Below, in pieces: positions 1 through 63,075 of a stretch of 63,075 bases of DNA. The translations under genes were made by a program, and so were the position numbers. Below the pieces are notes generated by a model, which made no database searches, was not told where the DNA came from, and saw only the letters and a program-made list of their open reading frames with translations. Position 1 is the stretch's first letter. Every line of letters begins with the position of its first letter. The DNA comes from Acidobacteriota bacterium (GTDB taxonomy: Bacteria > Acidobacteriota > Terriglobia > Terriglobales > SCQP01), in NCBI GenBank assembly GCA_004299485.1, contig SCQP01000002.1, positions 296,966-360,040 of the forward strand. The letters run 5' to 3'.

Positions 1-49
1 TTCTGACGCCCAAAATGGAAGCCGGACAATGACGGGGAAAGCTGCGGCT

Positions 50-907
50 ATGAAAAAATCTCTCACTCTTTTGCTGACGCTGGTACTGACGGGGCTCGTG
101 TTTTTTGCTGCGGGCTGCCAGAAACTGCAAGCGCGCGATCAGCTCAATCGCGGCGTGGCCTCTTTCAAAGCGGCGCAGTTCAATGAAGCCGTCAGCCATT
201 TTCAGAACGCCATCAAGCTCGATCCCACGCTGGTCAACGCCAAACTCTACCTGGCTACCGCTTTCCAGTCCCAGTTCGTGCCCGGATCGCCCGCGCCCGA
301 CAACATGGCCTTTGCCACCAACGCGCTGGATACCTACAAGGAGGTTCTCGATCAGGACCCCGCCAATGCCAACGCCGTCGCCGGCATCGCCCGCCTCAAC
401 TTCGATATGGGCAACCTGGAACAGGCGCGCACCTATTACCAGAAGTCCCTCGAGCTTTCGCCTAAGGACCCCACCGCCTATTACACCATCGGCGCCATCG
501 ACTACCAGGAGACCCATCCGAGCATCCTGCTGCAGCGTAAATCGCAGGACATTACCGATCTCAGCGCGCCTCTGATCACCAAAAAGTCGACCCGTGTGGA
601 GCGCCAGGCCTGCGAAGATCTCGCCACCCAGTACACCAGCAAACTCGATGATGGCATCAACCAGCTCAAGAAAGCGCTTGAGCTGCGCCCCGGCTACGCC
701 GATGCCATGACCTATCTCAACCTGCTCTACCGCGAGAAGGCCGACCTCGCTTGCGGCAACACCACTGAGCGCGATGCCAACCTGAAGATCGCCAACGATT
801 ACGTCTCGCAGGCGCTCGCCGCCCGCAAAGCCCAGGTCGCCGCTGAGAATGCCAAGAACTCTAGCGGCGTCGTCGAGCAGCTACCGACCAAACCGAAGGG
901 GCAATAG
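50..907 (+). CDS. TPR-repeat lipoprotein
   Basis: The N-terminus has Lys-Lys followed by a hydrophobic stretch ending in FFAAGC, a signal peptidase II lipobox, so this should be a lipoprotein about 265 residues long after processing. The rest is tetratricopeptide-like helices (for example near residues 28-65, 95-155 and 200-235) typical of periplasmic scaffolds. The ATG at 50 is preferred over the ATG at 29 because it puts the two lysines at the mature position for a signal peptide. It is followed by a repeat-containing spacer and a pseudopilin-like gene, which hints at an envelope or pilus-related role. No enzymatic motif is visible, and the precise partner is unknown. Confidence 0.8.
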   Translation: MKKSLTLLLTLVLTGLVFFAAGCQKLQARDQLNRGVASFKAAQFNEAVSHFQNAIKLDPTLVNAKLYLATAFQSQFVPGSPAPDNMAFATNALDTYKEVLDQDPANANAVAGIARLNFDMGNLEQARTYYQKSLELSPKDPTAYYTIGAIDYQETHPSILLQRKSQDITDLSAPLITKKSTRVERQACEDLATQYTSKLDDGINQLKKALELRPGYADAMTYLNLLYREKADLACGNTTERDANLKIANDYVSQALAARKAQVAAENAKNSSGVVEQLPTKPKGQ

Positions 908-908
908 G

Positions 909-1013
909 GTCTTCAGTTCTCGGTCTTCAGTTCTCAGTTGCTCCAGGCACCCCGCGGCGCTCCCGCGGGGTGTCGAGTTTGGCGCGCCCGAACGGATAAC
1001 TGAAAACTGACAA
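909..1013. repeat. CAGTT-word repeats around a strong hairpin
   Basis: Iterated 'cttcagttctc' words (909-940) face the inverted word 'aactgaaaactgac' (about 1001-1014). Between them lies a perfect 9-bp stem, CACCCCGCG (948-956) with CGCGGGGTG (964-972), around a 7-nt loop. The hairpin is not followed by a T-run, so a Rho-independent terminator is not certain. The layout, inverted words flanking a short core, is like that of the other spacer repeats in this window. Confidence 0.6.
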
Positions 1014-1033
1014 TCCTTTGCTAAACTGAACCC

Positions 1034-1759
1034 GTGAAGCACCGCCGTTCGCAGGATGGCTACGCCCTCCTCGTCATTCTCCTCGCTCTCTGCGTGCTTG
1101 TGATTGGCTTGACTAAGGCGGCCGTATCGTGGGGCACCCAGATCCGGCGCGAGCGTGAGGCCCGCATGATCGACCACGCGCGCCAATACACCGAGGCCAT
1201 CAAGCGCTATTACCACGCCTACGGTCATTACCCGCCTTCCATCGACGCCATGCTGCAGGAGGACACCAAAGGTGAGCGCTATCTGCGTCAGGAGTTCCTT
1301 GATCCCCTGAACATGGCCGACGGCGGCAAATTCCAGCTCCTGCGCTATGGCCAGACGGTCCCCGCGGAAATTGTCGACCAGGTCCCGTCGGCGGCGCTGT
1401 CCCAGAGCCAGCAGCCCGGTGCGCTCGGCGGCGGCCTGACCGGCACGCAGCCGCCTCAAAATCCCTCGGGAGGAACTACCGCGGGCAGCACCGGCGGCGG
1501 CCTGAGCGGCGGAATGTCCGGCGGTGCCGGCGCCAACGGCATCGGTAGTGGCCCCATCATCGGCGTCGCCAGCCTCGCGAAGCAGCCCGCCGTACATGCC
1601 TTTAACGGCTTTGACGCCCCCAATCACTGGCAGTTCGTCTATAACTACGCTACCGATCCTTCGTTGCGCCGCGGCTTACCTGGCGCCGTTCCCGGTGCCC
1701 ATCCCCAGCCCAAACCCTCAGGGGGTACAGGGATTGGCGGTGGTTCCGGTAACCGGTAG
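1034..1759 (+). CDS. Pseudopilin-like type II secretion / type IV pilus protein
   Basis: Residues 6-30 form a prepilin-like N-terminus (QDGYALLVILLALCVLVIG) with a hydrophobic helix but without the classic Glu at position 5 of the mature protein. The following residues (RQYTEAIKRYYHAYGHYPPSID) match the helix-to-globular transition of type II secretion pseudopilins. The C-terminal half is Gly/Ser/Pro-rich and low in complexity (about 125-180 and 215-241). The GTG start is preceded by TAAACT at 1022-1027, 6 nt upstream, with no Shine-Dalgarno sequence, so a leaderless mRNA is likely. Its end overlaps the convergent neighbour by 42 bp. Confidence 0.65.
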   Translation: MKHRRSQDGYALLVILLALCVLVIGLTKAAVSWGTQIRREREARMIDHARQYTEAIKRYYHAYGHYPPSIDAMLQEDTKGERYLRQEFLDPLNMADGGKFQLLRYGQTVPAEIVDQVPSAALSQSQQPGALGGGLTGTQPPQNPSGGTTAGSTGGGLSGGMSGGAGANGIGSGPIIGVASLAKQPAVHAFNGFDAPNHWQFVYNYATDPSLRRGLPGAVPGAHPQPKPSGGTGIGGGSGNR

Positions 1760-2500
1760 GTAGTCGTAATAGCTCGTCACCTTGCTCCGCGTCAGATGAT
1801 CGAACAGCAGTACCGTGGCCTGCAAGTGAAAGTCCGCTTTTTTCGGCAGCCACACCCCCGGCTGCACCCGTTCCAGCTCCAGCAGAAAATCGGCGTGATG
1901 GATGGTCGCCAGCATGCCCAGCAGGTAGCGCACCGGTCTCGTCGACTCGATCACCATCCGCACCACATGCTGGTCTTTCGCATCCACGTACACTTCGCCG
2001 CGGGAATGCAAGAGTAGTTTTTCCTCGCGGCTGCGGGCATGAACCTCAGGGTTCGGCACCGCGTCATACACCCACGTCGCCCGTCCGTTCCACAGAATCG
2101 TGTGTGGATTGGTATATCGGTAATCGTGCGCCAGCCGCGCAAACGGATAACTGTGGCCACCGAATTCCATTACGCCCAACACTGGCGGTTGGCGTTTCGC
2201 CGTTGCCGCCGCCCGCTCGCAGGCGCGTGCGTGCTCCGCGCTGCGTTCCTCGTTGTTCAAGGTGCGGCTGTCGAGCGCAATAGTTTCGCTTACCGCCCGC
2301 CCTCGCACGTACCACACGGATAGCGTCCGCCCATCCATCTCCCGGTCCTTGCGCGTGATGACGTGCTCGCGGTGCGTGTACCCCAGCAGCACCTGCTGAT
2401 CTCTTTGAAACGCCTCGGTTAGCCGTTGCTCCAGGGTCGGCGTCGCCGGCGGCGCCGGCGGCAACCCCTGCGCCCCGCACAGCAGCCCGCAGAGTGGCAT
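1718..2500 (-). CDS. Exported protein of unknown function
   Basis: The encoded protein of about 260 aa begins with a short hydrophobic, Cys-containing segment (MPLCGLLCGAQG) and then a soluble domain. The C-terminal half (GEVYVDAKDQHVVRMVIE and what follows) looks like the beta-rich half-barrel of outer-membrane lipoprotein-sorting (LolA-like) proteins, but that is only a fold-level impression. A TTG at 2530 would add SAIQRISLV and make a better signal peptide. However, that extension lies inside a spacer repeat (2506-2534) also found at 5837-5865, so ATG 2500 is used here. The gene follows clpC directly on the same strand and overlaps the pseudopilin-like gene tail-to-tail. Confidence 0.6.
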   Translation of the reverse strand: MPLCGLLCGAQGLPPAPPATPTLEQRLTEAFQRDQQVLLGYTHREHVITRKDREMDGRTLSVWYVRGRAVSETIALDSRTLNNEERSAEHARACERAAATAKRQPPVLGVMEFGGHSYPFARLAHDYRYTNPHTILWNGRATWVYDAVPNPEVHARSREEKLLLHSRGEVYVDAKDQHVVRMVIESTRPVRYLLGMLATIHHADFLLELERVQPGVWLPKKADFHLQATVLLFDHLTRSKVTSYYDYLPVTGTTANPCTP

Positions 2501-2505
2501 CACCA

Positions 2506-2534
2506 GGCTGATCCGCTGAATCGCTGACAAGCTG
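2506..2534. repeat. Spacer repeat, second copy at 5837-5865
   Basis: This 29-bp stretch begins ggctgatccgctga and matches 5837-5865 at about 26 of 29 positions. It lies exactly in the clpC/downstream-gene junction. It is built from the word 'cgctga' repeated at 8-10 bp spacing, as in the lolD-lolC spacer. Confidence 0.6.
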
Positions 2535-2541
2535 AGCCCGC

Positions 2542-5010
2542 CTAATGCGAGAGAAGTACTGCTTCCGCCGTGGCCACGCTGCCTTCGCCCTCGTCCGCAT
2601 GGCTGCCCGAATCCACCGGGCGGTAGTACAGGCTGTTGGCGTCCAGAAAAACTTCCAGGAACGCCGGCCGCTTGAGCGAGCCCTGAATCAGCAGTTCCGA
2701 TAGCGGGTCTTCGATATAACGCTGCAAGGCCCGCCGCAGCGGCCGTGCGCCGTAATTGCGGTCGAGGCAGGTCTTGTCCACGATCCACTTCTTCGCCTCG
2801 GCCGTGCAGGTCACGGTCACGTCGCGCTGCGCCAGGTGTTGATTCATTTGCTGCACCAGAATCTCGACCACCTGCTGCAGATCGTCTTCATTCAGCGACT
2901 GGAACAGAATGATCTCGTCCAGCCGGTTCAGGAATTCGGGGTTGAACAGCCGCTTCACTTCCTCGCGCACCTTGTCTTCAATCTGGGCAGCGAGAAGCTC
3001 TTCGTTGGCGCTCTGGAAGCCCATGTGCATGTGCTTCTCCAGGTGCCGCGCCCCCAGGTTTGAGGTCATGATGATGATCGTGTTCTTGAAATCGACGGTG
3101 TTGCCCAGTCCATCGGTGAGCTGTCCGTCCTCAAAGACCTGCAGCAGCAGGTTGAACAGGTCCGGGTGCGCCTTCTCGATTTCGTCCAGCAGCACCACGC
3201 AATAGGGCGAGCGCTTCACCCGTTCGGTGAGCTGGCCGCCCTCTTCATAGCCGACGTAGCCCGGAGGCGAGCCGATCAGCTTAGAGACCGAGTGCTTCTC
3301 CATGTATTCCGACATGTCGAAGCGGATCATCGACTTCTCACTGCCAAACAAAAACGCCGCCAGCGACCGCGCCACTTCCGTCTTGCCCACGCCCGTCGGC
3401 CCCAGAAACAGGAACGATCCCACCGGCCGGTTCGGGCTCTTCAGCCCCGCGCGGCTCCGCCGGATGGCACGCGCCAGCGCCGAAATCGCTTTTTCCTGCG
3501 AAATCACCCGCTTGTGCAGTTCCTGCTCGATACGCAGCAGTTTCTGCATCTCTTCCTCTTTGACGGCATGGACTGGCACGCCCGTCCAGCGCGCCACCAC
3601 ATCTTCGATATCTTCCCGCGTGACCACCCCGGCCACGGTGTCGTCGATCTGGTATTTTTCCCGAAGTACCCGCAGATTGTCCCGTTCCTTGCGCTCCTCG
3701 TCCGAATAGAACCGCGCCTTCTCGAACTCGTGGTTGGCGATCGAGGCGTTCATCTGGTGATTGATGACCTTGAGCTGCTTCTGCACCTCGGCCAGATCGC
3801 CCGGCACGCTCGTCTGCCGCAGCTTCACCCGCGCTCCGGCCTCGTCCAGCAGATCAATCGCCTTGTCCGGCAGGAACCGGTCCGGAATATATCGGCTGGA
3901 ATGGAACACGGCGTATCGCAGCGCTTCATCCGTATAGCTGACCGCGTGGAACTTTTCGTAGCGGTCCTTGATGCCGTTCAGCACCTGCACCGCTTCCTCT
4001 TCATTCGGCGGTTGCACCTTCACCGCCTGGAAGCGCCGCTCCAGCGACCGGTCCTTTTCAATGCTCTTGCGGTATTCGCCCGGCGTGGTCGCCCCGATGC
4101 ACTGAATCTCGCCGCGCGACAGCGTCGGCTTCAGGATATTGGCGGCGTCGAGCGATCCCTCGGCCGATCCCGCGCCTACCAGCGTGTGCAGTTCGTCAAT
4201 GAAGATGATGATGTTCTGGTTCTCGATCAACTCCTTCATGATCGTCTTCAGCCGCTCTTCGAACTGGCCGCGGTACTTTGTGCCCGCCACGATCAGCGAC
4301 AGATCCAGCGCCAGGATGCGCTTTTCCGCCAGGAACGAGGGCACCTCGCTGTCGGCGATCTTCTGTGCCAGCCCCTCCACAATCGCGGTCTTTCCCACTC
4401 CTGGCTCGCCAATCAGCACCGGGTTGTTCTTCGTCCGCCGGCACAGAATCTGAATTACGCGCTCGATCTCGTGCTGTCGTCCCACCAACGGGTCGAGCGA
4501 CCCATCCACTGCCGCCTGCGTCAGGTCGCGGCTGAACTCCAGCAGCAGGGAAGACTCCTTGGGCCGGTTGCCCGCCCGGTCCGGCGCCGTCCGCGCCAGC
4601 TCTTCGCGCACTTGCGCCAACCGCAGGCCCCGGTTCTGCAGCAATTCGGCCGCGAAGCAGCGCTCTTCCCGCAGGAGTCCCAGCAGCAGGTGTTCGGTGC
4701 CGATATGTTTGTTGCTAAGCCGTTCCGCCTCTTCCGCCGCATAGTTCAGAATCCGCTTGCATTCATGGCTCAGCGGCAGATCCACCGAGGTCGAGCCTTT
4801 CTCACGCGCCACCGTCCGCGTCTCGATCTCCTTCCGGATCGCCTCCAGCGAGGCGTGGCTCCGTAAGAAGCGGTTGGTGAGCGCCTTGTCCTCACGCAGC
4901 AGTCCCAGCAGCAAGTGCTCGCTCTCAATATAGGGGCTGCCGCATTGGCTCGCTTCATAGCGGGCGAAAAAGATTACACGCCGGGCTTTTTCGGTGTAGC
5001 GCTCGAACAT
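2542..5010 (-). CDS. clpC: ATP-dependent Clp protease ATP-binding subunit ClpC
   Basis: This is a Hsp100/AAA+ unfoldase that feeds proteins to ClpP in the cytoplasm. The duplicated Clp N-domain spans residues 1-140. The first AAA+ module has Walker A GEPGVGKT at 201-208 and Walker B IIIFIDE around 267-273. A UVR-type middle coiled coil lies at about 405-455, which separates ClpC from ClpA. The second AAA+ module has Walker A GPTGVGKT at 537-544, followed by [20 protein letters not shown]. The length of 822 aa is normal for ClpC. The gene sits 4 bp from the stop of the lolD-like gene upstream, so the two may be cotranscribed. No clpP or mcsAB lies nearby. Confidence 0.96.
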
Positions 5011-5014
5011 AGTT

Positions 5015-5758
5015 CTACTCGCTTGGGTTGGCTGGCACGGGTTCCTGGGTTAGGCGTCCTTCGCTCAGCCGCAGAATACGGTCGCAGCCAGACGCCTGTT
5101 GACGGTTATGGGTAACGATCAGCGAGGTCAAAGCTTGTTCCCGGTGCAGGCGCCGCAGCAGCGCAAACACCGCCGCGCCTGCCCGCTCGTCCAGATTTCC
5201 GGTAGGTTCATCGGCCATCAGAAAGCGCGGCTGCCCCACCAGCGCCCGCGCCATGGCCACCCGCTGCTGTTCTCCCCCAGAGAGTTCTCCCGGCCGGTGC
5301 GTGGCGCGCGCGCCCACGCCCACCCGCTCCAGCCACTCCTGCGCCGTGCTCTGCGCTGCGCTGGGCGCATGCCCGGCGATCAGCAGCGGCATCATCACGT
5401 TTTCCTGCGCGCTGAATTCCGGCAGCAGGTATGATTGCTGCCAAACGAAGCCGATCTCCCGGTTGCGAAACTCCGCCAAGGCATCTTCTCCCATGCTTGC
5501 GAGCGATCTTGCTCCGAAGTATACGTCACCGCTCGAAGGCCTGTCCAATCCGCTCAGCAGATGCAACAAGCTGCTCTTGCCCGTCCCGGATTCGCCTACA
5601 ATCGCCACCATTTCTCCTGCTTCCACTTCCAGCGATAAATCCTCAAACACCACCAGTTCGCCCACTCCCGAGCGGTACCGCCGCGCCAGCCCCTCCGCTC
5701 GCAGTGCCGTCTCCAGCCTCTTTGCTTTAGATGCCGTATCCAGCGCTTCGACTCGCAC
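5015..5758 (-). CDS. lolD: Lipoprotein-release ABC transporter ATPase (LolD-like)
   Basis: This is the ATPase of a LolCDE/MacB-type transporter. Walker A GESGTGKS is at residues 55-62, the signature motif LSGGEQQR at about 158-165, and Walker B plus D-loop [11 protein letters not shown] follow. The long Q-loop WQQSYLLPEFSAQENVMMPLL is typical of LolD/MacB. The LolC/E-type permease starts 112 bp away on the opposite strand, so the two halves of one transporter are divergently transcribed. The GTG start has TAGAAT 6 nt upstream (complement of 5765-5770). That fits leaderless initiation, although a GGAG between them could act weakly as a ribosome-binding site. Confidence 0.9.
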   Translation of the reverse strand: MRVEALDTASKAKRLETALRAEGLARRYRSGVGELVVFEDLSLEVEAGEMVAIVGESGTGKSSLLHLLSGLDRPSSGDVYFGARSLASMGEDALAEFRNREIGFVWQQSYLLPEFSAQENVMMPLLIAGHAPSAAQSTAQEWLERVGVGARATHRPGELSGGEQQRVAMARALVGQPRFLMADEPTGNLDERAGAAVFALLRRLHREQALTSLIVTHNRQQASGCDRILRLSEGRLTQEPVPANPSE

Positions 5759-5775
5759 AACTCCATTCTAGCGGT

Positions 5776-5858
5776 TCAGCGTATCAGCGGTTCAGCGGTT
5801 GAGCGGCTCCGCCATTCGCCCGCAGGCGCCGTACCCGGCTGATCCGCTGATACGCTGA
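5776..5858. repeat. Inverted repeat in the lolD-lolC spacer
   Basis: Arms 5776-5790 and 5844-5858 are a perfect 15-bp inverted repeat (tcagcgtatcagcgg against its complement). The match extends to 20 of 21 bases when the inner flanks are included. The spacer contains more copies of the 'agcggttcag' word. It separates two divergent genes, so it overlaps both promoters, and it could form a cruciform or bind a dimeric protein. Confidence 0.7.
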
Positions 5859-5870
5859 TAAGCTGTTCTC

Positions 5871-7103
5871 GTGAGCTTTCCCGGCTTCGTCGCCTCCCGC
5901 TACCTCCAGCCGCGCCGCCGCCGCGGCGTACTCTCCATCGTGGCGGCCATCGCCATCCTCGGTTTTGCCGTCGGCGTCGGAGCCCTCATTCTCGCTCTTT
6001 CCGTGACCAATGGCTTCCGCGATGCGATTCAGACCGAACTCGTCGGCGCCACCGCCCAGGTCAATCTGCTCCCCCGCATGCCCACCGCCATCCCCGACTA
6101 TCCCTCCTTGCTGGACAAACTTGCGAAACTTCCGCATGTGGCTGCCGTCGCCCCGGTCATCTACTCGCCCGGCCTGATCAGCTACGGCGACCAGAACCAT
6201 GAGGTCGTGCTCAAGGGCATCATTCCCAGTCAGGAGCAAAAAATCGGTACGCTGCTGACGCATCTCACCGCCGGCAGTCTTACCCCTTTGGAACAGAATC
6301 CCAAAGGCTACAGTATCGTCCTCGGTCAGGCCCTGGCCAACCAGCTCGGTGTCGCTCCCGGCAGTTGGGTCCAGCTCTACGTGCCCAACGCCGTGCTCAC
6401 CCCCATGGGTATGACCGGCCGCCGCACCGAATTCCAGGTCGCCGGTATTTTCAATTCCGGCTATCTCGATTTCGATAGTGCTTGGGCGTTTACCTCGTTC
6501 CAGGCCGCCCAGGCCCTCCATCCGCAAAACCAGAGCAACTGGGCCAGCGACATTGAGTTTCACCTCGACGACATCTACCAGGCGCCGCAGGTCGCCCAGG
6601 CCGCCGAAGCCATCGCCGGCCCCGCCTATACCACCACCACCTGGATCTCGGAAAACAAGCCTATCTTTCAGGCCCTCCAGCTCGAGCGCCTCGGTACTAT
6701 CATCGTCATCGGTCTGGTGGTGCTCGTCGCCGCGCTCAACGTGTTCATCATGCTCACCATGCTGGTTATGGAAAAGCGCAAGGAAATCGCCGTGCTGCTC
6801 TCCCTTGGCGCGCGCCGCCGCCAAATCCGCCAGATTTTTGTCTACCATGGCGTATGGATCGCCGCCCTCGGCACGGCTGCCGGTCTGCTCGTGGCCTACC
6901 CCCTCGCCTGGGCTGCCAATCGCTTCCAGTGGATTCATGTCTCTTCAGAGGTATATCCCGTGAGCTACATCCCCTTCCACGCCCATGCCCTTGATGGCGT
7001 GATCGTGGCCGTCCTCGCGCTCGTCATCGCCTGGATGGCCACCCTCTATCCCTCGCAGCGCGCCCTCGCCGTTTTGCCCGCCGAAACCCTGCGCTATGAA
7101 TAA
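5871..7103 (+). CDS. Lipoprotein-releasing system permease (LolC/LolE family)
   Basis: This inner-membrane permease of 410 aa has the FtsX/MacB architecture. The first transmembrane helix (about residues 24-46) is followed by a large periplasmic MacB_PCD-type domain. Three C-terminal helices (about 280-305, 320-350, 375-400) follow. The N-terminal FVASRYLQPRRRRGVLSIVAAIAILGFAVGV is the classic LolC/E start. It would extract lipoproteins from the inner membrane together with the divergent LolD-like ATPase. Only one permease is present, so a homodimer (LolF-like arrangement) is possible. The GTG start has TAAGCT 6 nt upstream, and the gene overlaps psd by 8 bp. Confidence 0.88.
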   Translation: MSFPGFVASRYLQPRRRRGVLSIVAAIAILGFAVGVGALILALSVTNGFRDAIQTELVGATAQVNLLPRMPTAIPDYPSLLDKLAKLPHVAAVAPVIYSPGLISYGDQNHEVVLKGIIPSQEQKIGTLLTHLTAGSLTPLEQNPKGYSIVLGQALANQLGVAPGSWVQLYVPNAVLTPMGMTGRRTEFQVAGIFNSGYLDFDSAWAFTSFQAAQALHPQNQSNWASDIEFHLDDIYQAPQVAQAAEAIAGPAYTTTTWISENKPIFQALQLERLGTIIVIGLVVLVAALNVFIMLTMLVMEKRKEIAVLLSLGARRRQIRQIFVYHGVWIAALGTAAGLLVAYPLAWAANRFQWIHVSSEVYPVSYIPFHAHALDGVIVAVLALVIAWMATLYPSQRALAVLPAETLRYE

Positions 7104-7953
7104 GGACGGCGGCTGGCGACTCTGGCTGTCGTGTCAGGCCGGGCGCGTCGCGCGAACACCCGCTTCGCGCTGGCTCATTCCCGGCTTCGCGCATCACTAT
7201 CGCATCCCCCGCGACGAAGCCGTCATCCCCGTCGGCGGCTTCGCCAGCCTGCAGCAGTTCTTCTGCCGGTCGCTGCGCCCGGAACTGCGCCCCATTGCTT
7301 CCGATCCCGGCGTCCTGGTCTCACCCGCCGATGGCCTGATCACTGCCGGTGGCTCGATCGTCGCTGGCGAGCTGCTCCAGGCCAAGGGCCACACCTACTC
7401 TATTGGCGAGCTGCTCGGCGACGCCGCCCGTGCCGAAGCCTTCCTCGGCGGTTGCTACGCCACTATCTATCTCGCCCCCGCAGACTACCACCGCGTCCAC
7501 GCCCCCGCCGCTGGCGATCTCGTAGAGGCCCGCTATATTCCCGGTGCGCGCTGGTCGGTCAGCCCCCGTACCGCCGAGCGCGTGCCCCGTCTGTTCGCCC
7601 AAAACGAGCGCCTCATCAGTTATCTCGACACCGCCCTCGGCCCTGTTGCGGTTGTCATGGTCGGCGCTTGCTTGGTGGGCGCCATCCGCGTCAATTACGA
7701 CCCGCTCTGGAACGCCGGTCCCGGTCCCCACGTCGCCGACCGCCGCCGCTACGACCCCGCTCTCGCCTTCACCCGCGGCCAGGAACTCGCCCGCTTCGAA
7801 TTCGGCTCAACCGTCATCTTGTTGGCCGCTCCCGAACTCGGCGCCTCCCTCTGCGCCTCCTCCGGCACCCGCGTCCTCATGGGCGCCCCCCTCATGCGTA
7901 CCGTGAACCCCGCGGAAATCAGCCCTCCAGCGGCACCCGAATGTTTGCCTTGA
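7096..7953 (+). CDS. psd: Phosphatidylserine decarboxylase proenzyme
   Basis: The enzyme converts phosphatidylserine to phosphatidylethanolamine at the inner membrane. The self-cleavage motif FGST is at residues 236-239, with Ser238 predicted to become the pyruvoyl group. Other conserved elements are SPADG (Asp79) and YHRVHAP (His132/His135) for the catalytic relay. The length of 285 aa is normal for the long bacterial form. The start overlaps the end of the permease gene by 8 bp, which suggests translational coupling. No pssA lies adjacent. The next gene belongs to a cassette with different codon usage. Confidence 0.92.
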   Translation: MNKDGGWRLWLSCQAGRVARTPASRWLIPGFAHHYRIPRDEAVIPVGGFASLQQFFCRSLRPELRPIASDPGVLVSPADGLITAGGSIVAGELLQAKGHTYSIGELLGDAARAEAFLGGCYATIYLAPADYHRVHAPAAGDLVEARYIPGARWSVSPRTAERVPRLFAQNERLISYLDTALGPVAVVMVGACLVGAIRVNYDPLWNAGPGPHVADRRRYDPALAFTRGQELARFEFGSTVILLAAPELGASLCASSGTRVLMGAPLMRTVNPAEISPPAAPECLP

Positions 7954-8000
7954 CAACTGCGGGGGGGTAGCGTGGTGGCCGTGGTGCAGAAAAGCATTAC

Positions 8001-8006
8001 GAGGGG
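8001..8006 (+). promoter_or_regulatory. Ribosome-binding site deciding the start of the Cys-rich peptide
   Basis: GAGGGG directly abuts ATG 8007 and is 6 nt before ATG 8013. The spacing favours initiation at 8013, the second of three in-frame ATGs (8007, 8013, 8019). A clear Shine-Dalgarno is uncommon in this window, where many genes look leaderless. Confidence 0.6.
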
Positions 8007-8012
8007 ATGAAA

Positions 8013-8219
8013 ATGAAAATGGTTAAACGCGTCGTGACTATGGCGATCTATATCAGTGCAGTAGCGGCAATCGCTGTTGGACTGATGCAACCCGCATTTG
8101 CTCAAGGGTCGTGCTGCCGGACTTGTGCTTACGGATGCACGTTGTACGGGGTCGGCGGCACGAACTTCGACGTCTGCTTGTGCGCCGTAACCGGCGAGTC
8201 CTGTAAGCCAGTGGAGTGA
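8013..8219 (+). CDS. Small exported cysteine-rich peptide
   Basis: This 68-aa precursor has a basic N-terminus, a hydrophobic core and an AFA signal peptidase site at residue 30. The mature peptide of about 38 aa carries seven cysteines at 34, 35, 38, 42, 55, 57 and 64 (CC-x2-C-x3-C ... C-x-C ... C). I do not recognise the family. The odd number of cysteines leaves one free for a mixed disulfide, a metal ion or a dimer. It is the first gene of a tight cluster that ends with a CPDC thioredoxin-like protein, so disulfide formation or reduction in the periplasm is a reasonable guess. Codon use in the cluster is less GCC/CTC-biased than in neighbouring genes. Confidence 0.7.
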   Translation: MKMVKRVVTMAIYISAVAAIAVGLMQPAFAQGSCCRTCAYGCTLYGVGGTNFDVCLCAVTGESCKPVE

Positions 8220-8225
8220 ATCACC

Positions 8226-9692
8226 ATGGATTGGGCCGGGTACCGGTGGCTCTGTCTCGCCGTTGTGGGGGCTGTCAGCGCTATGTGTCTGGGCGCGCGG
8301 GCGCAGGCAGCGACCCCGGCGGGGCAAATATTTGGTGAGGCACGAGCAGCGGCGGCGAACTTGCCGCCGTTGCTCGCTGCGCGCGAGCTCGGGATGATCG
8401 ACCAGGACGAGATGGTCGCGATCCCAAAGCAGGGGCTGAAAGATTTCAAAGCACTTTATCTGAAGGTTAGCCAGTGGCAGACCGGAGGTAGTTCAACGGC
8501 TGACAAGGCGCACGTGGATATCCAGGCGTTGGAGGAAACCAACGCAATCGAGGCGTACGCAAACGCCTCGCACTTCGAGGAGGCCTTGGCCTGGCTGCAG
8601 CAGCTTCACGAGCCCAGCTCAGCGGCGCAGACCAACGGCATGGTCTACAGCCACGTCGTCATCCAGATGCTTGTGCACAAGCAGTTCCCCCAGGTGCAGG
8701 CCGCGTTGCGGCAGTGCGCCAGCGAGGGGGCCGGTTACCCGTACGAGGGTGCGGCTACGGCCCTGGATGCGGATCAACTGCCCGAGCTGCAGCGCATGAG
8801 CATCGCTAGCCAAGGCCTTGCGGCGCCCGCTGGCCCTGAGGATGTTCACCCGGCGGCAATTTTTTTCGGGGCGGTGGTGCATACGTTTCCGGCCATGGCC
8901 GGACAGGTGGAAAGCGCGATGTTCGCGCTACTGGCCAGCCTGAAAGCTGACTCTGCAGCGCACCGCGAACGCTCGGTTGTCGATGCGCGGGGCGGATCGA
9001 TGCTACTTTCGGTGCTCGACCAGTTTGATCCCGAGCGGGCACAGGCCGCGAGAATCCAGTACCCCGCCGCCGCGGGCGCGAATTTTGGCGGTGGCGCGGT
9101 TTACCAGACTTCGCCCGCAGGTCAGGTCACCGGCATGAGGCTTGGACAGTCGCTGCCATCGCGGCTCTCCCAATTGGCCGCGAACGATCCCGAGGGTGCA
9201 ATCGCGGGCGCAACGAGCCTGGCAGATAGGGACTCGCGTTTTGCAGCACTTGCCGGCATTGCGCAGCAGCTCGCCAAGTCGCGTCCGCAGATGGCGGAGC
9301 AGTCGGCCAGTCAGGCGTTCGGTCTGCTCGACAAGGATGTTGCCGCGGCGGAGACCGGATACACAGCGAACCTGGCCGATGTTTTCCACGACCTGGGTGA
9401 CGTTGAGAAGGCGAACCAAGTCGCGGAGGTGGCCCTTAGTGCCGCAGACGCCCATGCGCAACAAGCCGAGGAGCAATTCGACCTCTCGACGCCGGAGGCG
9501 GTCGCCAAGGTGACGCACGATCTCCTGTTGCCGGCAGTGGCGCTGTCATATCCGTACGATGACCTCGCTCCCAACTTCCCATCGCTCGCGCTTCAACACG
9601 CGCGTGGCTGTGAGTGCAAGGTAGCAAAACCGCTGATCCTGGCGAAAATTGCCGAAGGAATGACGCCGGCAGGTGCAAAGGCCGTGTACTAA
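8226..9692 (+). CDS. Exported protein of unknown function (helical repeats)
   Basis: This 488-aa protein has an N-terminal signal peptide ending near ARAQAA (about residue 28). The rest is rich in alanine helices resembling TPR or HEAT-type repeats (for example about 100-125, 315-355 and 375-415). Apart from one CEC motif near the C-terminus (GCECKVAKP), cysteine is rare. The gene begins 6 bp after the Cys-rich peptide gene, and its TAA is followed immediately by the next ATG (TAAATG), so the cluster is almost certainly one transcript. I do not recognise a family. A periplasmic scaffold or chaperone for the peptide is inference only. Confidence 0.7.
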   Translation: MDWAGYRWLCLAVVGAVSAMCLGARAQAATPAGQIFGEARAAAANLPPLLAARELGMIDQDEMVAIPKQGLKDFKALYLKVSQWQTGGSSTADKAHVDIQALEETNAIEAYANASHFEEALAWLQQLHEPSSAAQTNGMVYSHVVIQMLVHKQFPQVQAALRQCASEGAGYPYEGAATALDADQLPELQRMSIASQGLAAPAGPEDVHPAAIFFGAVVHTFPAMAGQVESAMFALLASLKADSAAHRERSVVDARGGSMLLSVLDQFDPERAQAARIQYPAAAGANFGGGAVYQTSPAGQVTGMRLGQSLPSRLSQLAANDPEGAIAGATSLADRDSRFAALAGIAQQLAKSRPQMAEQSASQAFGLLDKDVAAAETGYTANLADVFHDLGDVEKANQVAEVALSAADAHAQQAEEQFDLSTPEAVAKVTHDLLLPAVALSYPYDDLAPNFPSLALQHARGCECKVAKPLILAKIAEGMTPAGAKAVY

Positions 9693-10265
9693 ATGGGACG
9701 CGAGAAATCCCTCTCGGTTGCCGCTGAGGTGCTCGGTATAGTCGTTCTCGTAATCGCCGGGACACGCACGGGCAAGCTCCTGCGGACCTATACAGTCAAA
9801 ACGTCCGAAATCAGGGCGAGCCTGGTGGGCGGCTTGGCAAAGCCAGGGATTGAGCTCGGCAACCTCGACGGCATTGCCCTCAACGGGCGATACGTGGATC
9901 CCGCGTCTGACGATCGAACTCGAATTGTCTTCTTTTTGCTCCGAGATAAGAACGCGGCCTCGGACCTCCGGTTCTGGAACAGGGTCACCGTCGCCTCCGG
10001 CGGCAACCCCTGGCTGCAGTTTCGAGGATTCTGCGAAGCGGTCGCGTGCAAGACGGCAGCTCGCAGTCAGAGGGACATGTTGGTCTTCCAAGCCGGGGCC
10101 GTTCGTACGGTGGAGGCCGTCCTGCAGGCTGACGGGCAGGGCAGTGCAGTGCTGGTTACCGCAGCGGACCGGCGCGAAGTGGGCGACATAGCGTGGCGCA
10201 ATGTCCGCAGCCCTGCGCGCGTCGAAACCGAGATCCTCGCCGCGATAAATGGGCCGATACCATGA
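9693..10265 (+). CDS. Membrane-anchored protein, possible redoxin-like fold
   Basis: This 190-aa protein has one N-terminal membrane segment (about 7-23) and a soluble domain outside the membrane. The segment LNGRYVDP...TRIVFFLLRDKNAASDLRFW resembles the first strand and helix of TlpA/redoxin domains, but no CxxC is present at the expected site. Two cysteines occur later (Cys114 and Cys119 in FCEAVACK). Start and stop are fused to the neighbours: the ATG directly follows the previous TAA, and the last codons overlap the next ATG (ATGA). A catalytically altered thioredoxin-like partner of the downstream CPDC protein is the simplest reading. Confidence 0.6.
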   Translation: MGREKSLSVAAEVLGIVVLVIAGTRTGKLLRTYTVKTSEIRASLVGGLAKPGIELGNLDGIALNGRYVDPASDDRTRIVFFLLRDKNAASDLRFWNRVTVASGGNPWLQFRGFCEAVACKTAARSQRDMLVFQAGAVRTVEAVLQADGQGSAVLVTAADRREVGDIAWRNVRSPARVETEILAAINGPIP

Positions 10266-10786
10266 GGCTCATCCGCGTAATCCTCCTGGGGCTGGTGGTG
10301 ATTGACCTTTCCCTTGTGCTCGCCCTTATGCGCACCCGCTCCGCGTACCATTTCGAAAGCGGACCCTTTCGTTCCGGTGTTCGTGCGATAACATTGCCGT
10401 CAGGGTTTCTCGCTGACGGCACCCTCTATCGTCCGCCCTCTGACCGGCGCTGTGCGCTACTTCAGTACACAAGCACTCTATGCCCCGACTGCGACCTCAA
10501 CTGGATCGTCGCCTCGCGGCTTTCGGACCAGCTTCAATCTCTCGGCTGCGAAGCGATCCGTTTGGCGCCATCGCCGGAGCAACTGCCCCTACGCCAGGCG
10601 CAGCTCCACGAAATCGAAATCGGCTGGGTTCGGCCCAGCTGGCTCGAGAAGCTTCCGAGGCTGGAGATGGAGCCGACCGCGATCGCGCTCGGGCCGGATG
10701 GAAGGATCGTCTGGTATACCGTCGGAGAACTTTCGCGAGGGGACGTGCAGGCGGCTATCGCGAAAGTCCGGCATGCCCTGCATTGA
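10262..10786 (+). CDS. Membrane-anchored thioredoxin-like protein (CPDC)
   Basis: This 174-aa protein has an N-terminal signal anchor (about 4-22) and then a periplasmic domain. That domain carries CPDC at residues 74-77 after a beta strand (ALLQYTSTLCPDC), the typical place of the redox-active CxxC in thioredoxin folds. A C-terminal strand GPDGRIVWYTVGEL fits the cis-Pro/beta-hairpin end of TlpA-like proteins. The ATG overlaps the previous stop by 4 bp (ATGA). An earlier in-frame start (10193) would lie inside the upstream gene and lacks a membrane segment, so 10262 is chosen. It probably oxidises or reduces the cysteines of the small peptide encoded at 8013. Confidence 0.7.
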   Translation: MRLIRVILLGLVVIDLSLVLALMRTRSAYHFESGPFRSGVRAITLPSGFLADGTLYRPPSDRRCALLQYTSTLCPDCDLNWIVASRLSDQLQSLGCEAIRLAPSPEQLPLRQAQLHEIEIGWVRPSWLEKLPRLEMEPTAIALGPDGRIVWYTVGELSRGDVQAAIAKVRHALH

Positions 10787-10839
10787 GACCTTGAATGGCC
10801 AGCGTCTGAGGACCCAGATCAACGATACCTGTGCCAATC

Positions 10840-12603
10840 TCATGCAGGCCGAGCGCTTCGGGAGCCGCGTAGTCCGGCAAGGAACACCGCCGTGCCGCGC
10901 GTATTGAGCACCTGTGCGGCCTCCAGCCAGCCCCGCCGCGCGGTGGCGATCCCGTACCGGATATTGTCCAGGTGCTTCGGGTGATGCGCGTCCGTCGAAA
11001 TTACCACCCCCACGCCCACTTGTCCGCAGCGCCGCGCCTGCGTCGCATTCAGGTCCAGCCGTTCCGGCGAGGCGTTGATCTCCATCGCCACACCCGCCTC
11101 GTGGCAGGCCGCCAGCACCCGCTCGAAGTCATACGCATAGGCCTCGCGCCGCAACAGCAGCCGGCCACTCGGATGCCCCAGAATGTCGAGGTTCGGGTTG
11201 GCCACCGCCCGCAGCAGCCGCGCTGTCGTTTCCGCCTCTGTCTGGTCAAAGCGCGAATGAATGCTGCCAATCACCACGTCAAGTTGCGCCAGCACGCTGT
11301 CGTCCAGGTCCAGCCGCCCGTCGGCCAGAATGTCTACCTCGACGCCCGCAAAAATCCGGAATCCTGGGTGCGCTCTCTGAAACGCCCGCTCTGCCGCACG
11401 AATCCGCTGCATGTGCTCCAGCATTCGTGCCTCGTTTAACCCATTCGCCATTGCCAGCGCCTGCGAATGGTCGGTAATCGCGATGTATTCATATCCGCGT
11501 TCTACCGCCGCCGCCGCCATTTCTTCAATTGACGCCTTCCCGTCCGTCGCGGTGGTGTGCATATGCACGTCGCCGCGGATGGCGCCGGCCGTAATCAGCC
11601 GCGGCAGCGTGTGTGCCGCCGCCGCTTCAATTTCCCCGGAGTCTTCGCGCAGTTCCGGCGCGATCCAATCCAGTCCCAGCGCTGCGTAAAGGTCTTTCTC
11701 TTCTGCACCGGCCAGCACCACGCCATCGCTTTCGCGCATGAGTCCGTACTCGTTCAGCTTCGCCCCCTGTTGCTGGGCCAGACCGCGCAGGTGAATGTTG
11801 TGCTGCTGCGAGCCGGTGAAATACTGCAGCGCCGCGCCGAAGCTGGCCAGCGGCAGCAGCCGCAGATCCATCTGCAACCCTCCGTGCAGCCGCACCGAAA
11901 CCTTGTTCTCGCCCTGCGCCAGCACCTCTTCCCGCCGCGGCGTTTCCAGAAACCGCTCAATCACCGCGCTACCCGCTTCCGGCAGCGTCCGGCCGGCGAC
12001 CAACAGATCCAGATCGCCAATCGTATCCCGTCCCCGCCGGTAAGAGCCCGCCACCGCAAACCGCTCCACGCCCGGCGCCACTTCCAGCCGCGGCTGCACC
12101 AGCGCCAGTGCCTCGTCGATCTGGTCACGTCGAAAGCGGCCGCTGAGCTGGCGCAGCCGCGCGATGCCCCGCAGGATCTTTTCCTCCGCTTTTTCGCCCA
12201 TCCGCGGCAGCAGCCGCAGCTTGCCTTCGCGTCCGAGCGCTTCCACTTCGTTGAGCGTTCCCGCTCCGTAGGTCTGCCAAATCAGCGCTGCCGTCTTCGG
12301 CCCCAGTCCAGAGACCTGCAGCAGTTCCAGCATTCCCGGCCGGAACTTCTCCAGCAGTTCCCGGTGCAGGTTCAACTCCCCTCTCGCCACCAGCTCGGCG
12401 ATGTGCCCCGCCATAGTCTTGCCGATTCCGGGCAGTTCGAGCAGCCGTTTGGGCTCGGCGCACAGCGAGGCCACCGGCGCTGGACAGGTCTCAATCGCGT
12501 CCGCCGCCTTGCGGTAGCTCCGGATGCGAAAGCCGTCCTCGCCCGCCACTTCCAGCAGATCGGCCGTCTCCCGCAGCGTGCGCGCAATCTCGCGGTTCTC
12601 CAT
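10840..12603 (-). CDS. polX: DNA polymerase/3'-5' exonuclease PolX
   Basis: This is a family-X repair polymerase fused to a PHP phosphoesterase. The N-terminal helix-hairpin-helix region spans about 1-150 (LPGIGKTMAGHI at 57-68). The nucleotidyltransferase motif GSYRRGRDTIGDLDLL at 186-201 supplies metal ligands Asp197 and Asp199. The C-terminal PHP domain starts near residue 342 with GDVHMHTTATDG and contains AITDHS, FAGVEVDI and STDAHHP. The 587-aa length matches the bacterial PolX family. It acts in base-excision gap filling. It is divergent from acpP across a 69-bp spacer that holds an 18-bp palindrome. Confidence 0.94.
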   Translation of the reverse strand: MENREIARTLRETADLLEVAGEDGFRIRSYRKAADAIETCPAPVASLCAEPKRLLELPGIGKTMAGHIAELVARGELNLHRELLEKFRPGMLELLQVSGLGPKTAALIWQTYGAGTLNEVEALGREGKLRLLPRMGEKAEEKILRGIARLRQLSGRFRRDQIDEALALVQPRLEVAPGVERFAVAGSYRRGRDTIGDLDLLVAGRTLPEAGSAVIERFLETPRREEVLAQGENKVSVRLHGGLQMDLRLLPLASFGAALQYFTGSQQHNIHLRGLAQQQGAKLNEYGLMRESDGVVLAGAEEKDLYAALGLDWIAPELREDSGEIEAAAAHTLPRLITAGAIRGDVHMHTTATDGKASIEEMAAAAVERGYEYIAITDHSQALAMANGLNEARMLEHMQRIRAAERAFQRAHPGFRIFAGVEVDILADGRLDLDDSVLAQLDVVIGSIHSRFDQTEAETTARLLRAVANPNLDILGHPSGRLLLRREAYAYDFERVLAACHEAGVAMEINASPERLDLNATQARRCGQVGVGVVISTDAHHPKHLDNIRYGIATARRGWLEAAQVLNTRGTAVFLAGLRGSRSARPA

Positions 12604-12629
12604 CGAATCTGATTGGCCCGTTCCCTTGG

Positions 12630-12647
12630 ATACAACTTCCGTTGTAT
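12630..12647. promoter_or_regulatory. Palindrome between polX and acpP
   Basis: ATACAAC-ttcc-GTTGTAT is a perfect inverted repeat with 7-bp arms in the 69-bp divergent spacer. A weak promoter for the ACP gene may overlap it (TTGGAT at 12626, GATTAT at 12648, 16-bp spacing). The position suits an operator for a dimeric repressor. No regulator gene is adjacent. Confidence 0.45.
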
Positions 12648-12672
12648 GATTATCCTTTAACTGGAGACTTGC

Positions 12673-12942
12673 GTGGCTGACGATTTAACCCAGGATGTGA
12701 TCGCGGTGATCGCCCGCGAGCAGCGCTTGCCCGCCGATTCGATTTCGCCCGATGCGACCTTCGAGGAACTCAAAATTGACTCCCTTGACGGTGTCAACAT
12801 TGTGTTTGCGCTGGAGGAGAAGTACAACCTCACCATCCCCGATGAGGTCGCCCGCGAGATGAAGAGTGTGCGCCAGGTGGTCGATGCCCTGCGCAAGCAG
12901 CTCAGCACGCCCTCACCATCGCCCTCGCCGGCCTCTGCCTGA
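12673..12942 (+). CDS. Acyl carrier protein
   Basis: This small acidic helical protein carries the phosphopantetheine motif DSLDGV with attachment site Ser37. The length is 89 aa because of a Ser/Pro-rich tail after the usual end. The GTG start has GGAG about 8 nt upstream. It is followed after 29 bp by a ketosynthase, so the two form a minimal fatty-acid elongation pair. This may be a specialised ACP and not the housekeeping one, since no fabD or fabG is adjacent. The nearby KdsB gene suggests a link to envelope lipid synthesis, which is inference. Confidence 0.92.
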   Translation: MADDLTQDVIAVIAREQRLPADSISPDATFEELKIDSLDGVNIVFALEEKYNLTIPDEVAREMKSVRQVVDALRKQLSTPSPSPSPASA

Positions 12943-12971
12943 GCGCGCCGTCCGGCTCAGGCACTTTGTTC

Positions 12972-14213
12972 ATGGATACGGTCGCAATCACTGGCTTAGC
13001 CGTGCTGTCCGCCTCCGGATGTGAGCCGGAACAGTTCTGGAACCATCTCGCCGCCGGCCAAAGCGCCCTCGGCCCCCTCACCCGCGTCCCCGCCAACGGC
13101 CTGGTCACCCGCGTGGCCGCCGAAATCCGCGATTTTGACCCGGCCTCGGAGTTTGGCAAGGAAGGCGACCTGCTCGACCGCTTCGCCCAGATGGGCGTGA
13201 TATGCGCTCGCCGCGCCCTGACCGACGCCGGCCTGCCCACGCTCGCCTCCGACGGCTGGCCCTATGCCCCCGAGCGCGTAGGCGTGCTCACCGGCACCGG
13301 TATGGGTGGTATCTGCACCCAGGATCAGGGCTTCCGCACCATCTATAAAGACGGCGCCGCGCGCGTTCATCCCTTTCTCATCCCTCGTACCATGTACAGC
13401 GCCGCCACTTCGCAGATCAGTATGCAGACTGGCGCCCGCGGCCCCAGCTTTACCGTCTCTACTGCCTGCTCGTCCTCGACTCACGCCTTGGGCGAAGCCT
13501 GGCGCCTGCTCCGTGCCGGCGTCGTGGATATGGTCATTGCCGGCGGCAGCGATGCGCCGCTGACCTTTGGCGTTATCAAGGCCTGGGAAGCCATGCGCGT
13601 GCTGGCCACGGCGGGCGATGATCCCAGCCGTGCCTGCCGTCCCTTCAGCAAAGATCGCGCCGGCCTCGTGTTGGGTGAAGGTGCCGCCATGTTCGTGCTC
13701 GAGCGTACCGCCGATGCCCGCCGCCGCGGCGTCCGCATTCACGGCGAACTCGCCGGCTATGGCGCCTCCGCCGACGCCGGCCATATCACCCAACCCTCGC
13801 GCGACGGCGCCGCCAGCGCCATCCGTGAAGCCTTGCACACCGCCGGCCTCGCGCCCGGCGACGTCGACTACATCAACGCCCACGGCACCGGCACTAAACT
13901 CAACGACTCCACCGAGATCGCCGCCATCAAAGAAGTCTTCGGTCCCGCCGCCGGCCAGCTTTCCATCAGCTCCACCAAGTCCATGCATGGCCATGCCATG
14001 GGCGCCAGCGGCGCCATCGAGCTCGTGGCCACTCTCCTCGCCCTGCATCACCAGACTGTCCCGCCCACCGCCAACTACACCACCCCGGACCCGGATTGTG
14101 ACCTCGACGTCACGCCCAACCACGCCCGCCCGCGCACCCTACGCGCCGCCTTATCCAATTCTTTTGCTTTTGGCGGCCTCAACGCCGTATTGGCGATTCG
14201 CGCCGCGAATTAG
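12972..14213 (+). CDS. Beta-ketoacyl-ACP synthase II (FabF family)
   Basis: This condensing enzyme extends acyl-ACP with malonyl-ACP. The catalytic cysteine is Cys166 in VSTACSSSTHA. The two catalytic histidines lie in NAHGTGT and in TKSMHGHAMGASG, the latter also with the conserved Lys. The length of 413 aa is typical. An ATG at 12972 is preferred over the TTG two codons earlier. The N-terminus is normal for the family (VAITGLAVLSASG). The last 63 bp overlap the convergent kdsB gene, a long overlap for two full-length enzymes. Confidence 0.92.
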   Translation: MDTVAITGLAVLSASGCEPEQFWNHLAAGQSALGPLTRVPANGLVTRVAAEIRDFDPASEFGKEGDLLDRFAQMGVICARRALTDAGLPTLASDGWPYAPERVGVLTGTGMGGICTQDQGFRTIYKDGAARVHPFLIPRTMYSAATSQISMQTGARGPSFTVSTACSSSTHALGEAWRLLRAGVVDMVIAGGSDAPLTFGVIKAWEAMRVLATAGDDPSRACRPFSKDRAGLVLGEGAAMFVLERTADARRRGVRIHGELAGYGASADAGHITQPSRDGAASAIREALHTAGLAPGDVDYINAHGTGTKLNDSTEIAAIKEVFGPAAGQLSISSTKSMHGHAMGASGAIELVATLLALHHQTVPPTANYTTPDPDCDLDVTPNHARPRTLRAALSNSFAFGGLNAVLAIRAAN

Positions 14214-14927
14214 CGCCTCCGCTGCGGCCAGGTCTTCCGCGGTATCAATCCCAATCGTGTTGTAAGGCGTCTCCGCCATTGCAATCTCTACGCCGTGATG
14301 CAGAAAGCGTAGCTGCTCCAGCCGCTCCGTCATCTCCAGCATCGTCGGCGCCCAGCCATGAAATGCCTCCAGCGCCTCGCGCGAGTAGGCGTAATACCCT
14401 AGGTGCTTGTAATACTGCGGCTGACCTTCGCGCGGGAAGGGAATTGCCGCCCGCGAAAAATATAGCGCCCGTCCCTGCCCGTCCAGCACCACCTTGCACG
14501 CACTCGGCAATTGCGCCTCTGCGGCCTCCATGACCGTATACAGCGACGCCACCTGCGTCGCCTCTTCCCGGAACAGCGCGTCCACCAGCACCTCCAGCAT
14601 CTCCGCCCTCACCATCGGTTCGTCGCCCTGAATATTCACCACCGCTGCCGCGCCCATCTCCTGCGCCACCTGCCACACCCGGTCCGTTCCCGAGGTGTGC
14701 GCGGCGCTGGTGAGACGCACTGGGATCGCGTGCGCGCGACAGAATGTTGCGATCTCGGCGCTGTCGGTGGCCACCACTACCGTGTGCAGCCGCCGGCAGT
14801 CCGCTGCCCCTTCGTAAACCCGTTGGATCATGGGTACGCCCACGATGGGAAGCAGCGGTTTGCCCGGCAGTCGCGTCGAAGCCATGCGCGCCGGAATTAC
14901 ACCCAGAACACCCGGGGTCTTTCGCAT
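14151..14927 (-). CDS. kdsB: 3-deoxy-manno-octulosonate cytidylyltransferase (CMP-Kdo synthetase)
   Basis: The enzyme activates Kdo as CMP-Kdo for attachment to lipid A, which shows the organism has an outer membrane with Kdo-containing LPS. The N-terminal nucleotide-binding motif VIPARMASTRLPGKPL, the segment NIQGDEP and the C-terminal GIDTAEDL are all in place. The length of 258 aa is normal, although the last 20 residues (RGANRQYGVEAAKSKRIG) go beyond the usual end and are the part overlapping the ketosynthase gene. TAGTCT lies 6 nt before the ATG (complement of 14934-14939), fitting leaderless initiation. Confidence 0.94.
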   Translation of the reverse strand: MRKTPGVLGVIPARMASTRLPGKPLLPIVGVPMIQRVYEGAADCRRLHTVVVATDSAEIATFCRAHAIPVRLTSAAHTSGTDRVWQVAQEMGAAAVVNIQGDEPMVRAEMLEVLVDALFREEATQVASLYTVMEAAEAQLPSACKVVLDGQGRALYFSRAAIPFPREGQPQYYKHLGYYAYSREALEAFHGWAPTMLEMTERLEQLRFLHHGVEIAMAETPYNTIGIDTAEDLAAAEALIRGANRQYGVEAAKSKRIG

Positions 14928-14936
14928 CCCAATAGA

Positions 14937-15920
14937 CTAATGGACTAAGTGGTGTTTTGCTAGGTAGTTCAGATTCCTCATCGCTGACGCCCGCCCGCGC
15001 GCATTTGCGGGACTATCCGGCAGGAGCGCATAGTAAACTTCCATATTCCACTTGGCCTGGTCGTAATGGTGGGTGTAGAAATACGATTCGCCAATCAGAA
15101 AATACGCGGCCGCCGGTGACGGCGGCGCATCCTGCAGCGCTTTTTCCGCCAGGGTCCGAGCCGCCAGGTACCGGTGCAGGCGTATGTCCAGGAGTGCCAT
15201 GTCCAGATACGTCGACCAATACACCGGTGGCAGCCGCAGCGCCTCCTCCAGATGTTCTTGCGCTGTTGCCGTATCACCGATAATGAATTCCAGCCGCCCC
15301 AGCATCGTCAGCGCTGCCGTATTGCGCGGATTGCGTGCCAGCGCCATGTCCAGATCCGATCGCGCCGCCGCGTAGTTCTTCCGGCTCAAGCTGATGCTGG
15401 CCCGGTCACTGTAAGCACGGCTCCAGGCCGGTGCTTCCTGGATCGCCTGATTGAGGAGTTTCCACGCCCCCCCCTCATCCGATTTTTCCAGCGCCTTTTC
15501 CGCCTTTACCAGTGTCGTTTGCGCCTTGATCGGCGCTTGGAGGTCGTTAACCGAAACCGTCGCCGGTGCGATTCCCAGGTCATGCCGGTGCATCCCGGGG
15601 TTCCGCTTCATGCGCAGCACCAAACCTTCCGTGGAACTCGCCGGTGCCGGGAACTCTCGTATACCCTCTGTCGTGGCCACCGTCAGGGTGTAGGATCCGG
15701 CCTGCGGCGCCCCAAACGAAAATCGCCCGCTTGCATCCGTAAGCTCGCTCAGGATGACCGCCGGCGAGGCGAGTGTCAGCCGGATGGCTGCCGCCTTCAC
15801 GTCCGCCCCATGCGAGTTTTCCACCCTCCCCTGGACTGTGTAGACTGGCGCCTGCCATCCCGCGGCCGTGAAGGGCAGCCCCAGGAACACCGCGGCGGCC
15901 AGCAGCTCGCGCAATGCCAT
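14937..15920 (-). CDS. Exported TPR protein with carboxypeptidase-regulatory-like domain
   Basis: A signal peptide (about 1-22) is followed by a beta-sandwich of the carboxypeptidase regulatory type (about 27-100, VQGRVENSHGADVKAAAIRL ... TDASGRFSFGAPQAGSYTL). A linker (VSVNDLQAPIKAQTTL) and about five TPR helices pairs (about 140-320) follow. The architecture is common in Acidobacteriota secretomes and suggests periplasmic or surface protein interactions. The upstream gene 15951-16949 encodes a paralog with the same domain order, so the pair arose by tandem duplication. The spacing of 30 bp suggests one operon. Confidence 0.8.
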   Translation of the reverse strand: MALRELLAAAVFLGLPFTAAGWQAPVYTVQGRVENSHGADVKAAAIRLTLASPAVILSELTDASGRFSFGAPQAGSYTLTVATTEGIREFPAPASSTEGLVLRMKRNPGMHRHDLGIAPATVSVNDLQAPIKAQTTLVKAEKALEKSDEGGAWKLLNQAIQEAPAWSRAYSDRASISLSRKNYAAARSDLDMALARNPRNTAALTMLGRLEFIIGDTATAQEHLEEALRLPPVYWSTYLDMALLDIRLHRYLAARTLAEKALQDAPPSPAAAYFLIGESYFYTHHYDQAKWNMEVYYALLPDSPANARGRASAMRNLNYLAKHHLVH

Positions 15921-15950
15921 ATTGCCTTCAGTGTACGTCCACTATGGCGG

Positions 15951-16949
15951 CTAGGGCTGTGGCGTCAGGCGGGCCAGCAGCTTCAGATCGTGCTCTGCGC
16001 TCGCGCGAGAGGCTGCGAAATCCGCCGTCTGGGGCGCCTGCTTTAAGAAGAGCTTGAATTGCGCCACCGCCGGCCGGTACTTGTGCAAAAAATAGTCCGC
16101 AATGCCATCAATATAGTGAACCCCTGCCGGTGGGGCCGGCTGGCACGCCATCGCTCGCGTCGCCAGTTCGTGCGCTTCGCCAAATCGATGCTCCAGCACG
16201 TCCAGCCGTGCCATTTCCAGATACGCAGGCCATTGTACCGGCGGCAGGTGCAGCGCTCGCTGCAGGTAGGTACGCGCCAGTCGGTATTGATTCGTAGTCG
16301 TGTATAACTTTCCCATTTCCGTCAATGCCAGGCCGTTGTTGGGATCGTGAGCGACAGCCGTAGCAAAATCCGATTGCGCCGAGACGTAGTTATGGTTCGT
16401 GAAGCTCAGTACTCCACGCAGCAAATACGCCCGCCCCCAGCTTGGCGCAATTCGGATCGCTTCGTTTACTAGCTTCCAGGCTTTCGAAAAATCGGATTTA
16501 TCGGCGGCTTTGGTCGCGCCTACTAGCTTCGATTTGGCCTTGGATGGCGCCTCCAGATCATTCATCGATACCGTCGGTTGCACCGCGCGGCCCACGCGCG
16601 GCGCTGCCCCTTCACGCATCCGCAGTACCATGTCCTGTTGTAGCGGGCCGGCCAGCATGAACTCCTCCGTGCCCTGCGCGGTGACCACGGTTGCCCGGTA
16701 CGGCTCCTGGCCGTTGATCTCGACGCTAAACATTCCCATTCCATCCGTCACCGCCGACTGCATGGCGCCCCCATTCAGCGAGCCGATTTGAACCAGCGCT
16801 GCTGGAATGGGTCGGCCAAAAGCGTCAACAACGGTGCCTTGCACCTGAGAGGTTGTCCGCGGGCCATTATCCTGGCGTCCAAACGCGGACAGCACGCACG
16901 TGAGCGAAAGTGTCACCACCAAAGCAGATCGAAACCACATACTGCGCAC
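15951..16949 (-). CDS. Exported TPR protein with carboxypeptidase-regulatory-like domain (paralog)
   Basis: The order is signal peptide (about 1-25), a regulatory-type beta-sandwich (VQGTVVDAFGRPIPAALVQIG and DGMGMFSVEING, about 35-105), a shared linker VSMNDLEAPSKAKSKLV, then TPR helices to the end. The linker VS-x-NDL-x-AP-x-KA is common to both copies and marks them as recent paralogs. The function is unknown. A role in holding envelope complexes together would fit. This copy is first in the transcription direction and probably carries the promoter for both. Confidence 0.8.
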   Translation of the reverse strand: MRSMWFRSALVVTLSLTCVLSAFGRQDNGPRTTSQVQGTVVDAFGRPIPAALVQIGSLNGGAMQSAVTDGMGMFSVEINGQEPYRATVVTAQGTEEFMLAGPLQQDMVLRMREGAAPRVGRAVQPTVSMNDLEAPSKAKSKLVGATKAADKSDFSKAWKLVNEAIRIAPSWGRAYLLRGVLSFTNHNYVSAQSDFATAVAHDPNNGLALTEMGKLYTTTNQYRLARTYLQRALHLPPVQWPAYLEMARLDVLEHRFGEAHELATRAMACQPAPPAGVHYIDGIADYFLHKYRPAVAQFKLFLKQAPQTADFAASRASAEHDLKLLARLTPQP

Positions 16950-17017
16950 CGTTATGAAATCTGGGAATTCCCATAGCAGGGTCTATGGTTTTCCAGATGC
17001 CGCTCGCAGAGCTGGCG

Positions 17018-18142
17018 TCAGGGATTCTTCGGCGTACAACGCCTGAACTGCTCCGGGCTGAACACCGGGAGGGTGTGCGCTGCCGCTTCCGCCAGGTATG
17101 TTTCCAGCTCTTGCGCGCGTTGTCCGCAGGTGTGAGTGGTAAGCACATGCTCTTGTGCTGCGCGGCCCATGGCTGCTGCTTCTGGGGCCGTTACTTGGTC
17201 CAGAATCGCTAGCATCTCGGGGGTGCTCCTGGCGATGAGGATTTCCCGCCCGGGTTCAAAAAATTCAGCCAGCCCGGGCCAGGGATCCGAAATGATCGGC
17301 GTCGCCGCCGCCGCCGCTTCGAATAGCCGCACCGAAGGCGAATAGCCCGCTTCCACCATCGCTTGCCGGGTCAGATTCAGTGTGAAGCGCGACGTGCCAT
17401 AAAACTCCGTATGGCGCCCCGGCGCCAGGTGGCTTTGGTATTGGACGTTCGCCGGCCAAAGCTCCGCTTCTGGATACATGGATCCGGCTACGCGGAACTT
17501 CTGTCCCGGACTGCACCGCGCCGGTCCCAGCAGCAGCCGTTCGAACTTCGCCTGTCGGTCCGCGGCATACGTTCCCAGAAAGCTGAGAGTTGCTACAGGA
17601 TGCAGCGGCCGTTGCGCCTTGCGGTACTCTCTTTCGTCACACGCGCAATACAGGGGCCGCACGCACCGCGCATGCCAAAGCCGCTGGAGCTCCTCCAGCA
17701 CCGGCCCCCCCGTAAAACTCAGGTAGAGATCCAGCGCCGCGATCTGGTCCGCGCGCAGGTAACGGCAACTGCCCGCCCGTAGTCCTTCGAGCGTTACCGG
17801 TGTGTCAATGTCGTAGAAGCAGGTCAGCGTCGTCTGGTGGGCGAGCAGCTCATCCAGCAGGGGAATCGCGTCCGGAAAGTAGCTACCCACAATCACCGCA
17901 TCCGCTGCGCGCGCGGCCCGTAGGGCCACCGGTCGCACCTCGGTCCAGTGCTGGTAAAGCTGCAATCTCGCCTGCGGCGGCTGCGGCAGGTCGCGATGCT
18001 GCGCATACCATTCGAAGTCTTTTTCGAAGAACGTCAGCTCGTGACCGCGCCGCCGTAAACCGCCCAGCAGTCCGCGATAGGTGGTGGCGTGTCCGTTGCC
18101 CCACGACGAGGTCAGCGACAGGCCAAAGAATACCAGCCGCAC
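17018..18142 (-). CDS. CgeB-like glycosyltransferase
   Basis: This 374-aa protein has two Rossmann-like halves of a GT-B glycosyltransferase. The N-terminal start LVFFGLSLTSSWGNGHATTYRGLL and the C-terminal VRLFEAAAAATPIISDPWPGLAEFFEPGREILIA are typical of the CgeB / Glyco_trans_1_2 group, where the late Glu-containing segment binds the nucleotide sugar. The GTG at 18142 is chosen because the preceding gene stops at 18144 and the long upstream extension is Arg-rich shadow sequence. It is the last of four glycosyltransferase genes in a minus-strand run. It is related in order and sequence to the next gene upstream. Confidence 0.8.
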   Translation of the reverse strand: MRLVFFGLSLTSSWGNGHATTYRGLLGGLRRRGHELTFFEKDFEWYAQHRDLPQPPQARLQLYQHWTEVRPVALRAARAADAVIVGSYFPDAIPLLDELLAHQTTLTCFYDIDTPVTLEGLRAGSCRYLRADQIAALDLYLSFTGGPVLEELQRLWHARCVRPLYCACDEREYRKAQRPLHPVATLSFLGTYAADRQAKFERLLLGPARCSPGQKFRVAGSMYPEAELWPANVQYQSHLAPGRHTEFYGTSRFTLNLTRQAMVEAGYSPSVRLFEAAAAATPIISDPWPGLAEFFEPGREILIARSTPEMLAILDQVTAPEAAAMGRAAQEHVLTTHTCGQRAQELETYLAEAAAHTLPVFSPEQFRRCTPKNP

Positions 18143-18143
18143 G

Positions 18144-19289
18144 CTACGCCTCCGCAGCCGCCGGCTGTGGACGCGTCCCCGCCCCGTGCAACACCTTGTG
18201 GACGCGCAGCGCTCGCCGCCGGTAGGTGTGCTCCGCCAGCGCCCGCTCCCGCGCCTGCCGTCCGATCCGCGCCGCTTCCCCCGGCGAGATCTGCCGCAAA
18301 TGCTCACTTATATCCTCGGGGCCAGACGCCAGCAGGATTTCGCTTCCGGGTTGAAAAAACAGCGAGATCCCCGGCCAGGTGTCGCTGATGATCGCCGCTC
18401 CGGCTCCCGCCGCCTCGAAGATGCGCGTGGGCGGCGAAAATCCCGTCTCCGCCATCGACTCCCGGTTGAGATTGAGCACGAAGCGCGCCGAAGCATTGAG
18501 CGCGTTGTGCTCGCTCGAGGGAACAAAACCGCAGACGCTCACATTCCTGGGAACCACCCCCGGCTCTACCTTCCAGCCTTCTCCTGCCAGCAGAAACTGT
18601 TGGCGTGCGTTCTGCTCGGCCGCGCCAAAAAAGAAGTATCGTACCCGCGCTTCCCGATCCGGCAGCCGGTGCCCCAGAAAGCTCACATCCGCCGCCCATT
18701 CTTCGCGCGCGTGCACTGGGTAGTGTGTCTCCGGATCGAGGCCGTTGTAGATTGGAAAACAACCGCGCGCCCCCAGCGCGCAGTAGCGCCTCACCACTGG
18801 CGGTCCACCCCCATAGGTGAAGATGAAATCGTACTCTGGCAAAAGCTGCCGCAGCGCTCGTGCTCCTTCCGCTGTTCCTTTTTCCAGCGCCGCCAGCGTC
18901 GCGGGCGCATCCACGTCCCAATACGCCACCCGCGGCCGGGCCCCAGCCGGCGCCGCTGCCGCCGCCTCCAACACCGCCGTTTCCAGATAATCGTCGTCCG
19001 CGCCAATCCCGCTGTGCTTGATGATCAGATCCGCTTCCCCCGCCGCACGCAAACACGCATCCAGCTCCCGCCGGTTCTGATACACCGGACAGTGGGCATA
19101 GGGCGGATCCTCGGCCAAATCTCGATGCTGCTGCCGCTCATAGATGTCCGGCTCGGCAAAGGTGATCTCGTATCCCAGCGCGTGCAGATATTTGTAGATG
19201 CCTCGATAGTAGGTTGCCGCGCCGTTCCAGTAGGCCGACGTCAGGCTCGATCCAAACACATATAACCGCAACCCGCTGCTACCGCCCAT
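18144..19289 (-). CDS. CgeB-like glycosyltransferase (paralog)
   Basis: This protein of about 381 aa is organised like its downstream neighbour: YVFGSSLTSAYWNGAATYYRGI at the N-terminus, a central YWDVDAPATLAALEKG, and RIFEAAGAGAAIISDTWPGISLFFQPGSEILLA near the C-terminus. The parallel motifs in the two neighbours (FGLSLTSSWGNGHATTYRG against FGSSLTSAYWNGAATYYRG) show duplication and divergence. The ATG at 19289 overlaps the previous stop by one base (TGATG). It probably adds a sugar to a surface glycan or to a protein. The donor is unknown. Confidence 0.8.
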   Translation of the reverse strand: MGGSSGLRLYVFGSSLTSAYWNGAATYYRGIYKYLHALGYEITFAEPDIYERQQHRDLAEDPPYAHCPVYQNRRELDACLRAAGEADLIIKHSGIGADDDYLETAVLEAAAAAPAGARPRVAYWDVDAPATLAALEKGTAEGARALRQLLPEYDFIFTYGGGPPVVRRYCALGARGCFPIYNGLDPETHYPVHAREEWAADVSFLGHRLPDREARVRYFFFGAAEQNARQQFLLAGEGWKVEPGVVPRNVSVCGFVPSSEHNALNASARFVLNLNRESMAETGFSPPTRIFEAAGAGAAIISDTWPGISLFFQPGSEILLASGPEDISEHLRQISPGEAARIGRQARERALAEHTYRRRALRVHKVLHGAGTRPQPAAAEA

Positions 19290-20431
19290 CAGCCCAGATC
19301 GTGACAGATAGCCTCCAGTTCCTGGGCGCGATGCCCGCATGTATGGCGCGCGGCAACCGTCGCGGCGCCCTGACGCCCCAACTCCTTTCGTTGCTTGGGC
19401 CGGGAGAGAAGTTGCACTAGCAAGGCCGCCGCTTCCACTCTGTTCCGCACTGGCCAGTAATCCTTACCGGCTGTAAATAATGTTTCCGAATCGGTCCAGG
19501 GCGCCGAGAGCAGCGCCATCCCGCTCGCCAGCGCCTCAAAGACGCGAATCGTCGGGATTCCCGGCAGCGCACCCGCATACGGACCGCGGGGAATGTGCAT
19601 CGTCACCCGCGCTCGCGCATACGCGGCCGGCGCGTCCAGATTGGCCAGATACCCACCGTAGCTGATTCCCGTCTGCTGCAGCCGCGCGCGCGCCTCTACC
19701 GGATACCGTACCCCGTATATTTTCGTCTTGGCCTGCGCCTCTCTCACTGGCTGGAACAGAAACTCCTCCAGCTCACGCGTCCGCTCCTCATCTCCCCAGT
19801 TGCCGAGCCAGACCACGTCGTCCACTGCTTCCGTCCCTCCACGCGTCCGAAAGTGAACGACGTCCGCCCCTTCCTGCAGCGTGTAGCTGCGCCGCGCCCG
19901 CCCGTCCTTCTCATAGAGCTGCCGCACACTTTCCCCAAACGCAATTACTCCGTCCAGTTCCCGCAGCGGCAGCCGGTCGAGTAGCGCCGGCTCGCTCCAG
20001 GCCCGGTGGTGCGTATCGTGCAGCAGGGTACGAAACCCGTACCGCCGCCGCTCGCCCAGCAACCAGGTGAACAATTCCGGTTCGTTCCACTCGTGAACGA
20101 TCACGACCTCCGCCTCGCGAAGCTCCTCTCGCCAGTCCTGTACCCACGGCAGCCCGTAGCGGCGGCTCAACGGCGTGCCGCTACCACCCGGCCCAAAGAG
20201 CCTTACATCTAGGTCGGGAAACGTCTCCCGCATCTGTTGCACCGCTTGCGCCCCCTTCGGCTCCTCCAGTAGATGGGCTAAGGACCAGCCGCCACGTGGC
20301 CCTGGCATCGGTTCATACAACCTCACCTCATGCCCTCGCCCCACCAGCGCGCTCGCCAGCCCGCGCAGAAAATGGGCATTGCCATGGTTCCAGTCCGACA
20401 GCCACGAGTGTGCAAAGTAGCGGATCCGCAT
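19289..20431 (-). CDS. Glycosyltransferase, CgeB-like GT-B fold
   Basis: The 380-aa protein begins RIRYFAHSWLSDWNHGNAHFLRGLA, again a CgeB-type N-terminus, with a middle segment VVIVHEWNEPELF and a C-terminal TIRVFEALASGMALLSAPW-type nucleotide-sugar site. It is the third related transferase in the run and more divergent than the other two. It lies 3 bp after the GT4 gene upstream and overlaps the downstream gene by one base, so translation is probably coupled along the operon. Confidence 0.78.
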   Translation of the reverse strand: MRIRYFAHSWLSDWNHGNAHFLRGLASALVGRGHEVRLYEPMPGPRGGWSLAHLLEEPKGAQAVQQMRETFPDLDVRLFGPGGSGTPLSRRYGLPWVQDWREELREAEVVIVHEWNEPELFTWLLGERRRYGFRTLLHDTHHRAWSEPALLDRLPLRELDGVIAFGESVRQLYEKDGRARRSYTLQEGADVVHFRTRGGTEAVDDVVWLGNWGDEERTRELEEFLFQPVREAQAKTKIYGVRYPVEARARLQQTGISYGGYLANLDAPAAYARARVTMHIPRGPYAGALPGIPTIRVFEALASGMALLSAPWTDSETLFTAGKDYWPVRNRVEAAALLVQLLSRPKQRKELGRQGAATVAARHTCGHRAQELEAICHDLG

Positions 20432-20434
20432 GCC

Positions 20435-21508
20435 TCAGCCACCGCCTTTGGCTTGCTGGTAAACATCTGCGTACGCCTCGGCCATGCGCACCGCCGAGTA
20501 GCACTGCCGTGCCCGCAGTCGTGCCGCCTGCCCGAGACTCTCTGCCCAGCCCGGTTCCCTCGCCGCCCGCTGCAATAGTTGCTCGAGCTGCCGCGAGTTC
20601 GCATAGAACACGGCCGCCGGCCCCCATAGCTCCCGCCATGACGCAATATCCCTCAACAGCAGCGCACAGCCGCACAGTGCCGCTTCCAGCACCGCTAACC
20701 CAAATGGTTCATACACGCTCGTGCCGATATAAACGCGCGCCTGCGCCAGGCACTGCTGCAATTCTTCCGCCGGCAGACTACCCAGCCAGCGCGTGCCTGC
20801 CGGGACCGCAGCCTCCCAGCCCTCCAGCGGATGCCGCCGTTCTCCGGCCACCAGCAGTTCCAATCCGCTGCCATCGAGGCCGCCCAGCAGCGCGATCCCT
20901 TTGCCCGCATCCCACAGCCGCCCCACCGCCAGCGCCACCGGCTGCTTTGGCACGCTCGGAATGCCTTCCATCGTCCGCCCATTCGGAATCACCTCAATCT
21001 CTCCTGATTTCGGCCAACGCGCCCGCACGTCGTTCTTAGCCACTTCCGACGGCGTCACCACTACCGCGGCACACTCCAGCGCCTCCCGCGCGAGTTGGGC
21101 ATACCAGCGCTGATAGCCATTATCCAGAGGCGCCACGCCACGCACCCGATGCCACCACGAAATCACGTCACTGTGGACCGTCAGCACCGTCGGCACGCCC
21201 GCCAAGGCTCCGCAGTACGCAAAATGGTTGCTGTGCAGGATCTCCGGCCGCCAGGTACGGCCCATGTGGCTCAGAAACGCCCGCCCTGCCTCCGCCTCCG
21301 CGGCCGGTATTTCGGCTGCGCCATTCTCGTCCATCCATTCCAGCCGGAACGGTGCCCATATTGCCGCGCCGTCTAGCTGCAACCGCGGACGCCGCGGCGA
21401 AAACACCACCACCCGCACCTCATGGCCGCGCGCCCTCAGTCCCTCCGCCAGTTCGCCCGCAAATACGCCCACGCCCCCGGTGGCGTCGGCGGTCATCAGA
21501 ATCCGCAT
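20435..21508 (-). CDS. Family GT4 glycosyltransferase
   Basis: This is a classical GT4 protein of 357 aa. The N-terminus MRILMTADATGGVGVFAGELAEGLRARGHEV has the glycine-rich acceptor-side loop. The acceptor/donor motif VIPNGR and the donor-binding EPFGLAVLEAALCG (E-x7-E) are clear. The ATG at 21508 is selected because the longer reading adds a low-complexity Ala/Gly leader and overlaps the epimerase end. It is likely to transfer a UDP-, GDP- or dTDP-activated sugar to a cytoplasmic lipid-linked acceptor. Confidence 0.88.
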   Translation of the reverse strand: MRILMTADATGGVGVFAGELAEGLRARGHEVRVVVFSPRRPRLQLDGAAIWAPFRLEWMDENGAAEIPAAEAEAGRAFLSHMGRTWRPEILHSNHFAYCGALAGVPTVLTVHSDVISWWHRVRGVAPLDNGYQRWYAQLAREALECAAVVVTPSEVAKNDVRARWPKSGEIEVIPNGRTMEGIPSVPKQPVALAVGRLWDAGKGIALLGGLDGSGLELLVAGERRHPLEGWEAAVPAGTRWLGSLPAEELQQCLAQARVYIGTSVYEPFGLAVLEAALCGCALLLRDIASWRELWGPAAVFYANSRQLEQLLQRAAREPGWAESLGQAARLRARQCYSAVRMAEAYADVYQQAKGGG

Positions 21509-21513
21509 GTGCT

Positions 21514-22689
21514 TCAGTCGGTCAGTCCAAAGGCCCGCAGCTCCGCGGTCGCGCCTTCCTGCGTCAGTGCCGCTACCGCTCCCGGCTGCCGCTTCCCCTT
21601 CACTTGCTGCCGCAGCCACGCTGCCAGCTCCACCAGGCCCTGCTCCAGCGATACCTGCGGCCGATACCCCAGTTGCGTGCGTGCCGCCGCAATGTCGGCA
21701 ATACAGTGGCGCGCGTCTCCCAGCCGGAACTGCCGCGTGATCTGCGGCTCCAGTTCGCGTTCCAAGGCCCGCGCCAGTCGCCCCGCCAGCTCCGCCACCG
21801 TCACCGTCTGGCCGCTGGCCACATTGAAAATCTGCCCCGTCCCTGGTTCACCCTCCAGCGCCAACTGGCACGCTGCCGTGACGTCATGCACACTGACGAA
21901 ATCCCGCAACTGTTTGCCGTCCTCGAAGACCTGCGGTCGCCGGCCCGCCAACAGCTCCGCGGCAAATACCGCCGCCACTCCGGTGTAAGGGTTCGCCAAC
22001 GCCTGATGCGGACCGTAGGCATTGAAAAACCGCAGCACCACCGTCGGAAGCTGGTAGGTCCGCCCGAACAGCAAGCACATCTGCTCTTGCACCCGCTTGG
22101 TCAGCGCATACATCGACCCCAACTGCGGCGCTTTGGCCTCATCGGTCGGCTCCGGCGCCAGCACTGTTCCGCACCGCGGGCAGCGGTTATCCCATTCCTG
22201 CCGCCGTAGTTGCTCGATCGCTCGCGCTCCCACCGTTTGCTCTTGCCCGCACGTGCTACAGCGATACCGGCCCTCGCCATAGATCGACATCGAGCCCGCC
22301 AGCAGCAGCCGCGCCAAGCCGCTCCCTGGCCGCCGCTGCCGCGCCAACAGGCTTTCCAGCAAGACCGCCGTGCCCTGCAGATTCGTGCGGTTGTAGCGGG
22401 CAATCTGGTACATCGACTGCCCCACCCCCACTATCGCAGCGAAGTGCACGACATGACTGATGCCCTCCAGCGCCCGTTCCACCGCCGCCCGGTCGCAGAC
22501 ATCCCCGACCTGCAATTCGGCCGCGGCGGGCAAATAGGAGGCCACACCCTCCGGGTGCACCTGCGGGTCCAGACAGTCCAATAATCGTACCCGGTAGCCC
22601 GCCGCCAGCAACCGCCGCGCGAGATGGGAGCCCAGAAATCCCGCGCCTCCCGTGATCAGTACCCCGCCGGCATGACCATTACTCTTCAT
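21514..22689 (-). CDS. NAD-dependent epimerase with zinc-ribbon insertion (dTDP-L-rhamnose 4-epimerase-like)
   Basis: This extended SDR of 391 aa has the nucleotide-binding GGAGFLGSHLA at 14-24, a catalytic Ser in LLLAGSMSIYGEG (about 133) and Y194-x3-K198. Between SMSIYGEG and the catalytic Tyr there is an insertion with two CxxC pairs (Cys144/Cys147 and Cys170/Cys173), a likely zinc ribbon. From memory, this insertion and the YGEG-x-Y-x-C pattern are found in dTDP-L-rhamnose 4-epimerases that make dTDP-6-deoxy-L-talose. That assignment is a family-level inference. It overlaps the upstream glycoside hydrolase gene by 4 bp and begins the transferase series. Confidence 0.82.
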   Translation of the reverse strand: MKSNGHAGGVLITGGAGFLGSHLARRLLAAGYRVRLLDCLDPQVHPEGVASYLPAAAELQVGDVCDRAAVERALEGISHVVHFAAIVGVGQSMYQIARYNRTNLQGTAVLLESLLARQRRPGSGLARLLLAGSMSIYGEGRYRCSTCGQEQTVGARAIEQLRRQEWDNRCPRCGTVLAPEPTDEAKAPQLGSMYALTKRVQEQMCLLFGRTYQLPTVVLRFFNAYGPHQALANPYTGVAAVFAAELLAGRRPQVFEDGKQLRDFVSVHDVTAACQLALEGEPGTGQIFNVASGQTVTVAELAGRLARALERELEPQITRQFRLGDARHCIADIAAARTQLGYRPQVSLEQGLVELAAWLRQQVKGKRQPGAVAALTQEGATAELRAFGLTD

Positions 22690-23594
22690 GCCGCCTCCTG
22701 CGCCATGTGTGCGCTGCCATAGCGCTGCGCCGCCCAGGCCGCAAAGCGCCCAAATTCCGCCACAGCAGCTGGCTGTGGCGGCGAAGCGTAATGCGGTTCA
22801 ATGCCCAGATGCGACGGCGTGTAGCACAACGTCAGCGTCACCTCGAACTCCGCTAGCGCCTCCATCTGCCGGTCAAACCAGCGTTGCGCATGCGGCCGGT
22901 ACCAGTCCGCCCAACTCAGTCCTGTGCGCACCTGCCGCACGCCGAGCCGCCGCAACCACTCCACCGCCGCTTCCAGACGCGGATCTTCAAAGTGAAACCA
23001 TTGGCACACTCCCATGCCCGGCGGGAACTCCTCCAGCGCCGGCTTGGGGGTCCCATCCGCCCGTACTAGTCCCATGTAGTAATGCCGGTAATACGCTGAG
23101 CCTTCACTCTCCCGGTGTCGGGTCGTTGCCTCCCAGGTGGGCGGTAGGTCCAAAAGGCTGTACCAGTGCAGCCGCTCCACCCTCCCCTGCAGCAGCTTCG
23201 CCGTCGTTCTCAGCCCAAAGACCTGCACCTCTTCCGCTCCGAACGACGAAGCCCCCGCTTCGCTCACCCACACCGGCCGCCCGCTCACCTGCTCCACCTC
23301 GGCAATCTTGCGCGGCCAGTCGTGAATCGGCCAGTGGTTCCAGTCCAGCGGAAATCCGTGCACCGACACCCGATCGACCGCCTCCAACACGCCCCGGCTG
23401 GCCAGCAGCTTCAAGAAAACCGGGTCGATGGGTGAAATGCCCCCCAGCGCCAGCGTCAGTTCCGGACGCACCCGCCGCACCGCGGCCACCGCCCCCAACA
23501 CCATGGTTGCAAAGCATCGCCACTCCGGATCCAGCTTGAAATTCCAGTGGGAAAGGTTGTTCGGCTCATTCCAGAGCATTAATGCATCCAGCAA
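22686..23594 (-). CDS. Glycoside-hydrolase-like TIM barrel, apparently circularly permuted
   Basis: The protein of about 302 aa starts almost directly with the acid/base motif LWNEPNN (Glu10), which in GH39/GH5-type barrels lies on strand 4. Then come VSVHGF (80), the nucleophile-strand motif VWVSEAGA (Glu112) and LHWYSLLD (142-149). After residue 193 the protein carries segments that would normally precede NEP: HFEDPRLEAAVEWLRRLGV, QVRTGLSWADW, VTLTLCYTPSHLG and a final helix AEFGRFAAWAAQRYG. A stop codon precedes the TTG start, so no N-terminal half has been missed upstream. It probably trims or recognises the glycan made by the operon. The start could instead be ATG 23579. Confidence 0.75.
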   Translation of the reverse strand: MLDALMLWNEPNNLSHWNFKLDPEWRCFATMVLGAVAAVRRVRPELTLALGGISPIDPVFLKLLASRGVLEAVDRVSVHGFPLDWNHWPIHDWPRKIAEVEQVSGRPVWVSEAGASSFGAEEVQVFGLRTTAKLLQGRVERLHWYSLLDLPPTWEATTRHRESEGSAYYRHYYMGLVRADGTPKPALEEFPPGMGVCQWFHFEDPRLEAAVEWLRRLGVRQVRTGLSWADWYRPHAQRWFDRQMEALAEFEVTLTLCYTPSHLGIEPHYASPPQPAAVAEFGRFAAWAAQRYGSAHMAQEAA

Positions 23595-23710
23595 GTTTCA
23601 CTCCGTGGCTGCAATGTGGTTGGATGGATGGGCTGGACTCTCGCTGGGGTTTGCTGGACCACTTCGCTCAGCGGTCGCTGTGCAGCGGTCGTATACTGGT
23701 TTGGGGCTCT

Positions 23711-25564
23711 ATGGGCATGTCTAGTTCCGGCACTCTGCTCACCTCCGCTGCTTCCTCGGTCAGCACGGCAACCTTGCTCAACGACTTTAGTCTGCAGGTC
23801 GCCACCGTCAACGGCAGCGGCAGCCAATCGTCCAACCTGGTGCTTTTGCGCACCTTGTTCCAGATGGGCATCCCCATTTCGGGTAAGAACCTTTTCCCCT
23901 CCAACATCGCCGGCCTGCCCACTTGGTATACCATCCGTGCCAGCAAGCACGGCTACGTCGCCCGCAAGAAGGAAATTGACTTCCTGGTTGCCCTCAATGC
24001 GGAGACCGCCCGCGAAGATGTTCTCGCCCTGGAGCCCGGCGCCAGCGTCCTCTACGATGAGCCCCTGGCCCTCGCCAAACTCCGCGCCGATCTCACTTAT
24101 TACTCACTCCCCTTCGATAAGCTTGTCACCCCTGTCTGTCCTCAGGCCAAGCTCCGCAAGCTCGTCCGCAACATGATTTACGTCGGCGCCGTTGCTCATC
24201 TGGTCGGTATGGAAATGCCGGAAGTCGAACGCGCCCTGCAGCGCCAGTTCGCCAAAAAGAAAAAGGCCGCCGACCTCAACTGGGGCGCCATCCAGGCCGG
24301 CTACGACTACGCCCGCGAGCATTATCCCCAGCCCGACCGCTGCCAGCTCCGGCGCATGCAGGCCACCCAAGGCAAAATCGTCATCGAAGGCAATGCCGCT
24401 GCCGCTTTAGGCTGCATGTTTGCCGGCGTTACCGTCCTCGCCTGGTACCCCATCACCCCCTCCAGCTCCCTGTGCGAGTTCCTGATCGACTATCTCAAAA
24501 AGTACCGCCGCACCGCCGACGGCAAAGCCACCTTTGCCGCCGTCCAGGCCGAAGATGAACTCTCCGCCTGCGGCATGGTCCTGGGCGCCAGTTGGATGGG
24601 CGCTCGTGCCATGACCTCAACCTCCGGCCCCGGCATTAGCCTGATGAGTGAGTTCGTCGGCCTCGGCTACTACGCTGAAATCCCCGCCGTCATCTTCGAC
24701 GTGCAGCGCGTTGGCCCCTCCACCGGCCTGCCCACCCGCACCGCACAGGGCGACGTGGCCTTCGCCGCCTGGCTTAGTCACGGTGACACCCGCCACATCG
24801 TCCTCCTCCCCGGCACCGTCGAGGAATGCTACGAGCTCGGCCTCGCCGCCTTTGATCTGGCCGAACGCTTCCAGACCCCCGTCTTCGTCCTGTCCGATCT
24901 CGATCTCGCCATGAATCACTGGATGGCCGATCCCTTCCGCTATCCCGAAAAGCCTTGGGATCGCGGCAAAATTCTCAGCGCTGACGACCTGCAGCGCCTC
25001 CAGGGGGACTGGGGCCGCTATCGCGACGTCGACGGCGACGGCATCAGCTACCGCACCATTCCCGGCAACGAGCACGCCATGGCATCTTATTTTGCCCGTG
25101 GCAGCGGCCACAACGAGCGCGGTCTGTATAGCGAAAAGCCCGACGATTACACGCACAATGTCGACCGCCTCCGCCGCAAGTGGGAAGGCGCCCGCGAAAT
25201 CGTCCCCCAGCCCGTCCTCGAGCACGAAGGCAAAGGTGAAATCGGTATCATCGCCTACGGCAGCTCCCACCCCGCGGTCATGGAATCCCTCGACCAGTTA
25301 CGCGCCGAGTACGGCATCGAGCCTTCCTACCTCCGTCTGCGCGCTTATCCTTTTGCCGGCGCCATCGCCGGCTTTGTCCGCCGCCACGCCCGCGTCTACG
25401 TCATCGATCAGAACCGTGACGGCCAGATGCATGATCTGCTCCTGACCGACCTTGGCGCCGAGCTCGGCGCCCGTCTCCATTCCATCCGCCATTACAACGG
25501 CCTCCCCGTCGACGCTCGCAGCCTGACCGATGCCCTCCGCTCCCAGGAGCACCAGACAAACTGA
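23711..25564 (+). CDS. korA: 2-oxoacid:ferredoxin oxidoreductase, alpha subunit (KorA-like, gamma fused)
   Basis: This subunit takes part in CoA-dependent oxidative decarboxylation of a 2-oxoacid, probably 2-oxoglutarate, with ferredoxin as acceptor. The N-terminal gamma-type domain (about 15-190) precedes the alpha pyrimidine-binding domain. The latter begins KIVIEGNAAAALGCMFAGVTVLAWYPITPSS and continues with DELSACGMVLGASWMGARAMTSTSGPG. The length of 617 aa resembles actinobacterial-type KorA. The ATG at 23711 (or 23717) is chosen because the longer frame starts inside the divergent hydrolase gene. TATACT at 23692 is a likely -10. The stop codon TGA is contributed by a 'CTGAAATACTG' repeat. 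Confidence 0.9.
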   Translation: MGMSSSGTLLTSAASSVSTATLLNDFSLQVATVNGSGSQSSNLVLLRTLFQMGIPISGKNLFPSNIAGLPTWYTIRASKHGYVARKKEIDFLVALNAETAREDVLALEPGASVLYDEPLALAKLRADLTYYSLPFDKLVTPVCPQAKLRKLVRNMIYVGAVAHLVGMEMPEVERALQRQFAKKKKAADLNWGAIQAGYDYAREHYPQPDRCQLRRMQATQGKIVIEGNAAAALGCMFAGVTVLAWYPITPSSSLCEFLIDYLKKYRRTADGKATFAAVQAEDELSACGMVLGASWMGARAMTSTSGPGISLMSEFVGLGYYAEIPAVIFDVQRVGPSTGLPTRTAQGDVAFAAWLSHGDTRHIVLLPGTVEECYELGLAAFDLAERFQTPVFVLSDLDLAMNHWMADPFRYPEKPWDRGKILSADDLQRLQGDWGRYRDVDGDGISYRTIPGNEHAMASYFARGSGHNERGLYSEKPDDYTHNVDRLRRKWEGAREIVPQPVLEHEGKGEIGIIAYGSSHPAVMESLDQLRAEYGIEPSYLRLRAYPFAGAIAGFVRRHARVYVIDQNRDGQMHDLLLTDLGAELGARLHSIRHYNGLPVDARSLTDALRSQEHQTN

Positions 25565-25595
25565 AATACTGAAATACAGATGTACTGAAACACTG
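25561..25595. repeat. Single-ended CTGAAATACTG repeat at korA stop codon
   Basis: The repeat core starts inside the last codons of korA (AAC-TGA) and runs with two more 'actgaaa' words almost to the korB start. It matches the right ends at 52958 and 48863 in its core but differs in the middle. No four-helix-bundle gene remnant is visible beside it. Confidence 0.75.
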
Positions 25596-25597
25596 CA

Positions 25598-26644
25598 ATG
25601 GCCACCACCACCACCCCGCCCGCCGCTCCCAAGCTCAACCGCCTCGGTCTCCCGCAAGCTGACTATCGCGGCTCCAAAACTACCCTCTGCGCCGGTTGTG
25701 GCCATAACGCTATCAGCGAACGCATCGTCGATGCCTGTTTTGAGATGGGCGTCGATCCGGTTCACTTCCTCAAGCTCAGCGGCATCGGTTGCTCCAGCAA
25801 AACCCCGGCCTATTTCGTCGGCCGCTCCTTCGGCTTCAACTCCGTTCACGGCCGCATGCCCAGCGTCGCCACTGGCGCCGTCCTGGCCAACCGCAGCATG
25901 CATGCCCTCGGGGTCAGTGGCGACGGCGACACGGCCTCCATCGGCCTGGGCCAATTCATTCACCTCATGCGCCGCAATCTCCGTCTCGTCTACATCATCG
26001 AAGACAACGGCGTCTACGGCCTCACCAAGGGACAGTTCTCCGCTACCGCGGATATCGGCTCGGTGCAAAAAAGCGGCGTCGTCAACGAAATGCCCCCGCT
26101 CGATACCTGCAGCCTAGCCATCCTCAGCGGCGCCACCTTCGTTGCCCGCTCTTTTTCCGGCGACAAGAAGCAGTTGCTGACCATCCTCAAAGCCGCCCTC
26201 GCCCACAATGGCACCGTCATGATCGACGTGATCTCTCCCTGCGTGACCTTTAACGATCACGAGGGCTCCACCAAGAGCTACAAGTACGTCCTCGACCACG
26301 AGGAGGCGCTGCAGGAAGTCAGCTTCGTTCCCTACTATGAGGACATCGCCATCGACTACGATCCCGGCACCACCGCTGACGTAGAAATGCACGATGGCTC
26401 CCACCTCCGCCTGCGCAAGCTCGCCCACGACTTTGACCCCAGCAATGCCCAGCAGGCTCTGAAGGTCTTGGGCGAAGCTCACACCAGCGGGGAAGTGCTC
26501 ACCGGCGTTTTCTACATCGACACCAAAAAGCCCAACTTCGTCCAGCAACTCGATCTCGTCGACGAACCCCTCGCCTTCCTGCCCCTCGATCAGGTCCGCC
26601 CGCCCCGCTCCGTCCTCGACGAAGTCATGGCGAGCTTGGCATAA
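25598..26644 (+). CDS. korB: 2-oxoacid:ferredoxin oxidoreductase, beta subunit (KorB-like)
   Basis: This is the TPP-binding partner of KorA (348 aa). Conserved elements are the iron-sulfur ligands in TTLCAGCGHNAIS, GIGCSSKTPAYF and the later ISPCVTFNDHEG, and the TPP-Mg motif GDGDTASIGLGQFIHLMRRN ... DNGVYGLTKGQ. KorAB forms a heterotetramer in the cytoplasm. The 33-bp gap to korA consists entirely of repeat. No ferredoxin gene lies nearby. Confidence 0.92.
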   Translation: MATTTTPPAAPKLNRLGLPQADYRGSKTTLCAGCGHNAISERIVDACFEMGVDPVHFLKLSGIGCSSKTPAYFVGRSFGFNSVHGRMPSVATGAVLANRSMHALGVSGDGDTASIGLGQFIHLMRRNLRLVYIIEDNGVYGLTKGQFSATADIGSVQKSGVVNEMPPLDTCSLAILSGATFVARSFSGDKKQLLTILKAALAHNGTVMIDVISPCVTFNDHEGSTKSYKYVLDHEEALQEVSFVPYYEDIAIDYDPGTTADVEMHDGSHLRLRKLAHDFDPSNAQQALKVLGEAHTSGEVLTGVFYIDTKKPNFVQQLDLVDEPLAFLPLDQVRPPRSVLDEVMASLA

Positions 26645-26693
26645 CGCAGTACGCCTCTGGTAGTAAGAACTTGCTCCCCTCTAATGTGGGGGC

Positions 26694-29660
26694 ATGGTCA
26701 AGGTGTGCGTCTGGATCTCCCTCGGGTGTGTGGCGCTTCTCTCACTAGCCCTGTCTGCCCAAACCTCTGATACCGCGACCGTCCGCGGCCACGTCCTCGA
26801 TCCCACCCACGCCGCCATCGCCGGCGCCAAAATCACCGCCGTCAACGCCCAAACCGGCGCTTTGCGGACCACCGTCAGCCAAGCCGATGGCACCTATACA
26901 CTCTCCGGACTGCCCATCGCCGGTGCCTACACCATCGTAGCCACTCACCCCGGCTTTCAACCCGCCACCGTCTCCAACATCACCCTCATCGGCGGTGCCA
27001 CCGCCACGGTCAATTTAGATTTGGGCGTCACCGCCGCCGCGACTACCGTCACCGTCACCGGTACGGTTGGTGCTGTCCGCTCCGACGAGCCGCAGTTGGG
27101 TGATCACTTGAGCATTCAGCGCATTCAGAACACGCCCCTGCTCGGCAACCAGATCACCGCGCTTCCGCTTTTGAATTCCGCTAATCGGCCCGCCATCAAT
27201 CAGGGCGACATCTTCACCAATCAGACCCTCATCATCACCGGCGGTTCCGGCCGCCGCGAAACGTCGTATCAGATTGATGGCGCCAATGGCAACGATAGCT
27301 GGGGCCGCCAGACCATCTTCACCGCCCTGCCCGCCGATGCCGTGCAGGAAATGACCGTCCTCGAAAACGCTTTTTCCGCCCAGTACGGCGCCACCCTGGG
27401 CGGCGTGGTTAACATCGTGACCAAATCCGGCGGCCAAAAGCTGCACGGCGATTTTCAGTACACATTCCGCCCCAACCGCACCGCGGCCCAACTTGTCGGC
27501 TATAGCACCCTCAGCGCCGCGGCCCATCCCACCAATGACCTGTTCAATCAAGCGGACTGGTCCCTCAGCGGCCCGATTGACGGTCATACCCAGTTTGCTG
27601 TCTCCGGCGAAGGCACTTGGCGTGAGCGCGACTCGCCGGTCATTTCGCCTGCCGCTCCAGGAGTCTACAAAGGCAAATATCGCGGCGGTCTGCTCTTCGC
27701 CCGTCTCGATCACCAGTTCAGCGACGCCCACACCGCTTTCCTGCGTGCCGACATCGATTCCATGTACGACACCAATCCCAACGGTTCGGTAGGCGGCAAC
27801 ACCCTACCCTCCACCGCGCGTATCTTCCGCCGCCGTACCTACGCCCTCGCCGCCGGCGACAACTACGTCCTCAGCTCCGCTATGGTCAACGCCTTGCGCT
27901 TGCAGTTCCAGTTGGCCTCGCCCATTACTCAATTTGCTCCCGTCGTCTTCGGCACCGGCTTTTCGGTTCCTATCGCGGCGAACGGTTTCCAGACCACCTT
28001 TAGCAGCGGAACTTCGCAGTCCGCCCTTCTCCTCAATCACCAATACGAAATCGGCGACACGCTGTCCGCCACCTGGGGCAAGCATCAGGTGACCTTCGGT
28101 GAAGACACTATCCTCAGCCACAACGGTGGCAACAGCAAAGAGTTCGGTGGCCCGAATTTCCTCGGCACCTTCAATTACGCCATTTGCACCGTCAGCGTCG
28201 CCTTCTGCGAAAGCCCGGCCTATCTGGGCAATCTCGCCGACGTCACCAGCTTCACCCAAAGCTTTGGCTCCGACACCTATACCGTTAACGACACCCTCTT
28301 TGGCGTGTTTGCCCAGGACAATATCCACCTCCGCTCTAATCTCACGCTCGACCTTGGCCTGCGCTACGAGCTGCAGACCTTCACCAACTCCCGCAACAAC
28401 TGGGCCCCGCGCCTGGGCTTTGCCTACACGCCCTGGCAAAACACGGTCGTGCGCGGCGGCTACGGCATCTACTACGCCCAAGTCAACGACAACGCCGCTG
28501 CCGACTATACCCTTGGCGGCCCGCAGGGGGTGTTTAACTTTTCCGCCCGGCCCGGCCAGCCCGGCTTTCCCGCCTCCGTCGCGCCTTGGCTAAGCTTCCC
28601 CTCGGGCGCCAACGTTCCCGTGCGCAGCCTCACCATCGCTCCCAACAACGCCGCCTACTACAACCAGTTCTTCCCGGTATCGGCTCTGAACGGCTATCCG
28701 AACCGCCTCCGCACGCCCTATGCCGAGCAGTGGAGCTTCGGCCTCGAACATGCCTTCCCGCGCGACTGGACCCTCAGCGCCGACTACATCGGTAGTCACA
28801 CCGTCCACACCGACCGCACGCGTGATCTCAATTCACCGGTTGCGCCGTTCATTCCCACGGCGCAAAACCAATGGCGCGGCGTCACCAACGGCGTTTGCGA
28901 CGCTACCGGCCAGTCCGCCACCAGCGAGCGCGCTCTTTCCACCTGTGCCTCCAACGCCGCCAACGCCGGCCGCCCACTCTGGATTTTCGACGCTGCCGCC
29001 GGCATTGCCCCGAAGTACACCAACGTCGACGCCTTGGTGAACGACGGCGAAGCCTGGTACGACGCCCTCGAACTCAACCTCAATCATCGCTTCAGCCACA
29101 ACCTCCAGGTTCTGATCAGTTACACCTGGTCGCACGCTCTCGACACCGTTGATCCTGACGTCCCTTCGCAAGCGCCCGCCGACAACTTCCTCACCGGCCG
29201 GCTCGAAAAGGGCAACGCCATCTTCGACCAGCGTCATCGCCTCGTCCTCAGCGGCCTGTATGCCGCGCCTTTGCAGATCACCCTCGGCGGCATCGCCACG
29301 CTGGCCTCGGGCACGCCCTTCAACGTCGTTACCGGCACGGACAATGGCGGTGACGGCAATCGCCAGGAAGCCAATCGCCCCGTCGTCAACGGCGTCATGA
29401 TTGCCCGCAATAGCGGCCAGGGATCGCCCATCTACTCGTTCGACCCGTTCCTCGAACGTCCCTTCCAGCTTGGCGACAAAGCTACCCTCCGCCTGCGCGC
29501 CGAGGCCTTCAACCTCTTCAACCACGGCAACTTCGTCAGCTTTAACGGCGTCTACGGCAACGGCCTCACGCCCCTGCCCGGCCTGGGCACCAACTCCATC
29601 GGCCTCAGCTCCCAGCTCACCCCGCGCGAGTTCCAATTCTCCGCCCGCGTGAGCTTCTAA
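26694..29660 (+). CDS. TonB-dependent receptor-like protein with carboxypeptidase-regulatory domain
   Basis: This outer-membrane protein has 988 residues. A signal peptide (about 1-23) is followed by a carboxypeptidase-regulatory beta-sandwich (about 28-110, RGHVLDPTHAAIAGAKITAVN). Next come a plug-like region (about 130-250, YQIDGANGNDSWGRQ, LENAFSAQYGATLGGVVNIVTKSGG) and a large beta-barrel ending in REFQFSARVSF with the C-terminal Phe used for barrel insertion. The type is greatly expanded in Acidobacteriota and is thought to take up oligosaccharides or other large substrates. TAATGT is 6 nt before the ATG, so the mRNA may be leaderless. No SusD-like partner is present. Confidence 0.9.
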   Translation: MVKVCVWISLGCVALLSLALSAQTSDTATVRGHVLDPTHAAIAGAKITAVNAQTGALRTTVSQADGTYTLSGLPIAGAYTIVATHPGFQPATVSNITLIGGATATVNLDLGVTAAATTVTVTGTVGAVRSDEPQLGDHLSIQRIQNTPLLGNQITALPLLNSANRPAINQGDIFTNQTLIITGGSGRRETSYQIDGANGNDSWGRQTIFTALPADAVQEMTVLENAFSAQYGATLGGVVNIVTKSGGQKLHGDFQYTFRPNRTAAQLVGYSTLSAAAHPTNDLFNQADWSLSGPIDGHTQFAVSGEGTWRERDSPVISPAAPGVYKGKYRGGLLFARLDHQFSDAHTAFLRADIDSMYDTNPNGSVGGNTLPSTARIFRRRTYALAAGDNYVLSSAMVNALRLQFQLASPITQFAPVVFGTGFSVPIAANGFQTTFSSGTSQSALLLNHQYEIGDTLSATWGKHQVTFGEDTILSHNGGNSKEFGGPNFLGTFNYAICTVSVAFCESPAYLGNLADVTSFTQSFGSDTYTVNDTLFGVFAQDNIHLRSNLTLDLGLRYELQTFTNSRNNWAPRLGFAYTPWQNTVVRGGYGIYYAQVNDNAAADYTLGGPQGVFNFSARPGQPGFPASVAPWLSFPSGANVPVRSLTIAPNNAAYYNQFFPVSALNGYPNRLRTPYAEQWSFGLEHAFPRDWTLSADYIGSHTVHTDRTRDLNSPVAPFIPTAQNQWRGVTNGVCDATGQSATSERALSTCASNAANAGRPLWIFDAAAGIAPKYTNVDALVNDGEAWYDALELNLNHRFSHNLQVLISYTWSHALDTVDPDVPSQAPADNFLTGRLEKGNAIFDQRHRLVLSGLYAAPLQITLGGIATLASGTPFNVVTGTDNGGDGNRQEANRPVVNGVMIARNSGQGSPIYSFDPFLERPFQLGDKATLRLRAEAFNLFNHGNFVSFNGVYGNGLTPLPGLGTNSIGLSSQLTPREFQFSARVSF

Positions 29661-29702
29661 CCCACCTTGACCACCCGCCACCTGGTATGGCAGTCTGGTA
29701 GT

Positions 29703-29987
29703 ATGGCAGTGAAGGTTACGTTCACGCTAGACGAAGCGACGATTCGCAAGCTGGAAGTCACGGCGCAGCGGCTTCGCAAACCAAAGAGCCAGATCGTTCG
29801 TGACGCAGTGCAGGCCTTTCAGGGTGTTCCCGACAAACTGAGCGATCACGAGCGCCGGACTATGCTTAAGGCCTTGCGCCGGTTAGCCGCGCAACCGCCG
29901 AGCCGCTCGCAACGCGAAGTCGACGAGGAATTGGAAGAAATTCGAGCGGTTCGGCGCCTGCCTGGGCGCCTTCATCCGGCAGAGTAA
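29703..29987 (+). CDS. Ribbon-helix-helix antitoxin
   Basis: This 94-aa protein has an N-terminal ribbon VKVTFTLDEATIRKLEVTAQRL followed by the second helix SQIVRDAVQAF, the DNA-binding fold of CopG/VapB-type antitoxins. The C-terminal tail (from about 60) would bind and inhibit the toxin. The ATG at 29703 is used because the longer reading adds an untypical leader. The PIN-domain gene starts 4 bp after its stop, and the pair is likely to repress its own promoter. Confidence 0.82.
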   Translation: MAVKVTFTLDEATIRKLEVTAQRLRKPKSQIVRDAVQAFQGVPDKLSDHERRTMLKALRRLAAQPPSRSQREVDEELEEIRAVRRLPGRLHPAE

Positions 29988-29991
29988 TCGC

Positions 29992-30375
29992 TTGCTTTTC
30001 CTCGACAGCTCCGTGCTCATTGACGCGCTCACCGGGCCGCGAACTGGCTGGCATCGGCTTGCTGCCCTCGTCGATCGCGGCGAGCGGATTGCCATCAGCG
30101 CATTGGTGCTCTACGAGTGGCTCCGGCGCGAACGGACTCAGGTCGAACTGGAGACGTTTCACACCCTCGTGCCGGAAGCGCGCATCGTTCCCTTTGAGCA
30201 CATTCAGGCAGCTCTAAGCGCGAATTATTACCGCTCGCTGCCGCGCGGCCGCGCCCGCTCTCTGGATTTTGGCATTGCCGCTTGCGCGGTGATTCACGAT
30301 CTGCCGCTGTGGACCTACAATCGCGCCGATTTCGCCGACATCCCGGGCCTCCGCCTATTTGCCCCCGCGCTCTAA
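29992..30375 (+). CDS. PIN-domain toxin (VapC-like)
   Basis: This is a PIN-fold ribonuclease of 127 aa. Acidic active-site residues are seen in LFLDSSVLIDAL (Asp5), in LYEWLRRE (Glu), in DFGIAA (Asp) and in NRADFADI (Asp). All four are present, so the toxin should be active. The TTG start is 4 bp after the antitoxin stop, indicating translational coupling. VapC enzymes usually cut initiator tRNA or other structured RNA, but the target here is unknown. Confidence 0.85.
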   Translation: MLFLDSSVLIDALTGPRTGWHRLAALVDRGERIAISALVLYEWLRRERTQVELETFHTLVPEARIVPFEHIQAALSANYYRSLPRGRARSLDFGIAACAVIHDLPLWTYNRADFADIPGLRLFAPAL

Positions 30376-31005
30376 ATGCACCCTCTGCCAGAAGTACCAC
30401 GCCGCCACGCTGCGATACGGCCGCCACTTCTCGCCCACCTTCTCCAGTTCCTTTGGCGTCGGCATGCGCCGCTTGCGATAGGCAAGCTGATACCCGTGCC
30501 GCACGCCGTAGTCCAGCGTCGGCCACACATCCGGCCGTCCCAGACGGAAAATCAACAGCATGTGTACCGTCCACACGCCCACGCCCCGCACCTGTGTCAG
30601 CCGCTCGATAACCTCTTCATCGCCAAGCCGCTGAATCGCCTCCCAGCCCGGCACAGTGCCGGCGATGGTCTTATCCGCCAAATCCCGCAGTGCCGCAATC
30701 TTCTGCCGTGACAACCCCGCCCCGCGTAGCGCCTCATCGCTCGCGGCCAACAACACGCGCGGAGCCGGATATCCGCCGCCGCCAATCTGCTCCTTCACTC
30801 GCGCCAGAATCGCCGCCGCCGCTTTGCCGTGCAACTGCTGGTACTGAATCGAATGAAACAGCGACTCGTACGGATGCTCATGGCGCTCCAGCGGCATCCG
30901 GAACGGTCCCACCGCCGCAATCAGCGCCGCCATCTTCGCATCGCTCGCCCGCAGCGCCCGCAAGGCCTTACGGTGATCAAACGGATAGGGAGCATGCTTG
31001 TCCAC
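30355..31005 (-). CDS. DNA-3-methyladenine glycosylase II-like (AlkA/HhH-GPD)
   Basis: This is a base-excision repair glycosylase of the HhH-GPD superfamily. The helix-hairpin-helix LTQVRGVGVWTVHMLLI and the catalytic segment LGRPDVWPTLDYGVRHG with the essential Asp are in the C-terminal half. The N-terminal part (PFRMPLERHEHPYESLFHSIQYQQLHGKAAAAI) matches the AlkA2 subgroup. The GTG at 31005 is chosen and gives about 216 aa, normal for the short AlkA forms. An ATG at 31107 would add an unlikely charged leader that crosses the palindrome at 31012. The 3' end overlaps the PIN-toxin gene by 21 bp. Confidence 0.85.
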   Translation of the reverse strand: MDKHAPYPFDHRKALRALRASDAKMAALIAAVGPFRMPLERHEHPYESLFHSIQYQQLHGKAAAAILARVKEQIGGGGYPAPRVLLAASDEALRGAGLSRQKIAALRDLADKTIAGTVPGWEAIQRLGDEEVIERLTQVRGVGVWTVHMLLIFRLGRPDVWPTLDYGVRHGYQLAYRKRRMPTPKELEKVGEKWRPYRSVAAWYFWQRVHLERGGK

Positions 31006-31011
31006 GCTTGG

Positions 31012-31024
31012 TAATGTTACATTA
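31012..31024. promoter_or_regulatory. Palindrome between the AlkA-like and amidohydrolase genes
   Basis: TAATGT-t-ACATTA is a perfect 13-bp palindrome just upstream of the chosen AlkA-like start. A location at the promoter of a repair glycosylase would suit a damage-responsive repressor, but no LexA- or Ada-type consensus is recognised. Confidence 0.4.
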
Positions 31025-31204
31025 TGCTGGTCAAGTTCACTTTCGTTTGACGACGAATCCGCCCACAAGTTCTGCCGGATCGCGCCGCGAACGCACAAGT
31101 GCGGCATAGGTCTGAAGTGCCGTACACCAGCTTACCCATCATATATTTACGGGAATGTGGCGCCGCTGGTTGCAAATTGCAATAGCGAATTTATACTGAG
31201 CGCC

Positions 31205-32485
31205 ATGAGAGTTCTCCGCTGCTCCCTTGTAGCTTTGGCCATGACTGCCTTCGCGCTGGCGCAGGGACGCCAGCACCCCGTCGCCATGCCGCAGGGCCAG
31301 CCTGCTGCCGCGCCACCCACCGCCATCATAGAGGCCAGCGCGGTGATTACCGGCCGCGGCAACGAGCTGCACAACACCCGCATTCTCGTGCAAGACGGCC
31401 GCATCGCCGCCATCGGCCCTGACGTGACCTCGCCCGGCGCGGTGGTCTACGATCTGCGCGGCCAAACCGTCCTGCCCGGTTTCATCGACGTCCACGAGCA
31501 CCTCACGCGCCACTTCGGCTCCAACGGCAACGCTGACGATCCGCGCGAGTCCCAACAGCAGCGCACGCTCGGTGTGGTCAACAATCTCTGGGTAACGCTC
31601 ATGGCTGGTTTCACCACCGTGCAAAGCGTAGGCGAACCCCAAGACTTGGTCCTCCGCCAATACGTCCAGCAAGGCATCATCCCCGGCCCGCGCATTCTGA
31701 CTTCCTATCAGGATATTTACGGCTCACCTTACGTCGGCGACGACACCACGCTGCGCGCCAAGGTCGATATGCTCAAGTACGAGGGCGCCGACTTGGTCAA
31801 GATCTTCGCCTCTGACAGCATCCGCGACGGTGCCAACCCCATCCTCACGCTGCACCAGCTTCAGGTCCTCTGCGGCGAAGCCCGGCGCGTCGGATTGCGC
31901 ACTCTGGTCCACGCCTACCGCGGCTCAGTCCACAACGCCATTGCCGCCGGCTGCACCGAAGTTGAGCACGGCACCTACGGCACCCAGGCCGACCTCACGT
32001 TCATGGCGCAAAAGGGCGTTTACTTCGACCCGCAGATCGGCTTGGTCATTCAGAACTACATAGAACACCAAAAGCAGTTCTTCGGCAATGGCGACTATGA
32101 CGCTTCCGGCTTCGCCCGGATGAAGCAGGCGATGGCCATCAACGACAAGCTGTTTCAGGAGGCGGTCCACACACCCGGCCTGAAAGTCGTAATGGGCACG
32201 GATGCGGTCGCCGGCGCGTTTGGCCATCAGGAAGAGGAAATCATCGCCCGCATCAAACTGGGTCAGCCCGCAATGGACGCCCTGGATGCCGCTACTTCGC
32301 TTAACGCCGAATCCCTAAGCCTCGGTAGCAAGATCGGCACGCTCGCGCCGGGCTACCGCGCCAACATCATCGCCGTCGCCGGCGATCCGCTTGCCAACCC
32401 CGACTTCCTTAGAAAGGTGTCATTTGTGATGAAAGACGGTACGGTTTACAAGGATGCGGTTGCACCCTCGTCGCATCCGGAGTAG
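31205..32485 (+). CDS. Exported amidohydrolase (imidazolonepropionase-like)
   Basis: This metal-dependent hydrolase of 426 aa has a signal peptide (about 1-20). After the N-terminal beta segment comes the HxH metal motif FIDVHEHL (His97, His99). The bridging Lys is likely in LVKIFASDS, two further histidines lie in VHAYRG and EVEHGTYG, and the late Asp is in MGTDAVAGAF. The substrate is unknown. Related enzymes act as prolidases or dipeptidases outside the cytoplasm. TATACT is 7 nt before the ATG, with TTGCAA at 31170-31175 as a possible -35 (16-bp spacing). Confidence 0.86.
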   Translation: MRVLRCSLVALAMTAFALAQGRQHPVAMPQGQPAAAPPTAIIEASAVITGRGNELHNTRILVQDGRIAAIGPDVTSPGAVVYDLRGQTVLPGFIDVHEHLTRHFGSNGNADDPRESQQQRTLGVVNNLWVTLMAGFTTVQSVGEPQDLVLRQYVQQGIIPGPRILTSYQDIYGSPYVGDDTTLRAKVDMLKYEGADLVKIFASDSIRDGANPILTLHQLQVLCGEARRVGLRTLVHAYRGSVHNAIAAGCTEVEHGTYGTQADLTFMAQKGVYFDPQIGLVIQNYIEHQKQFFGNGDYDASGFARMKQAMAINDKLFQEAVHTPGLKVVMGTDAVAGAFGHQEEEIIARIKLGQPAMDALDAATSLNAESLSLGSKIGTLAPGYRANIIAVAGDPLANPDFLRKVSFVMKDGTVYKDAVAPSSHPE

Positions 32486-32510
32486 CATCCGCTGTTAGGA
32501 GGGATTTCGC

Positions 32511-33128
32511 ATGCGTTCCCTGCGTTGGACGTTCCTGATCTGCCTTGCCTTTGCCTGCTCCACAGCCCTTTGGGCACAGGCGCCGCTCGCCATCAAACCC
32601 GGAACCAAAGTCCGGATTCAACTCAAGACACGTCTCGGCACCAAAAAATCCAAAGTCGGGGAACCCGTCCGCGCGCAGATCAAGCAGGAGATCAAACAAG
32701 GTCACACCGTCCTGCTTCCCAAAGATGGCTATCTGGTCGGAACGATTACCGAAGTCGATGATTCCGATCACAGCTCGCCTGGAAAAATTGGCGTCCTCTT
32801 TAACGAGGTCACGGACAAAAAAGGCAACGTTATTGGCCATCTCCGCGCCGCTATTGTCCACATCGCCGCCGGCAGCACCAATTACTCTCAGCTCACGATT
32901 CCCAGCGAAATGGGCGGCAGCGGTATGCCCGTTGCGCAAGCCGGAACCGGCGGCGCGCTCAACTCTGCCGATCAGTCGAGCGATGGCAAGCCCCTCGCCT
33001 TCGCCGTCATGCAGAGTTTTAATGGCTCCGGCACCGACCTCGGCGGCGTAATCGAAAGCCCCCACAGCAACTTCCACCTCGACCAGGGAACGCAAGTCCT
33101 GGCCCAGATCCTGCAGCCGGGAAGTTGA
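32511..33128 (+). CDS. Exported protein of unknown function
   Basis: The 205-aa protein has a signal peptide (about 1-23). Its beta-rich domain (VRIQLKTRLGTKKSKVGEPVRAQIKQEIKQGHTVLLPKDGYLVGTI, about 35-80) is seen in many acidobacterial secreted proteins of unknown role. A Gly/Ser-rich middle and a short C-terminal strand region follow. It has a good ribosome-binding site (TAGGAGGG about 10 nt upstream), unlike most genes here. It lies 25 bp after the amidohydrolase, so it may be in the same transcript. I do not know the function. Confidence 0.65.
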   Translation: MRSLRWTFLICLAFACSTALWAQAPLAIKPGTKVRIQLKTRLGTKKSKVGEPVRAQIKQEIKQGHTVLLPKDGYLVGTITEVDDSDHSSPGKIGVLFNEVTDKKGNVIGHLRAAIVHIAAGSTNYSQLTIPSEMGGSGMPVAQAGTGGALNSADQSSDGKPLAFAVMQSFNGSGTDLGGVIESPHSNFHLDQGTQVLAQILQPGS

Positions 33129-33131
33129 CTC

Positions 33132-33788
33132 CTAACCTCTGACCCCTGGCCCCTGAATAAGTTTCGCCTCGGTGGCTGATTGCACGCTCGCTAGCGTTTC
33201 GCCGGGCATCAGCTCTTCGACGATCAGGCCCTCCGGCGCAACCCGGATGAACGCCTTTTCCGTCACGATGTAATCCACCACGCCCGCGCCCGTCAGGGGT
33301 AGCCGGCAGCGGTGCACAATCTTGGGTTTGCCCTCTCGCGTGGTGTGCTCCATGGCGATATACAGTCGCTGCGCCGCAGCCACTAAGTCCATCCCGCCGC
33401 CCATGCCCTTCAGCATCTTGCCGGGAATCACCCAATTCGCCAGGTCGCCGTTCTCGGCCACCTCCATCGCCCCCATCACCGCCATATCGATGTGTCCGCC
33501 GCGGATCATGGCAAACGAATCGGCGCTCGAAAAAAAAGACGTGCCTGGAATCTCCGTCACCGTCTCCTTGCCTGCGTTGATCAGGTCCGGATCTTCCTCG
33601 CCTGCCCTCGGATACGGCCCCACGCCCAGCATCCCGTTCTCCGACTGCAAGACCACCTCAATGCCTGGCGGCACCAGATTCGCCACCAGCGTCGGCAGCC
33701 CAATGCCCAGGTTCACGAAGTAGCCGTCGCGCAGCTCGCGTGCAATGCGACCGGCAATGCGGAGGCGCTTTTCCGGATCTACAGGCAT
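33132..33788 (-). CDS. scoB: 3-oxoacid CoA-transferase, subunit B
   Basis: This is the catalytic half of a heteromeric family I CoA-transferase (218 aa). The active-site glutamate is in SENGMLGVGPYP. LGIGLPTLVANLVPPG and the C-terminal CRLPLTGAGVVDYIVTEKAF are conserved. It moves CoA from succinyl-CoA or acetyl-CoA to acetoacetate or another short 3-oxoacid, and the acceptor cannot be decided from sequence. It lies 2 bp after subunit A. The downstream spacer holds a short 'cccctg' word repeat. Confidence 0.92.
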   Translation of the reverse strand: MPVDPEKRLRIAGRIARELRDGYFVNLGIGLPTLVANLVPPGIEVVLQSENGMLGVGPYPRAGEEDPDLINAGKETVTEIPGTSFFSSADSFAMIRGGHIDMAVMGAMEVAENGDLANWVIPGKMLKGMGGGMDLVAAAQRLYIAMEHTTREGKPKIVHRCRLPLTGAGVVDYIVTEKAFIRVAPEGLIVEELMPGETLASVQSATEAKLIQGPGVRG

Positions 33789-33790
33789 GG

Positions 33791-34486
33791 CTAATCCTTT
33801 CGTACCGTCCGGCGCTCAATTGGCTTCTTGTAATGTTCACCCCGCAAAATCCGGTGCACGTAAATCGCCGGCGTCACGACGCATTCCGGATCCAGTTCGC
33901 CCGGCTCGACCAAGTCCTCGACTTCCGCAATCGTCACCTTCGCCGCCGTTGCCATCATGGGATTGAAATTCCGCGCCGTCTTCCGGTACGTCAAGTTCCC
34001 CCATCGGTCCCCGCGAAAGGCCTTGACCAGCGCAAAATCCGCTTTCAGCCAGCGCTCCATCAAATACGTCCGGCCGTCAAACTCGCGCGTCTCCTTGCCC
34101 TCCGCCACAATCGTCGCCACACCTGCGGGCGTGAAAAACGCCGGAATCCCAGCGCCTCCCGCGCGAATACGTTCCGCCAGCGTCCCCTGTGGAATCAACT
34201 CCGTCTCTAATTGCCCGCTCTGCGCCTGGGCCTCAAAAATCGAGTTCTCTCCGACATAACTGGCAATCATCTTCTTGATCTGGCCGGCCGCCAGCAACAC
34301 GCCAATGCCTTCGGCATCAATGCCGGCATTGTTGCTGATCACCGTGAGGTTTTTCGCGCCCCGCGCGTGCAGCGCCGCAATCAGATTTTCTGGATTTCCG
34401 CTCAGCCCGAAGCCGCCGATCATCACCGTGGAGCCATCGGGGATATCGGCCACGGCCGCCGCCGCAGACTTCTGAATCTTGTTCAT
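33791..34486 (-). CDS. scoA: 3-oxoacid CoA-transferase, subunit A
   Basis: This is the CoA-binding half of the same enzyme (231 aa). MIGGFGLSGNPENLI gives the glycine-rich CoA loop, followed by NAGIDAEGIGVLL and the motif GAGIPAFFTPAGVAT. The start lies only 25 bp from the divergent SDR gene, so the promoters overlap. The ATG has GGGAAG upstream that could serve as a ribosome-binding site. Confidence 0.92.
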   Translation of the reverse strand: MNKIQKSAAAAVADIPDGSTVMIGGFGLSGNPENLIAALHARGAKNLTVISNNAGIDAEGIGVLLAAGQIKKMIASYVGENSIFEAQAQSGQLETELIPQGTLAERIRAGGAGIPAFFTPAGVATIVAEGKETREFDGRTYLMERWLKADFALVKAFRGDRWGNLTYRKTARNFNPMMATAAKVTIAEVEDLVEPGELDPECVVTPAIYVHRILRGEHYKKPIERRTVRKD

Positions 34487-34511
34487 GCACTTCCCATCCT
34501 ACAATCTATAA

Positions 34512-35222
34512 GTGGATCTGCACGGAAAAGTCGCTCTCGTCACGGGCTCGCACCGCGGCCTGGGCCGCGCTATCGCCGACGCATTGATCGCAGCCGGCGC
34601 CCAGGTCGCCGCCCATCAGCACACCGGCGGCGACTTTGCCGCCGATTTGGCCGCACCGGATGCGCCCACCGCACTCGTTGCCCGCGTCCTCGATCGCTTC
34701 GGCCGCCTCGACTACTTGGTCAACAACGCCGCCTACACGCCGCTCGTGCCCGAGCATCCGGCAGGGAACTGGGACGCCGTCCCCGGCTTCGACCTGGACC
34801 GCTTCGATAGAACCTTGGCGGTCAACCTCCGCGCCCCGCTGCAACTCGCCCTGGCTGCCGCCCAATCGCCTTCGCTCGCAGCCATTGTCAACGTCGGCAG
34901 CGGTAGTGCCGAGCGCGGCGACGGCAGCTCCGCCGAATTCGTCCTGAGCAAGGGCGCCATCCCCACGTTGACGCAATATCTCGCCCGCCGCCTCGCCCCC
35001 CGCGTCCGCGTCAACTGCTTCCTCCCCGGCCTGTTTGCCACCGAAGAAATCGCAGCCCGCGGCCCCAGCTTCGCCCCCCGCCGCCAGACGATCATCGACC
35101 GTACCCCCATGCGCCGCCTCGGCTCCCCTGCCGAAGCCGCCGAAACCATCCTCTTCCTGCTCGCAGGCAACGCCTTTATCACCGGTCAATCTCTTATGCT
35201 TGACGGTGGCTGGCATTTGTAG
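34512..35222 (+). CDS. Short-chain dehydrogenase-like protein lacking the catalytic Tyr
   Basis: This classical SDR fold of 236 aa has a cofactor loop TGSHRGLG (11-18), NNAAYTP (71-77) and the late PGLFATEE. The Ser is present (about 130), but the YxxxK motif reads F143-VLS-K147, with the codon TTC. Loss of the tyrosine would abolish normal hydride-transfer catalysis, so the protein may bind a ligand or regulate and not reduce. Alternatively, the reaction may differ. The GTG start has TACAAT 6 nt upstream. Confidence 0.85.
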   Translation: MDLHGKVALVTGSHRGLGRAIADALIAAGAQVAAHQHTGGDFAADLAAPDAPTALVARVLDRFGRLDYLVNNAAYTPLVPEHPAGNWDAVPGFDLDRFDRTLAVNLRAPLQLALAAAQSPSLAAIVNVGSGSAERGDGSSAEFVLSKGAIPTLTQYLARRLAPRVRVNCFLPGLFATEEIAARGPSFAPRRQTIIDRTPMRRLGSPAEAAETILFLLAGNAFITGQSLMLDGGWHL

Positions 35223-35246
35223 CGTACCTCCGCTATCCTAAGCCCC

Positions 35247-38200
35247 ATGCGGAAACTCCTGCCTCTTGTGTGTCTCGCCTTCGGCCTCACTCTCGCCGCA
35301 CAAACGTCTGGCCAGCCGCCTGTCGTTCTCGCTCAGGTGGCCAAGAAGGCGCCGCCCAACCAGCCCGACCTGACCAAAACCCCCACCCTCTTCGTCGTCG
35401 GCTACGCCCACCTCGACACTGAATGGCGCTGGGACTATCCGCAAGTCATCAATGACTACCTCAAGGCCACGCTCGACAAGAACTTCGCTTTGTTCAAGAA
35501 ATATCCGCACTACATCTTCAACTTCACCGGCTCCAACCGTTTCGAGATGTTTCAGGAGTATTACCCCAAGCGCTTCGCCGAGCTCAAAAAATACGTGGCC
35601 GAGGGCCGCTGGTTTCCCGGCGGCGCCTCGGTCGAAGAAAACGATGTCAACAGCCCCAACGCCGAAAGCATCATCCGCCAGGTCCTTTACGGCAACGAAT
35701 ACTTCCGCAAAACCTTTGGCAAATACGCCGTCGACTACATGCTCCCGGACTGCTTCGGTTTTCCTGCCTCGCTGCCCAGCATCCTTAGCGCCGCCGGCAT
35801 CATCGGCTTCTCCACGCAAAAGCTGAACGCCTACTGGCAGCCCGCTGCCCGCGTCGGTGGTCCCGATTCGGCCGAAAAAACCCCCGAAGGCATTCCCTTC
35901 AACGTCGGTATCTGGACCGGCCCCGACGGCCGCAGCATCATCGCCGCGGTCAACCCCGGCAGCTACGACGGGGGCGACAACACTGACCTCAGCACGGATC
36001 CGCTCACCCGCCTCGTTCCCTACGGCCACGGCCTCGATCCCGTCACGATTGACGGCCGCCTCACCGGTATCTACGACGACTACCATTACGTCGGCACCGG
36101 CGACATTGGCGGAGCGCCCCGCGAACACGCCGTCAAGGTCATGGAAGCCACGATTGCTCACAATAACGTCTCGCTGAAGAAGGGCGAGCCAGCGGTTCAG
36201 GTCGGCAATGGCCCTATTCACGTCACCTGGTCCGACGATGACACCATGTTCCTCGACATGGACCATATAAACCTCTCACGCCTGCCGCGCTACACCGGAG
36301 ACCTCGAGCTCATCAACCACTCCGCCGGTTCGCTCACCTCCGAAGCCGCACACAAGCGCTGGAACCGCGAGAACGAAATCCTCGCCCACGCCTCGGAAGT
36401 TGCCTCCGTCGGCGCCCAACTTCTTGGTCAGCCCTACCCGCAAAAGCGCCTCACCCACGCCTGGCGTCTGCTGCTCGGCGGCCAGTTCCACGACATTATG
36501 GCCGGCACCGCCGAAGCCAGCTCCTACAAATATTCCTGGAACGACGACATCATTGCTGCCAACAACTTCGCCTCGGCGCTGACCTCCGGCAGCAGCGCCA
36601 TCGCGCAGCAGCTCGATACGCGCGTCTCCGGCACCCCCGTGGTTGTCTTTAATTCCCTCAACATCTCGCGCAACGATCCCGTCTCCGTTAGGGTTCCGCT
36701 GCCAGCAGGCACGCCCGCGGTTCGCGTCACGGGTCCCGGCGGCCGCGTCGTTCCCGCGCAGCTCGACGCCAACGGCAGGGTCGTCTTCATCGCGTCTGTC
36801 GTACCTACAGGCTACGCGGTCTATAGCATTGCTCCGGCGCAGCACGACAACCCGTCGCAACTTAAGGTGACCGACCACTCCCTCGAAAACGCCCGCTACC
36901 GCGTCTCGATCGATGCTGCCGGTGACGTTTCCAGCATCTTCGACAAAACCCTCAACCGCGAGCTCCTGCGTGCCCCCATGCGTTTCTCCTTCCAGACCGA
37001 AGATCCCACCGTCTGGCCCGCCTGGAACATGGACTGGGATGATCAGAACAAGCCCGCGCGCGCCTACGTCTCCGGCCCCGCCCAAATCAAGATGATCGAG
37101 AACGGCCCTGCCCGCGTCACCGTCCAGATCACGCGTGACAGCCAGGGCTCGCACTTCGTCCAAACCGTCAGCCTCGCCGCCGGCGCCCAGCGCGTCGTTT
37201 TCGGCGCTGATGTGGACTGGAAAACGCCCGAGTCCGCCCTCATGGCCGATTTCCCGCTGACCGCCTCCGACCCCACAGCCACCTATAGTTGGGACATCGG
37301 CACCATCCAGCGCGGCAACGACAATCCCCGCCAGTTCGAGGTCGCCTCGCACGAGTGGGTCGATCTCACCAATTCCGACGACGCTTACGGCGCCACCCTC
37401 CTCACCGACGTCAAAACCGGCTCCGACAAGCCCAACGATCACCTCCTGCGGCTGACCCTGCTCTACACTCCCGGCCTGCAGCGCCGTGATCTCGCCTACA
37501 GCGATCAAGCTACGCAGGATTGGGGCCATCACCACATCAAGTTCGGCCTCGCCGGTCACGCCGGCGACTGGCGCCAGTCGGACACCGAATGGCAGGCCTA
37601 CCGCCTCAACGTGCCGCTTTTCGCCTTCACGGCGCCCAGGCATTCCGGCCGCCTCGGCCGTAGCTTCTCGCTACTGCGCCTCAATAATCCGCGCGTCCGC
37701 GTCCTGGCTCTGAAGAAGGCCGAGCAGGGAAACGACGCCGTCGTGCGCTTGGTCGAACTCGACGGCCAGGACGAAGACAACGTCGCTCTCCACTTCGCCA
37801 CGCCCGCACTTTCGGTGCGTGAAATCAACGGTCAGGAACAGCCCATCTCTAAGCTCGGCCCGGTGCGCGTTTCCCACGGTACCGTCATCGCCAGCTTCAC
37901 CCCCTACCAACCCCGCACCTTCGCAGTCCATCTCGCTCCGCTTGGCCACGATGTGGTGCGCACCGCTTCGGTCGCGCTACCCTACGATCTTGCCGCGGCG
38001 ACGCCGGACCACACGATTTCAACCAACGGCTTTGACGGCAAGGGCGATAGCTACCCCGCCGAAATGCTCCCGCGCTCGCTCAACTACGCCGGCGTGCCCT
38101 TCACGCTCCCCGACCCCACCGGCAACGACGCCGTCATCGCCCGTGGTCAAACCATCCAGCTTCCCAAAGGTCACTTCACCCGCCTCTATCTGCTGGCCTC

Positions 38201-38708
38201 CTCCCTTGACGATCAGACCGCTAATTTCACCGTCGGCCGCACGACCGTCCCGCTCGCAATCCAGAACTGGATGGGCCTCATCGGCCAGTGGGATTACCGC
38301 AACTGGACCTACATCCAAACCCCTCACGGCGACCGCCAGGGTCAATCCCACCCCTACATGCACGCGCTTTACGCCGGTCTGCATTCCGGCTACATCAAGC
38401 GCGCTCCGGTCGCCTGGTTCGCCAGCCATCACCACCTGCCCAATGGTGCCAACGACGCCTACAGCTTCTCGTATTTATTTGGCTACGAAATCAACCTGCC
38501 GCCGGACGCGACCACCCTCACGCTGCCCAACAATCCCGCGATCCGCATCTTCGCCGCCGCCGTCGCCTCCGGCGACGTTCCCCTACGTCCGGCGCACCCC
38601 CTCTATGACGTTCTCCCCTACAAAAACGCCGACCGCTCGCTGCTCTACATCCAGAGCGCCGGCCCCGATGCGCAGTGGTATCGCTCTACGTCCGCTAGGG
38701 TACATTAA
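35247..38708 (+). CDS. Exported alpha-mannosidase-like glycoside hydrolase (GH38)
   Basis: This large hydrolase of 1153 aa has a signal peptide (about 1-20). The zinc-binding motif GYAHLDTEWRW (His55, Asp57) and the predicted nucleophile Asp168 in DYMLPDCFGFP match family GH38. The middle domain (about 360-400) and C-terminal beta-sandwich region (about 480-900) follow the family order. A further beta domain extends to 1153, longer than minimal GH38 enzymes. The likely substrate is an alpha-mannoside in the periplasm or outside. TATCCT is 7 nt before the ATG. Confidence 0.9.
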   Translation: MRKLLPLVCLAFGLTLAAQTSGQPPVVLAQVAKKAPPNQPDLTKTPTLFVVGYAHLDTEWRWDYPQVINDYLKATLDKNFALFKKYPHYIFNFTGSNRFEMFQEYYPKRFAELKKYVAEGRWFPGGASVEENDVNSPNAESIIRQVLYGNEYFRKTFGKYAVDYMLPDCFGFPASLPSILSAAGIIGFSTQKLNAYWQPAARVGGPDSAEKTPEGIPFNVGIWTGPDGRSIIAAVNPGSYDGGDNTDLSTDPLTRLVPYGHGLDPVTIDGRLTGIYDDYHYVGTGDIGGAPREHAVKVMEATIAHNNVSLKKGEPAVQVGNGPIHVTWSDDDTMFLDMDHINLSRLPRYTGDLELINHSAGSLTSEAAHKRWNRENEILAHASEVASVGAQLLGQPYPQKRLTHAWRLLLGGQFHDIMAGTAEASSYKYSWNDDIIAANNFASALTSGSSAIAQQLDTRVSGTPVVVFNSLNISRNDPVSVRVPLPAGTPAVRVTGPGGRVVPAQLDANGRVVFIASVVPTGYAVYSIAPAQHDNPSQLKVTDHSLENARYRVSIDAAGDVSSIFDKTLNRELLRAPMRFSFQTEDPTVWPAWNMDWDDQNKPARAYVSGPAQIKMIENGPARVTVQITRDSQGSHFVQTVSLAAGAQRVVFGADVDWKTPESALMADFPLTASDPTATYSWDIGTIQRGNDNPRQFEVASHEWVDLTNSDDAYGATLLTDVKTGSDKPNDHLLRLTLLYTPGLQRRDLAYSDQATQDWGHHHIKFGLAGHAGDWRQSDTEWQAYRLNVPLFAFTAPRHSGRLGRSFSLLRLNNPRVRVLALKKAEQGNDAVVRLVELDGQDEDNVALHFATPALSVREINGQEQPISKLGPVRVSHGTVIASFTPYQPRTFAVHLAPLGHDVVRTASVALPYDLAAATPDHTISTNGFDGKGDSYPAEMLPRSLNYAGVPFTLPDPTGNDAVIARGQTIQLPKGHFTRLYLLASSLDDQTANFTVGRTTVPLAIQNWMGLIGQWDYRNWTYIQTPHGDRQGQSHPYMHALYAGLHSGYIKRAPVAWFASHHHLPNGANDAYSFSYLFGYEINLPPDATTLTLPNNPAIRIFAAAVASGDVPLRPAHPLYDVLPYKNADRSLLYIQSAGPDAQWYRSTSARVH

Positions 38709-38722
38709 TAAGAGGAGGGCTC

Positions 38723-39271
38723 ATGTCCACAGTTTGGAATATCGATCCGGTTCACACGCACGTGCAGTTCAGCGTGCGCCACATGATGGTCAGCAACGTC
38801 AAAGGCCGTTTCGCTAAATCCAGCGGCACGGTCACGCTCGATGAGTCCGACTTCTCCAAATCGAAAGTGGACGTCGAGATCGACGCGGCTAGTTTGGAAA
38901 CCCAGGAGCCACAGCGCGACGCACATCTCAAAAGCGCTGATTTCCTCGAAGTCGCCAAATACCCCAAACTCACCTTCCGCTCCAACAGGATTACCCCACA
39001 GGGCACCGAGGGAGCTTACACCATGTCGGGTGACCTGACCATCCACGGGGTCACCCACCCGGTCTCTCTCTCTGTCGACGCGCCCGGCCCTGCAGTCAAA
39101 GATCCCTGGGGTGGCGTCCGCCGCGGCTTTGAAGCCACGGGCGAAATCAGCCGCAAAGAATGGGGCCTCGTCTATAACCAGGCCCTGGAAGCCGGCGGTG
39201 TCGTCGTCGGCGATAAAGTCAAAATCAGCCTCGAAGTCGAACTCATCAAAGCCCAGGAAAAGGCCGCCTAA
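38723..39271 (+). CDS. YceI-family lipocalin-like protein
   Basis: This 182-aa protein has the YceI beta-barrel signature: WNIDPVHTHVQFSVRHMMVSNVKGRF at the start, DAHLKSADFLEVAKYPKLTF in the middle and the late EWGLVYNQALEAGGVVVGDKVKI. Family members bind isoprenoid or polyprenyl chains. No signal peptide is visible, so this one should be cytoplasmic. A good Shine-Dalgarno (GAGGAGGG) sits 7-10 nt upstream, 14 bp after the mannosidase stop. Confidence 0.92.
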   Translation: MSTVWNIDPVHTHVQFSVRHMMVSNVKGRFAKSSGTVTLDESDFSKSKVDVEIDAASLETQEPQRDAHLKSADFLEVAKYPKLTFRSNRITPQGTEGAYTMSGDLTIHGVTHPVSLSVDAPGPAVKDPWGGVRRGFEATGEISRKEWGLVYNQALEAGGVVVGDKVKISLEVELIKAQEKAA

Positions 39272-39504
39272 CAAGGCAGCGCACTCACGTCTCCGCCCGC
39301 AGCATAGTCCAGCATCTTGCGGTCGCGGGTGACAAGCGTGTAGCCCAGGGTGCGGGCGGTCGCAATCAAAATGCGGTCGGCGGGGTCGTTGGCCGGCCGG
39401 TTGGGCGCGGTAGGGAGAACACTGACGGCTACCAGCACTTCCGGCGGCAAAGGAGCAACTTTCATTCCCGGCAGCGAGGTCAACCGCCGTTCCTGTCCCG
39501 CCAT
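39268..39504 (-). pseudogene. C-terminal fragment of a PIN-domain (VapC) toxin
   Basis: The frame encodes only the last half of a PIN domain: NDPADRILIATARTLGYTLVTRDRKMLDYA is the typical C-terminal Asp-containing helix and strand. The N-terminal catalytic Asp and Glu are absent, and the sequence beyond 39504 is the PadR promoter, not more toxin. No antitoxin gene is adjacent. It is probably a decayed toxin. Expression cannot be excluded. Confidence 0.6.
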
Positions 39505-39520
39505 CCTGGACAGCCAGGAA

Positions 39521-39530
39521 ACATATATGT
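39521..39530. promoter_or_regulatory. Palindrome upstream of the padR gene, putative PadR operator
   Basis: ACATATATGT is a perfect 10-bp palindrome 14 bp before the padR start. A related 'acatatg' covers the start codon itself. PadR proteins commonly bind ATGT/ACAT-type inverted sites and repress their own operons, so autoregulation of the PadR-ADOP pair is plausible. Confidence 0.5.
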
Positions 39531-39543
39531 ATCATCCACACAT

Positions 39544-39876
39544 ATGGGCAATGAACTGGACAAGCGCGGCAGCGCCGAAGTCCTCATCCTCGCCATGCTC
39601 GAAGCCCGTCCCCGCCACGGCTATGAGCTGGCGCAATTGATCGAGCAGCGTTCCGGCGGCGCCGTCGACTTTCACGCCGCCTCGCTCTATCCGCTCCTCT
39701 ACCGCCTCGAGCGCCGCGGCCTGCTCGCCGCCCGCTGGGTCGAAAAGGCGGGCGAGCGCCGCCGCCGCTTCTACCGCCTCACCGCGGCAGGCCGCAAAGC
39801 GCTCGCGTCCGAGCGTCAAAGCTGGGCCCGCTATCTGGACGCCATGCAAGCTCTTTTGCGCCCCGAAAGGTCCTGA
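39544..39876 (+). CDS. PadR-family transcriptional regulator
   Basis: This 110-aa winged-helix protein has AEVLILAMLEARPRHGYELAQLIEQRSGG and the recognition region FHAASLYPLLYRLERRGLL, followed by the beta wing (AGERRRRFYRLTAAGRKAL). It is the short PadR form almost always found in front of ADOP permeases. It ends 2 bp before the permease start. It probably represses the operon and is released by a small hydrophobic or antibiotic-like ligand. Confidence 0.93.
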   Translation: MGNELDKRGSAEVLILAMLEARPRHGYELAQLIEQRSGGAVDFHAASLYPLLYRLERRGLLAARWVEKAGERRRRFYRLTAAGRKALASERQSWARYLDAMQALLRPERS

Positions 39877-39878
39877 CC

Positions 39879-42479
39879 ATGGACTGGTCACGTTACGTCC
39901 GCGAGCGCCTGCACCTGTCCGAACTCGATCCCGCCCGCGAGGCTTCCATCGTCGCCGAACTCGCCCAGCAGCTTGAGCAGGCGGCCCGCGCCGGCCGCGA
40001 CCCCGAGCGCGAAATCCCCGACTGGCCCGCGCTCGCCCGCAAAATCGAGCGCGAAGCCGCGCCCGCGTCCGAGCGCTGGGCCGCCGCCAGTGACCTCGTC
40101 CGCGACCTGCGCCACGCCTTCCGCACCTGGCGCGCTCCCGGCTTCGCCATCATCGCCATTCTTACCCTGGCCCTGGGCATCGGCGCCAATACCGCCATGT
40201 TCAGTTGGGTCAATGCCGAACTCCTCGCCGCTCTTCCCTATGCTCACTCCGGCCGCTTGCTCATCCTCAACGAGTGGGCCGACGGCCGCAAGGTCAGCGT
40301 CAGTTTTCCCGACTACGTGAGCTGGCGCCAGGACAATCGCAAAGGGCAGGGAAGTTTTGTCCAAATGGCATGGGTCCAGTGGTTCAGCACTGATCTCAGC
40401 GGTGCCGGCGCGCCCGAGGTCGTTGCCTCCGCCGGTGTCTCGGCCAATTACTTCTCCACGCTCGGCATCCTTCCCGTGCTTGGCCGCAGCTTCAGCCCCG
40501 GCGCCGACAGCGGCGCGGCCAAGCACGAAGCCGTCATTACCTGGGCGCTCGCCCACCGCCAATTCGGCACCGCTGCCAACGCGGTCGGCAAGACCATCAA
40601 TCTTGATCAGAAGCAGGCCTACGCCATCGTCGGCATCCTGCCGCCCCAGTACCGCGACCCCAACCAGACCCTCGTGTTCCTGCCCGACGGCCTACAGCTC
40701 AAAAACAACGCCGACCGCGGCAATCGGGGCGACAGCGCCGTTATCGGCGAACGCAAACCCGGTGTAACCGTCGCCACCGCCGCCGCCGAAATGCGCGCCG
40801 AATCCGCCCGCCTCTCCGCCGCTTATCCCGACGATAACAATGTCGGCTCCATCGTTGCCCCACTGCGTTCTGCCTTCGTCGGCAACGACGCGCCCATGCT
40901 CTGGCTCCTGCTTGGCGCTGTCGGTCTCGTCCTGCTCATTGCCTGCGCCAACGTGGCCAACCTCATGCTCACCCGCACCGCCGCCCGCCAGCAGGAGTGG
41001 TCTGTCCGCTCCGCCCTCGGCGCCGGCCGCGCCCGCCTCGTCCGTCAGTTGCTCGCCGAGAGCCTGGCCCTCGGCTTGGTCGGCACCGCCTGCGGCCTGC
41101 TCGTCGCTTGGGCCGGAATGCGCGGCCTCGCCGCCCTCATGCCCATCGCCGCCAAGGAAGTCGTCGCGCTCAGCCTCAACCCAACCGTCCTCGCCTTCAC
41201 CGTCGTGGCTGCCCTCATCGCGATCGTTCTCTTCGGTCTCGGCCCCGCGCTCACCGCCTCGCGTCCTGTCGCTGCCGGACGCGGCAATGCCGGCCTTGGC
41301 TGGCGCGCCCGCCGCGAAGCCTTGCTGGTCGCCGAGGTCGCCCTCGCCCTCATGCTCACCGCCGCCGCCGGTTTGTTGCTACGCAGTTTTGCCAATCTCG
41401 TGGCTGTGAACCCCGGCTTCCAGCCCAGCAGTGTGCTTACCGTCAGCCGCCGCCTCGCCGGCCCGCACTACACCAACGACCCCGCCGTATTGCAGTTCGA
41501 GCAGCAAGCCCTCGCTCGCTACGCTGCCTTGCCCGGCGTAGACGCCACCGCCATCGGCACCAATCTCCCGCTCACCGGCAGCCACAGCCGTACCGATGTC
41601 AGCATCGTCGGCCGTCCGCTCCCGCAGCGGGGTCATTACCCCCACCCCGATCTCCACGAGATCAGTCCCGGTTATCTGCCCGCTATGGGACTACCGCTGC
41701 TCTCTGGCCGTAACTTCGATGCCACTGACACAACGAACTCGCCCGCCGTCGTGCTCATCAGCGAACACTTCGCGCGCCTCTCCTGGTCCAAGCCCGGCGA
41801 TGCCTTGGGCCAGCAGCTCTGCTGCGGCCGCAAAGACGCACGCCTCACCATCATTGGTATCGTCGGCAACACCCGCCAGTACGGTCTGAACTCACCTGCA
41901 AACATCGAGCTTTATCTCCCCTTCACGCAGTATCCGCCCCAGCACCCGACGTTCGTTCTGCGCACTAGTGTCCCGCCGCTCACGCTGGCTCACGAAGCCA
42001 GCGCTATCTTTCACCGCCTCGATCCCAACCTGCCCGCGCCCGAAGTGCAAACCATGCAGCAGCTCCTCGCCGCCTCGGTCGGCCAGCCCCGCGCCATGCT
42101 CTGGCTGCTGGAAATTTTCGGAGCTCTCGCTCTCCTGCTCGCCGCCATCGGCATTTACGGCGTCGTCAGCTACGCCACCGAGCGCCGCACCGCCGAGATC
42201 GGCATCCGCATGGCTCTCGGCGCCAACCGCACCGCAGTCGCGCGCATGATCGGCGGCCAAACTTTGAAGCTCGTGGCCATCGGCATCGCCCTCGGCCTCG
42301 TCGGCGTCCTCACCCTCGGACACACCCTCAAGCTTTTGCTTTTTCAGGTCTCCGCCGCCGATCCGCTCGTCCTTGCGCTCGCTGCCCTGGTTCTGCTCGC
42401 CACCGGCACCCTCGCCTGCGCCATCCCCATCCGCCGCGCCACCCGCGTCGACCCCATCACCGCCCTCCGTCAGGAGTGA
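39879..42479 (+). CDS. ADOP-type ABC permease (acidobacterial duplicated orphan permease)
   Basis: This 866-aa protein has an N-terminal cytoplasmic helical region specific to ADOPs (about 1-70). A first transmembrane helix with ILTLALGIGANTAMFSWVN follows (about 88-110). Two MacB-type periplasmic domains and two sets of FtsX-like transmembrane helices (about 340-470 and 740-866) complete it. The duplicated core motif VANLMLTRTAARQQEW / IGIRMALGAN is visible. No cognate ATPase is adjacent (orphan). The last 23 bp overlap the convergent yqgE-like gene. Confidence 0.9.
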   Translation: MDWSRYVRERLHLSELDPAREASIVAELAQQLEQAARAGRDPEREIPDWPALARKIEREAAPASERWAAASDLVRDLRHAFRTWRAPGFAIIAILTLALGIGANTAMFSWVNAELLAALPYAHSGRLLILNEWADGRKVSVSFPDYVSWRQDNRKGQGSFVQMAWVQWFSTDLSGAGAPEVVASAGVSANYFSTLGILPVLGRSFSPGADSGAAKHEAVITWALAHRQFGTAANAVGKTINLDQKQAYAIVGILPPQYRDPNQTLVFLPDGLQLKNNADRGNRGDSAVIGERKPGVTVATAAAEMRAESARLSAAYPDDNNVGSIVAPLRSAFVGNDAPMLWLLLGAVGLVLLIACANVANLMLTRTAARQQEWSVRSALGAGRARLVRQLLAESLALGLVGTACGLLVAWAGMRGLAALMPIAAKEVVALSLNPTVLAFTVVAALIAIVLFGLGPALTASRPVAAGRGNAGLGWRARREALLVAEVALALMLTAAAGLLLRSFANLVAVNPGFQPSSVLTVSRRLAGPHYTNDPAVLQFEQQALARYAALPGVDATAIGTNLPLTGSHSRTDVSIVGRPLPQRGHYPHPDLHEISPGYLPAMGLPLLSGRNFDATDTTNSPAVVLISEHFARLSWSKPGDALGQQLCCGRKDARLTIIGIVGNTRQYGLNSPANIELYLPFTQYPPQHPTFVLRTSVPPLTLAHEASAIFHRLDPNLPAPEVQTMQQLLAASVGQPRAMLWLLEIFGALALLLAAIGIYGVVSYATERRTAEIGIRMALGANRTAVARMIGGQTLKLVAIGIALGLVGVLTLGHTLKLLLFQVSAADPLVLALAALVLLATGTLACAIPIRRATRVDPITALRQE

Positions 42480-43065
42480 CCCTCACTGCGGTCAGCCGCT
42501 CCCACAGCGTCACTGGCGCTGGATCGAATACGATCGCCGCCGTTGCCGTCTCGACCTTCCAATCCCCAGCGTTCAGTTCGCGCTTGATCTGTTCCGCGGT
42601 CCAGCCCGCGTAGCCTACGTACACGCGAAACGTCGCCCCCGCTTCGCGGGCGTTCAGCGCCAAATCCATCAGGTTCTTGTTGTTGCTGAAATACAACCCC
42701 GGCAGCACCTGGCGCGCCTCCCGCAACGGCCCGCTCGCTGCCACCAGGCAAAACATCAGCTTGTCGCCCACCGGTCCCCCCCAGTACGCCGTATCGCTCC
42801 GCCCCTGCGCTGAGGCCACGTCCGGAAACAGCGCCGCCAGCGGCTTATCCCCTGCCCGGTTCAGCACCAACCCCGCCGCCCCTTTCGCATCGTACCCAAT
42901 CAGCAAAATAACGGCATGCCGGAACTGCGCATTCGTGACCCGGGGACTCGCCACCAGCAATTTCCCCACTCCCGGCTGCTGCCCCGAAGCGCAGATCCCC
43001 ATCAGCACCACGATCCCAGCCGCCCGCGCGACCGACAGACTGACAGACCGATAGACCGTTCTCAC
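42457..43065 (-). CDS. Exported YqgE/AlgH-family protein
   Basis: This 202-aa protein has the YqgE core: GKLLVASPRVTNAQFRHAVILLIGYDAKGAAGLVLNR, YWGGPVGDK, and VYVGYAGWTAEQIKREL. An N-terminal segment VARAAGIVVLMGICASGQQ resembles a signal peptide, which is unusual because YqgE proteins are normally cytoplasmic. The GTG start at 43065 is inside a short 'gacagac' word repeat, so a shorter start cannot be excluded, but no internal Met precedes the core. Function is unknown in the family as a whole. Confidence 0.85.
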   Translation of the reverse strand: MRTVYRSVSLSVARAAGIVVLMGICASGQQPGVGKLLVASPRVTNAQFRHAVILLIGYDAKGAAGLVLNRAGDKPLAALFPDVASAQGRSDTAYWGGPVGDKLMFCLVAASGPLREARQVLPGLYFSNNKNLMDLALNAREAGATFRVYVGYAGWTAEQIKRELNAGDWKVETATAAIVFDPAPVTLWERLTAVRVTPDGGR

Positions 43066-43111
43066 AATTTAATTTTGTCCTGAAACCGCTGAGACTGTCG
43101 CCGCGAAATGT

Positions 43112-43225
43112 CTACACAATGTATTGCCGGCTCGCCCGAAAGAATACTTCCGGGTCCAGCCGCGCCTCCAGCGCCGGTTCAACCGGCGCGCTCAGCTTGG
43201 CCAGTGCCATGCTGGCATCACTGGT
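43112..43225 (-). pseudogene. Fragment resembling the end of a LytTR DNA-binding domain
   Basis: Between a TAA (43226-43228) and a TAG (43112-43114) on the minus strand lies a reading frame of 37 codons. Its end, ALEARLDPEVFFRASRQYIV, looks like the LytTR sequence that precedes the final strands of the domain (typically LEERL...FFRVHRSYIVN). It is too short to be functional, so it is probably the leftover of a deleted response-regulator gene. Confidence 0.35.
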
Positions 43226-43243
43226 TTACCAGCGGTGTGCATT

Positions 43244-43266
43244 CTGAAATACTGATCTACTGAAAT
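43244..43266. repeat. Single-ended CTGAAATACTG repeat
   Basis: These 23 bp match the right end of the four-helix-bundle element at 52958-52980 exactly. No partner end or gene remnant is seen within 200 bp. It lies in the adaptor spacer next to the LytTR-like fragment. Confidence 0.75.
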
Positions 43267-43378
43267 CCCCCTCACCCCCGTCCGAATCCGGACACCGGCA
43301 CGGCAAATCCGGACAGCCCCGCCCCCGCTCAGCCCCGCTAACCCCAAGAAAGTGAACTCCTTAGAGCCCTCTTGGAAC

Positions 43379-43394
43379 TGGCCCCCCACGTGCT
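43379..43394 (+). promoter_or_regulatory. Possible sigma-54 promoter upstream of the adaptor gene
   Basis: TGG-CCCCCCACGT-GC has the GG-N10-GC geometry of a -24/-12 promoter, with GG at 43380-43381 and GC at 43392-43393. It agrees with the consensus only partly (TGGCCC, GTGC). A TATAGT at 43399-43404, 7 nt before the ATG, is a competing ordinary -10. Confidence 0.35.
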
Positions 43395-43411
43395 TCCGTA
43401 TAGTCTTAGTT

Positions 43412-44728
43412 ATGGTTGACATCGCTCGCGACCCCAAGTTCCTCAAACAGCGCCGCATCAAGCGCATCATCTCCACCGTCATCATCGTGATCGTGGTGGC
43501 TGGCATTTCGATCTTTGTCTCGCGCCTCAAGCCCGCCCCGCCCACCGTCGATGGCGGCTCGGTCTGGCCTGGTCAGGTCCAGCGCGGCACCATGGTCCGC
43601 CAGGTCCGTGGCTTGGGCACGCTCGTGCCCATCGAGGTGCGCTCCATCCCCGCGATCACCGCCGGCCGCGTCGTCACCATCCCCGTGCTGCCAGGCACGC
43701 CCGTCGAACCCAATACGGTGCTCGTGCAATTGGCCAATCCCGACATCATGAAAGCCCTTTCTGACGCCCAGACGCAGCTCAAAAGTGCAGAGGCCGACTT
43801 GGCCAACCTCAAGGCCACACTTGCCAGCAGCCGCTTGGACCAGCAATCCACCCTCGCCAACACCGAGGCGCAATATAAAACTGCATCCTTGACTAGCGAA
43901 AGCGATCAAAACTTGCTAGCCAAAGGCCTCGTCGCGCGTCTGGATGCAGAGAGTGATGCCGCCAAGGCGCAAGGTTTGAAACAGCAGATTGATTACTCCC
44001 GTCTAAAGCTTGCCAGCATGAAGACCAGCGACGCCGCCCAACTCGCCTCCGCCGAAGCCAAGGTGGCCCAATCCGAGGCTGGCGTCCGCCTGGCCCAGAC
44101 CCAGGTCGATGCCCTCACCGTCCGCGCCGGCATTAAAGGCCTGCTCGAAGATCTGGATATGTCCAGCACCGGCGCCTCCACCGGCACCGATCAGCTTCAA
44201 GTCGGTCAGTACGTTACTGCCGGCACTACCGTCGCCCGCGTCGTCCAGCCGCAAAAGCTCAAGGCCGAAATCAAGATCGCCGAGACCGACGTCCGCGACG
44301 TCGAAATCGGCCAGTCCGCCAGCGTCGACACCCACAACGGTATCGTCCCCGGCGCCGTCAGCCGCATTGACCCCAACTCCGTGAACGGCACCGTTACCGT
44401 CGATGTCAAGCTCGATGGTGCCCTCCCTCAGGGTGCCCGCCCCAACCTCAGCGTGGATGGAGTAGTAAATATCCAAACCTTCAAAGATGTGCTTTATGTC
44501 GGCCGGCCTGCATTCGGCCAGCCCCACTCCACCGTAAGTATGTTTAAGATATCGCCCGACGGCAAAACCGGCACCCGCGTGCAGGTCGAGCTGGGTGCGG
44601 CCTCGGTCAGTACCATCCAGGTGCTCCGCGGCCTGCACGTCGGCGATTGGGTGGTCTTGTCGGACACCTCGACCCAGGACGCCCATGACCAAATCCGTTT
44701 CAGCCCCGCGGTGGCCGCCGTAAATTAG
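43412..44728 (+). CDS. HlyD/MacA-type periplasmic adaptor
   Basis: This membrane-fusion protein of 438 aa links an inner-membrane ABC transporter to an outer-membrane channel. The N-terminal anchor is at about 19-33 (TVIIVIVVAGISIFV). The lipoyl-like and barrel-sandwich segments follow (VQRGTMVRQVRGLGTLVPIEVRSIPAITAGRV), then a coiled-coil hairpin with SDAQTQLKSAEADLANLKA and LASAEAKVAQSEAGVRLAQTQ. The beta-barrel region includes VQPQKLKAEIKIAETDVRDVEIGQSASVDT. The ATG at 43412 is used because the longer frame lacks a sensible start and TATAGT sits 7 nt upstream. The next genes encode an ATPase and a TolC-like channel. Confidence 0.88.
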   Translation: MVDIARDPKFLKQRRIKRIISTVIIVIVVAGISIFVSRLKPAPPTVDGGSVWPGQVQRGTMVRQVRGLGTLVPIEVRSIPAITAGRVVTIPVLPGTPVEPNTVLVQLANPDIMKALSDAQTQLKSAEADLANLKATLASSRLDQQSTLANTEAQYKTASLTSESDQNLLAKGLVARLDAESDAAKAQGLKQQIDYSRLKLASMKTSDAAQLASAEAKVAQSEAGVRLAQTQVDALTVRAGIKGLLEDLDMSSTGASTGTDQLQVGQYVTAGTTVARVVQPQKLKAEIKIAETDVRDVEIGQSASVDTHNGIVPGAVSRIDPNSVNGTVTVDVKLDGALPQGARPNLSVDGVVNIQTFKDVLYVGRPAFGQPHSTVSMFKISPDGKTGTRVQVELGAASVSTIQVLRGLHVGDWVVLSDTSTQDAHDQIRFSPAVAAVN

Positions 44729-44799
44729 AAATAGTTCTTGGAAACACATCCGCCCCAGATACTGCTCATGACTCTTCCTAGCACCTCGAAGGCCACCGT

Positions 44800-44937
44800 C
44801 CTGCGTAGCTTTAGCGAAGCAGGACCCCAAAGGCCATATAATTTTTTGTGCTTCGTAACCGAACCCGTGGAAGGCGATACTCGTAGTTGAGGTAGGAACA
44901 CAACTTCAGAGGCCCTGCTTCGCTGAAGCTACGCAGG
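44800..44937. repeat. REP-like inverted pair (CCTGC...GCAGG)
   Basis: Two 24-bp arms (44800-44823 and 44914-44937) are inverted copies with a single mismatch, and each can fold on itself (CCTGC-GTA-GCTttAGC-GAA-GCAGG type). They lie between the adaptor and ATPase genes. The separation of about 90 bp holds no gene. The pattern is that of a bacterial REP/BIME element or a small non-autonomous element. Confidence 0.65.
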
Positions 44938-44967
44938 GTCGGGCCCTGCGGGCCAGAGGGGAAATCA

Positions 44968-45693
44968 ATGGCAAACGATCAACCGGCCGTCATCACACTC
45001 AAGGATTTGACCAAGGTCTTCTACACCGACGAGGTGGAAACCCACGCTCTTGCAGGCATTCACCTGCAGATCAACGCCGGCGAATTCGTCGCCATCGGCG
45101 GACCCTCCGGCTGCGGCAAGTCCACGCTGCTGTCGATCCTCGGTCTGCTCGACACCCCCACCGGTGGCGAGTACACCCTCAATGGCCAGCCTGTGGCCAA
45201 CCTCAATCTGGGCGAGCGGTCGCGCATCCGCAACCGCGAGATCGGTTTCATTTTCCAGAGTTTCAACCTCATCGGTGACCTCTCGGTCTACGAAAACGTC
45301 GAGCTGCCGCTCACCTATCGCGGCATGCCCTCGGCGGAGCGCAAACAGCGCGTCCAGGCCGCCCTCGAACGCGTCGGCATGGCCCATCGCGCCAAGCACC
45401 TGCCCAGCCAGCTCTCCGGCGGCCAGCAGCAGCGTGTCGCCGTCGCCCGCGCTTTGGTGGGCAAACCCAGCATCCTGCTTGCCGACGAGCCGACCGGTAA
45501 CCTCGATTCCAAAAATGGTGACGCTGTGATGGATCTGCTGCACGAGCTGCACGCCGGCGGCGCGACCATCTGCATGGTGACGCACGATCCCCGTTTCGCG
45601 CGTTACGCCGACCGCACCGTGCATCTGTTCGATGGCCAGATCGTGGACGAATCCCATGCCCAGGAAGAGTCCGCGGTCGTGACCCAAAGTTAA
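44968..45693 (+). CDS. ABC transporter ATPase (MacB/LolD type)
   Basis: This 241-aa ATPase has Walker A GPSGCGKS (about 48-55), Q-loop FIFQSFNLIGDLSVYENVELPL, signature LSGGQQQRV and [15 protein letters not shown]. It belongs to the group that powers MacB-type tripartite pumps. A good ribosome-binding site (GAGGGGA) lies 5-6 nt upstream. No MacB permease follows. Instead there is a 409-bp spacer before the channel gene, so the permease must be encoded elsewhere, for example by an ADOP. Confidence 0.92.
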   Translation: MANDQPAVITLKDLTKVFYTDEVETHALAGIHLQINAGEFVAIGGPSGCGKSTLLSILGLLDTPTGGEYTLNGQPVANLNLGERSRIRNREIGFIFQSFNLIGDLSVYENVELPLTYRGMPSAERKQRVQAALERVGMAHRAKHLPSQLSGGQQQRVAVARALVGKPSILLADEPTGNLDSKNGDAVMDLLHELHAGGATICMVTHDPRFARYADRTVHLFDGQIVDESHAQEESAVVTQS

Positions 45694-45893
45694 GCCTAGG
45701 CTGCGTACCCGCCGTGGTGCGGGCCCTGGGAGCGGGGCCAGATGCAAGCGGCGCGAGTACGCAGTGAGTGAGGCGAGGGAGCGTACACAGAAGTACGTGA
45801 CCGAGCCGAACGAGCGAGGACGAAGCGGCACGCCGCAGTTCGCCCCGCCCGGCAATAAGTTAGCTAGAGCTCCCCCAGGCTTTAGCTATACCG
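45694..45893. other. Structured-looking non-coding region downstream of the ATPase
   Basis: The 200 bp after the ATPase stop are purine-rich and full of short complementary words. GTACGC (45759 region) faces GCGTAC about 18 nt later, and further 'gagcgagg' and 'gtacgtgaccgag' words follow. A 'gcggcacgccgc' mini-hairpin also occurs. No open reading frame, tRNA or known riboswitch is recognised. It may be a transcribed structured RNA or the scar of a lost permease gene. Confidence 0.4.
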
Positions 45894-45954
45894 AGCCCGT
45901 CCGGACGGCCCTCAGTTTCCCCGCTGTAGCGCCATAATCCGGACGGGCTTTTTT
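45894..45954 (+). terminator. Long-stem terminator
   Basis: AGCCCGTCCGGA (45894-45905) pairs with TCCGGACGGGCT (45938-45949) to give a 12-bp stem with a 32-nt loop. It is followed by a T-run to 45954 (TTTTTT), the form of a Rho-independent terminator. It ends the adaptor-ATPase transcript, so the channel gene at 46103 should have its own promoter. Confidence 0.75.
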
Positions 45955-46068
45955 GTGTCTCGCGCACATCATACACGAGTCTGTCCGTTTCCGGACACAG
46001 CAGTTGCAATACCGAACGAATCTCCCTCTGCACACGTACTTAACCTATGTTCTTTCTTCGCTTTGCGA

Positions 46069-46084
46069 TGGCCCCTGACGTGCC
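46069..46084 (+). promoter_or_regulatory. Possible sigma-54 promoter upstream of the TolC-like gene
   Basis: TGG-CCCCTGACGT-GC again shows GG-N10-GC (GG 46070-46071, GC 46082-46083) and shares 'TGGCCCC..ACGTGC' with the site before the adaptor gene, at nearly the same distance from the ATG. No TANNNT hexamer sits 6-7 nt before this start. The match to consensus is partial. Confidence 0.4.
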
Positions 46085-46102
46085 CTCTTTTCGCTGATAA
46101 CC

Positions 46103-48046
46103 ATGCTTTCCAAATCTGTCCTTGCCCTGCTCGCGGCCGCCTCGCTCACCCTTGCCGCCATTGCCCAACAGCCTGCCGCAGTCCACGCGCAACAAGCCCC
46201 CGCCGCCTCCGCCGGCCCCGAGCTGCATGCCACCAACAGCGCCGTTCCGCAGAAGCTCGACTTCACGAGCCGCGGCGGCTGGTTCAGCTTCTGGCAGCGC
46301 TACCAGCCCGCCAATATCGGCCTGCCCAATTTGACGAACCCGGCGCCGGTGCAGCGCGCTGCCACCTCCGGAACGTTCTATCTTTCTTTGCATGAGATGT
46401 TGGCCATGGCTCTGACCGCCGACCTCGACATCGCCAATGCGTCGTATGGCAAGCTCGAGGCCGAACCTGATTATCTCCGTACCCTGGCCGGTGGCACCGC
46501 GCGCGGCGTGGCCGGCGAATTCATCTCCTCGGCCCTGTTTTCCGGCGCCATCGGCGCCAGTAGCACCGGCGGTAGCAGTGGCGGCGGCAGTAACGCCGGC
46601 TCCGTTAATGGCGGCGGCAATGGCGTGCACGGCGGCGGTGGCGGTTACGATCCCAGTTTTAATTTCCAGTTCCAGGACGAGCATTCCCGCCAGCCTCTCG
46701 GCAACCCGGTGTTATTCGGCACCTCCGAGCAGGTCCTCAATCAGAACTTCGGTGCCGCCTCGTTTGGCCAGAGCTTTACCACCGGCACCGGCTACACCGT
46801 CACCTTCTTCAGCTATCGCTCTTACCAGAACACCAATCAGTTGTTCCTGAACCCCCAGGTCGCCAGCGACGTCAGCCTCGGCATGCAGCAATCGTTGTTG
46901 CGTGGCGCCCGCCGCTCCATCAATCGTGCCGGCATGGTCATTGGCGCCAACAGCTTGAAATACGCCGACGCCAACTACAAAGATCAGGTGACCACCGCCG
47001 TCTCCCAGGCGATTACGCAATACTGGACCCTTGCCGCCGCCCAACAGCAGATCGCCATCACCGAAAAGGCCGAACAGGACGCTCAAAAGACCCTGGATGA
47101 CACCAACGCTCTCGTCCAGAACGGCAAAGTCCCCGCCGCCAATCGCATCACTGCCGAAACCGGCCTCAGCACGGCCATCTCCGCGGTGCTGCAAGCCAAA
47201 ACCGATTACGCCAAGGCCGCCTCCAAGCTCAAATCGTTCTTGGTCAAGCGCTGGACGCCCAATGTCATCACCGCCCGCGTGGTTCCCACCGATACTTTGC
47301 CCGAACCCCAGGCCGCCGCGCTGGCTCCCGTCCATCAACTCGTCCAGCGTGCTCTCAACTTCAGCCCGAAACTCGCCGAAGATCGCATTAACATCAACAA
47401 CATTGATCTGACCGTCAAAATCCGCAAAGACTCTTTGCTCCCCAATCTCACCGTCTACGCCAGCTATACCTCCAGCGGCGTCGCCGGCGTCGGCGTCAAC
47501 TGCTCCGTTCCCGCTTTTCCGTGCCCTCTCGCCAATATCACCGGGCGCTCCATCGCCGGCTTCGGCACCTCCCTCGGCAATATCTTCAGCTATCGCGCTC
47601 CCGACTATGGCGTCGGCTTTGACCTCAGCATTCCCGTCTGGAATCGCACCAATCGCGCCGACGAAGCCACCGCTGAGCTCCAGGCCGCGCAGTACCGCAT
47701 CAACCTCCAGAACGACGAAAACAACGTCACGGAAAAGGTCAACGAAGATCGCATTGAACTCGAAGGCCAGGTGGCCCAGCTTAAATCCGCGCAGACGGCG
47801 CAACAGCAATTTCAGCAGGCTCTCGACAACGCCCGCGCCAAATATCAACTGGGGAAGGGAACCATTGATACCGTCGAAGCCGCGCAATCGGCTCTGACCA
47901 GCGCTGCCAAGGCCGTCGTTGCCGCTCAGCAGGCTTACGCCATCGCCCAGGTCACGCTGGCCACCGATAGCGGAACCCTCCTCGGTGACTATCACATCTC
48001 TCTCGGCGCGCCCCTGGCCCGCCAGGGCATCCCCAATCTGCCTTAG
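46103..48046 (+). CDS. TolC-family outer-membrane channel
   Basis: This outer-membrane efflux protein of 647 aa has a signal peptide (about 1-22), a Gly/Ser-rich insertion (about 150-185) and two repeated alpha-barrel helices, for example AAQQQIAITEKAEQDAQKTLDD and AQLKSAQTAQQQFQQALDNARAKYQLGKGTIDTVEAAQSAL. The C-terminal segment is typical of TolC-like channels. It completes an adaptor/ATPase/channel set, although it starts 149 bp after a terminator. The downstream ATPase gene follows after 21 bp. Confidence 0.88.
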   Translation: MLSKSVLALLAAASLTLAAIAQQPAAVHAQQAPAASAGPELHATNSAVPQKLDFTSRGGWFSFWQRYQPANIGLPNLTNPAPVQRAATSGTFYLSLHEMLAMALTADLDIANASYGKLEAEPDYLRTLAGGTARGVAGEFISSALFSGAIGASSTGGSSGGGSNAGSVNGGGNGVHGGGGGYDPSFNFQFQDEHSRQPLGNPVLFGTSEQVLNQNFGAASFGQSFTTGTGYTVTFFSYRSYQNTNQLFLNPQVASDVSLGMQQSLLRGARRSINRAGMVIGANSLKYADANYKDQVTTAVSQAITQYWTLAAAQQQIAITEKAEQDAQKTLDDTNALVQNGKVPAANRITAETGLSTAISAVLQAKTDYAKAASKLKSFLVKRWTPNVITARVVPTDTLPEPQAAALAPVHQLVQRALNFSPKLAEDRININNIDLTVKIRKDSLLPNLTVYASYTSSGVAGVGVNCSVPAFPCPLANITGRSIAGFGTSLGNIFSYRAPDYGVGFDLSIPVWNRTNRADEATAELQAAQYRINLQNDENNVTEKVNEDRIELEGQVAQLKSAQTAQQQFQQALDNARAKYQLGKGTIDTVEAAQSALTSAAKAVVAAQQAYAIAQVTLATDSGTLLGDYHISLGAPLARQGIPNLP

Positions 48047-48067
48047 GCTTGCGTTACCCTAAGAGGC

Positions 48068-48736
48068 GTGATCCAGCTCCGCAAACTCGAAAAAACCTAT
48101 CCCGCCGGCGTCGGCAAAACCTACGCCCTGCGCCAGATCAACCTGGACATCCGCGAGGGCGAGTTTCTCACCGTCATGGGACCCTCCGGCTCCGGCAAAT
48201 CGACGCTGCTCTCTATCCTCGGCATGCTCGATAGCCTTTGGAGCGGCGAGTTCTTCTTTCTCGACACCCCCGTCCACAAGCTCCCGGTGAAGAAGCGCAT
48301 CGAGCTCAACAAGGCCTACATCGGCTTCGTCTTCCAGAGCTATCACCTGCTCGACAATTTGACGGTCTACGAAAACCTTGACGTCCCGCTCTCCTACCGC
48401 GACATCCGCTCCAAGGACCGCGCCAGCCTCGTTGCCGACACCCTCGACCGCTTCCAGATTGTCGGCAAGAAGGATCTCTACCCTAGCCAGCTCTCTGGCG
48501 GCCAGCAGCAGCTCGTCGCCATCGCCCGCGCCGTTATTGCCAACCCCAAACTCATCCTCGCCGATGAACCCACCGGCAATCTCCACTCCGCCCAGGGCCG
48601 TGAAATCATGGAGCTCTTCAAGCGCCTCAATGGCCAGGGTACGACGATTATCCAGGTCACCCACAACGAGCAAAACGCCGCCTACGGCGACCGCATCATC
48701 GAGCTGGCAGATGGCTGGCTGGTGAAGGGGAATTAG
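48068..48736 (+). CDS. ABC transporter ATPase (second, MacB/LolD type)
   Basis: This 222-aa ATPase has Walker A GPSGSGKS (about 38-45), [31 protein letters not shown] and [11 protein letters not shown]. It differs from the first ATPase (44968) by the shorter N-terminus and by LHSAQG in place of LDSKNG. The start GTG is 21 bp after the channel gene. Like the other one it lacks an adjacent permease. The stop is followed by a degenerate four-helix-bundle element. Confidence 0.9.
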
Positions 48737-48741
48737 TTTTT

Positions 48742-48889
48742 CAGTATTTCAGTACATCAGTTTGTCAGTTCATGCAGGCCTTCCTCAAGTCGACGCTGTG
48801 GCGCAAAGCGCACACCCTGCGCGCACGCCTGCTCTCGCGCCTCGCCGCCAGCCCGAGCCCGACTGAAATACTGACATACTGAAATACTG
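48742..48889. mobile_element. Internally deleted copy of the four-helix-bundle element
   Basis: The left end (48742-48768) matches the 27-bp left end at 52562 at 25 of 27 positions, and the right end (48863-48889) matches the right end at 52958 at 25 of 27. Between them is a 37-codon frame that keeps the first and last codons of a four-helix-bundle gene but lacks the middle. This is the pattern of a non-autonomous deletion derivative. Confidence 0.75.
48772..48882 (+). pseudogene. Deletion remnant of a four-helix-bundle (S23-type) gene
   Basis: The frame begins MQAFLKSTLWRKAHTL, which parallels MQDFRNLTAWRKAYEL of the intact gene at 52591. It then jumps to RLLSRLAASPSP, paralleling RILSRLIVTLRSSPN at the end of that gene. 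The central 80 or so residues are absent. Stop codon TGA is supplied by the right repeat. Confidence 0.7.
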
Positions 48890-48903
48890 AAATACCGATA
48901 TCT

Positions 48904-50274
48904 GTGCCGACTCCCCCGAAAATCCTGATCGCGGATGATGCCACGGACGTTAGAGAAGCCCTCCGCCTTCTCCTCAAGTCTTCCGGCTTCCGCACCGAAT
49001 CCGTCGACTCCCCTTCCGCCGCCTTGCAATCCCTTCAGTCTCAGGAGTTCGACCTCCTCCTGCTCGACCTGAACTTCACCCGCGACACCACCAGCGGCGC
49101 GGAAGGCCTGGAGCTACTGCCCAAAGTCCTGGCGCTCGACTCTACCCTCCCTGTCGTGATCATGACTGCTTGGGGCACGGTCGAGATTGCCGTCGAGGTC
49201 ATGCGCCAGGGCGCCCGCGATTTCATCGAAAAGCCCTGGAACAACGAGCGCCTGCTTACCATCGTCCGCAATCAGGTCGAACTCCGTCGCGCCTTGCGCA
49301 ACGAGCAGCGCCTTGAGGCCGAAACCCGCCTCTTGCGCGCCGAGAATCGCCCCGAACTCATCGCCGAATCCGTCGCCATGCGCCCCCTGCTGCAGCTCAT
49401 CACCCAGGTCGCGCCCTCCGACGCCAACATCCTCATCACCGGCGAAAATGGCACCGGCAAAGAGCTCATCGCCAAAACCATCCACGCTCTTTCCCATCGC
49501 TCTGCCCGCGCCCTGGTCACCGTCAACGTCGGCGGTCTGCCCGAAGGCATTTTTGAAAGTGAGGTCTTCGGTCACATTCGCGGCGCTTTTACCGATGCCA
49601 AAGCCGACCGCGTTGGCCGCTTCGAAATGGCCGACGGCGGCACCCTCTTCCTCGATGAAATCGGCAATCTCGGCCTCGCGCAGCAAGCCAAGCTTCTGCG
49701 TACCATCCAGTCGGGCGAGCTCGAACGCGTCGGCTCCTCCAAGACCCGCAAGGTCGATGTTCGCCTCCTCGCTGCCACCAACACCGATCTCGGCCAGGCG
49801 GTCGCGGAGGGCCGCTTCCGTCAGGACCTTCTCTTCCGCATCAACACCATCGAAATCCATGTCCCACCCCTCCGCGAGCGCCGGGAGGACATCCCCACCC
49901 TCGCCCAGTTTTTCCTCCGTCGGCTCGCCGCTCGCTACCAAAAATCCATCGCCGGCTTCGACCCCGCCGCCCTGCGCGCCTTGCAGGAACACCCATGGCC
50001 CGGCAACGTCCGCGAACTCGAACACGCCGTCGAGCGCGCCGTCCTGCTCGCTCACGCCAATCTCATACAGGCCAGCGACCTCGGCCTGCGCACGACGCCT
50101 GTCGCTGGCGCTCCCAGCCTCGCCGGCCTCGATGCGTTGCCGCTTGACGAAGCCGAGCGTATCCTTGTCCGCACCGCCCTCGAGCGCGCCGGCGGCAATA
50201 TCCATCACGCCGCCAAAGCGTTAGGCTTAAGCCGTGCCGCCCTCTACCGCCGCATCGAACGTTACGGCCTCTAA
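48904..50274 (+). CDS. NtrC-family sigma-54-dependent response regulator
   Basis: This 456-aa regulator has an N-terminal receiver with phospho-acceptor Asp55 (LLLLDLNFTRD). Its AAA+ domain has Walker A GENGTGKE (180-187) and the sigma-54-contact loop GAFTDA (227-232) in place of GAFTGA. A Fis-type helix-turn-helix ends the protein (AAKALGLSRAALYRRIERYGL). It should activate promoters of the -24/-12 type. The last G-to-D change in the loop may weaken this. The GTG start follows the right repeat of the deleted element. The kinase gene overlaps its end by 41 bp. Confidence 0.93.
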   Translation: MPTPPKILIADDATDVREALRLLLKSSGFRTESVDSPSAALQSLQSQEFDLLLLDLNFTRDTTSGAEGLELLPKVLALDSTLPVVIMTAWGTVEIAVEVMRQGARDFIEKPWNNERLLTIVRNQVELRRALRNEQRLEAETRLLRAENRPELIAESVAMRPLLQLITQVAPSDANILITGENGTGKELIAKTIHALSHRSARALVTVNVGGLPEGIFESEVFGHIRGAFTDAKADRVGRFEMADGGTLFLDEIGNLGLAQQAKLLRTIQSGELERVGSSKTRKVDVRLLAATNTDLGQAVAEGRFRQDLLFRINTIEIHVPPLRERREDIPTLAQFFLRRLAARYQKSIAGFDPAALRALQEHPWPGNVRELEHAVERAVLLAHANLIQASDLGLRTTPVAGAPSLAGLDALPLDEAERILVRTALERAGGNIHHAAKALGLSRAALYRRIERYGL

Positions 50275-51634
50275 GCACCGAGGCCAACGCCCGGCGACCA
50301 ACCCCAGCTCGCTGCTCCTTTGGCTGGGCATGATGGCTGGTCTTCCCGCCGTCGCTGCGGCACTGGTCCTCATCTGGCTTCCACAGGACCAGGCCGTTTT
50401 CAGTTCCGCGGGCACGCACGGCTGGCAAATTCTGCTGACTCTGGTCATTGTCTTCACCTGGCTCGGTCTCACCATCGGTCTGCGTGAGCGCGTCGAGTTG
50501 GTTCTGGGCACACTCGCCAACATGCTCGCGGCCGTCCGCGAAGGCGACTACTCGGTCCGCGCCCGCGGGGCCGGCTACAGCGACTCCTTCGGCGCTCTCG
50601 CCTCGGAAATCAATCGCCTCTCTTCTTTCCTCCGTGATCGCCGCGTCGCCAGTCTCGAAGCCAGCGCCTTGCTTGACAAAGTTGTCGAAGCCATCGACAT
50701 CGCCGTCCTCGCCTTTGACGATCAGCAGCGCCTCCGTCTCATCAACCCTGTCGGCGCCACCCTCCTCGCCGCTCCACCCGAGCGCCTGATGGGCCAATCC
50801 GCCGCCGAGCTCGGCCTCGCCCCCATGCTCACCGGCCCCAGACATCGCCTTCAGGAGGCCACCTTCCCCGGCGGTCCCGGCCGTTGGGATATCCGCCACT
50901 CCCAATTCCGTCAGGACGGCAAGCCCCACCATCTCCTCGTTATTTCCGATCTCAGCCAGCCCTTGCGCGAAGAGGAGCGCCTCGCCTGGTACCGCCTCAT
51001 TCGCGTCCTCGGCCACGAAATCAACAACTCCCTCGCCCCCGTCATGTCCCTCGCCGGCTCACTTGCCGGCCTCTTACAGCAACCGCAATCCGACGACTGG
51101 AGCGAAGACATGAGCCACGGCCTCAACGTCATCGCCGACCGCGCCGCCGCCCTCAACCGCTTCATGGGCAACTACACCCGTCTTGCGCGTCTGCCCCAGC
51201 CCGACCTCCATCCCACCGGCGTGCGTTCTCTGGTCCAGGCCGCGGTCCGCCTCGAACAGCGCCTTCCCGTCGAAATTCGTCCCGGCCCCGAAATTGAGGT
51301 CTCCCTTGATCCCGATCAAATCTCCCAGGTCGTCATCAACCTCCTCCGCAACGCCGTCGATGCCTCTTTAACAACCCAGGGTAACGTCCAGATCGGCTGG
51401 GACTTGCGCCACCAATGGCTGGAAATCTGGATCGCCGACGAAGGTCCCGGCCTCGCCTCCACCGCCAACCTCTTCGTCCCCTTCTTCACCACCAAACCCG
51501 GCGGTTCCGGCATTGGTCTTGTCCTTTCCCGCCAGATCGCAGAGGCCCACCACGGCCGCCTCACCCTCAGCAACCGCCGCCACAGCCCCGGTACGGAAGC
51601 CCGCCTTTACCTGCCTTTAGAGACGCTAAACTGA
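50234..51634 (+). CDS. NtrY-like membrane sensor histidine kinase
   Basis: This 466-aa kinase has two N-terminal transmembrane helices (about 27-48 and 66-84), a HAMP-like segment (GLRERVELVLGTLANML...), a PAS-like region (about 145-230), the H-box LGHEINNSLAPV with the phosphorylated His, and the ATP-binding N (NLLRNAVDA), G1 and G2 boxes (DEGPGLA, GGSGIGLVLSRQI). GHEINN is the NtrY/NtrB type. The GTG start lies inside the regulator gene, so translation is coupled. The pair probably senses envelope stress and controls the efflux genes upstream, which is inferred from synteny. Confidence 0.9.
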   Translation: MPPSTAASNVTASKHRGQRPATNPSSLLLWLGMMAGLPAVAAALVLIWLPQDQAVFSSAGTHGWQILLTLVIVFTWLGLTIGLRERVELVLGTLANMLAAVREGDYSVRARGAGYSDSFGALASEINRLSSFLRDRRVASLEASALLDKVVEAIDIAVLAFDDQQRLRLINPVGATLLAAPPERLMGQSAAELGLAPMLTGPRHRLQEATFPGGPGRWDIRHSQFRQDGKPHHLLVISDLSQPLREEERLAWYRLIRVLGHEINNSLAPVMSLAGSLAGLLQQPQSDDWSEDMSHGLNVIADRAAALNRFMGNYTRLARLPQPDLHPTGVRSLVQAAVRLEQRLPVEIRPGPEIEVSLDPDQISQVVINLLRNAVDASLTTQGNVQIGWDLRHQWLEIWIADEGPGLASTANLFVPFFTTKPGGSGIGLVLSRQIAEAHHGRLTLSNRRHSPGTEARLYLPLETLN

Positions 51635-51638
51635 AGTG

Positions 51639-52556
51639 GTGAAACTAGCCGCCACGCTGCTTGCGTTAAGCCTAGCCGCCTTCGCCACTCCAAAACCTAA
51701 GCCCCAGCTCTACCAGGCCTTCAATGGTGAGCAGTGCTACCGCTACACTGCCAAGGTGGTTGGCTTCGGCCCTCGCACTCCCGGCTCCATCGGCCATAAG
51801 GAAACCGAGGCGCTGGTGCGCCGCGTGGTCGAGCGCGATGGCGGCCAGTTCTCGGCCTACGATTTCATCGATCCGAATTCGCCCCGCGGCACTGTTCCCG
51901 TCCACAACCTCATCGCCAAGTTCAACGTCTCCAATAACCCCAACCAGCCCATCTTCATCCTCGCCGGCCATTACGACACGCTTTTCAAGAAGGGCTTTGT
52001 CGGCGCTGTCGACGGCGGCTCCAGCACGGCGATTTTGCTCTCCTTCGCCGACGCCCTCCACGCCGCCAAGCCCACCAAAATGCAAATCTGGCTGGTCTGG
52101 ACCGACTTTGAAGAAGCGGTGAAATCCTTCCAGGGCGACGACGGCCTCGTTGGTAGCCGTCATCTCGCCCACAAGCTCGCCGCCGCAGGTCTCGTGCCCC
52201 GCATCCGCGGCTTCTTCCTGCTCGATATGATCGGCTACAAAGACCTGAGCGTCGACAAGGAGTCCAGCTCGACCCCTTGGCTCCAGGCCTTCATCATGTC
52301 CGCCGCCACCAAGCTCGGCTACCAGCAGTACTTCTTCAAGTACTCGGAAGAGATCATCGACGATCAGAAGCCCTTCGCCAACGTCGGCATCCCCGTGGTC
52401 GACGTGGTCGACGCCCACTTCGGCCCCATGCCCGGCGACGGCATGGGCGCCTACCACCACACCAACCAGGACACCATGGACAAGGTCTCGTCCCACAGTC
52501 TCACGGTCGTCGGGAAGACGGTCCTCCTCGCCGTCGAACTCATTGACGCGCAATAG
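51639..52556 (+). CDS. Exported M28-family zinc peptidase
   Basis: This 305-aa peptidase has a signal peptide (about 1-17, MKLAATLLALSLAAFA). M28 zinc ligands are visible in LAGHYDT (His), VDGGSS (Asp), FLLDMIG (Asp) and YHHTNQDT (His). The catalytic Glu is probably in WTDFEEA. The type resembles glutaminyl-peptide cyclotransferases and aminopeptidases. The GTG at 51639 has TAAACT 6 nt upstream; an in-frame GTG at 51636 is an alternative. It starts within 4 bp of the kinase stop. Confidence 0.88.
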   Translation: MKLAATLLALSLAAFATPKPKPQLYQAFNGEQCYRYTAKVVGFGPRTPGSIGHKETEALVRRVVERDGGQFSAYDFIDPNSPRGTVPVHNLIAKFNVSNNPNQPIFILAGHYDTLFKKGFVGAVDGGSSTAILLSFADALHAAKPTKMQIWLVWTDFEEAVKSFQGDDGLVGSRHLAHKLAAAGLVPRIRGFFLLDMIGYKDLSVDKESSSTPWLQAFIMSAATKLGYQQYFFKYSEEIIDDQKPFANVGIPVVDVVDAHFGPMPGDGMGAYHHTNQDTMDKVSSHSLTVVGKTVLLAVELIDAQ

Positions 52557-52561
52557 TACGT

Positions 52562-52984
52562 CAGTATTTCAGTACATCAGTATTTCAGTCATGCAGGACT
52601 TCCGGAATCTGACCGCCTGGCGAAAGGCGTACGAACTCACGTTGGGTGTGTATCGTGCTACGGTGAAATTTCCGGCTGAGGAACGCTATGGCCTCAGCAG
52701 CCAGCTTCGTCGCGCGGCAGCCTCCATTGCCGCGAACATTGCCGAAGGCTGCGGCCGCCGCGGCAACACCGAATTGCGCCGCTTCCTCGAAATCGCCATG
52801 GGATCGGCCAGCGAAGTCGAATTCCATCTCCTGCTCGCCAATGACCTGGCTTATCTGTCCCCGGAGGTGTACGCCACCCTCCACGATCAGATCGTCGATT
52901 GCAAACGCATCCTCTCGCGCCTAATCGTCACCCTCCGTTCGTCCCCGAACTGATGTACTGAAATACTGATCTACTGAAATACTG
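52562..52984. mobile_element. Four-helix-bundle element with 27-bp inverted ends
   Basis: The left end (52562-52588) and right end (52958-52984) are inverted repeats with 26 of 27 identical positions. The interior is filled by a single gene: its ATG is 2 bp from the left end and its TGA ends 4 bp before the right end. No target-site duplication is obvious (flanks tagtacgt and ttttcatg). The same ends occur around a deleted copy at 48742-48889. Confidence 0.75.
52591..52953 (+). CDS. Four-helix-bundle protein (S23/IVP-like)
   Basis: This 120-aa protein begins MQDFRNLTAWRKAYELTLGVY and contains FPAEERYGLSSQLRRAAASIAANIAEGCGRR, RRFLEIAMGSASEVEFHLLLANDL and a last helix QIVDCKRILSRLIVTLRS. This is the four-helix bundle of the 23S rRNA intervening-sequence protein family, also related to Avd proteins of diversity-generating retroelements. 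These proteins bind nucleic acid as oligomers. The biochemical job is unknown. The gene exactly fills the inverted-repeat element, and a longer in-frame start at 52543 would only add translated repeat. Confidence 0.88.
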   Translation: MQDFRNLTAWRKAYELTLGVYRATVKFPAEERYGLSSQLRRAAASIAANIAEGCGRRGNTELRRFLEIAMGSASEVEFHLLLANDLAYLSPEVYATLHDQIVDCKRILSRLIVTLRSSPN

Positions 52985-52989
52985 TTTTC

Positions 52990-53637
52990 ATGCCCCTCCG
53001 AACCTCCGAGGCCTTCATCCTCCGCACCTACCCTCTGAAAGAGACCGACCGCATCGTCAGCTTTTTCACCCGCGATTTCGGCAAAAAGCGTGGCGTCGCC
53101 CGCGCCGCCCGCCGCCCCAAATCCAAATTCGGCGCCTCGCTCGAACCCCTCACCCAGGTGCGCATCCAGTTCTTCGAGCGCGAAAGCCGTGACCTCTGCT
53201 CTATCGACCACTGCGAGCTGCTCGCCTCCCCCCTGTCCGCCCGCACCAACGATCTGCTAAATTCAGTTGCGATATCGCTCATCGCCGAGGTTGCCGACCG
53301 CATGCTGCCCGAAGCCGAAGTCAGCGACGCTACCTATCGCCTGCTGGCCGCCGCGACCACCGCCCTGCGCACCGCGCCCACAGCGTGGCTCCCGCTGACG
53401 TATTACTTATACTGGATGGTCCGCCTAGGAGGCTTTTTGCCAATCCTGTCCATCACCCCAGAAGCCGAGTCCCTGGCCCAGTCTATTGCGACCTCGCCTC
53501 TACCCACCCTCCAGGGCGATGCGGCCGGCGCCGCTGGCCGCGAGCTCCGCCGTGTCCTTCGCGCCGCCCTCGAAGACCACCTCGAAGGCGCGCTCCGCTC
53601 CTGGCCGATTCTCCTGACCCTCGAGCCCGCAAACTGA
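52990..53637 (+). CDS. recO: DNA repair protein RecO
   Basis: This recombination mediator (215 aa) helps RecR load RecA. The N-terminal OB fold is clear: EAFILRTYPLKETDRIVSFFTRDFGKKRGVARAARRPKSKFGASLEP. A helical C-terminal domain follows. The zinc-finger cysteines found in many RecO proteins are missing (region LGGFLPILSITPEAESL), and the protein is about 25 residues shorter than usual. The start lies 6 bp after the right repeat of the four-helix-bundle element, and its own TGA stop is part of another CTGAAATACTG repeat. Confidence 0.9.
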   Translation: MPLRTSEAFILRTYPLKETDRIVSFFTRDFGKKRGVARAARRPKSKFGASLEPLTQVRIQFFERESRDLCSIDHCELLASPLSARTNDLLNSVAISLIAEVADRMLPEAEVSDATYRLLAAATTALRTAPTAWLPLTYYLYWMVRLGGFLPILSITPEAESLAQSIATSPLPTLQGDAAGAAGRELRRVLRAALEDHLEGALRSWPILLTLEPAN

Positions 53638-53660
53638 AATACTGAAATACTGACATACTG
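53634..53660. repeat. Single-ended CTGAAATACTG repeat at recO stop codon
   Basis: The repeat begins in the last codon of recO (AAC-TGA) and continues to the glyQ start region. It resembles the right ends at 52958 and 48863. As with korA, the stop codon belongs to the repeat. Confidence 0.75.
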
Positions 53661-53670
53661 AAAAACTCCC

Positions 53671-54561
53671 TTGACCTTCCAAGATCTCATCCAACGCCTT
53701 CAATCCTTCTGGGCCGGGCACGGCTGCATCGTCCAGCTCCCCTTCGATCTCGAAGTCGGCGCCGGCACCATGGCGCCCGAGACGTTTCTGCGTGTCTTAG
53801 GTCCCAAGCCCTATCGCGTGGTTTATCCACAGCCCAGCCGCCGGCCCGCCGACGGCCGCTACGGCGAAAACCCGAACCGCCTCTATCGCCACACCCAGAT
53901 GCAGGTAATTCTTAAACCAGCACCTGAAGATGTACAAGACCTGTACCTGCAAAGCCTTGAGGCGATTGGGATTACGCTCTACGACCACGACCTCAAGTTT
54001 GAGGAAGACAACTGGGAATCCCCCACCTTGGGGGCCTGGGGCCTGGGTTGGCAGGTCATGCTCGATGGCCTGGAAATCACACAATTCACATATTTTCAAC
54101 AATCTGGCGGCCAGGACCTCAACCCAATTCCCGTCGAGATCACCTATGGGCTGGAGCGCATTGCCGCTTTCCTCCAGGACGTCGACTCCGTCTACGACAT
54201 TCACTGGAATGCGACCACCACTTATCGCGAGGTTCGTTTTCTCGACGAACTTCACAGTTCCGTCTATAGCTTCGAAAAGGCGGACGTCGACCGCCTCTGG
54301 CAGGCATTCGAAGGCAACGAGCGCGAATGCCGTGCCCTGCTGCATCAATTCCGCCAACTCCCCGCTGCCGCCCGCGGCCGCTTTCCCATCCTCGCCGCCT
54401 ACGAGCTCTGCCTGCGCTGCTCGCATCTGTTCAATCTGCTCGACGCCCGCGGCGCTATCTCCGTCACCCAGCGCGTCGATATGATCCAGCGCATCCGCTC
54501 GCTCGCCGTTGGCATCGCCAGCGCCTATACCGAGCAGCAAGAGGAGCAAGTGCATGCTTAG
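53671..54561 (+). CDS. glyQ: Glycyl-tRNA synthetase, alpha subunit
   Basis: This is the catalytic-site subunit of the (alphabeta)2 bacterial glycyl-tRNA synthetase (296 aa). Conserved elements are [33 protein letters not shown] and [19 protein letters not shown]-like sequence, plus the class II segment [34 protein letters not shown]. The TTG start lies 33 bp after the recO stop, immediately after the repeat. It overlaps glyS by 8 bp. Confidence 0.96.
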
Positions 54562-56593
54562 CAACACCGCCCCGCTGCTGATCGAGATCGGTTGCGAGGA
54601 ACTTCCCGCCGCCGCCGTCCAGTCCCTGGCCGAATCGCTGCTGCAAAACCTCATGCAACGCTTGCTGGACGCTCACCTCACCGAGGGCGCCCCCGAATCC
54701 TCTGCCTGGACGCCCCGCCGCCTCATCTTCCGTCATCCGGCGATTCACTTGCGCCAGCCGCAAAGCGAAGAGATCATCGCCGGTCCGCCCGTGCGCATCG
54801 CTTTCAAACCCGACGGCAGCCTCAGCGCCCAGGGCGCTGGCTTTGCCGCCAAAAACGGCGTCAGTCCCGAAGCCCTCTTCCGCCAGACTACCCCCAAAGG
54901 CGAATATCTAGCCGTCCGCAAAAAGACCGGCGGTGGCGCCGCCAGCACGCTGCTGCTCGACCTGATTCCCGAGGCCATCCGCGCCATCCCTCTGCCGCGC
55001 TCCATGCGCTGGGACGGCGAGCTGCGCTTTCTCCGCCCTGTCCGCTGGCTCCTTGCCCTCCATGGCGAAACTCTCATTCCTTTTCGCCTCGGCTCCCTCA
55101 CCGCAGCCGCCGAAAGCCGTGGCCATCGCACCCTGGGCAAACCCCGTTTCGCGGTTGCGAGCGCCAACGATTATCCCGCCCGCTGGAAAAAGAACTTCGT
55201 CATCCCTTCGCCCGCCGACCGCTACGCCGCCATCTTTGGCCCCACCCGCGTCCCCTTCCAGCGCGAAGACATCGAGCTCGAAAACACGCTCGTGAATCTC
55301 ACGGAGTGGCCCAGCACCATCGTGGGCGAGTTCGACCCCGCCTACCTCAAGACTCTCCCGGCCGATGTGCTCATCACCGTCATGCGCGACCACCAGAAAT
55401 ATCTGGCGGTTGGCGACGGCAGCGGCAATCTGGCTCCCAAATTCATCGCCGTCCTGAACCAGAACAGCGATCCCAAGGGTCTCATTCGCCACGGCAACGA
55501 GCGCGTTCTGCGCGCCCGCTTCAGCGACGCCCAGTTCTTCTTCGACACCGACCGCAAGCGATCGCTCCGCGACCGCCTCCCGCTGCTTGATCAGGTCACC
55601 TTTCAGGCCAAGCTCGGCAGCTACGGCGCCAAAGCCAAACGCATGCAAACGCTTGCCGCCGCGCTCGGCGGCAATGCCGATGCGCAGCAAGGCGCCCTGC
55701 TCGCCAAGTGCGATCTCACCACCGAAATGGTGAAGGAGTTTCCCGAGCTGCAAGGCATCATGGGCGGCCATTACGCCCACGCCGAAGGCCTGCCGGAAAC
55801 CGTCGCGACCGCCATTGCCGACCAGTACCGCTGGGACACGCCTCCGCGCAGCCGCGAAGGCGCCGTGGTCTCTCTGGCCGACAAACTCGACACCATCGCC
55901 GGCATGTTCGCTCTCGGTGAAATTCCCACCGGCTCCGCCGACCCCTTCGCTCTCCGCCGCCAGGGCAACGGCATCATCCGCACCCTGGTCGAGTGCCAAT
56001 TGCCGCTCTCCCTCCGCCACGCGGTCGAGCAAACCCTCGCCGGGTACGGGGCTATTGCCGAATTCCATCCGGCCGCCGAAACCCTCGCCGCCACCGCGGC
56101 ATTCTTTACGGAACGCTTGAGCTTTTACCTGCGCGACGCCCGTGGCGCCAGCACGAATCAAGCCGTCGCCGTGCTTGCGTCCGGCGCCGACATTCCCCTC
56201 GATGCCGCTCAACGTCTCGCCGCCCTGCAAAAGGCGCCCGACCTGGCCGCCGTCGCCGCCGTCGTCAAACGCGCCCGCAGCATCGTCCGCAAAGAAGGCG
56301 GCCTGGATAAATGGATCGCCCAAGGGCTCGCCCAACCTCTCGATCCCGCGGCCCTCACCCAACCCGCCGCCCAAGCCCTCTACGCTGCCGTAAAATCCCT
56401 GCCCGAATCGCAAGACTACGCCGCCGAGCTCCAGGCCATCGCCTCCCTTGCCTTGCCCCTTGAGCGTTTCTTTACCGAAGTCCGCGTCAACGACCCCGAC
56501 CCAGCCCTTCGCGCCACCCGTCTCTCGCTGTTGGCCTCCACCGTCGCCCGCCTCAACCGCATCGCTGATTTTGCCGAGCTCGCCGTCTCTTAA
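54554..56593 (+). CDS. glyS: Glycyl-tRNA synthetase, beta subunit
   Basis: This tRNA-binding partner of GlyQ has 679 aa. The N-terminus [22 protein letters not shown], the RGPP-like element (here [28 protein letters not shown]) and FRLGSL are conserved. The central HD-like segment reads [43 protein letters not shown]. The C-terminal anticodon-binding domain contains [11 protein letters not shown] and ends with [22 protein letters not shown]. The ATG 8 bp before the glyQ stop is used. Confidence 0.96.
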
Positions 56594-56636
56594 ATCCCAG
56601 CGCCATCTCTATCTCTTCAGTCCACCCCGTCAAAAC

Positions 56637-56668
56637 TGTAAACTGCGAACTGTAAACTGTGAACTTTT
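56637..56668. repeat. Word repeat 'aactgtaaactg' after glyS
   Basis: The word 'aaactgtaaactgcgaactg' repeats with an 8-9 bp period just before the start of the HMA-like gene. It is a different family from CTGAAATACTG, but lies in the same kind of place. Confidence 0.6.
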
Positions 56669-56669
56669 T

Positions 56670-56897
56670 ATGACCACAATGGATATTGCCTTTTCTTACG
56701 CCGGCCCGCTGACCGACCCGCAGATCCAGGCGCTCTCGCGCCTCTCCGACGTCTACGGCATCCGCAAGCTCCGCATCGACGAAGCTGCCGGCTCTCTCGC
56801 CATCGAATACGATGCAACCCGCATGGATTCTGCCCGCGTCGAAGCCTTGGTCCGCTCCTGCGGCGTCGCCCCGCTCCCGGAACCCGTCAGCGCCTAG
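56670..56897 (+). CDS. Small protein with heavy-metal-associated-like fold
   Basis: This 75-aa protein has the beta-alpha-beta-beta-alpha-beta pattern of HMA domains (MDIAFSYAGPLTDPQIQALSRLSDVYGIRKLRIDEAAGSLAIEYDATRMDSARVEALVRSCGV). The metal-binding CxxC is absent and only one cysteine near the end remains. A metal chaperone role is therefore unlikely. A ligand-free scaffold or regulator may be meant. Its ATG is preceded by a T-rich stretch after a repeat, and its end overlaps the oxidoreductase gene by 11 bp. Confidence 0.6.
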   Translation: MTTMDIAFSYAGPLTDPQIQALSRLSDVYGIRKLRIDEAAGSLAIEYDATRMDSARVEALVRSCGVAPLPEPVSA

Positions 56898-57840
56898 CCG
56901 ATAGCTCCAGCCCCTCGCGGTGAATCCGGATCGCCTCCGCCGCACGCAGCGCCACCTCCAACGCTGCCCGCGCCGCCGCGCCATCGCATTCCGGCGCGTC
57001 CCGGTTCGTTACGCACCCCAGAAACGCATCGATCTCAGCCTTCAACGGTTCCGTGTCCCCGCCCTGCAAATGTTCATGAGCCAAAGCCGGCATGGGCGCG
57101 CCAGGTGCCGACGTCAGGCGGAAAAGCTCGGCATCCCGCCGCGCCAGATCGAGCGAAATGTATTCCGCCGGCTGAAAAAACCGCAGCTTCCGCACCCGCT
57201 CGGTACTGACCCGGCTGGCGGTTAAATTCGCCACACAGCCGTTAGCGAACGTCAGCCTCACGTTGGCGATATCGGTATGCGTGCTCAGCACCGCCAGCCC
57301 CACACCCTGCAATTCCGTGACCGGCGCCTTCACAAAACTCAGCACCAGGTCGAGGTCGTGAATCATCAGGTCCAGCAGCACATCCACATCGAGGCTGCGG
57401 GGCGTGAACACGCTCAGCCGGTGAACTTCAAAAAACAACGGCCGCGTCACCCGCGGCCGGACTAACTGCACCGCTGGATTGAACCGCTCCAGATGTCCCA
57501 CCGTCAGAATGCGGCTATGCTTCTGTGCCGCGGCAATCATGGCATCGGCGTCCTGAAGCGATGGCGCAATCGGCTTCTCCACCAGCACATCCAGCCCCGC
57601 TTGCAGCAGTTCGATGGCCACCGCCGCATGTGCCGTCGTCGGCACAGCGACGGAAACGGCCTTCGCCTTTTGCTTCACTTCATCCAGCGAACGCAGCACC
57701 GGCGCGCCTAAAGCTTCCGCTCGCTCCCGGTTCGCGTCGTAGACCCCAACCAGCTCGGCTCCCGGCAGCTGAGCGTAAATCCGCGCATGATGGCGCCCAA
57801 ACGATCCGCAGCCCACCACCGCAACGGGAATCGCACTCAC
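56887..57840 (-). CDS. Gfo/Idh/MocA-family oxidoreductase in the lipid A operon
   Basis: This NAD(P)-dependent sugar dehydrogenase of 317 aa has IPVAVVGCGSFGRHHARIY (Rossmann loop), VEKPIAPSLQDADAMI (EKP motif) and GHLERFNPAV. It is directly coupled to lpxI by a 4-bp overlap (GTGA). A family member in this position could be GnnA, which oxidises UDP-GlcNAc at C3 to enable a 2,3-diamino lipid A, but the aminotransferase GnnB is not in the window. The GTG start is chosen on the overlap. Confidence 0.82.
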   Translation of the reverse strand: MSAIPVAVVGCGSFGRHHARIYAQLPGAELVGVYDANRERAEALGAPVLRSLDEVKQKAKAVSVAVPTTAHAAVAIELLQAGLDVLVEKPIAPSLQDADAMIAAAQKHSRILTVGHLERFNPAVQLVRPRVTRPLFFEVHRLSVFTPRSLDVDVLLDLMIHDLDLVLSFVKAPVTELQGVGLAVLSTHTDIANVRLTFANGCVANLTASRVSTERVRKLRFFQPAEYISLDLARRDAELFRLTSAPGAPMPALAHEHLQGGDTEPLKAEIDAFLGCVTNRDAPECDGAAARAALEVALRAAEAIRIHREGLELSARR

Positions 57841-58658
57841 GATTTCCCTCGTCCCTCGATGGCAATCCCCGCCGCGTTGGCTGCGGCCAGGCACTCCGCG
57901 CGTTCCAGCATCAACGTCAGTCCGCTCTCCAGCCCCAGCGCCGTTGCGCCCGCAGTCCGCATGGCGGCAATCGTGCGTGGCCCGATCACCGGCACGTCGT
58001 AGCGCAAGTCCTGCTTCGGCCTTGCAACTTTGACGATGGTCAGCGGCCGTCCGCCCGCCAGCCCCGCCGCGCGCTGAATCATGGCGTCGGTCCCTTCCAT
58101 CGCTTCCGCCGCCACGCACGCCCGCGCCGCAATGGCCACGCTCTGGCCAATGTCTGCTGCCGCCAGATGCCGCGCGACGCTAAAACCGTAGTCCAAATCC
58201 GCCTGCTCTCGCTCGTCCGGTTTTCGCGCCGTCATCACGCCCGACGTCGCTAGCAGCGGCCGCAGGAAGTCGGTTGAACTTTCGAGCGTAATCCCTTCTT
58301 CCTCCAGTATCTTTGCCACCCCGCCCAGCAGCGAATCGGTGTTCCGGGTGGCGAGCGAAGCAAGCAGCATGGCCATTTTCCAGTCCGGCCGCAAGTGCGA
58401 AAAAATCTGCTTGTGCTGCACCTGCCCCGCCATGACGGCGCGCTTGACCCCGGCGCCATGAAATACCTGAATCAGCTTCCCGAGCTGCCCCAGGCTCAGC
58501 CAATGCACCTCGCCCGCATGCTCGCCAATACTGGGGTCCGTCTCTTCTTTGATCGCGGCAACTACCATGGCAATCCCGCGTCCTCGCGCCGCCTCCAGCA
58601 GCAGAAACGGAAACCTCCCATTCCCCGCAATCAGCCCATACCTTTCGGTATCGCTCAC
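57837..58658 (-). CDS. lpxI: UDP-2,3-diacylglucosamine pyrophosphatase LpxI
   Basis: This is the lipid A pathway hydrolase that releases UMP from UDP-2,3-diacylglucosamine, replacing LpxH. The 273-aa protein has YGLIAGNGRFPFLLLEAARGRG, VKRAVMAGQVQHKQIF and the C-terminal KVARPKQDLRYDVPVIGPRTI, matching LpxI. The start lies 28 bp after lpxA, separated by a run of 'ttttccc' words. It is coupled to the oxidoreductase gene. Confidence 0.92.
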   Translation of the reverse strand: MSDTERYGLIAGNGRFPFLLLEAARGRGIAMVVAAIKEETDPSIGEHAGEVHWLSLGQLGKLIQVFHGAGVKRAVMAGQVQHKQIFSHLRPDWKMAMLLASLATRNTDSLLGGVAKILEEEGITLESSTDFLRPLLATSGVMTARKPDEREQADLDYGFSVARHLAAADIGQSVAIAARACVAAEAMEGTDAMIQRAAGLAGGRPLTIVKVARPKQDLRYDVPVIGPRTIAAMRTAGATALGLESGLTLMLERAECLAAANAAGIAIEGRGKS

Positions 58659-58688
58659 TTTTCCCTTTTCCCTTTTCCCTCTTCCCTC
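58657..58688. repeat. Heptamer word repeat in the lpxA-lpxI gap
   Basis: The word 'ttttccc' is repeated three times with a perfect 7-bp period, followed by two diverged copies (cttcccctc). It occupies the entire intergenic gap and reaches the lpxI start. Confidence 0.65.
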
Positions 58689-59457
58689 ATTTGATCACCC
58701 CCCTCTCGCTGGTCTCGATAAACTCCACCAGCATCTCCGTATCCGCGTTCCACGCCTCCGCGCGAATCCGCTCCACGGCTTGTGTCGTGTTCAGGTCCGA
58801 GTTCAGCAGAATCCGGAACGCCTGCTGCAGCACCGCGATCCGCTCCGCGCTGAAGCCCTTGCGCTTCAGGCCGATGGCGTTGGCGCCGAAGGCGTGGTTG
58901 TCGCGCGTGGCGCTGGTCTTGGCGAAGGGAAGTACATCCTGGGTGGTGATCGTGCCCCCGCCCAGGTAGGCATGCGCGCCCACGCGCACAAAGGGATGAA
59001 CCGGCGAAAGCGCGCCCAGGGTGGCATGATCGCCGACATGCACGTGCCCGCCCAGCGTCGAGCCGTTCGCCATGATGATGTGGGAGCCGAGCTGACAGTC
59101 ATGCGCGACATGGCAATAGGCCATCAGCAGATTGTGGCTGCCGATGCGCGTCACGCCGCCGCCCTTGGTCGTCCCCCGGTGCAGGCTGCAAAACTCGTGA
59201 ATCACGTTGTGATCGCCGATCTCCAGCCGCGTCGCCTCGCCTTTGTAGGTCAAATCCTGCGGCGCCATGCCGATCGTGACAAAAGGGAAGATTTCGTTGT
59301 CGCTGCCGATGCGGCAATCGCCTTCGATCACCACATGCGAATGCAGCCGGCAGCGTTCGCCCATTTCGACGCCCGCACCGATGACGCATCCCGGCCCAAT
59401 CTCGCACGAGTCCGGTACCCGCGCGGCTTCATGAATGACGGCCAGCGGAGATCTCAT
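58687..59457 (-). CDS. lpxA: UDP-N-acetylglucosamine acyltransferase
   Basis: This is the first committed enzyme of lipid A synthesis. The 256-aa protein has hexapeptide repeats forming a left-handed beta-helix (IGPGCVIGAGVEMGERCRLHSHVVIEGDCRIG). The catalytic His is probably in NLLMAYCHVAHDCQLG. The C-terminal helical region starts near VGLKRKGFSAERI-type sequence. It follows fabZ with a 4-bp overlap. LpxA and a Gfo/Idh enzyme in one operon raises the question of N-linked acylation (see finding). Confidence 0.94.
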   Translation of the reverse strand: MRSPLAVIHEAARVPDSCEIGPGCVIGAGVEMGERCRLHSHVVIEGDCRIGSDNEIFPFVTIGMAPQDLTYKGEATRLEIGDHNVIHEFCSLHRGTTKGGGVTRIGSHNLLMAYCHVAHDCQLGSHIIMANGSTLGGHVHVGDHATLGALSPVHPFVRVGAHAYLGGGTITTQDVLPFAKTSATRDNHAFGANAIGLKRKGFSAERIAVLQQAFRILLNSDLNTTQAVERIRAEAWNADTEMLVEFIETSERGVIK

Positions 59458-59948
59458 GCTTCCGTCCGCGGCACCACCGCGCAGCTCAGCAGGCCTTCGG
59501 CTGCCAGCTTCTCGCCCACAAACGCCCGTCCCTGCATCCGCCCGGCCGTCGACCGGAAGCGCAGCACCTCGACTTCCAGCCGCAACTGATCTCCCGGCAC
59601 CACCGGCTGCCGGAAGCGCGCACCATCCACCCCCGTGAAGTAGATCAAGTGTTCGCCCGGCGCCCGGTCTTCGTACAGGATCATCAGTGCGCCCGCCTGC
59701 GCCAGCGCTTCCAGCACCAGCACGCCCGGCATGATCGGATGCCCGGGAAAATGCCCCTGAAAAAACGGCTCGTTGGCGGTCACGTTCTTGATCGCGGTGA
59801 TCCGTTTGCGCGGCTCGAACGCCACGATGCGGTCCAGCAGCAGGAACGGGAAGCGGTGCGGCAGCAGACGCTCAATTTCCGGTATACCCATCGGCAGCGT
59901 CGGGGGCAGGGAAGCGGGTGCAATAGTTTCAGCGTTTTCCGGCATCAT
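59454..59948 (-). CDS. fabZ: 3-hydroxyacyl-ACP dehydratase FabZ
   Basis: This hot-dog-fold dehydratase (164 aa from ATG 59948) has the catalytic sequence QGHFPGHPIMPGVLVLEALAQ with His66 and Glu80. It makes trans-2-enoyl-ACP in fatty-acid synthesis and competes with LpxA for 3-hydroxyacyl-ACP, which explains the coupling. An N-terminal leader of about 20 residues precedes the conserved domain. The region before ATG 59948 overlaps the promoter of the divergent M20 peptidase, so longer starts are not credible. Confidence 0.94.
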   Translation of the reverse strand: MMPENAETIAPASLPPTLPMGIPEIERLLPHRFPFLLLDRIVAFEPRKRITAIKNVTANEPFFQGHFPGHPIMPGVLVLEALAQAGALMILYEDRAPGEHLIYFTGVDGARFRQPVVPGDQLRLEVEVLRFRSTAGRMQGRAFVGEKLAAEGLLSCAVVPRTEA

Positions 59949-59976
59949 GGGCAAAAGCCATTTTACAATGGCCGCT

Positions 59977-61110
59977 ATGTCCCTGCCTGCGGAACTGCTT
60001 ACCTGGTTAACCTCGCAGCGGAATGCGATGGTTGACTGCCTTAGCACCTGGGCTGCCTGCGAGTCTCCCACCTCCGAACCCGAGCGGGTCCGCGCCCTCG
60101 CCCAGATCGTTGCCAGCGCCTTCACCGAAGCCGGTTGCGATGCCAACGATCACCCCGCAGCGCTGGAGCTTAGCCTGCCCGGCCGTGACGCCGACGCCTC
60201 TCCACTCCTCATTCTCGGCCATCTCGATACCGTTTACGACTCCGGCACCCTGGAGCGTATGCCCGTCCGCAACGATGGCGAGCGCCTCTGGGGTCCCGGC
60301 GTTTACGACATGAAAGGCGGCATCGTCCAGCTTCTGTTCGCTCTGCGCGCTTTGGCCGCCCAAGGCGCCGAGCCCCACCGTCCGCTTCACATCCTTCTGG
60401 TCTTTGACGAAGAAACCGGCAGCCACGCCTCTCGCTCGCTGACTGAAGCCGCCGCCCGCACCGCTGGTGCGGCTTTCGTCCTCGAACCGGCCGCTGACGA
60501 AGACGGCAAGCTCAAAGTCGCCCGCAAAGGCATCGCCGTCTACAAGCTGAGCGCCGAGGGCCGCGCCGCCCATGCTGGCGTCGATTTCACCGAAGGCGCC
60601 AGCGCTATTGTCGAACTGGCCGCCCGCGTGGTCGAAATCGCCTCCTGGAGCGACGCCGCTCGCGGCCTCACCGTCAACCCCGGCCTGTTCTCCGGCGGCA
60701 CGCGCCTCAACATCGTCGCCGCCCACGCCGAAGCCCACATCGAAGCCCGCGCCTGGACCGCCGCCGAACTCGCCGCCTTTGACCGCCGTATCCGCGCTCT
60801 CGAACCCTCCGACCCGCGCGTCCGCCTTGCGCTCGAAGGCGGCCTCAACCGCCCGCCCATGGAACCCACCCCCGCCAGCCTTGCTCTGGCCACCCGCGCC
60901 CGTGACCTCGGCCGCGAACTGGGCCTGGCTCTGGAATCCACCGGAACCGGTGGCGGCAGCGACGGCAGCTTCACCGCCGCCCTCGGCGTCCCCACCCTCG
61001 ACGGCCTCGGCGCCGTCGGCGCCGGCGCCCACACCTACCACGAACACGTGCTGATCGCCTCGCTCGCCCCGCGCGCCGCCCTCCTCGCCGCCCTCCTGCA
61101 GGCTATCTAG
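59977..61110 (+). CDS. M20-family metallopeptidase (carboxypeptidase G2-like)
   Basis: This zinc hydrolase of 377 aa has the M20 landmarks LGHLDTVYDSGTL (His, Asp), GPGVYDMKGGIVQ and VFDEETGSHAS, and an inserted dimerisation domain (about 180-290). It resembles glutamate carboxypeptidase / CPG2 and probably removes C-terminal glutamate from peptides or folates. No signal peptide is clear. TACAAT at 59964-59969 sits 7 nt before ATG 59977 and overlaps the alternative ATG 59968, so 59977 is preferred as a leaderless start. Confidence 0.88.
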   Translation: MSLPAELLTWLTSQRNAMVDCLSTWAACESPTSEPERVRALAQIVASAFTEAGCDANDHPAALELSLPGRDADASPLLILGHLDTVYDSGTLERMPVRNDGERLWGPGVYDMKGGIVQLLFALRALAAQGAEPHRPLHILLVFDEETGSHASRSLTEAAARTAGAAFVLEPAADEDGKLKVARKGIAVYKLSAEGRAAHAGVDFTEGASAIVELAARVVEIASWSDAARGLTVNPGLFSGGTRLNIVAAHAEAHIEARAWTAAELAAFDRRIRALEPSDPRVRLALEGGLNRPPMEPTPASLALATRARDLGRELGLALESTGTGGGSDGSFTAALGVPTLDGLGAVGAGAHTYHEHVLIASLAPRAALLAALLQAI

Positions 61111-61121
61111 CCGGCAAGCGC

Positions 61122-61550
61122 TCACAGCAGCAGGTGCAGCCCCAACCGGCGCCCGACTCGGCTCATTTCTGCATCGAGTGTCGCCAGCGGCAGTCCGCGC
61201 CGCAAGGCCAGCTCAATGTAGAGGGCGTCGTAGCTGGTCAGACCGTGCGCGCGGCAAAGCGGCAGGATTTCACCGAAAGCACGCTCCGCGGCGTGCTGAT
61301 CTACCTCGATCGCTAGCGCGGAAAGCCGCAAGCGAAACTCTTCTGTTTTCGCGACCGTGATCCGGCCCCTCCGCTCGGCCAGAGCCAGCACGTTGATCAA
61401 CTCGGTGTACCACCAGCCCGGTACGACTGCAGTTGCCGTGCTGAGCCGGCGAAACAGAGCGTCGGTCGCGGGCGTCGCCTCATCGTCGAAGACCCAGCTC
61501 AGGCCCACGGATGCGTCCACCACGAATTTGTCTCGTACCCTGCCTTTCAC
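61122..61550 (-). CDS. PIN-domain toxin (VapC)
   Basis: This 142-aa PIN ribonuclease has VVDASVGLSWVF (Asp), WWYTELINVLALAERRGRI (Glu), LTSYDALYIELALRRGLPLATLDAEM (two Asp). All four acidic residues are in place. The start overlaps the antitoxin stop by 4 bp. The C-terminus is slightly longer than average. Confidence 0.88.
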   Translation of the reverse strand: MKGRVRDKFVVDASVGLSWVFDDEATPATDALFRRLSTATAVVPGWWYTELINVLALAERRGRITVAKTEEFRLRLSALAIEVDQHAAERAFGEILPLCRAHGLTSYDALYIELALRRGLPLATLDAEMSRVGRRLGLHLLL

Positions 61551-61798
61551 TTCCGGCCTTCGGCGATCAGGTCGCGAACCTTCAGCCCTCCCAGAGTGCA
61601 GCCGCGCCGCGACTCGATCATGGCCTCAATAACTTGAGCCCGCTCGCCTTGGCTCGACTGCTTCTGCAAGGGCACCATCCGAGCCACCGGCGTCCCGTGC
61701 CGCGTCAACGTAATTTCGGCTCCCCTCTCGACCCGCTCCAGGATTTCCGAAAACCGGGTTTTCGCCTCGTAGGCGCCTATAAAGTCGCGATTCCGCAT
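61547..61798 (-). CDS. Phd/YefM-type antitoxin
   Basis: This 83-aa antitoxin starts RDFIGAYEAKTRFSEILERVERGAEITLTRHGTPVARMVPL, the typical Phd/YefM fold that binds operator DNA. The C-terminal part would wrap around the toxin. It precedes vapC in the transcription direction, and both probably form one autoregulated unit, a Phd/VapC mix seen in other genomes. Confidence 0.88.
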   Translation of the reverse strand: MRNRDFIGAYEAKTRFSEILERVERGAEITLTRHGTPVARMVPLQKQSSQGERAQVIEAMIESRRGCTLGGLKVRDLIAEGRK

Positions 61799-61874
61799 CG
61801 GGGCTTCTCTGCTTAGACCAGTCGTAGACTAGATTACCACGCTTCGGTCGTCGCCTGTTCTAGCGACCAGACTT

Positions 61875-63075
61875 TCAATCAAACGTGATGGTAAGCGTAA
61901 CGGTTGCAGTCTGGCCGCCCGACCCGGCGCTGGCGTTGGCGCTGGCCGTAACCTTAACCGTTGCGCTCTGCGTCGTGGTCCCGGTCGTGTTGTTGCCGGA
62001 GCCGTTGCCCGCCGCCATTCCGCCGCAACCCGCCAGCAATAGACAGATCCCAGCCAGCCCCCACGCCAGCCGCACGCGCCTTCGCCGCAGACTCATTGCC
62101 ACCCCGGCCACCACCAGCGCACCCAGCAGCCAGAACCACCGGTCGCGGCCGCCCGCTGGCAGCCACGGCGCACCGCCTGCCGCCGCCGCCGTCACCGTCA
62201 GCGCCATCTCCCGCTGCGTGTCGCTGCCATCGAGCGTAAGGCTGGGGGGTGTAAACGCGCAGCTCGCATAACTGGGCAGTCCGCTGCACGCAAACGACAC
62301 CGTTCCCTGGAAATTACCAAATGGCGTCGCCGTAATCACGATCTGTCCGGATGAACCCCGCTGCACGTCGATATGGTCCGGCGTTGCCGCCAGCATGTAG
62401 CCCGATTGCACGACGTTCACCGCAACCGCAGCCGAACTGCCGCCGGAAAAGTTTCCATCGCCGCCGTATTGTACCGTGAGGTCGTGCGTGCCCAGGCCCG
62501 CAAGCTTCGCCGTGAAGCTTGCCTTGCCGCCTGTCAGCGTTGCCGTTCCCAGCGCCGTTGTGCCATCGAAAAAGCTGACCGTTCCGCTCGGCGTCCCGCT
62601 GGTCGCGGGAGCGACCGTGGCTGTCAGTGTAAAGCCGTATCCCGCGCCCATGCTGCTCGCCGAACTCGCCAGCGCCACCGTGCTTGCCGCTTTCGAAATG
62701 GTCAATGTTCCAGGTGCGTAAGCGAGGGAGTAGTTGGCCGCTGCACCGCCAGCACACAGCGTCGCCGCGGTGCCGGCAGGCGTGGCGCTGGTGGCATCGG
62801 CGAGGCAGGTTGGTTCGGTGGTCAGCGCGGCCGCCGTATCGCCGTTCACGAAGCCGGAATAAACCGGTGCGACCGCGGGCACAACGCCGCCGTAGGTCAT
62901 GCTCGGGCTGGAGGCGGTAATGGTCAGCGGCGCCGGCGTCACCGTCACCACGCCGGGCGCATAGACAATGGTGTAACCGGGCGCCGCGGCGCCGCTGCAA
63001 GCTGTCGGCGCGGTGCTGCCCGCCGGCGAGCTGCTGCTCGCCGTGCTGGCGCAGGTGGGCGGCGTCGTGAGCACC
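61875..63075 (-). CDS. C-terminal part of a surface protein with MBG and Ig-like repeats (partial)
   Basis: The gene continues past the window edge, so only about the last 400 residues are visible. They hold at least one MBG-type repeat (GYTIVYAPGVVTVTPAPLTITASSPSMTYGGVVPAVAPVYSGF) and a bacterial Ig-like domain (STVALASSASSMGAGYGFTLTATVAP ... SGTVSFFDGTTALGTATL). A linker with WLPAGGRDRWFWLLGALVVAGVAM, a transmembrane segment and a Ser/Thr/Ala/Gly-rich tail follow. A Cys in LLLAGCGG occurs close to the end, an odd place for a lipobox. It may mediate adhesion or cell-surface display. The promoter is outside the window. Confidence 0.8.
   Translation of the reverse strand, partial: VLTTPPTCASTASSSSPAGSTAPTACSGAAAPGYTIVYAPGVVTVTPAPLTITASSPSMTYGGVVPAVAPVYSGFVNGDTAAALTTEPTCLADATSATPAGTAATLCAGGAAANYSLAYAPGTLTISKAASTVALASSASSMGAGYGFTLTATVAPATSGTPSGTVSFFDGTTALGTATLTGGKASFTAKLAGLGTHDLTVQYGGDGNFSGGSSAAVAVNVVQSGYMLAATPDHIDVQRGSSGQIVITATPFGNFQGTVSFACSGLPSYASCAFTPPSLTLDGSDTQREMALTVTAAAAGGAPWLPAGGRDRWFWLLGALVVAGVAMSLRRRRVRLAWGLAGICLLLAGCGGMAAGNGSGNNTTGTTTQSATVKVTASANASAGSGGQTATVTLTITFD

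What the first reader, a model, noticed from the sequence alone, without database searches (positions are those of the whole stretch)
8001..10786. Unrecognised exported Cys-rich peptide plus thioredoxin-like cassette
Four genes are fused by overlaps or gaps of 6 bp or less: a peptide with seven cysteines in a mature part of about 38 aa, an exported 488-aa repeat protein, a membrane-anchored redoxin-like protein without CxxC, and a membrane-anchored CPDC protein. The organisation suggests a dedicated disulfide or metal chemistry acting on the peptide outside the cytoplasm. Codon use differs from the neighbours, indicating transfer. I know of no named family for the peptide.
Basis: partly seen in the sequence, partly recalled or inferred. 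Interest (0 to 1): 0.75.

Follow-up and report, generated by a model that had tools for sequence, protein, structure and literature searches.

The report
Bacterial disulfide-rich peptides with private thioredoxins
A soil-type bacterium carries a small inserted gene set that makes a tiny secreted cysteine-rich peptide together with its own thioredoxin-like enzymes, and the same pairing turns up across the whole Acidobacteriota phylum, where many of the peptides look like the knotted miniproteins known from spiders, cone snails and plants.

Summary
Four genes at 8007-10786 are packed head to tail: a Sec-exported peptide with 7 Cys, an exported 488-aa helical-repeat protein, a membrane-anchored thioredoxin-fold protein without CxxC, and a membrane-anchored CPDC thioredoxin-like protein. 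They sit exactly between psd and polX, which touch in three same-genus genomes, so the set is an insertion. The core (Cys-rich peptide, CxxC-less partner, CxxC protein) recurs in five other loci of the order. The CxxC-less partner keeps an invariant cysteine pair elsewhere (C-x4-C, C-x5-C in one member), and its CxxC protein carries two extra invariant Cys. Phylum-wide, a simpler two-gene form is common: 42 of 67 CxxC-protein loci have an exported Cys-rich peptide gene within 700 bp on the same strand, against 0 of 20 ordinary TlpA loci. Peptides mostly have an even Cys count; 17 of 26 six-Cys peptides fit inhibitor-cystine-knot spacing (0.8 expected), and profile and fold comparisons both point to knottins. 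The window peptide is a divergent member. No family, structure or paper I could search names this. Best reading: a dedicated periplasmic disulfide-forming or shuffling module for secreted miniproteins. What the peptides do is unknown.

The parts
8007..8219 (+). Exported Cys-rich peptide gene (68-70 aa; mature about 38 aa, 7 Cys: CC-x2-C-x3-C-x13-C-x-C-x6-C); likely start 8013
   Evidence: positional equivalents in five other cassettes share C-x-C and a signal peptide
8226..9692 (+). Exported 488-aa helical-repeat (weakly TPR-like) protein; accessory, copy of an Acidobacteriota family found elsewhere in the genome
   Evidence: absent from the other class-1 cassettes
9693..10265 (+). Membrane-anchored thioredoxin-fold protein without CxxC, invariant C114-x4-C119 pair
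10262..10786 (+). Membrane-anchored ResA/TlpA-like thioredoxin with CPDC, plus invariant C64 and C96
7954..10839 (.). Inserted segment: lies between psd (7096-7953, +) and polX (10840-12603, -), which are adjacent in G009, G017 and G023

Best explanation
This is a peptide-maturation module. The peptide is exported by Sec (its signal sequence is plain in the sequence). In the periplasm its cysteines are joined into disulfides (inferred from even Cys counts and knottin-like spacing in relatives). A membrane-anchored thioredoxin-like protein with CPDC, encoded in the same operon, makes, corrects or reshuffles those bonds (inferred from genetic linkage and fold). In this three-protein (class 1) form, a second thioredoxin-fold protein, whose cysteine pair has moved from CxxC to C-x4-C, and an extra Cys pair on the CPDC protein act as a thiol relay between the two enzymes (inferred from perfect co-occurrence of these cysteines). 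The folded miniprotein then acts outside the inner membrane. The 488-aa repeat protein, and in other loci an ADOP permease or other exported proteins, are interchangeable accessory parts, perhaps for binding or release of the peptide (speculative).
For: Same three-gene order in L046-L050. CxxC-protein loci: 42/67 with an adjacent same-strand exported Cys-rich peptide, versus 0/20 ordinary TlpA loci, 2/67 on the opposite strand, and 14 per 380 kb further away (Fisher p = 1.6e-7). Even Cys number in 41 of 50 peptides. 17/26 distinct six-Cys peptides fit ICK spacing against 0.8 expected. Profile A8 matches solved knottins (Evasin-3 E 0.015, squash trypsin inhibitors, conotoxins). AlphaFold core pLDDT 84-86 with a beta-hairpin; structural neighbours mostly ICK peptides. 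CxxC protein matches ResA. CxxC-less protein is related to it by profile (87.5%, E 3.6e-6) and has a thioredoxin-type model. Extra Cys pair in 7/7 class-1 and 0/17 class-2 proteins.
Against: No direct evidence that the enzymes touch the peptide. TlpA/ResA relatives are usually reductases. The genome has DsbD_TM proteins but no detectable DsbB or VKOR, so the source of oxidising power is unclear. The window peptide has 7 Cys and a 13-residue loop, outside strict ICK spacing, and was not itself modelled. Related peptides exist without a neighbouring partner. 25 of 67 CxxC loci had no peptide by my strict rule, some because of the rule itself (the window and L048 are missed by it). The ICK matches are individually weak (E 0.015-0.7 for the knottins; Z at most 3.2). 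The extra-Cys correlation follows phylogeny.
Confidence: 0.55

Rival explanations
1. Reductive partner: the CPDC protein, fed by DsbD/CcdA, keeps the peptide's cysteines reduced so that it can bind a metal (copper, zinc) or haem; the peptide is a metallophore or metal carrier.
For: The closest enzyme families (ResA, TlpA) are reductases (family knowledge; profile match); the genome has two DsbD_TM proteins and no DsbB or VKOR; TlpA/Sco copper proteins appear among the weak fold matches of the CxxC-less partner; the window peptide has an odd Cys count.
Against: Even Cys counts in 41/50 peptides and knottin-like spacing; few His or Met residues in the peptides (one search list); no metal transporter noticed next to the loci inspected.
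Confidence: 0.2
2. The peptides are antagonistic agents (bacteriocin-like or defensin-like) with a dedicated folding enzyme, comparable in logic to pediocin with PedC or sublancin with BdbB; accessory genes provide release or self-protection.
For: Small, exported, fast-diverging, tandem paralogue arrays of up to five; patchy distribution, insertion in one lineage and remnants in relatives; ADOP permease overlapping the operon in L050 and L088.
Against: Sec signal peptide, not a double-glycine leader; no recognisable immunity gene; orphan copies; no activity data. This reading is about purpose and is compatible with the best explanation.
Confidence: 0.3
3. The linkage is incidental: Cys-rich exported small proteins are common in these genomes and the CxxC protein serves general envelope folding.
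For: Orphan peptides exist; one CxxC protein could serve several peptides in trans.
Against: 0/20 TlpA loci, 2/67 on the opposite strand, low density away from the gene; six class-1 copies with the same order; operon spacing of 4-60 bp in most class-2 loci.
Confidence: 0.08

Closest known systems
MauD/MauE with the methylamine dehydrogenase small subunit
   Same: Membrane-anchored CPxC thioredoxin-like protein genetically linked to a small exported protein with many disulfides, and needed for its maturation (family knowledge); the L089 CxxC protein matches MauD TIGR02661 weakly.
   Different: 32 bits against a cut-off of 189; no MauE or dehydrogenase at the loci; substrate is a 35-60-residue peptide, not an enzyme subunit.
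ResA / TlpA / StoA thiol-disulfide oxidoreductases
   Same: Fold, membrane anchor, CxxC.
   Different: Below curated cut-offs; linked to peptides rather than cytochrome or spore assembly; class 1 has two extra invariant Cys and a CxxC-less partner.
Inhibitor cystine knot peptides (knottins: squash trypsin inhibitors, spider and cone-snail toxins, Evasin-3)
   Same: C-x3-C-x5-C-x3-C-x-C-x9-C spacing, predicted beta-hairpin, profile and fold matches.
   Different: Bacterial, with a linked thioredoxin; connectivity not determined; window peptide outside strict spacing.
Bacteriocin accessory thiol enzymes (PedC with pediocin, BdbB with sublancin)
   Same: Dedicated thiol-disulfide enzyme encoded beside a small secreted disulfide peptide (family knowledge).
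   Different: Sec signal instead of double-glycine leader, no dedicated exporter or immunity gene found, unrelated peptides, different phylum.
NVEALA peptides of Bacteroidota with neighbouring TlpA-like proteins
   Same: Small exported Cys-containing peptide near TlpA-like proteins (recalled, a lead only; no paper found).
   Different: No NVEALA Pfam match in any of the 19 peptides scanned.

Membership tests
MauD (TIGR02661) | Score above the curated cut-off of 188.6 bits | tested here: not met
   Best member tested 31.9 bits; window CPDC protein no match
ResA/TlpA-like thioredoxin superfamily | Thioredoxin fold with CxxC and N-terminal membrane anchor | tested here: met
   Profile match to ResA E 4e-4; Pfam AhpC-TSA, Redoxin and Thioredoxin_2 in 15, 13 and 10 of 24 members; CPDC and hydrophobic N-terminus. 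Subfamily ResA cut-off not reached (38 of 170 bits)
Thioredoxin fold (third protein) | Thioredoxin-type topology | tested here: met
   Profile-profile 87.5%; modelled topology and nearly all structural neighbours are thioredoxin-superfamily, best Z 7.1, but pLDDT only 62
Inhibitor cystine knot, class-2 peptides | C-x3-7-C-x3-8-C-x0-7-C-x1-4-C-x4-13-C spacing | tested here: met
   17 of 26 distinct six-Cys peptides, 0.8 expected
Inhibitor cystine knot, window peptide | Same spacing | tested here: not met
   Loops 0-2-3-13-1-6 with 7 Cys; only the C-x-C-x6-C end agrees
Inhibitor cystine knot | Disulfide connectivity C1-C4, C2-C5, C3-C6 | not testable with these tools
   No coordinates or chemistry available; fold matches mostly ICK
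NVEALA | Match to the Pfam NVEALA family | tested here: not met
   Not among matches of 19 peptides at E up to 1
Class II bacteriocin with accessory thiol enzyme | Double-glycine leader and immunity gene | tested here: not met
   Peptides carry Sec-type signal peptides; no such gene recognised at the loci inspected
Anti-phage defence systems | PADLOC model match | tested here: not met
   No match above chance

The most novel reading that the evidence does not exclude
Acidobacteriota encode a large, unnamed repertoire of gene-encoded cystine-knot and other disulfide-rich miniproteins, with their own membrane-bound thioredoxin-like folding enzymes: a bacterial counterpart of the venom-peptide and PDI arrangement, used as secreted weapons or signals in soil.
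Probability: 0.35. Interest if true: 0.85.

Novelty: new variant of a known kind. Interest (0 to 1): 0.62.

Why it matters
If true, one of the most abundant soil phyla has a hidden class of secreted disulfide-rich miniproteins together with the enzymes that fold them. That would extend knottin-like peptides into bacteria on a phylum scale, provide a genetic handle (the linked thioredoxin) for finding such peptides, and offer natural folding enzymes for disulfide-rich peptides. The class-1 form, with a thioredoxin fold whose cysteine pair has moved, would be an unusual redox relay.

Tried and rejected
Pfam, NCBIfam, PHROGs and PADLOC gave no family for the four window proteins. A genome-contig scan with the 488-aa protein found nothing; viral contigs and plasmids gave no relative of the CPDC protein. 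A first A6 alignment was too diverse to search. Direct search with the peptide alone gave only chance-level matches. I considered that the 488-aa protein is part of the core, because exported proteins of about 500 aa also follow the peptide in L093 and L104: those two are related to each other but not to the window protein. Plant-defensin (AtDEF-like, E 7e-4) and squash (E 0.02) Pfam matches are below cut-off and treated as Cys-pattern hints only. A sigma-70 promoter and terminator scan found nothing. Paper searches found nothing on this pairing, but most subscription papers are not held. EGF-like and metallothionein readings of the Cys pattern were considered and dropped in favour of the knottin spacing.

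Full report
What is there. The window lies in an Acidobacteriota genome of 3.3 Mb (two named relatives of the wider system are an Acidobacteriaceae and a Terriglobia genome). At 8007-10786 four genes run head to tail with gaps of 6 and 0 bp and a 4-bp overlap. They encode a Sec-exported peptide with seven Cys in a 38-residue mature part, an exported 488-aa protein, a 190-aa membrane-anchored protein without CxxC, and a 174-aa membrane-anchored CPDC protein.

It is an insertion. In three genomes of the same genus (G009, G017, G023) lolE, psd and polX follow one another directly; in L168 psd and the C-terminal end of polX are convergent and practically touching. In the window the four genes sit exactly between psd and polX. 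GC3 (0.65-0.73 against 0.68-0.81) and codon fit are lower than in most neighbours, though two local genes at 14940-16949 are similar. G009 keeps a remnant elsewhere: a 37% identical CxxC protein with a shortened partner and no peptide. G023 has a fragment.

The core recurs. A search with the CPDC protein found distant relatives. Their neighbourhoods show the same order in five loci: Cys-rich exported peptide, CxxC-less protein, CxxC protein (L046, L047, L048, L049, L050). The 488-aa gene is not among them; its relatives are a separate family beside a peptidyl-prolyl isomerase gene in this and related genomes. In this class the CxxC protein has four invariant Cys (C64, C74, C77, C96) and the CxxC-less partner has an invariant pair (C114, C119 in the window; C-x4-C, C-x5-C in one). 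All seven class-1 proteins have the extra pair and none of 17 class-2 proteins does.

A wider class. A profile of the CxxC proteins over 397 genomes of the order and 396 of the phylum, with 80 loci fetched, shows a simpler two-gene form: a membrane-anchored CxxC protein followed or preceded, usually by 4-170 bp, by one to five exported Cys-rich peptide genes. By a fixed rule, 42 of 67 such loci have a peptide on the same strand within 700 bp, against 2 of 67 on the opposite strand and 0 of 20 ordinary TlpA loci (p = 1.6e-7). The rule misses the window itself and L048, so it is conservative. The genome of the window has a second, class-2 cassette at G000:C18:37468 (L094).

What the peptides look like. 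Of 50 linked peptides, 41 have an even number of Cys (paralogues make the p value optimistic). Among 26 distinct six-Cys peptides 17 fit the inhibitor-cystine-knot spacing; random placement of the inner Cys predicts 0.8. A profile of the class-2 peptides has among its best PDB matches Evasin-3 (E 0.015), squash trypsin inhibitors, MCoCC-1 and conotoxins. A template-free model of the L094 mature peptide reaches pLDDT 84-86 in the Cys core, with a beta-hairpin; its structural neighbours are mostly cystine-knot peptides, though with small Z (3.2 at best), as is to be expected for 30 residues. Each item is weak alone; together they make a knottin-type fold likely for this group. Other linked peptides have different patterns (repeated C-x3-C in L105, L112, L140; eight-Cys types in L160, L161), so the constant part is the enzyme, not the peptide fold. 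The window peptide keeps only the C-x-C-x6-C end and has seven Cys.

What the enzymes look like. The CxxC protein matches ResA in the PDB and Pfam AhpC-TSA/Redoxin/Thioredoxin. It matches MauD only at 32 bits against a cut-off of 189. The CxxC-less partner has no Pfam family, is related to the CxxC protein by profile comparison, and models with moderate confidence as a thioredoxin fold (pLDDT 62), with C114 at the end of a core strand, on the side where the usual active site lies (inference). The genome has two DsbD_TM proteins but no detectable DsbB or VKOR.

Mechanism. Shown: export signals, linkage, folds, conserved Cys, insertion. Inferred: the peptide's Cys form disulfides; the CPDC protein makes or shuffles them; the CxxC-less partner and the extra Cys pair form a relay. 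Unknown: the oxidant, the function of the peptide, and the role of the 488-aa protein. ADOP permeases overlap the operon in L050 (4 bp) and L088, which may point to peptide handling, but ADOP genes are abundant in these bacteria (own knowledge).

Limits. Orphan knottin-type peptides exist at four loci without a neighbouring CxxC gene, always in genomes that also have the pair. Signal peptides were called by a simple hydrophobicity rule. Other phyla were not surveyed. Novelty rests on libraries and open papers only.

Noticed in passing
G000:C18:37468-38295 (L094:3969-4796): A second cassette in the same genome: CEFC thioredoxin-like protein followed 4 bp later by a six-Cys knottin-spaced exported peptide, then a TIGR03436 VWA protein.
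   Followed up: yes
L201:3479-3958, L202:3698-3907, L203:3195-3575, L204:3476-4025: Orphan knottin-type peptide genes without an adjacent thioredoxin partner; in L201, L203 and L204 at a conserved place near what look like xseA and glmM genes.
   Followed up: partly
L089, L090, L092 downstream of the CxxC gene: Tandem arrays of four to five diverged peptide paralogues behind one CxxC gene.
   Followed up: partly
L050:7154-9640, L088:4429-6873: ADOP-family (MacB-like) permease genes overlapping the end of the cassette.
   Followed up: partly
L105, L112, L140, L101: Linked peptides with repeated C-x3-C motifs, suggesting a helical-hairpin disulfide fold rather than a knottin.
   Followed up: no
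window 7096-7953: The phosphatidylserine decarboxylase gene was found only in the window's own genus among 14 genomes of the family (E cut-off 1e-20).
   Followed up: no
window 14937-16949: Two neighbouring similar exported proteins with repeat-like tails, probably a tandem duplication.
   Followed up: no

Follow-up and report, generated by a model that had tools for sequence, protein, structure and literature searches.

A stretch of DNA from an Acidobacteriota bacterium (63,075 nucleotides, here called the window) carries a small S23-type four-helix-bundle gene enclosed between inverted repeats and outside rRNA. What kind of genetic unit is this, and how could it move? From the letters alone, the original prediction described a single free chromosomal element with its own specific 27-bp inverted ends and no transposase. 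The existence of a unit, its position outside rRNA, the occurrence of empty sites in relatives and the lack of a transposase have all held up; the notion of a single element with specific 27-bp ends has not. Our analysis suggests instead that the locus belongs to a widespread kind of small mobile unit, apparently not described before, in which an S23 gene stands between inverted tandem arrays of a repeat of 7 bp or, less commonly, 8 bp.

Anatomy of the S23 unit and its kin in the window

The inverted repeats first noticed at 52562–52588 and 52958–52984 are real and extend to 28 nt at 96% complementarity (52562–52589 against 52957–52984). They are not discrete repeats, being the best-matching register of two longer tandem arrays of one 8-bp unit (CAGTATTT / AAATACTG) that are inverted around the S23 gene (Table 1). 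Because the right array is longer than the 27-bp repeat and begins at 52949, the stop codon (TGA, 52951–52953) lies inside it and not, as had been proposed, 4 bp before the right end. The left array directly adjoins the ATG at 52591, and no Shine-Dalgarno sequence is recognisable upstream. In profile searches the protein scored far above the cut-offs of PF05635 (121.6 bits versus 33.8) and TIGR02436 (119.7 bits versus 24), which agrees with its assignment as a four-helix bundle.

Table 1 Arrays, S23 gene and S23 gene remnant in the window
Feature	Position	Strand	Details
Left array	52555..52589	-	4.4 units of the 8-mer: AGTACGTC AGTATTTC AGTACATC AGTATTTC AGT
S23-type four-helix-bundle gene	52591..52953	+	120 aa, PF05635 / TIGR02436
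Right array	52949..52984	+	4.5 units: ACTGATGT ACTGAAAT ACTGATCT ACTGAAAT ACTG; stop codon of S23 gene in first unit
Second unit, left array, 8-mer of the 52555-52984 unit	48735..48770	-
S23 gene remnant, internally deleted	48772..48861	+	MQAFLKSTLWRKAHTL..., compare MQDFRNLTAWRKAYEL...
Second unit, right array, 8-mer of the 52555-52984 unit	48862..48901	+
Solo array, 8-mer of the 52555-52984 unit, recO-glyQ spacer	53633..53667	+
Short solo array, 8-mer of the 52555-52984 unit	25560..25595	+
Short solo array, 8-mer of the 52555-52984 unit	43243..43262	+
Gene-less inverted pair, different 8-mer (AGCGGTTC / GATCCGCT)	5770..5865	.	arms 31 bp apart

The neighbours of the unit are an M28 peptidase gene (stop at 52556) and recO (ATG at 52990), the latter followed by the two glycyl-tRNA synthetase genes. 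No rRNA is present at 40000–60000, which places the unit outside any 23S rRNA gene, and no transposase gene is encoded within it. The same 8-mer recurs in the window: ACTGAAATACTG has 16 one-mismatch matches, compared with 0.06 in shuffled sequence. A second unit, with an ABC ATPase gene on one side and a response regulator on the other, holds only 90 bp between its arrays. As this interior still starts like an S23 gene, the second unit appears to be an internally deleted copy. Gene-less inverted pairs and solo arrays in intergenic space look like non-autonomous derivatives or remnants. Three arrays of other units also occur in the window with no S23 gene nearby: an GACCGACA 8-mer at 43030–43058, an AAACTGT 7-mer at 56633–56665 and a TTTTCCC 7-mer at 58655–58688.

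As in the intervening sequences of 23S rRNA, complementary ends flank the S23 ORF. Arm pairing in the unit far exceeds chance when RNA folding is compared with shuffled sequence, and the unit RNA folds 5.7 standard deviations better than the shuffles (z −5.7). The unit could be an RNA-level element of that kind: the transcribed arms would base-pair, the stem would be acted on by a nuclease such as RNase III and the S23 protein would bind its own RNA, with spread occurring by rare horizontal transfer and recombination and no transposition. The strong folding is consistent with this, as are the location of S23 units between co-directional genes and the correspondence in ORF family, size (~430 bp) and arms (~28 bp, one mismatch) with the intervening sequence of Coxiella (PMC4990558). 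However, the order of variable bases is matched between arms no better than unit composition gives (19.0 versus 18.5 after shuffling, p 0.3), so that an exact stem is not what is kept and we do not propose selection on the stem sequence. Dispersed solo arrays and gene-less pairs are also left unexplained. We consider an RNA-level element unlikely, though not far-fetched.

Arrays and S23 genes in the genome and across phyla

Genome-wide figures given here derive from sequence searches and sampled stretches of the genome. The window's genome contains four S23 genes, each with inverted arrays of its own unit: the window 8-mer and, with period 7, AGCTTAC (L010), a CAGTTGT-like unit (L012) and TAGTGGC (L009). 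The array sequence is characteristic of the individual unit. What had been taken for the private ends of one odd element is a dispersed 8-bp repeat. Far from being confined to this locus, arrays of the window 8-mer are present at at least ~20 further places, four of them within ~30 kb of the S23 gene and at least ~17 elsewhere in the 3.3-Mb genome; they seem to be denser near the gene, on a post hoc count among the matches listed. Over 463 kb of the genome, arrays with a 7- or 8-bp period (63) greatly outnumber those of periods 5, 6, 9, 10 and 11 combined (10), and their units recur as families. Neighbouring arrays of the same unit are inverted in 12 of 13 pairs and direct in one, and all 12 inverted pairs share the polarity of the S23 units. 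For several unit families the stretches read contain no S23 gene, which counts against the explanation that we favour below.

To see this setting on a broader scale, 108 free-standing S23 genes were assembled from relatives and from a scan of species genomes, with taxa including Acidobacteria, Bacteroidota, Planctomycetes, Chloroflexi, Desulfobulbaceae and one cyanobacterium. Inverted similarity between flanks has a median score of 16.5 for these genes and 8.0 for 278 neighbouring ORFs, and 81 of the 108 exceed the 99th percentile of the latter. At a threshold passed by 5% of control flanks, 82 genes have an array on at least one side and 34 on both. The periods are 7 (99 arrays), 8 (16) and 6 (1), and the median length is 4.9 units. 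For free-standing S23 genes from different phyla, inverted 7/8-bp arrays are the typical context. Further S23 genes in the relatives G024 and G019 each have a unit of their own, and S23 genes on cyanobacterial plasmids are found in a like setting between arrays. No rRNA was found at 20 other S23 loci, picked among those with weak or no arrays. Array density is weakly higher in genomes with S23 genes than in those without (4.0 versus 1.6 per 100 kb, p 0.06), a difference that is suggestive only.

Two loci from the survey have individual features. On a Pseudanabaena plasmid (L313, 1501–1860) an S23 unit with long heptamer arrays is located between cas6 and cas4. At L223, in G024, arrays with a 6-bp unit (TTTCAG) surround an S23 gene; beyond them, in the right flank, come another S23 start, which is truncated, and one more inverted array.

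A reverse transcriptase acting in trans, as for Avd, was considered as a candidate and rejected. None (RVT_1, PF00078) is present in the window's genome, which is 98.8% complete, and among 60 relatives the enzyme shows no association with S23 presence (12 of 28 genomes with S23, 11 of 32 without).

The arrays and the proteins vary together. At non-orthologous loci, array similarity drops with S23 protein distance (r −0.25, a value reached in 0 of 300 permutations), loci with homologous flanks having been left out; the correlation holds only when arrays are compared in gene-relative orientation. In ten orthologue pairs S23 dN/dS is 0.03–0.28, i.e., the gene is under purifying selection while the arrays gain and lose units. 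A T-Y-R-G-Y motif is complete in 52 of 102 units in gene orientation and in 3 in the opposite sense; about 7 would be expected from shuffled units, and the motif was chosen from the same data.

Occupied, empty and altered sites in relatives

Sites with and without the unit exist in close relatives, and neither outcome named beforehand as a refutation (relatives that never show an empty site, ends confined to this locus) was observed. At the M28-recO site the two genes overlap in the congener G002 (TAATG), leaving no space for a unit; at that position G004 carries only a solo array, made of a different unit, and G001 and G003 have other sequence, apparently an unrelated gene. The site of the deleted copy in the window is empty in G001 and holds a full S23 gene with a 7-mer in G002. 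In a genus of 62 genomes, an S23 unit before pheT (named from its protein sequence) is present in G028 and G037 and absent from nearly all others, with flanks up to 91% identical, and the G039 locus is likewise occupied in few genomes and empty in nearly all others. ATGAA at both ends of the G028 pheT insertion forms a 5-bp direct repeat and is the sole candidate for a target-site duplication, the junctions at other insertions being too diverged to read. G024 and G019 (85% identity) also differ clearly in array presence and absence, with unreadable junctions. For five close genomes of genus g9, the 80 kb compared hold too few arrays for solo-array polymorphism to be assessed, and the extra several hundred bp in L094 relative to L087 contain no recognisable array-bounded unit.

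A conventional IS or MITE with terminal repeats of 27 bp, mobilised by a transposase not seen here, would account for the inverted ends, the internal deletion derivative at 48735–48901 and the empty sites. Members nevertheless share no fixed terminal inverted repeat, the array unit varying even within one genome, and no consistent target duplication was seen; this explanation is hardly credible.

In favour of the explanation preferred below, one heptamer in G043 bounds two full S23 copies (77% identical), several gene-less pairs and solo arrays. Other sites fit less well. At two orthologous sites, 7-mer arrays of G043 correspond in position to arrays of an 8-mer in G038 and G105, i.e., the unit has changed at array sites that were kept, which plain transposition does not explain. 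One inverted pair of this kind is retained with the 7-mer at L372 (8935–9040, G043) and with the 8-mer at L392 (G038) and L393 (G105). A single intergenic site in the close relatives G043, G038 and G104 holds three different S23 units, one of them reversed. Between the same neighbours in Acidobacteriaceae the S23 gene was observed in both orientations (L076, L078, L080, L082, L086, L089, L091, L092, L096 and L097); the genes themselves align in one sense, and it looks as if the unit can turn around at its site. These misfits may stem from conversion of one array family into another, from recurrent insertion at preferred sites or from inversion between the arms.

Such sites raise the alternative that arrays are ordinary, slippage-prone intergenic repeats serving as landing sites for S23 cassettes that enter by recombination, and are not ends made by S23. 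The three different units at one site, the turnover of units at retained array sites and the whole-unit differences in copy number between orthologous arrays all fit this idea. It does not readily accommodate the fixed polarity and inverted pairing of arrays, periods almost exclusively of 7 and 8, the way in which unit and protein vary together at unrelated loci, or sites that are fully empty in relatives, and we give it only a small chance.

Proposed mechanism and comparison with known systems

The explanation that we prefer, with a probability of roughly 55% as a whole, is a widespread, mobile-element-like family of S23 units with gene-less derivatives, in which a ring of S23 protein binds the arrays and marks the units. 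Five chains are present in each of the solved S23 relatives, 2GSC and 2RLD, and in 2GSC, from Xanthomonas, five four-helix bundles form a ring (PMC4990558). We infer that the S23 protein likewise assembles as a five-subunit ring. This ring would hold about 4–5 successive array units through the core T-Y-R-G-Y on one strand, possibly one unit per subunit, because the solved relatives are five-chained and the arrays have a median of 4.9 units. The putative target is the element itself, either as single-stranded DNA that folds through its inverted arms or as RNA. Bound protein would mark its own unit and, in trans, gene-less array pairs, making S23 the presumed mobiliser of gene-less copies; host replication and repair enzymes could then copy or join the marked units at new intergenic sites. 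Reverse transcriptase would not be needed for this movement step, because the window's genome has none and its presence in the 60 relatives is independent of that of S23.

A wider proposal can be put forward tentatively, as possible but somewhat doubtful: S23 proteins may supply the trans-acting factor for a class of mobile DNA found throughout bacteria, which ends in short tandem arrays of an element-specific unit and moves with neither a transposase nor a reverse transcriptase of its own. Heptamer and octamer arrays reported as orphans from cyanobacteria, Xanthomonas, Geobacter and Beggiatoaceae would then be non-autonomous copies, and the intervening sequences of 23S rRNA a specialised branch.

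Short tandemly repeated repetitive (STRR) sequences of cyanobacteria are intergenic arrays of few 7- or 8-nt units. TAACTGA arrays occur in Beggiatoaceae, cyanobacteria and Bacteroidetes, with no evident transmission mechanism, and a repeat-binding protein was considered there as a mobile element (PMC4679880). GGGAATC arrays are found in Xanthomonas and GGGGA(T/C)T arrays in Nostoc (PMC4692102), and the "global regulator binding sites" of Geobacter are arrays that occur mostly as opposite-strand pairs (PMC2700814). These orphan arrays resemble ours in their intergenic location, in having few 7- or 8-nt units and, in Geobacter, in their opposite-strand pairing; they differ in having been reported without a proposed partner gene, and the searched text of PMC4679880, PMC2700814 and PMC4692102 does not mention a helix-bundle protein. 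In our literature search, no paper connected heptamer or octamer arrays to S23 or four-helix-bundle genes, which is weak evidence of novelty since most subscription papers and all preprints lay outside the scope of the search. Our results suggest that the S23 gene is a partner for this class of repeats. Several reports describe such arrays, but their cause is not known, and S23 proteins, although their structures have been solved, have no known function; the joint occurrence of the two across phyla, the empty sites and the way in which the unit follows the protein make both questions testable. If S23 proteins do mobilise arrays, DNA can be dispersed without a recognised catalytic gene in the unit.

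The accessory protein Avd of diversity-generating retroelements has an S23-like fold and forms a five-subunit ring. In contrast to those systems, the S23 unit has no reverse transcriptase, and a PF00078 search finds none in the window's genome. The intervening sequences of 23S rRNA in Coxiella and Leptospira share the S23 ORF, a length of ~430 nt and ~28-nt complementary ends with one mismatch, and are suspected to be selfish elements (PMC4990558). Unlike them, the S23 units described here lie outside rRNA, have tandem 7/8-bp arrays as ends, and occur several to a genome with differing units and with dispersed gene-less and solo forms. In REPIN/RAYT systems, too, a gene is flanked by inverted short repeats and many gene-less inverted doublets are intergenic (PMC3116915), and here both gene-less inverted doublets and a gene-bearing copy of the same short repeat are found. 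The gene in our units encodes an S23-type helix bundle (PF05635) and not a Y1 transposase, and tandem heptamers or octamers take the place of the REP palindromes. In its dynamics, the window unit behaves like a gene-plus-miniature-element system of the REPIN/RAYT type; in ORF and anatomy it matches the intervening sequences of 23S rRNA, but it lies outside rRNA.
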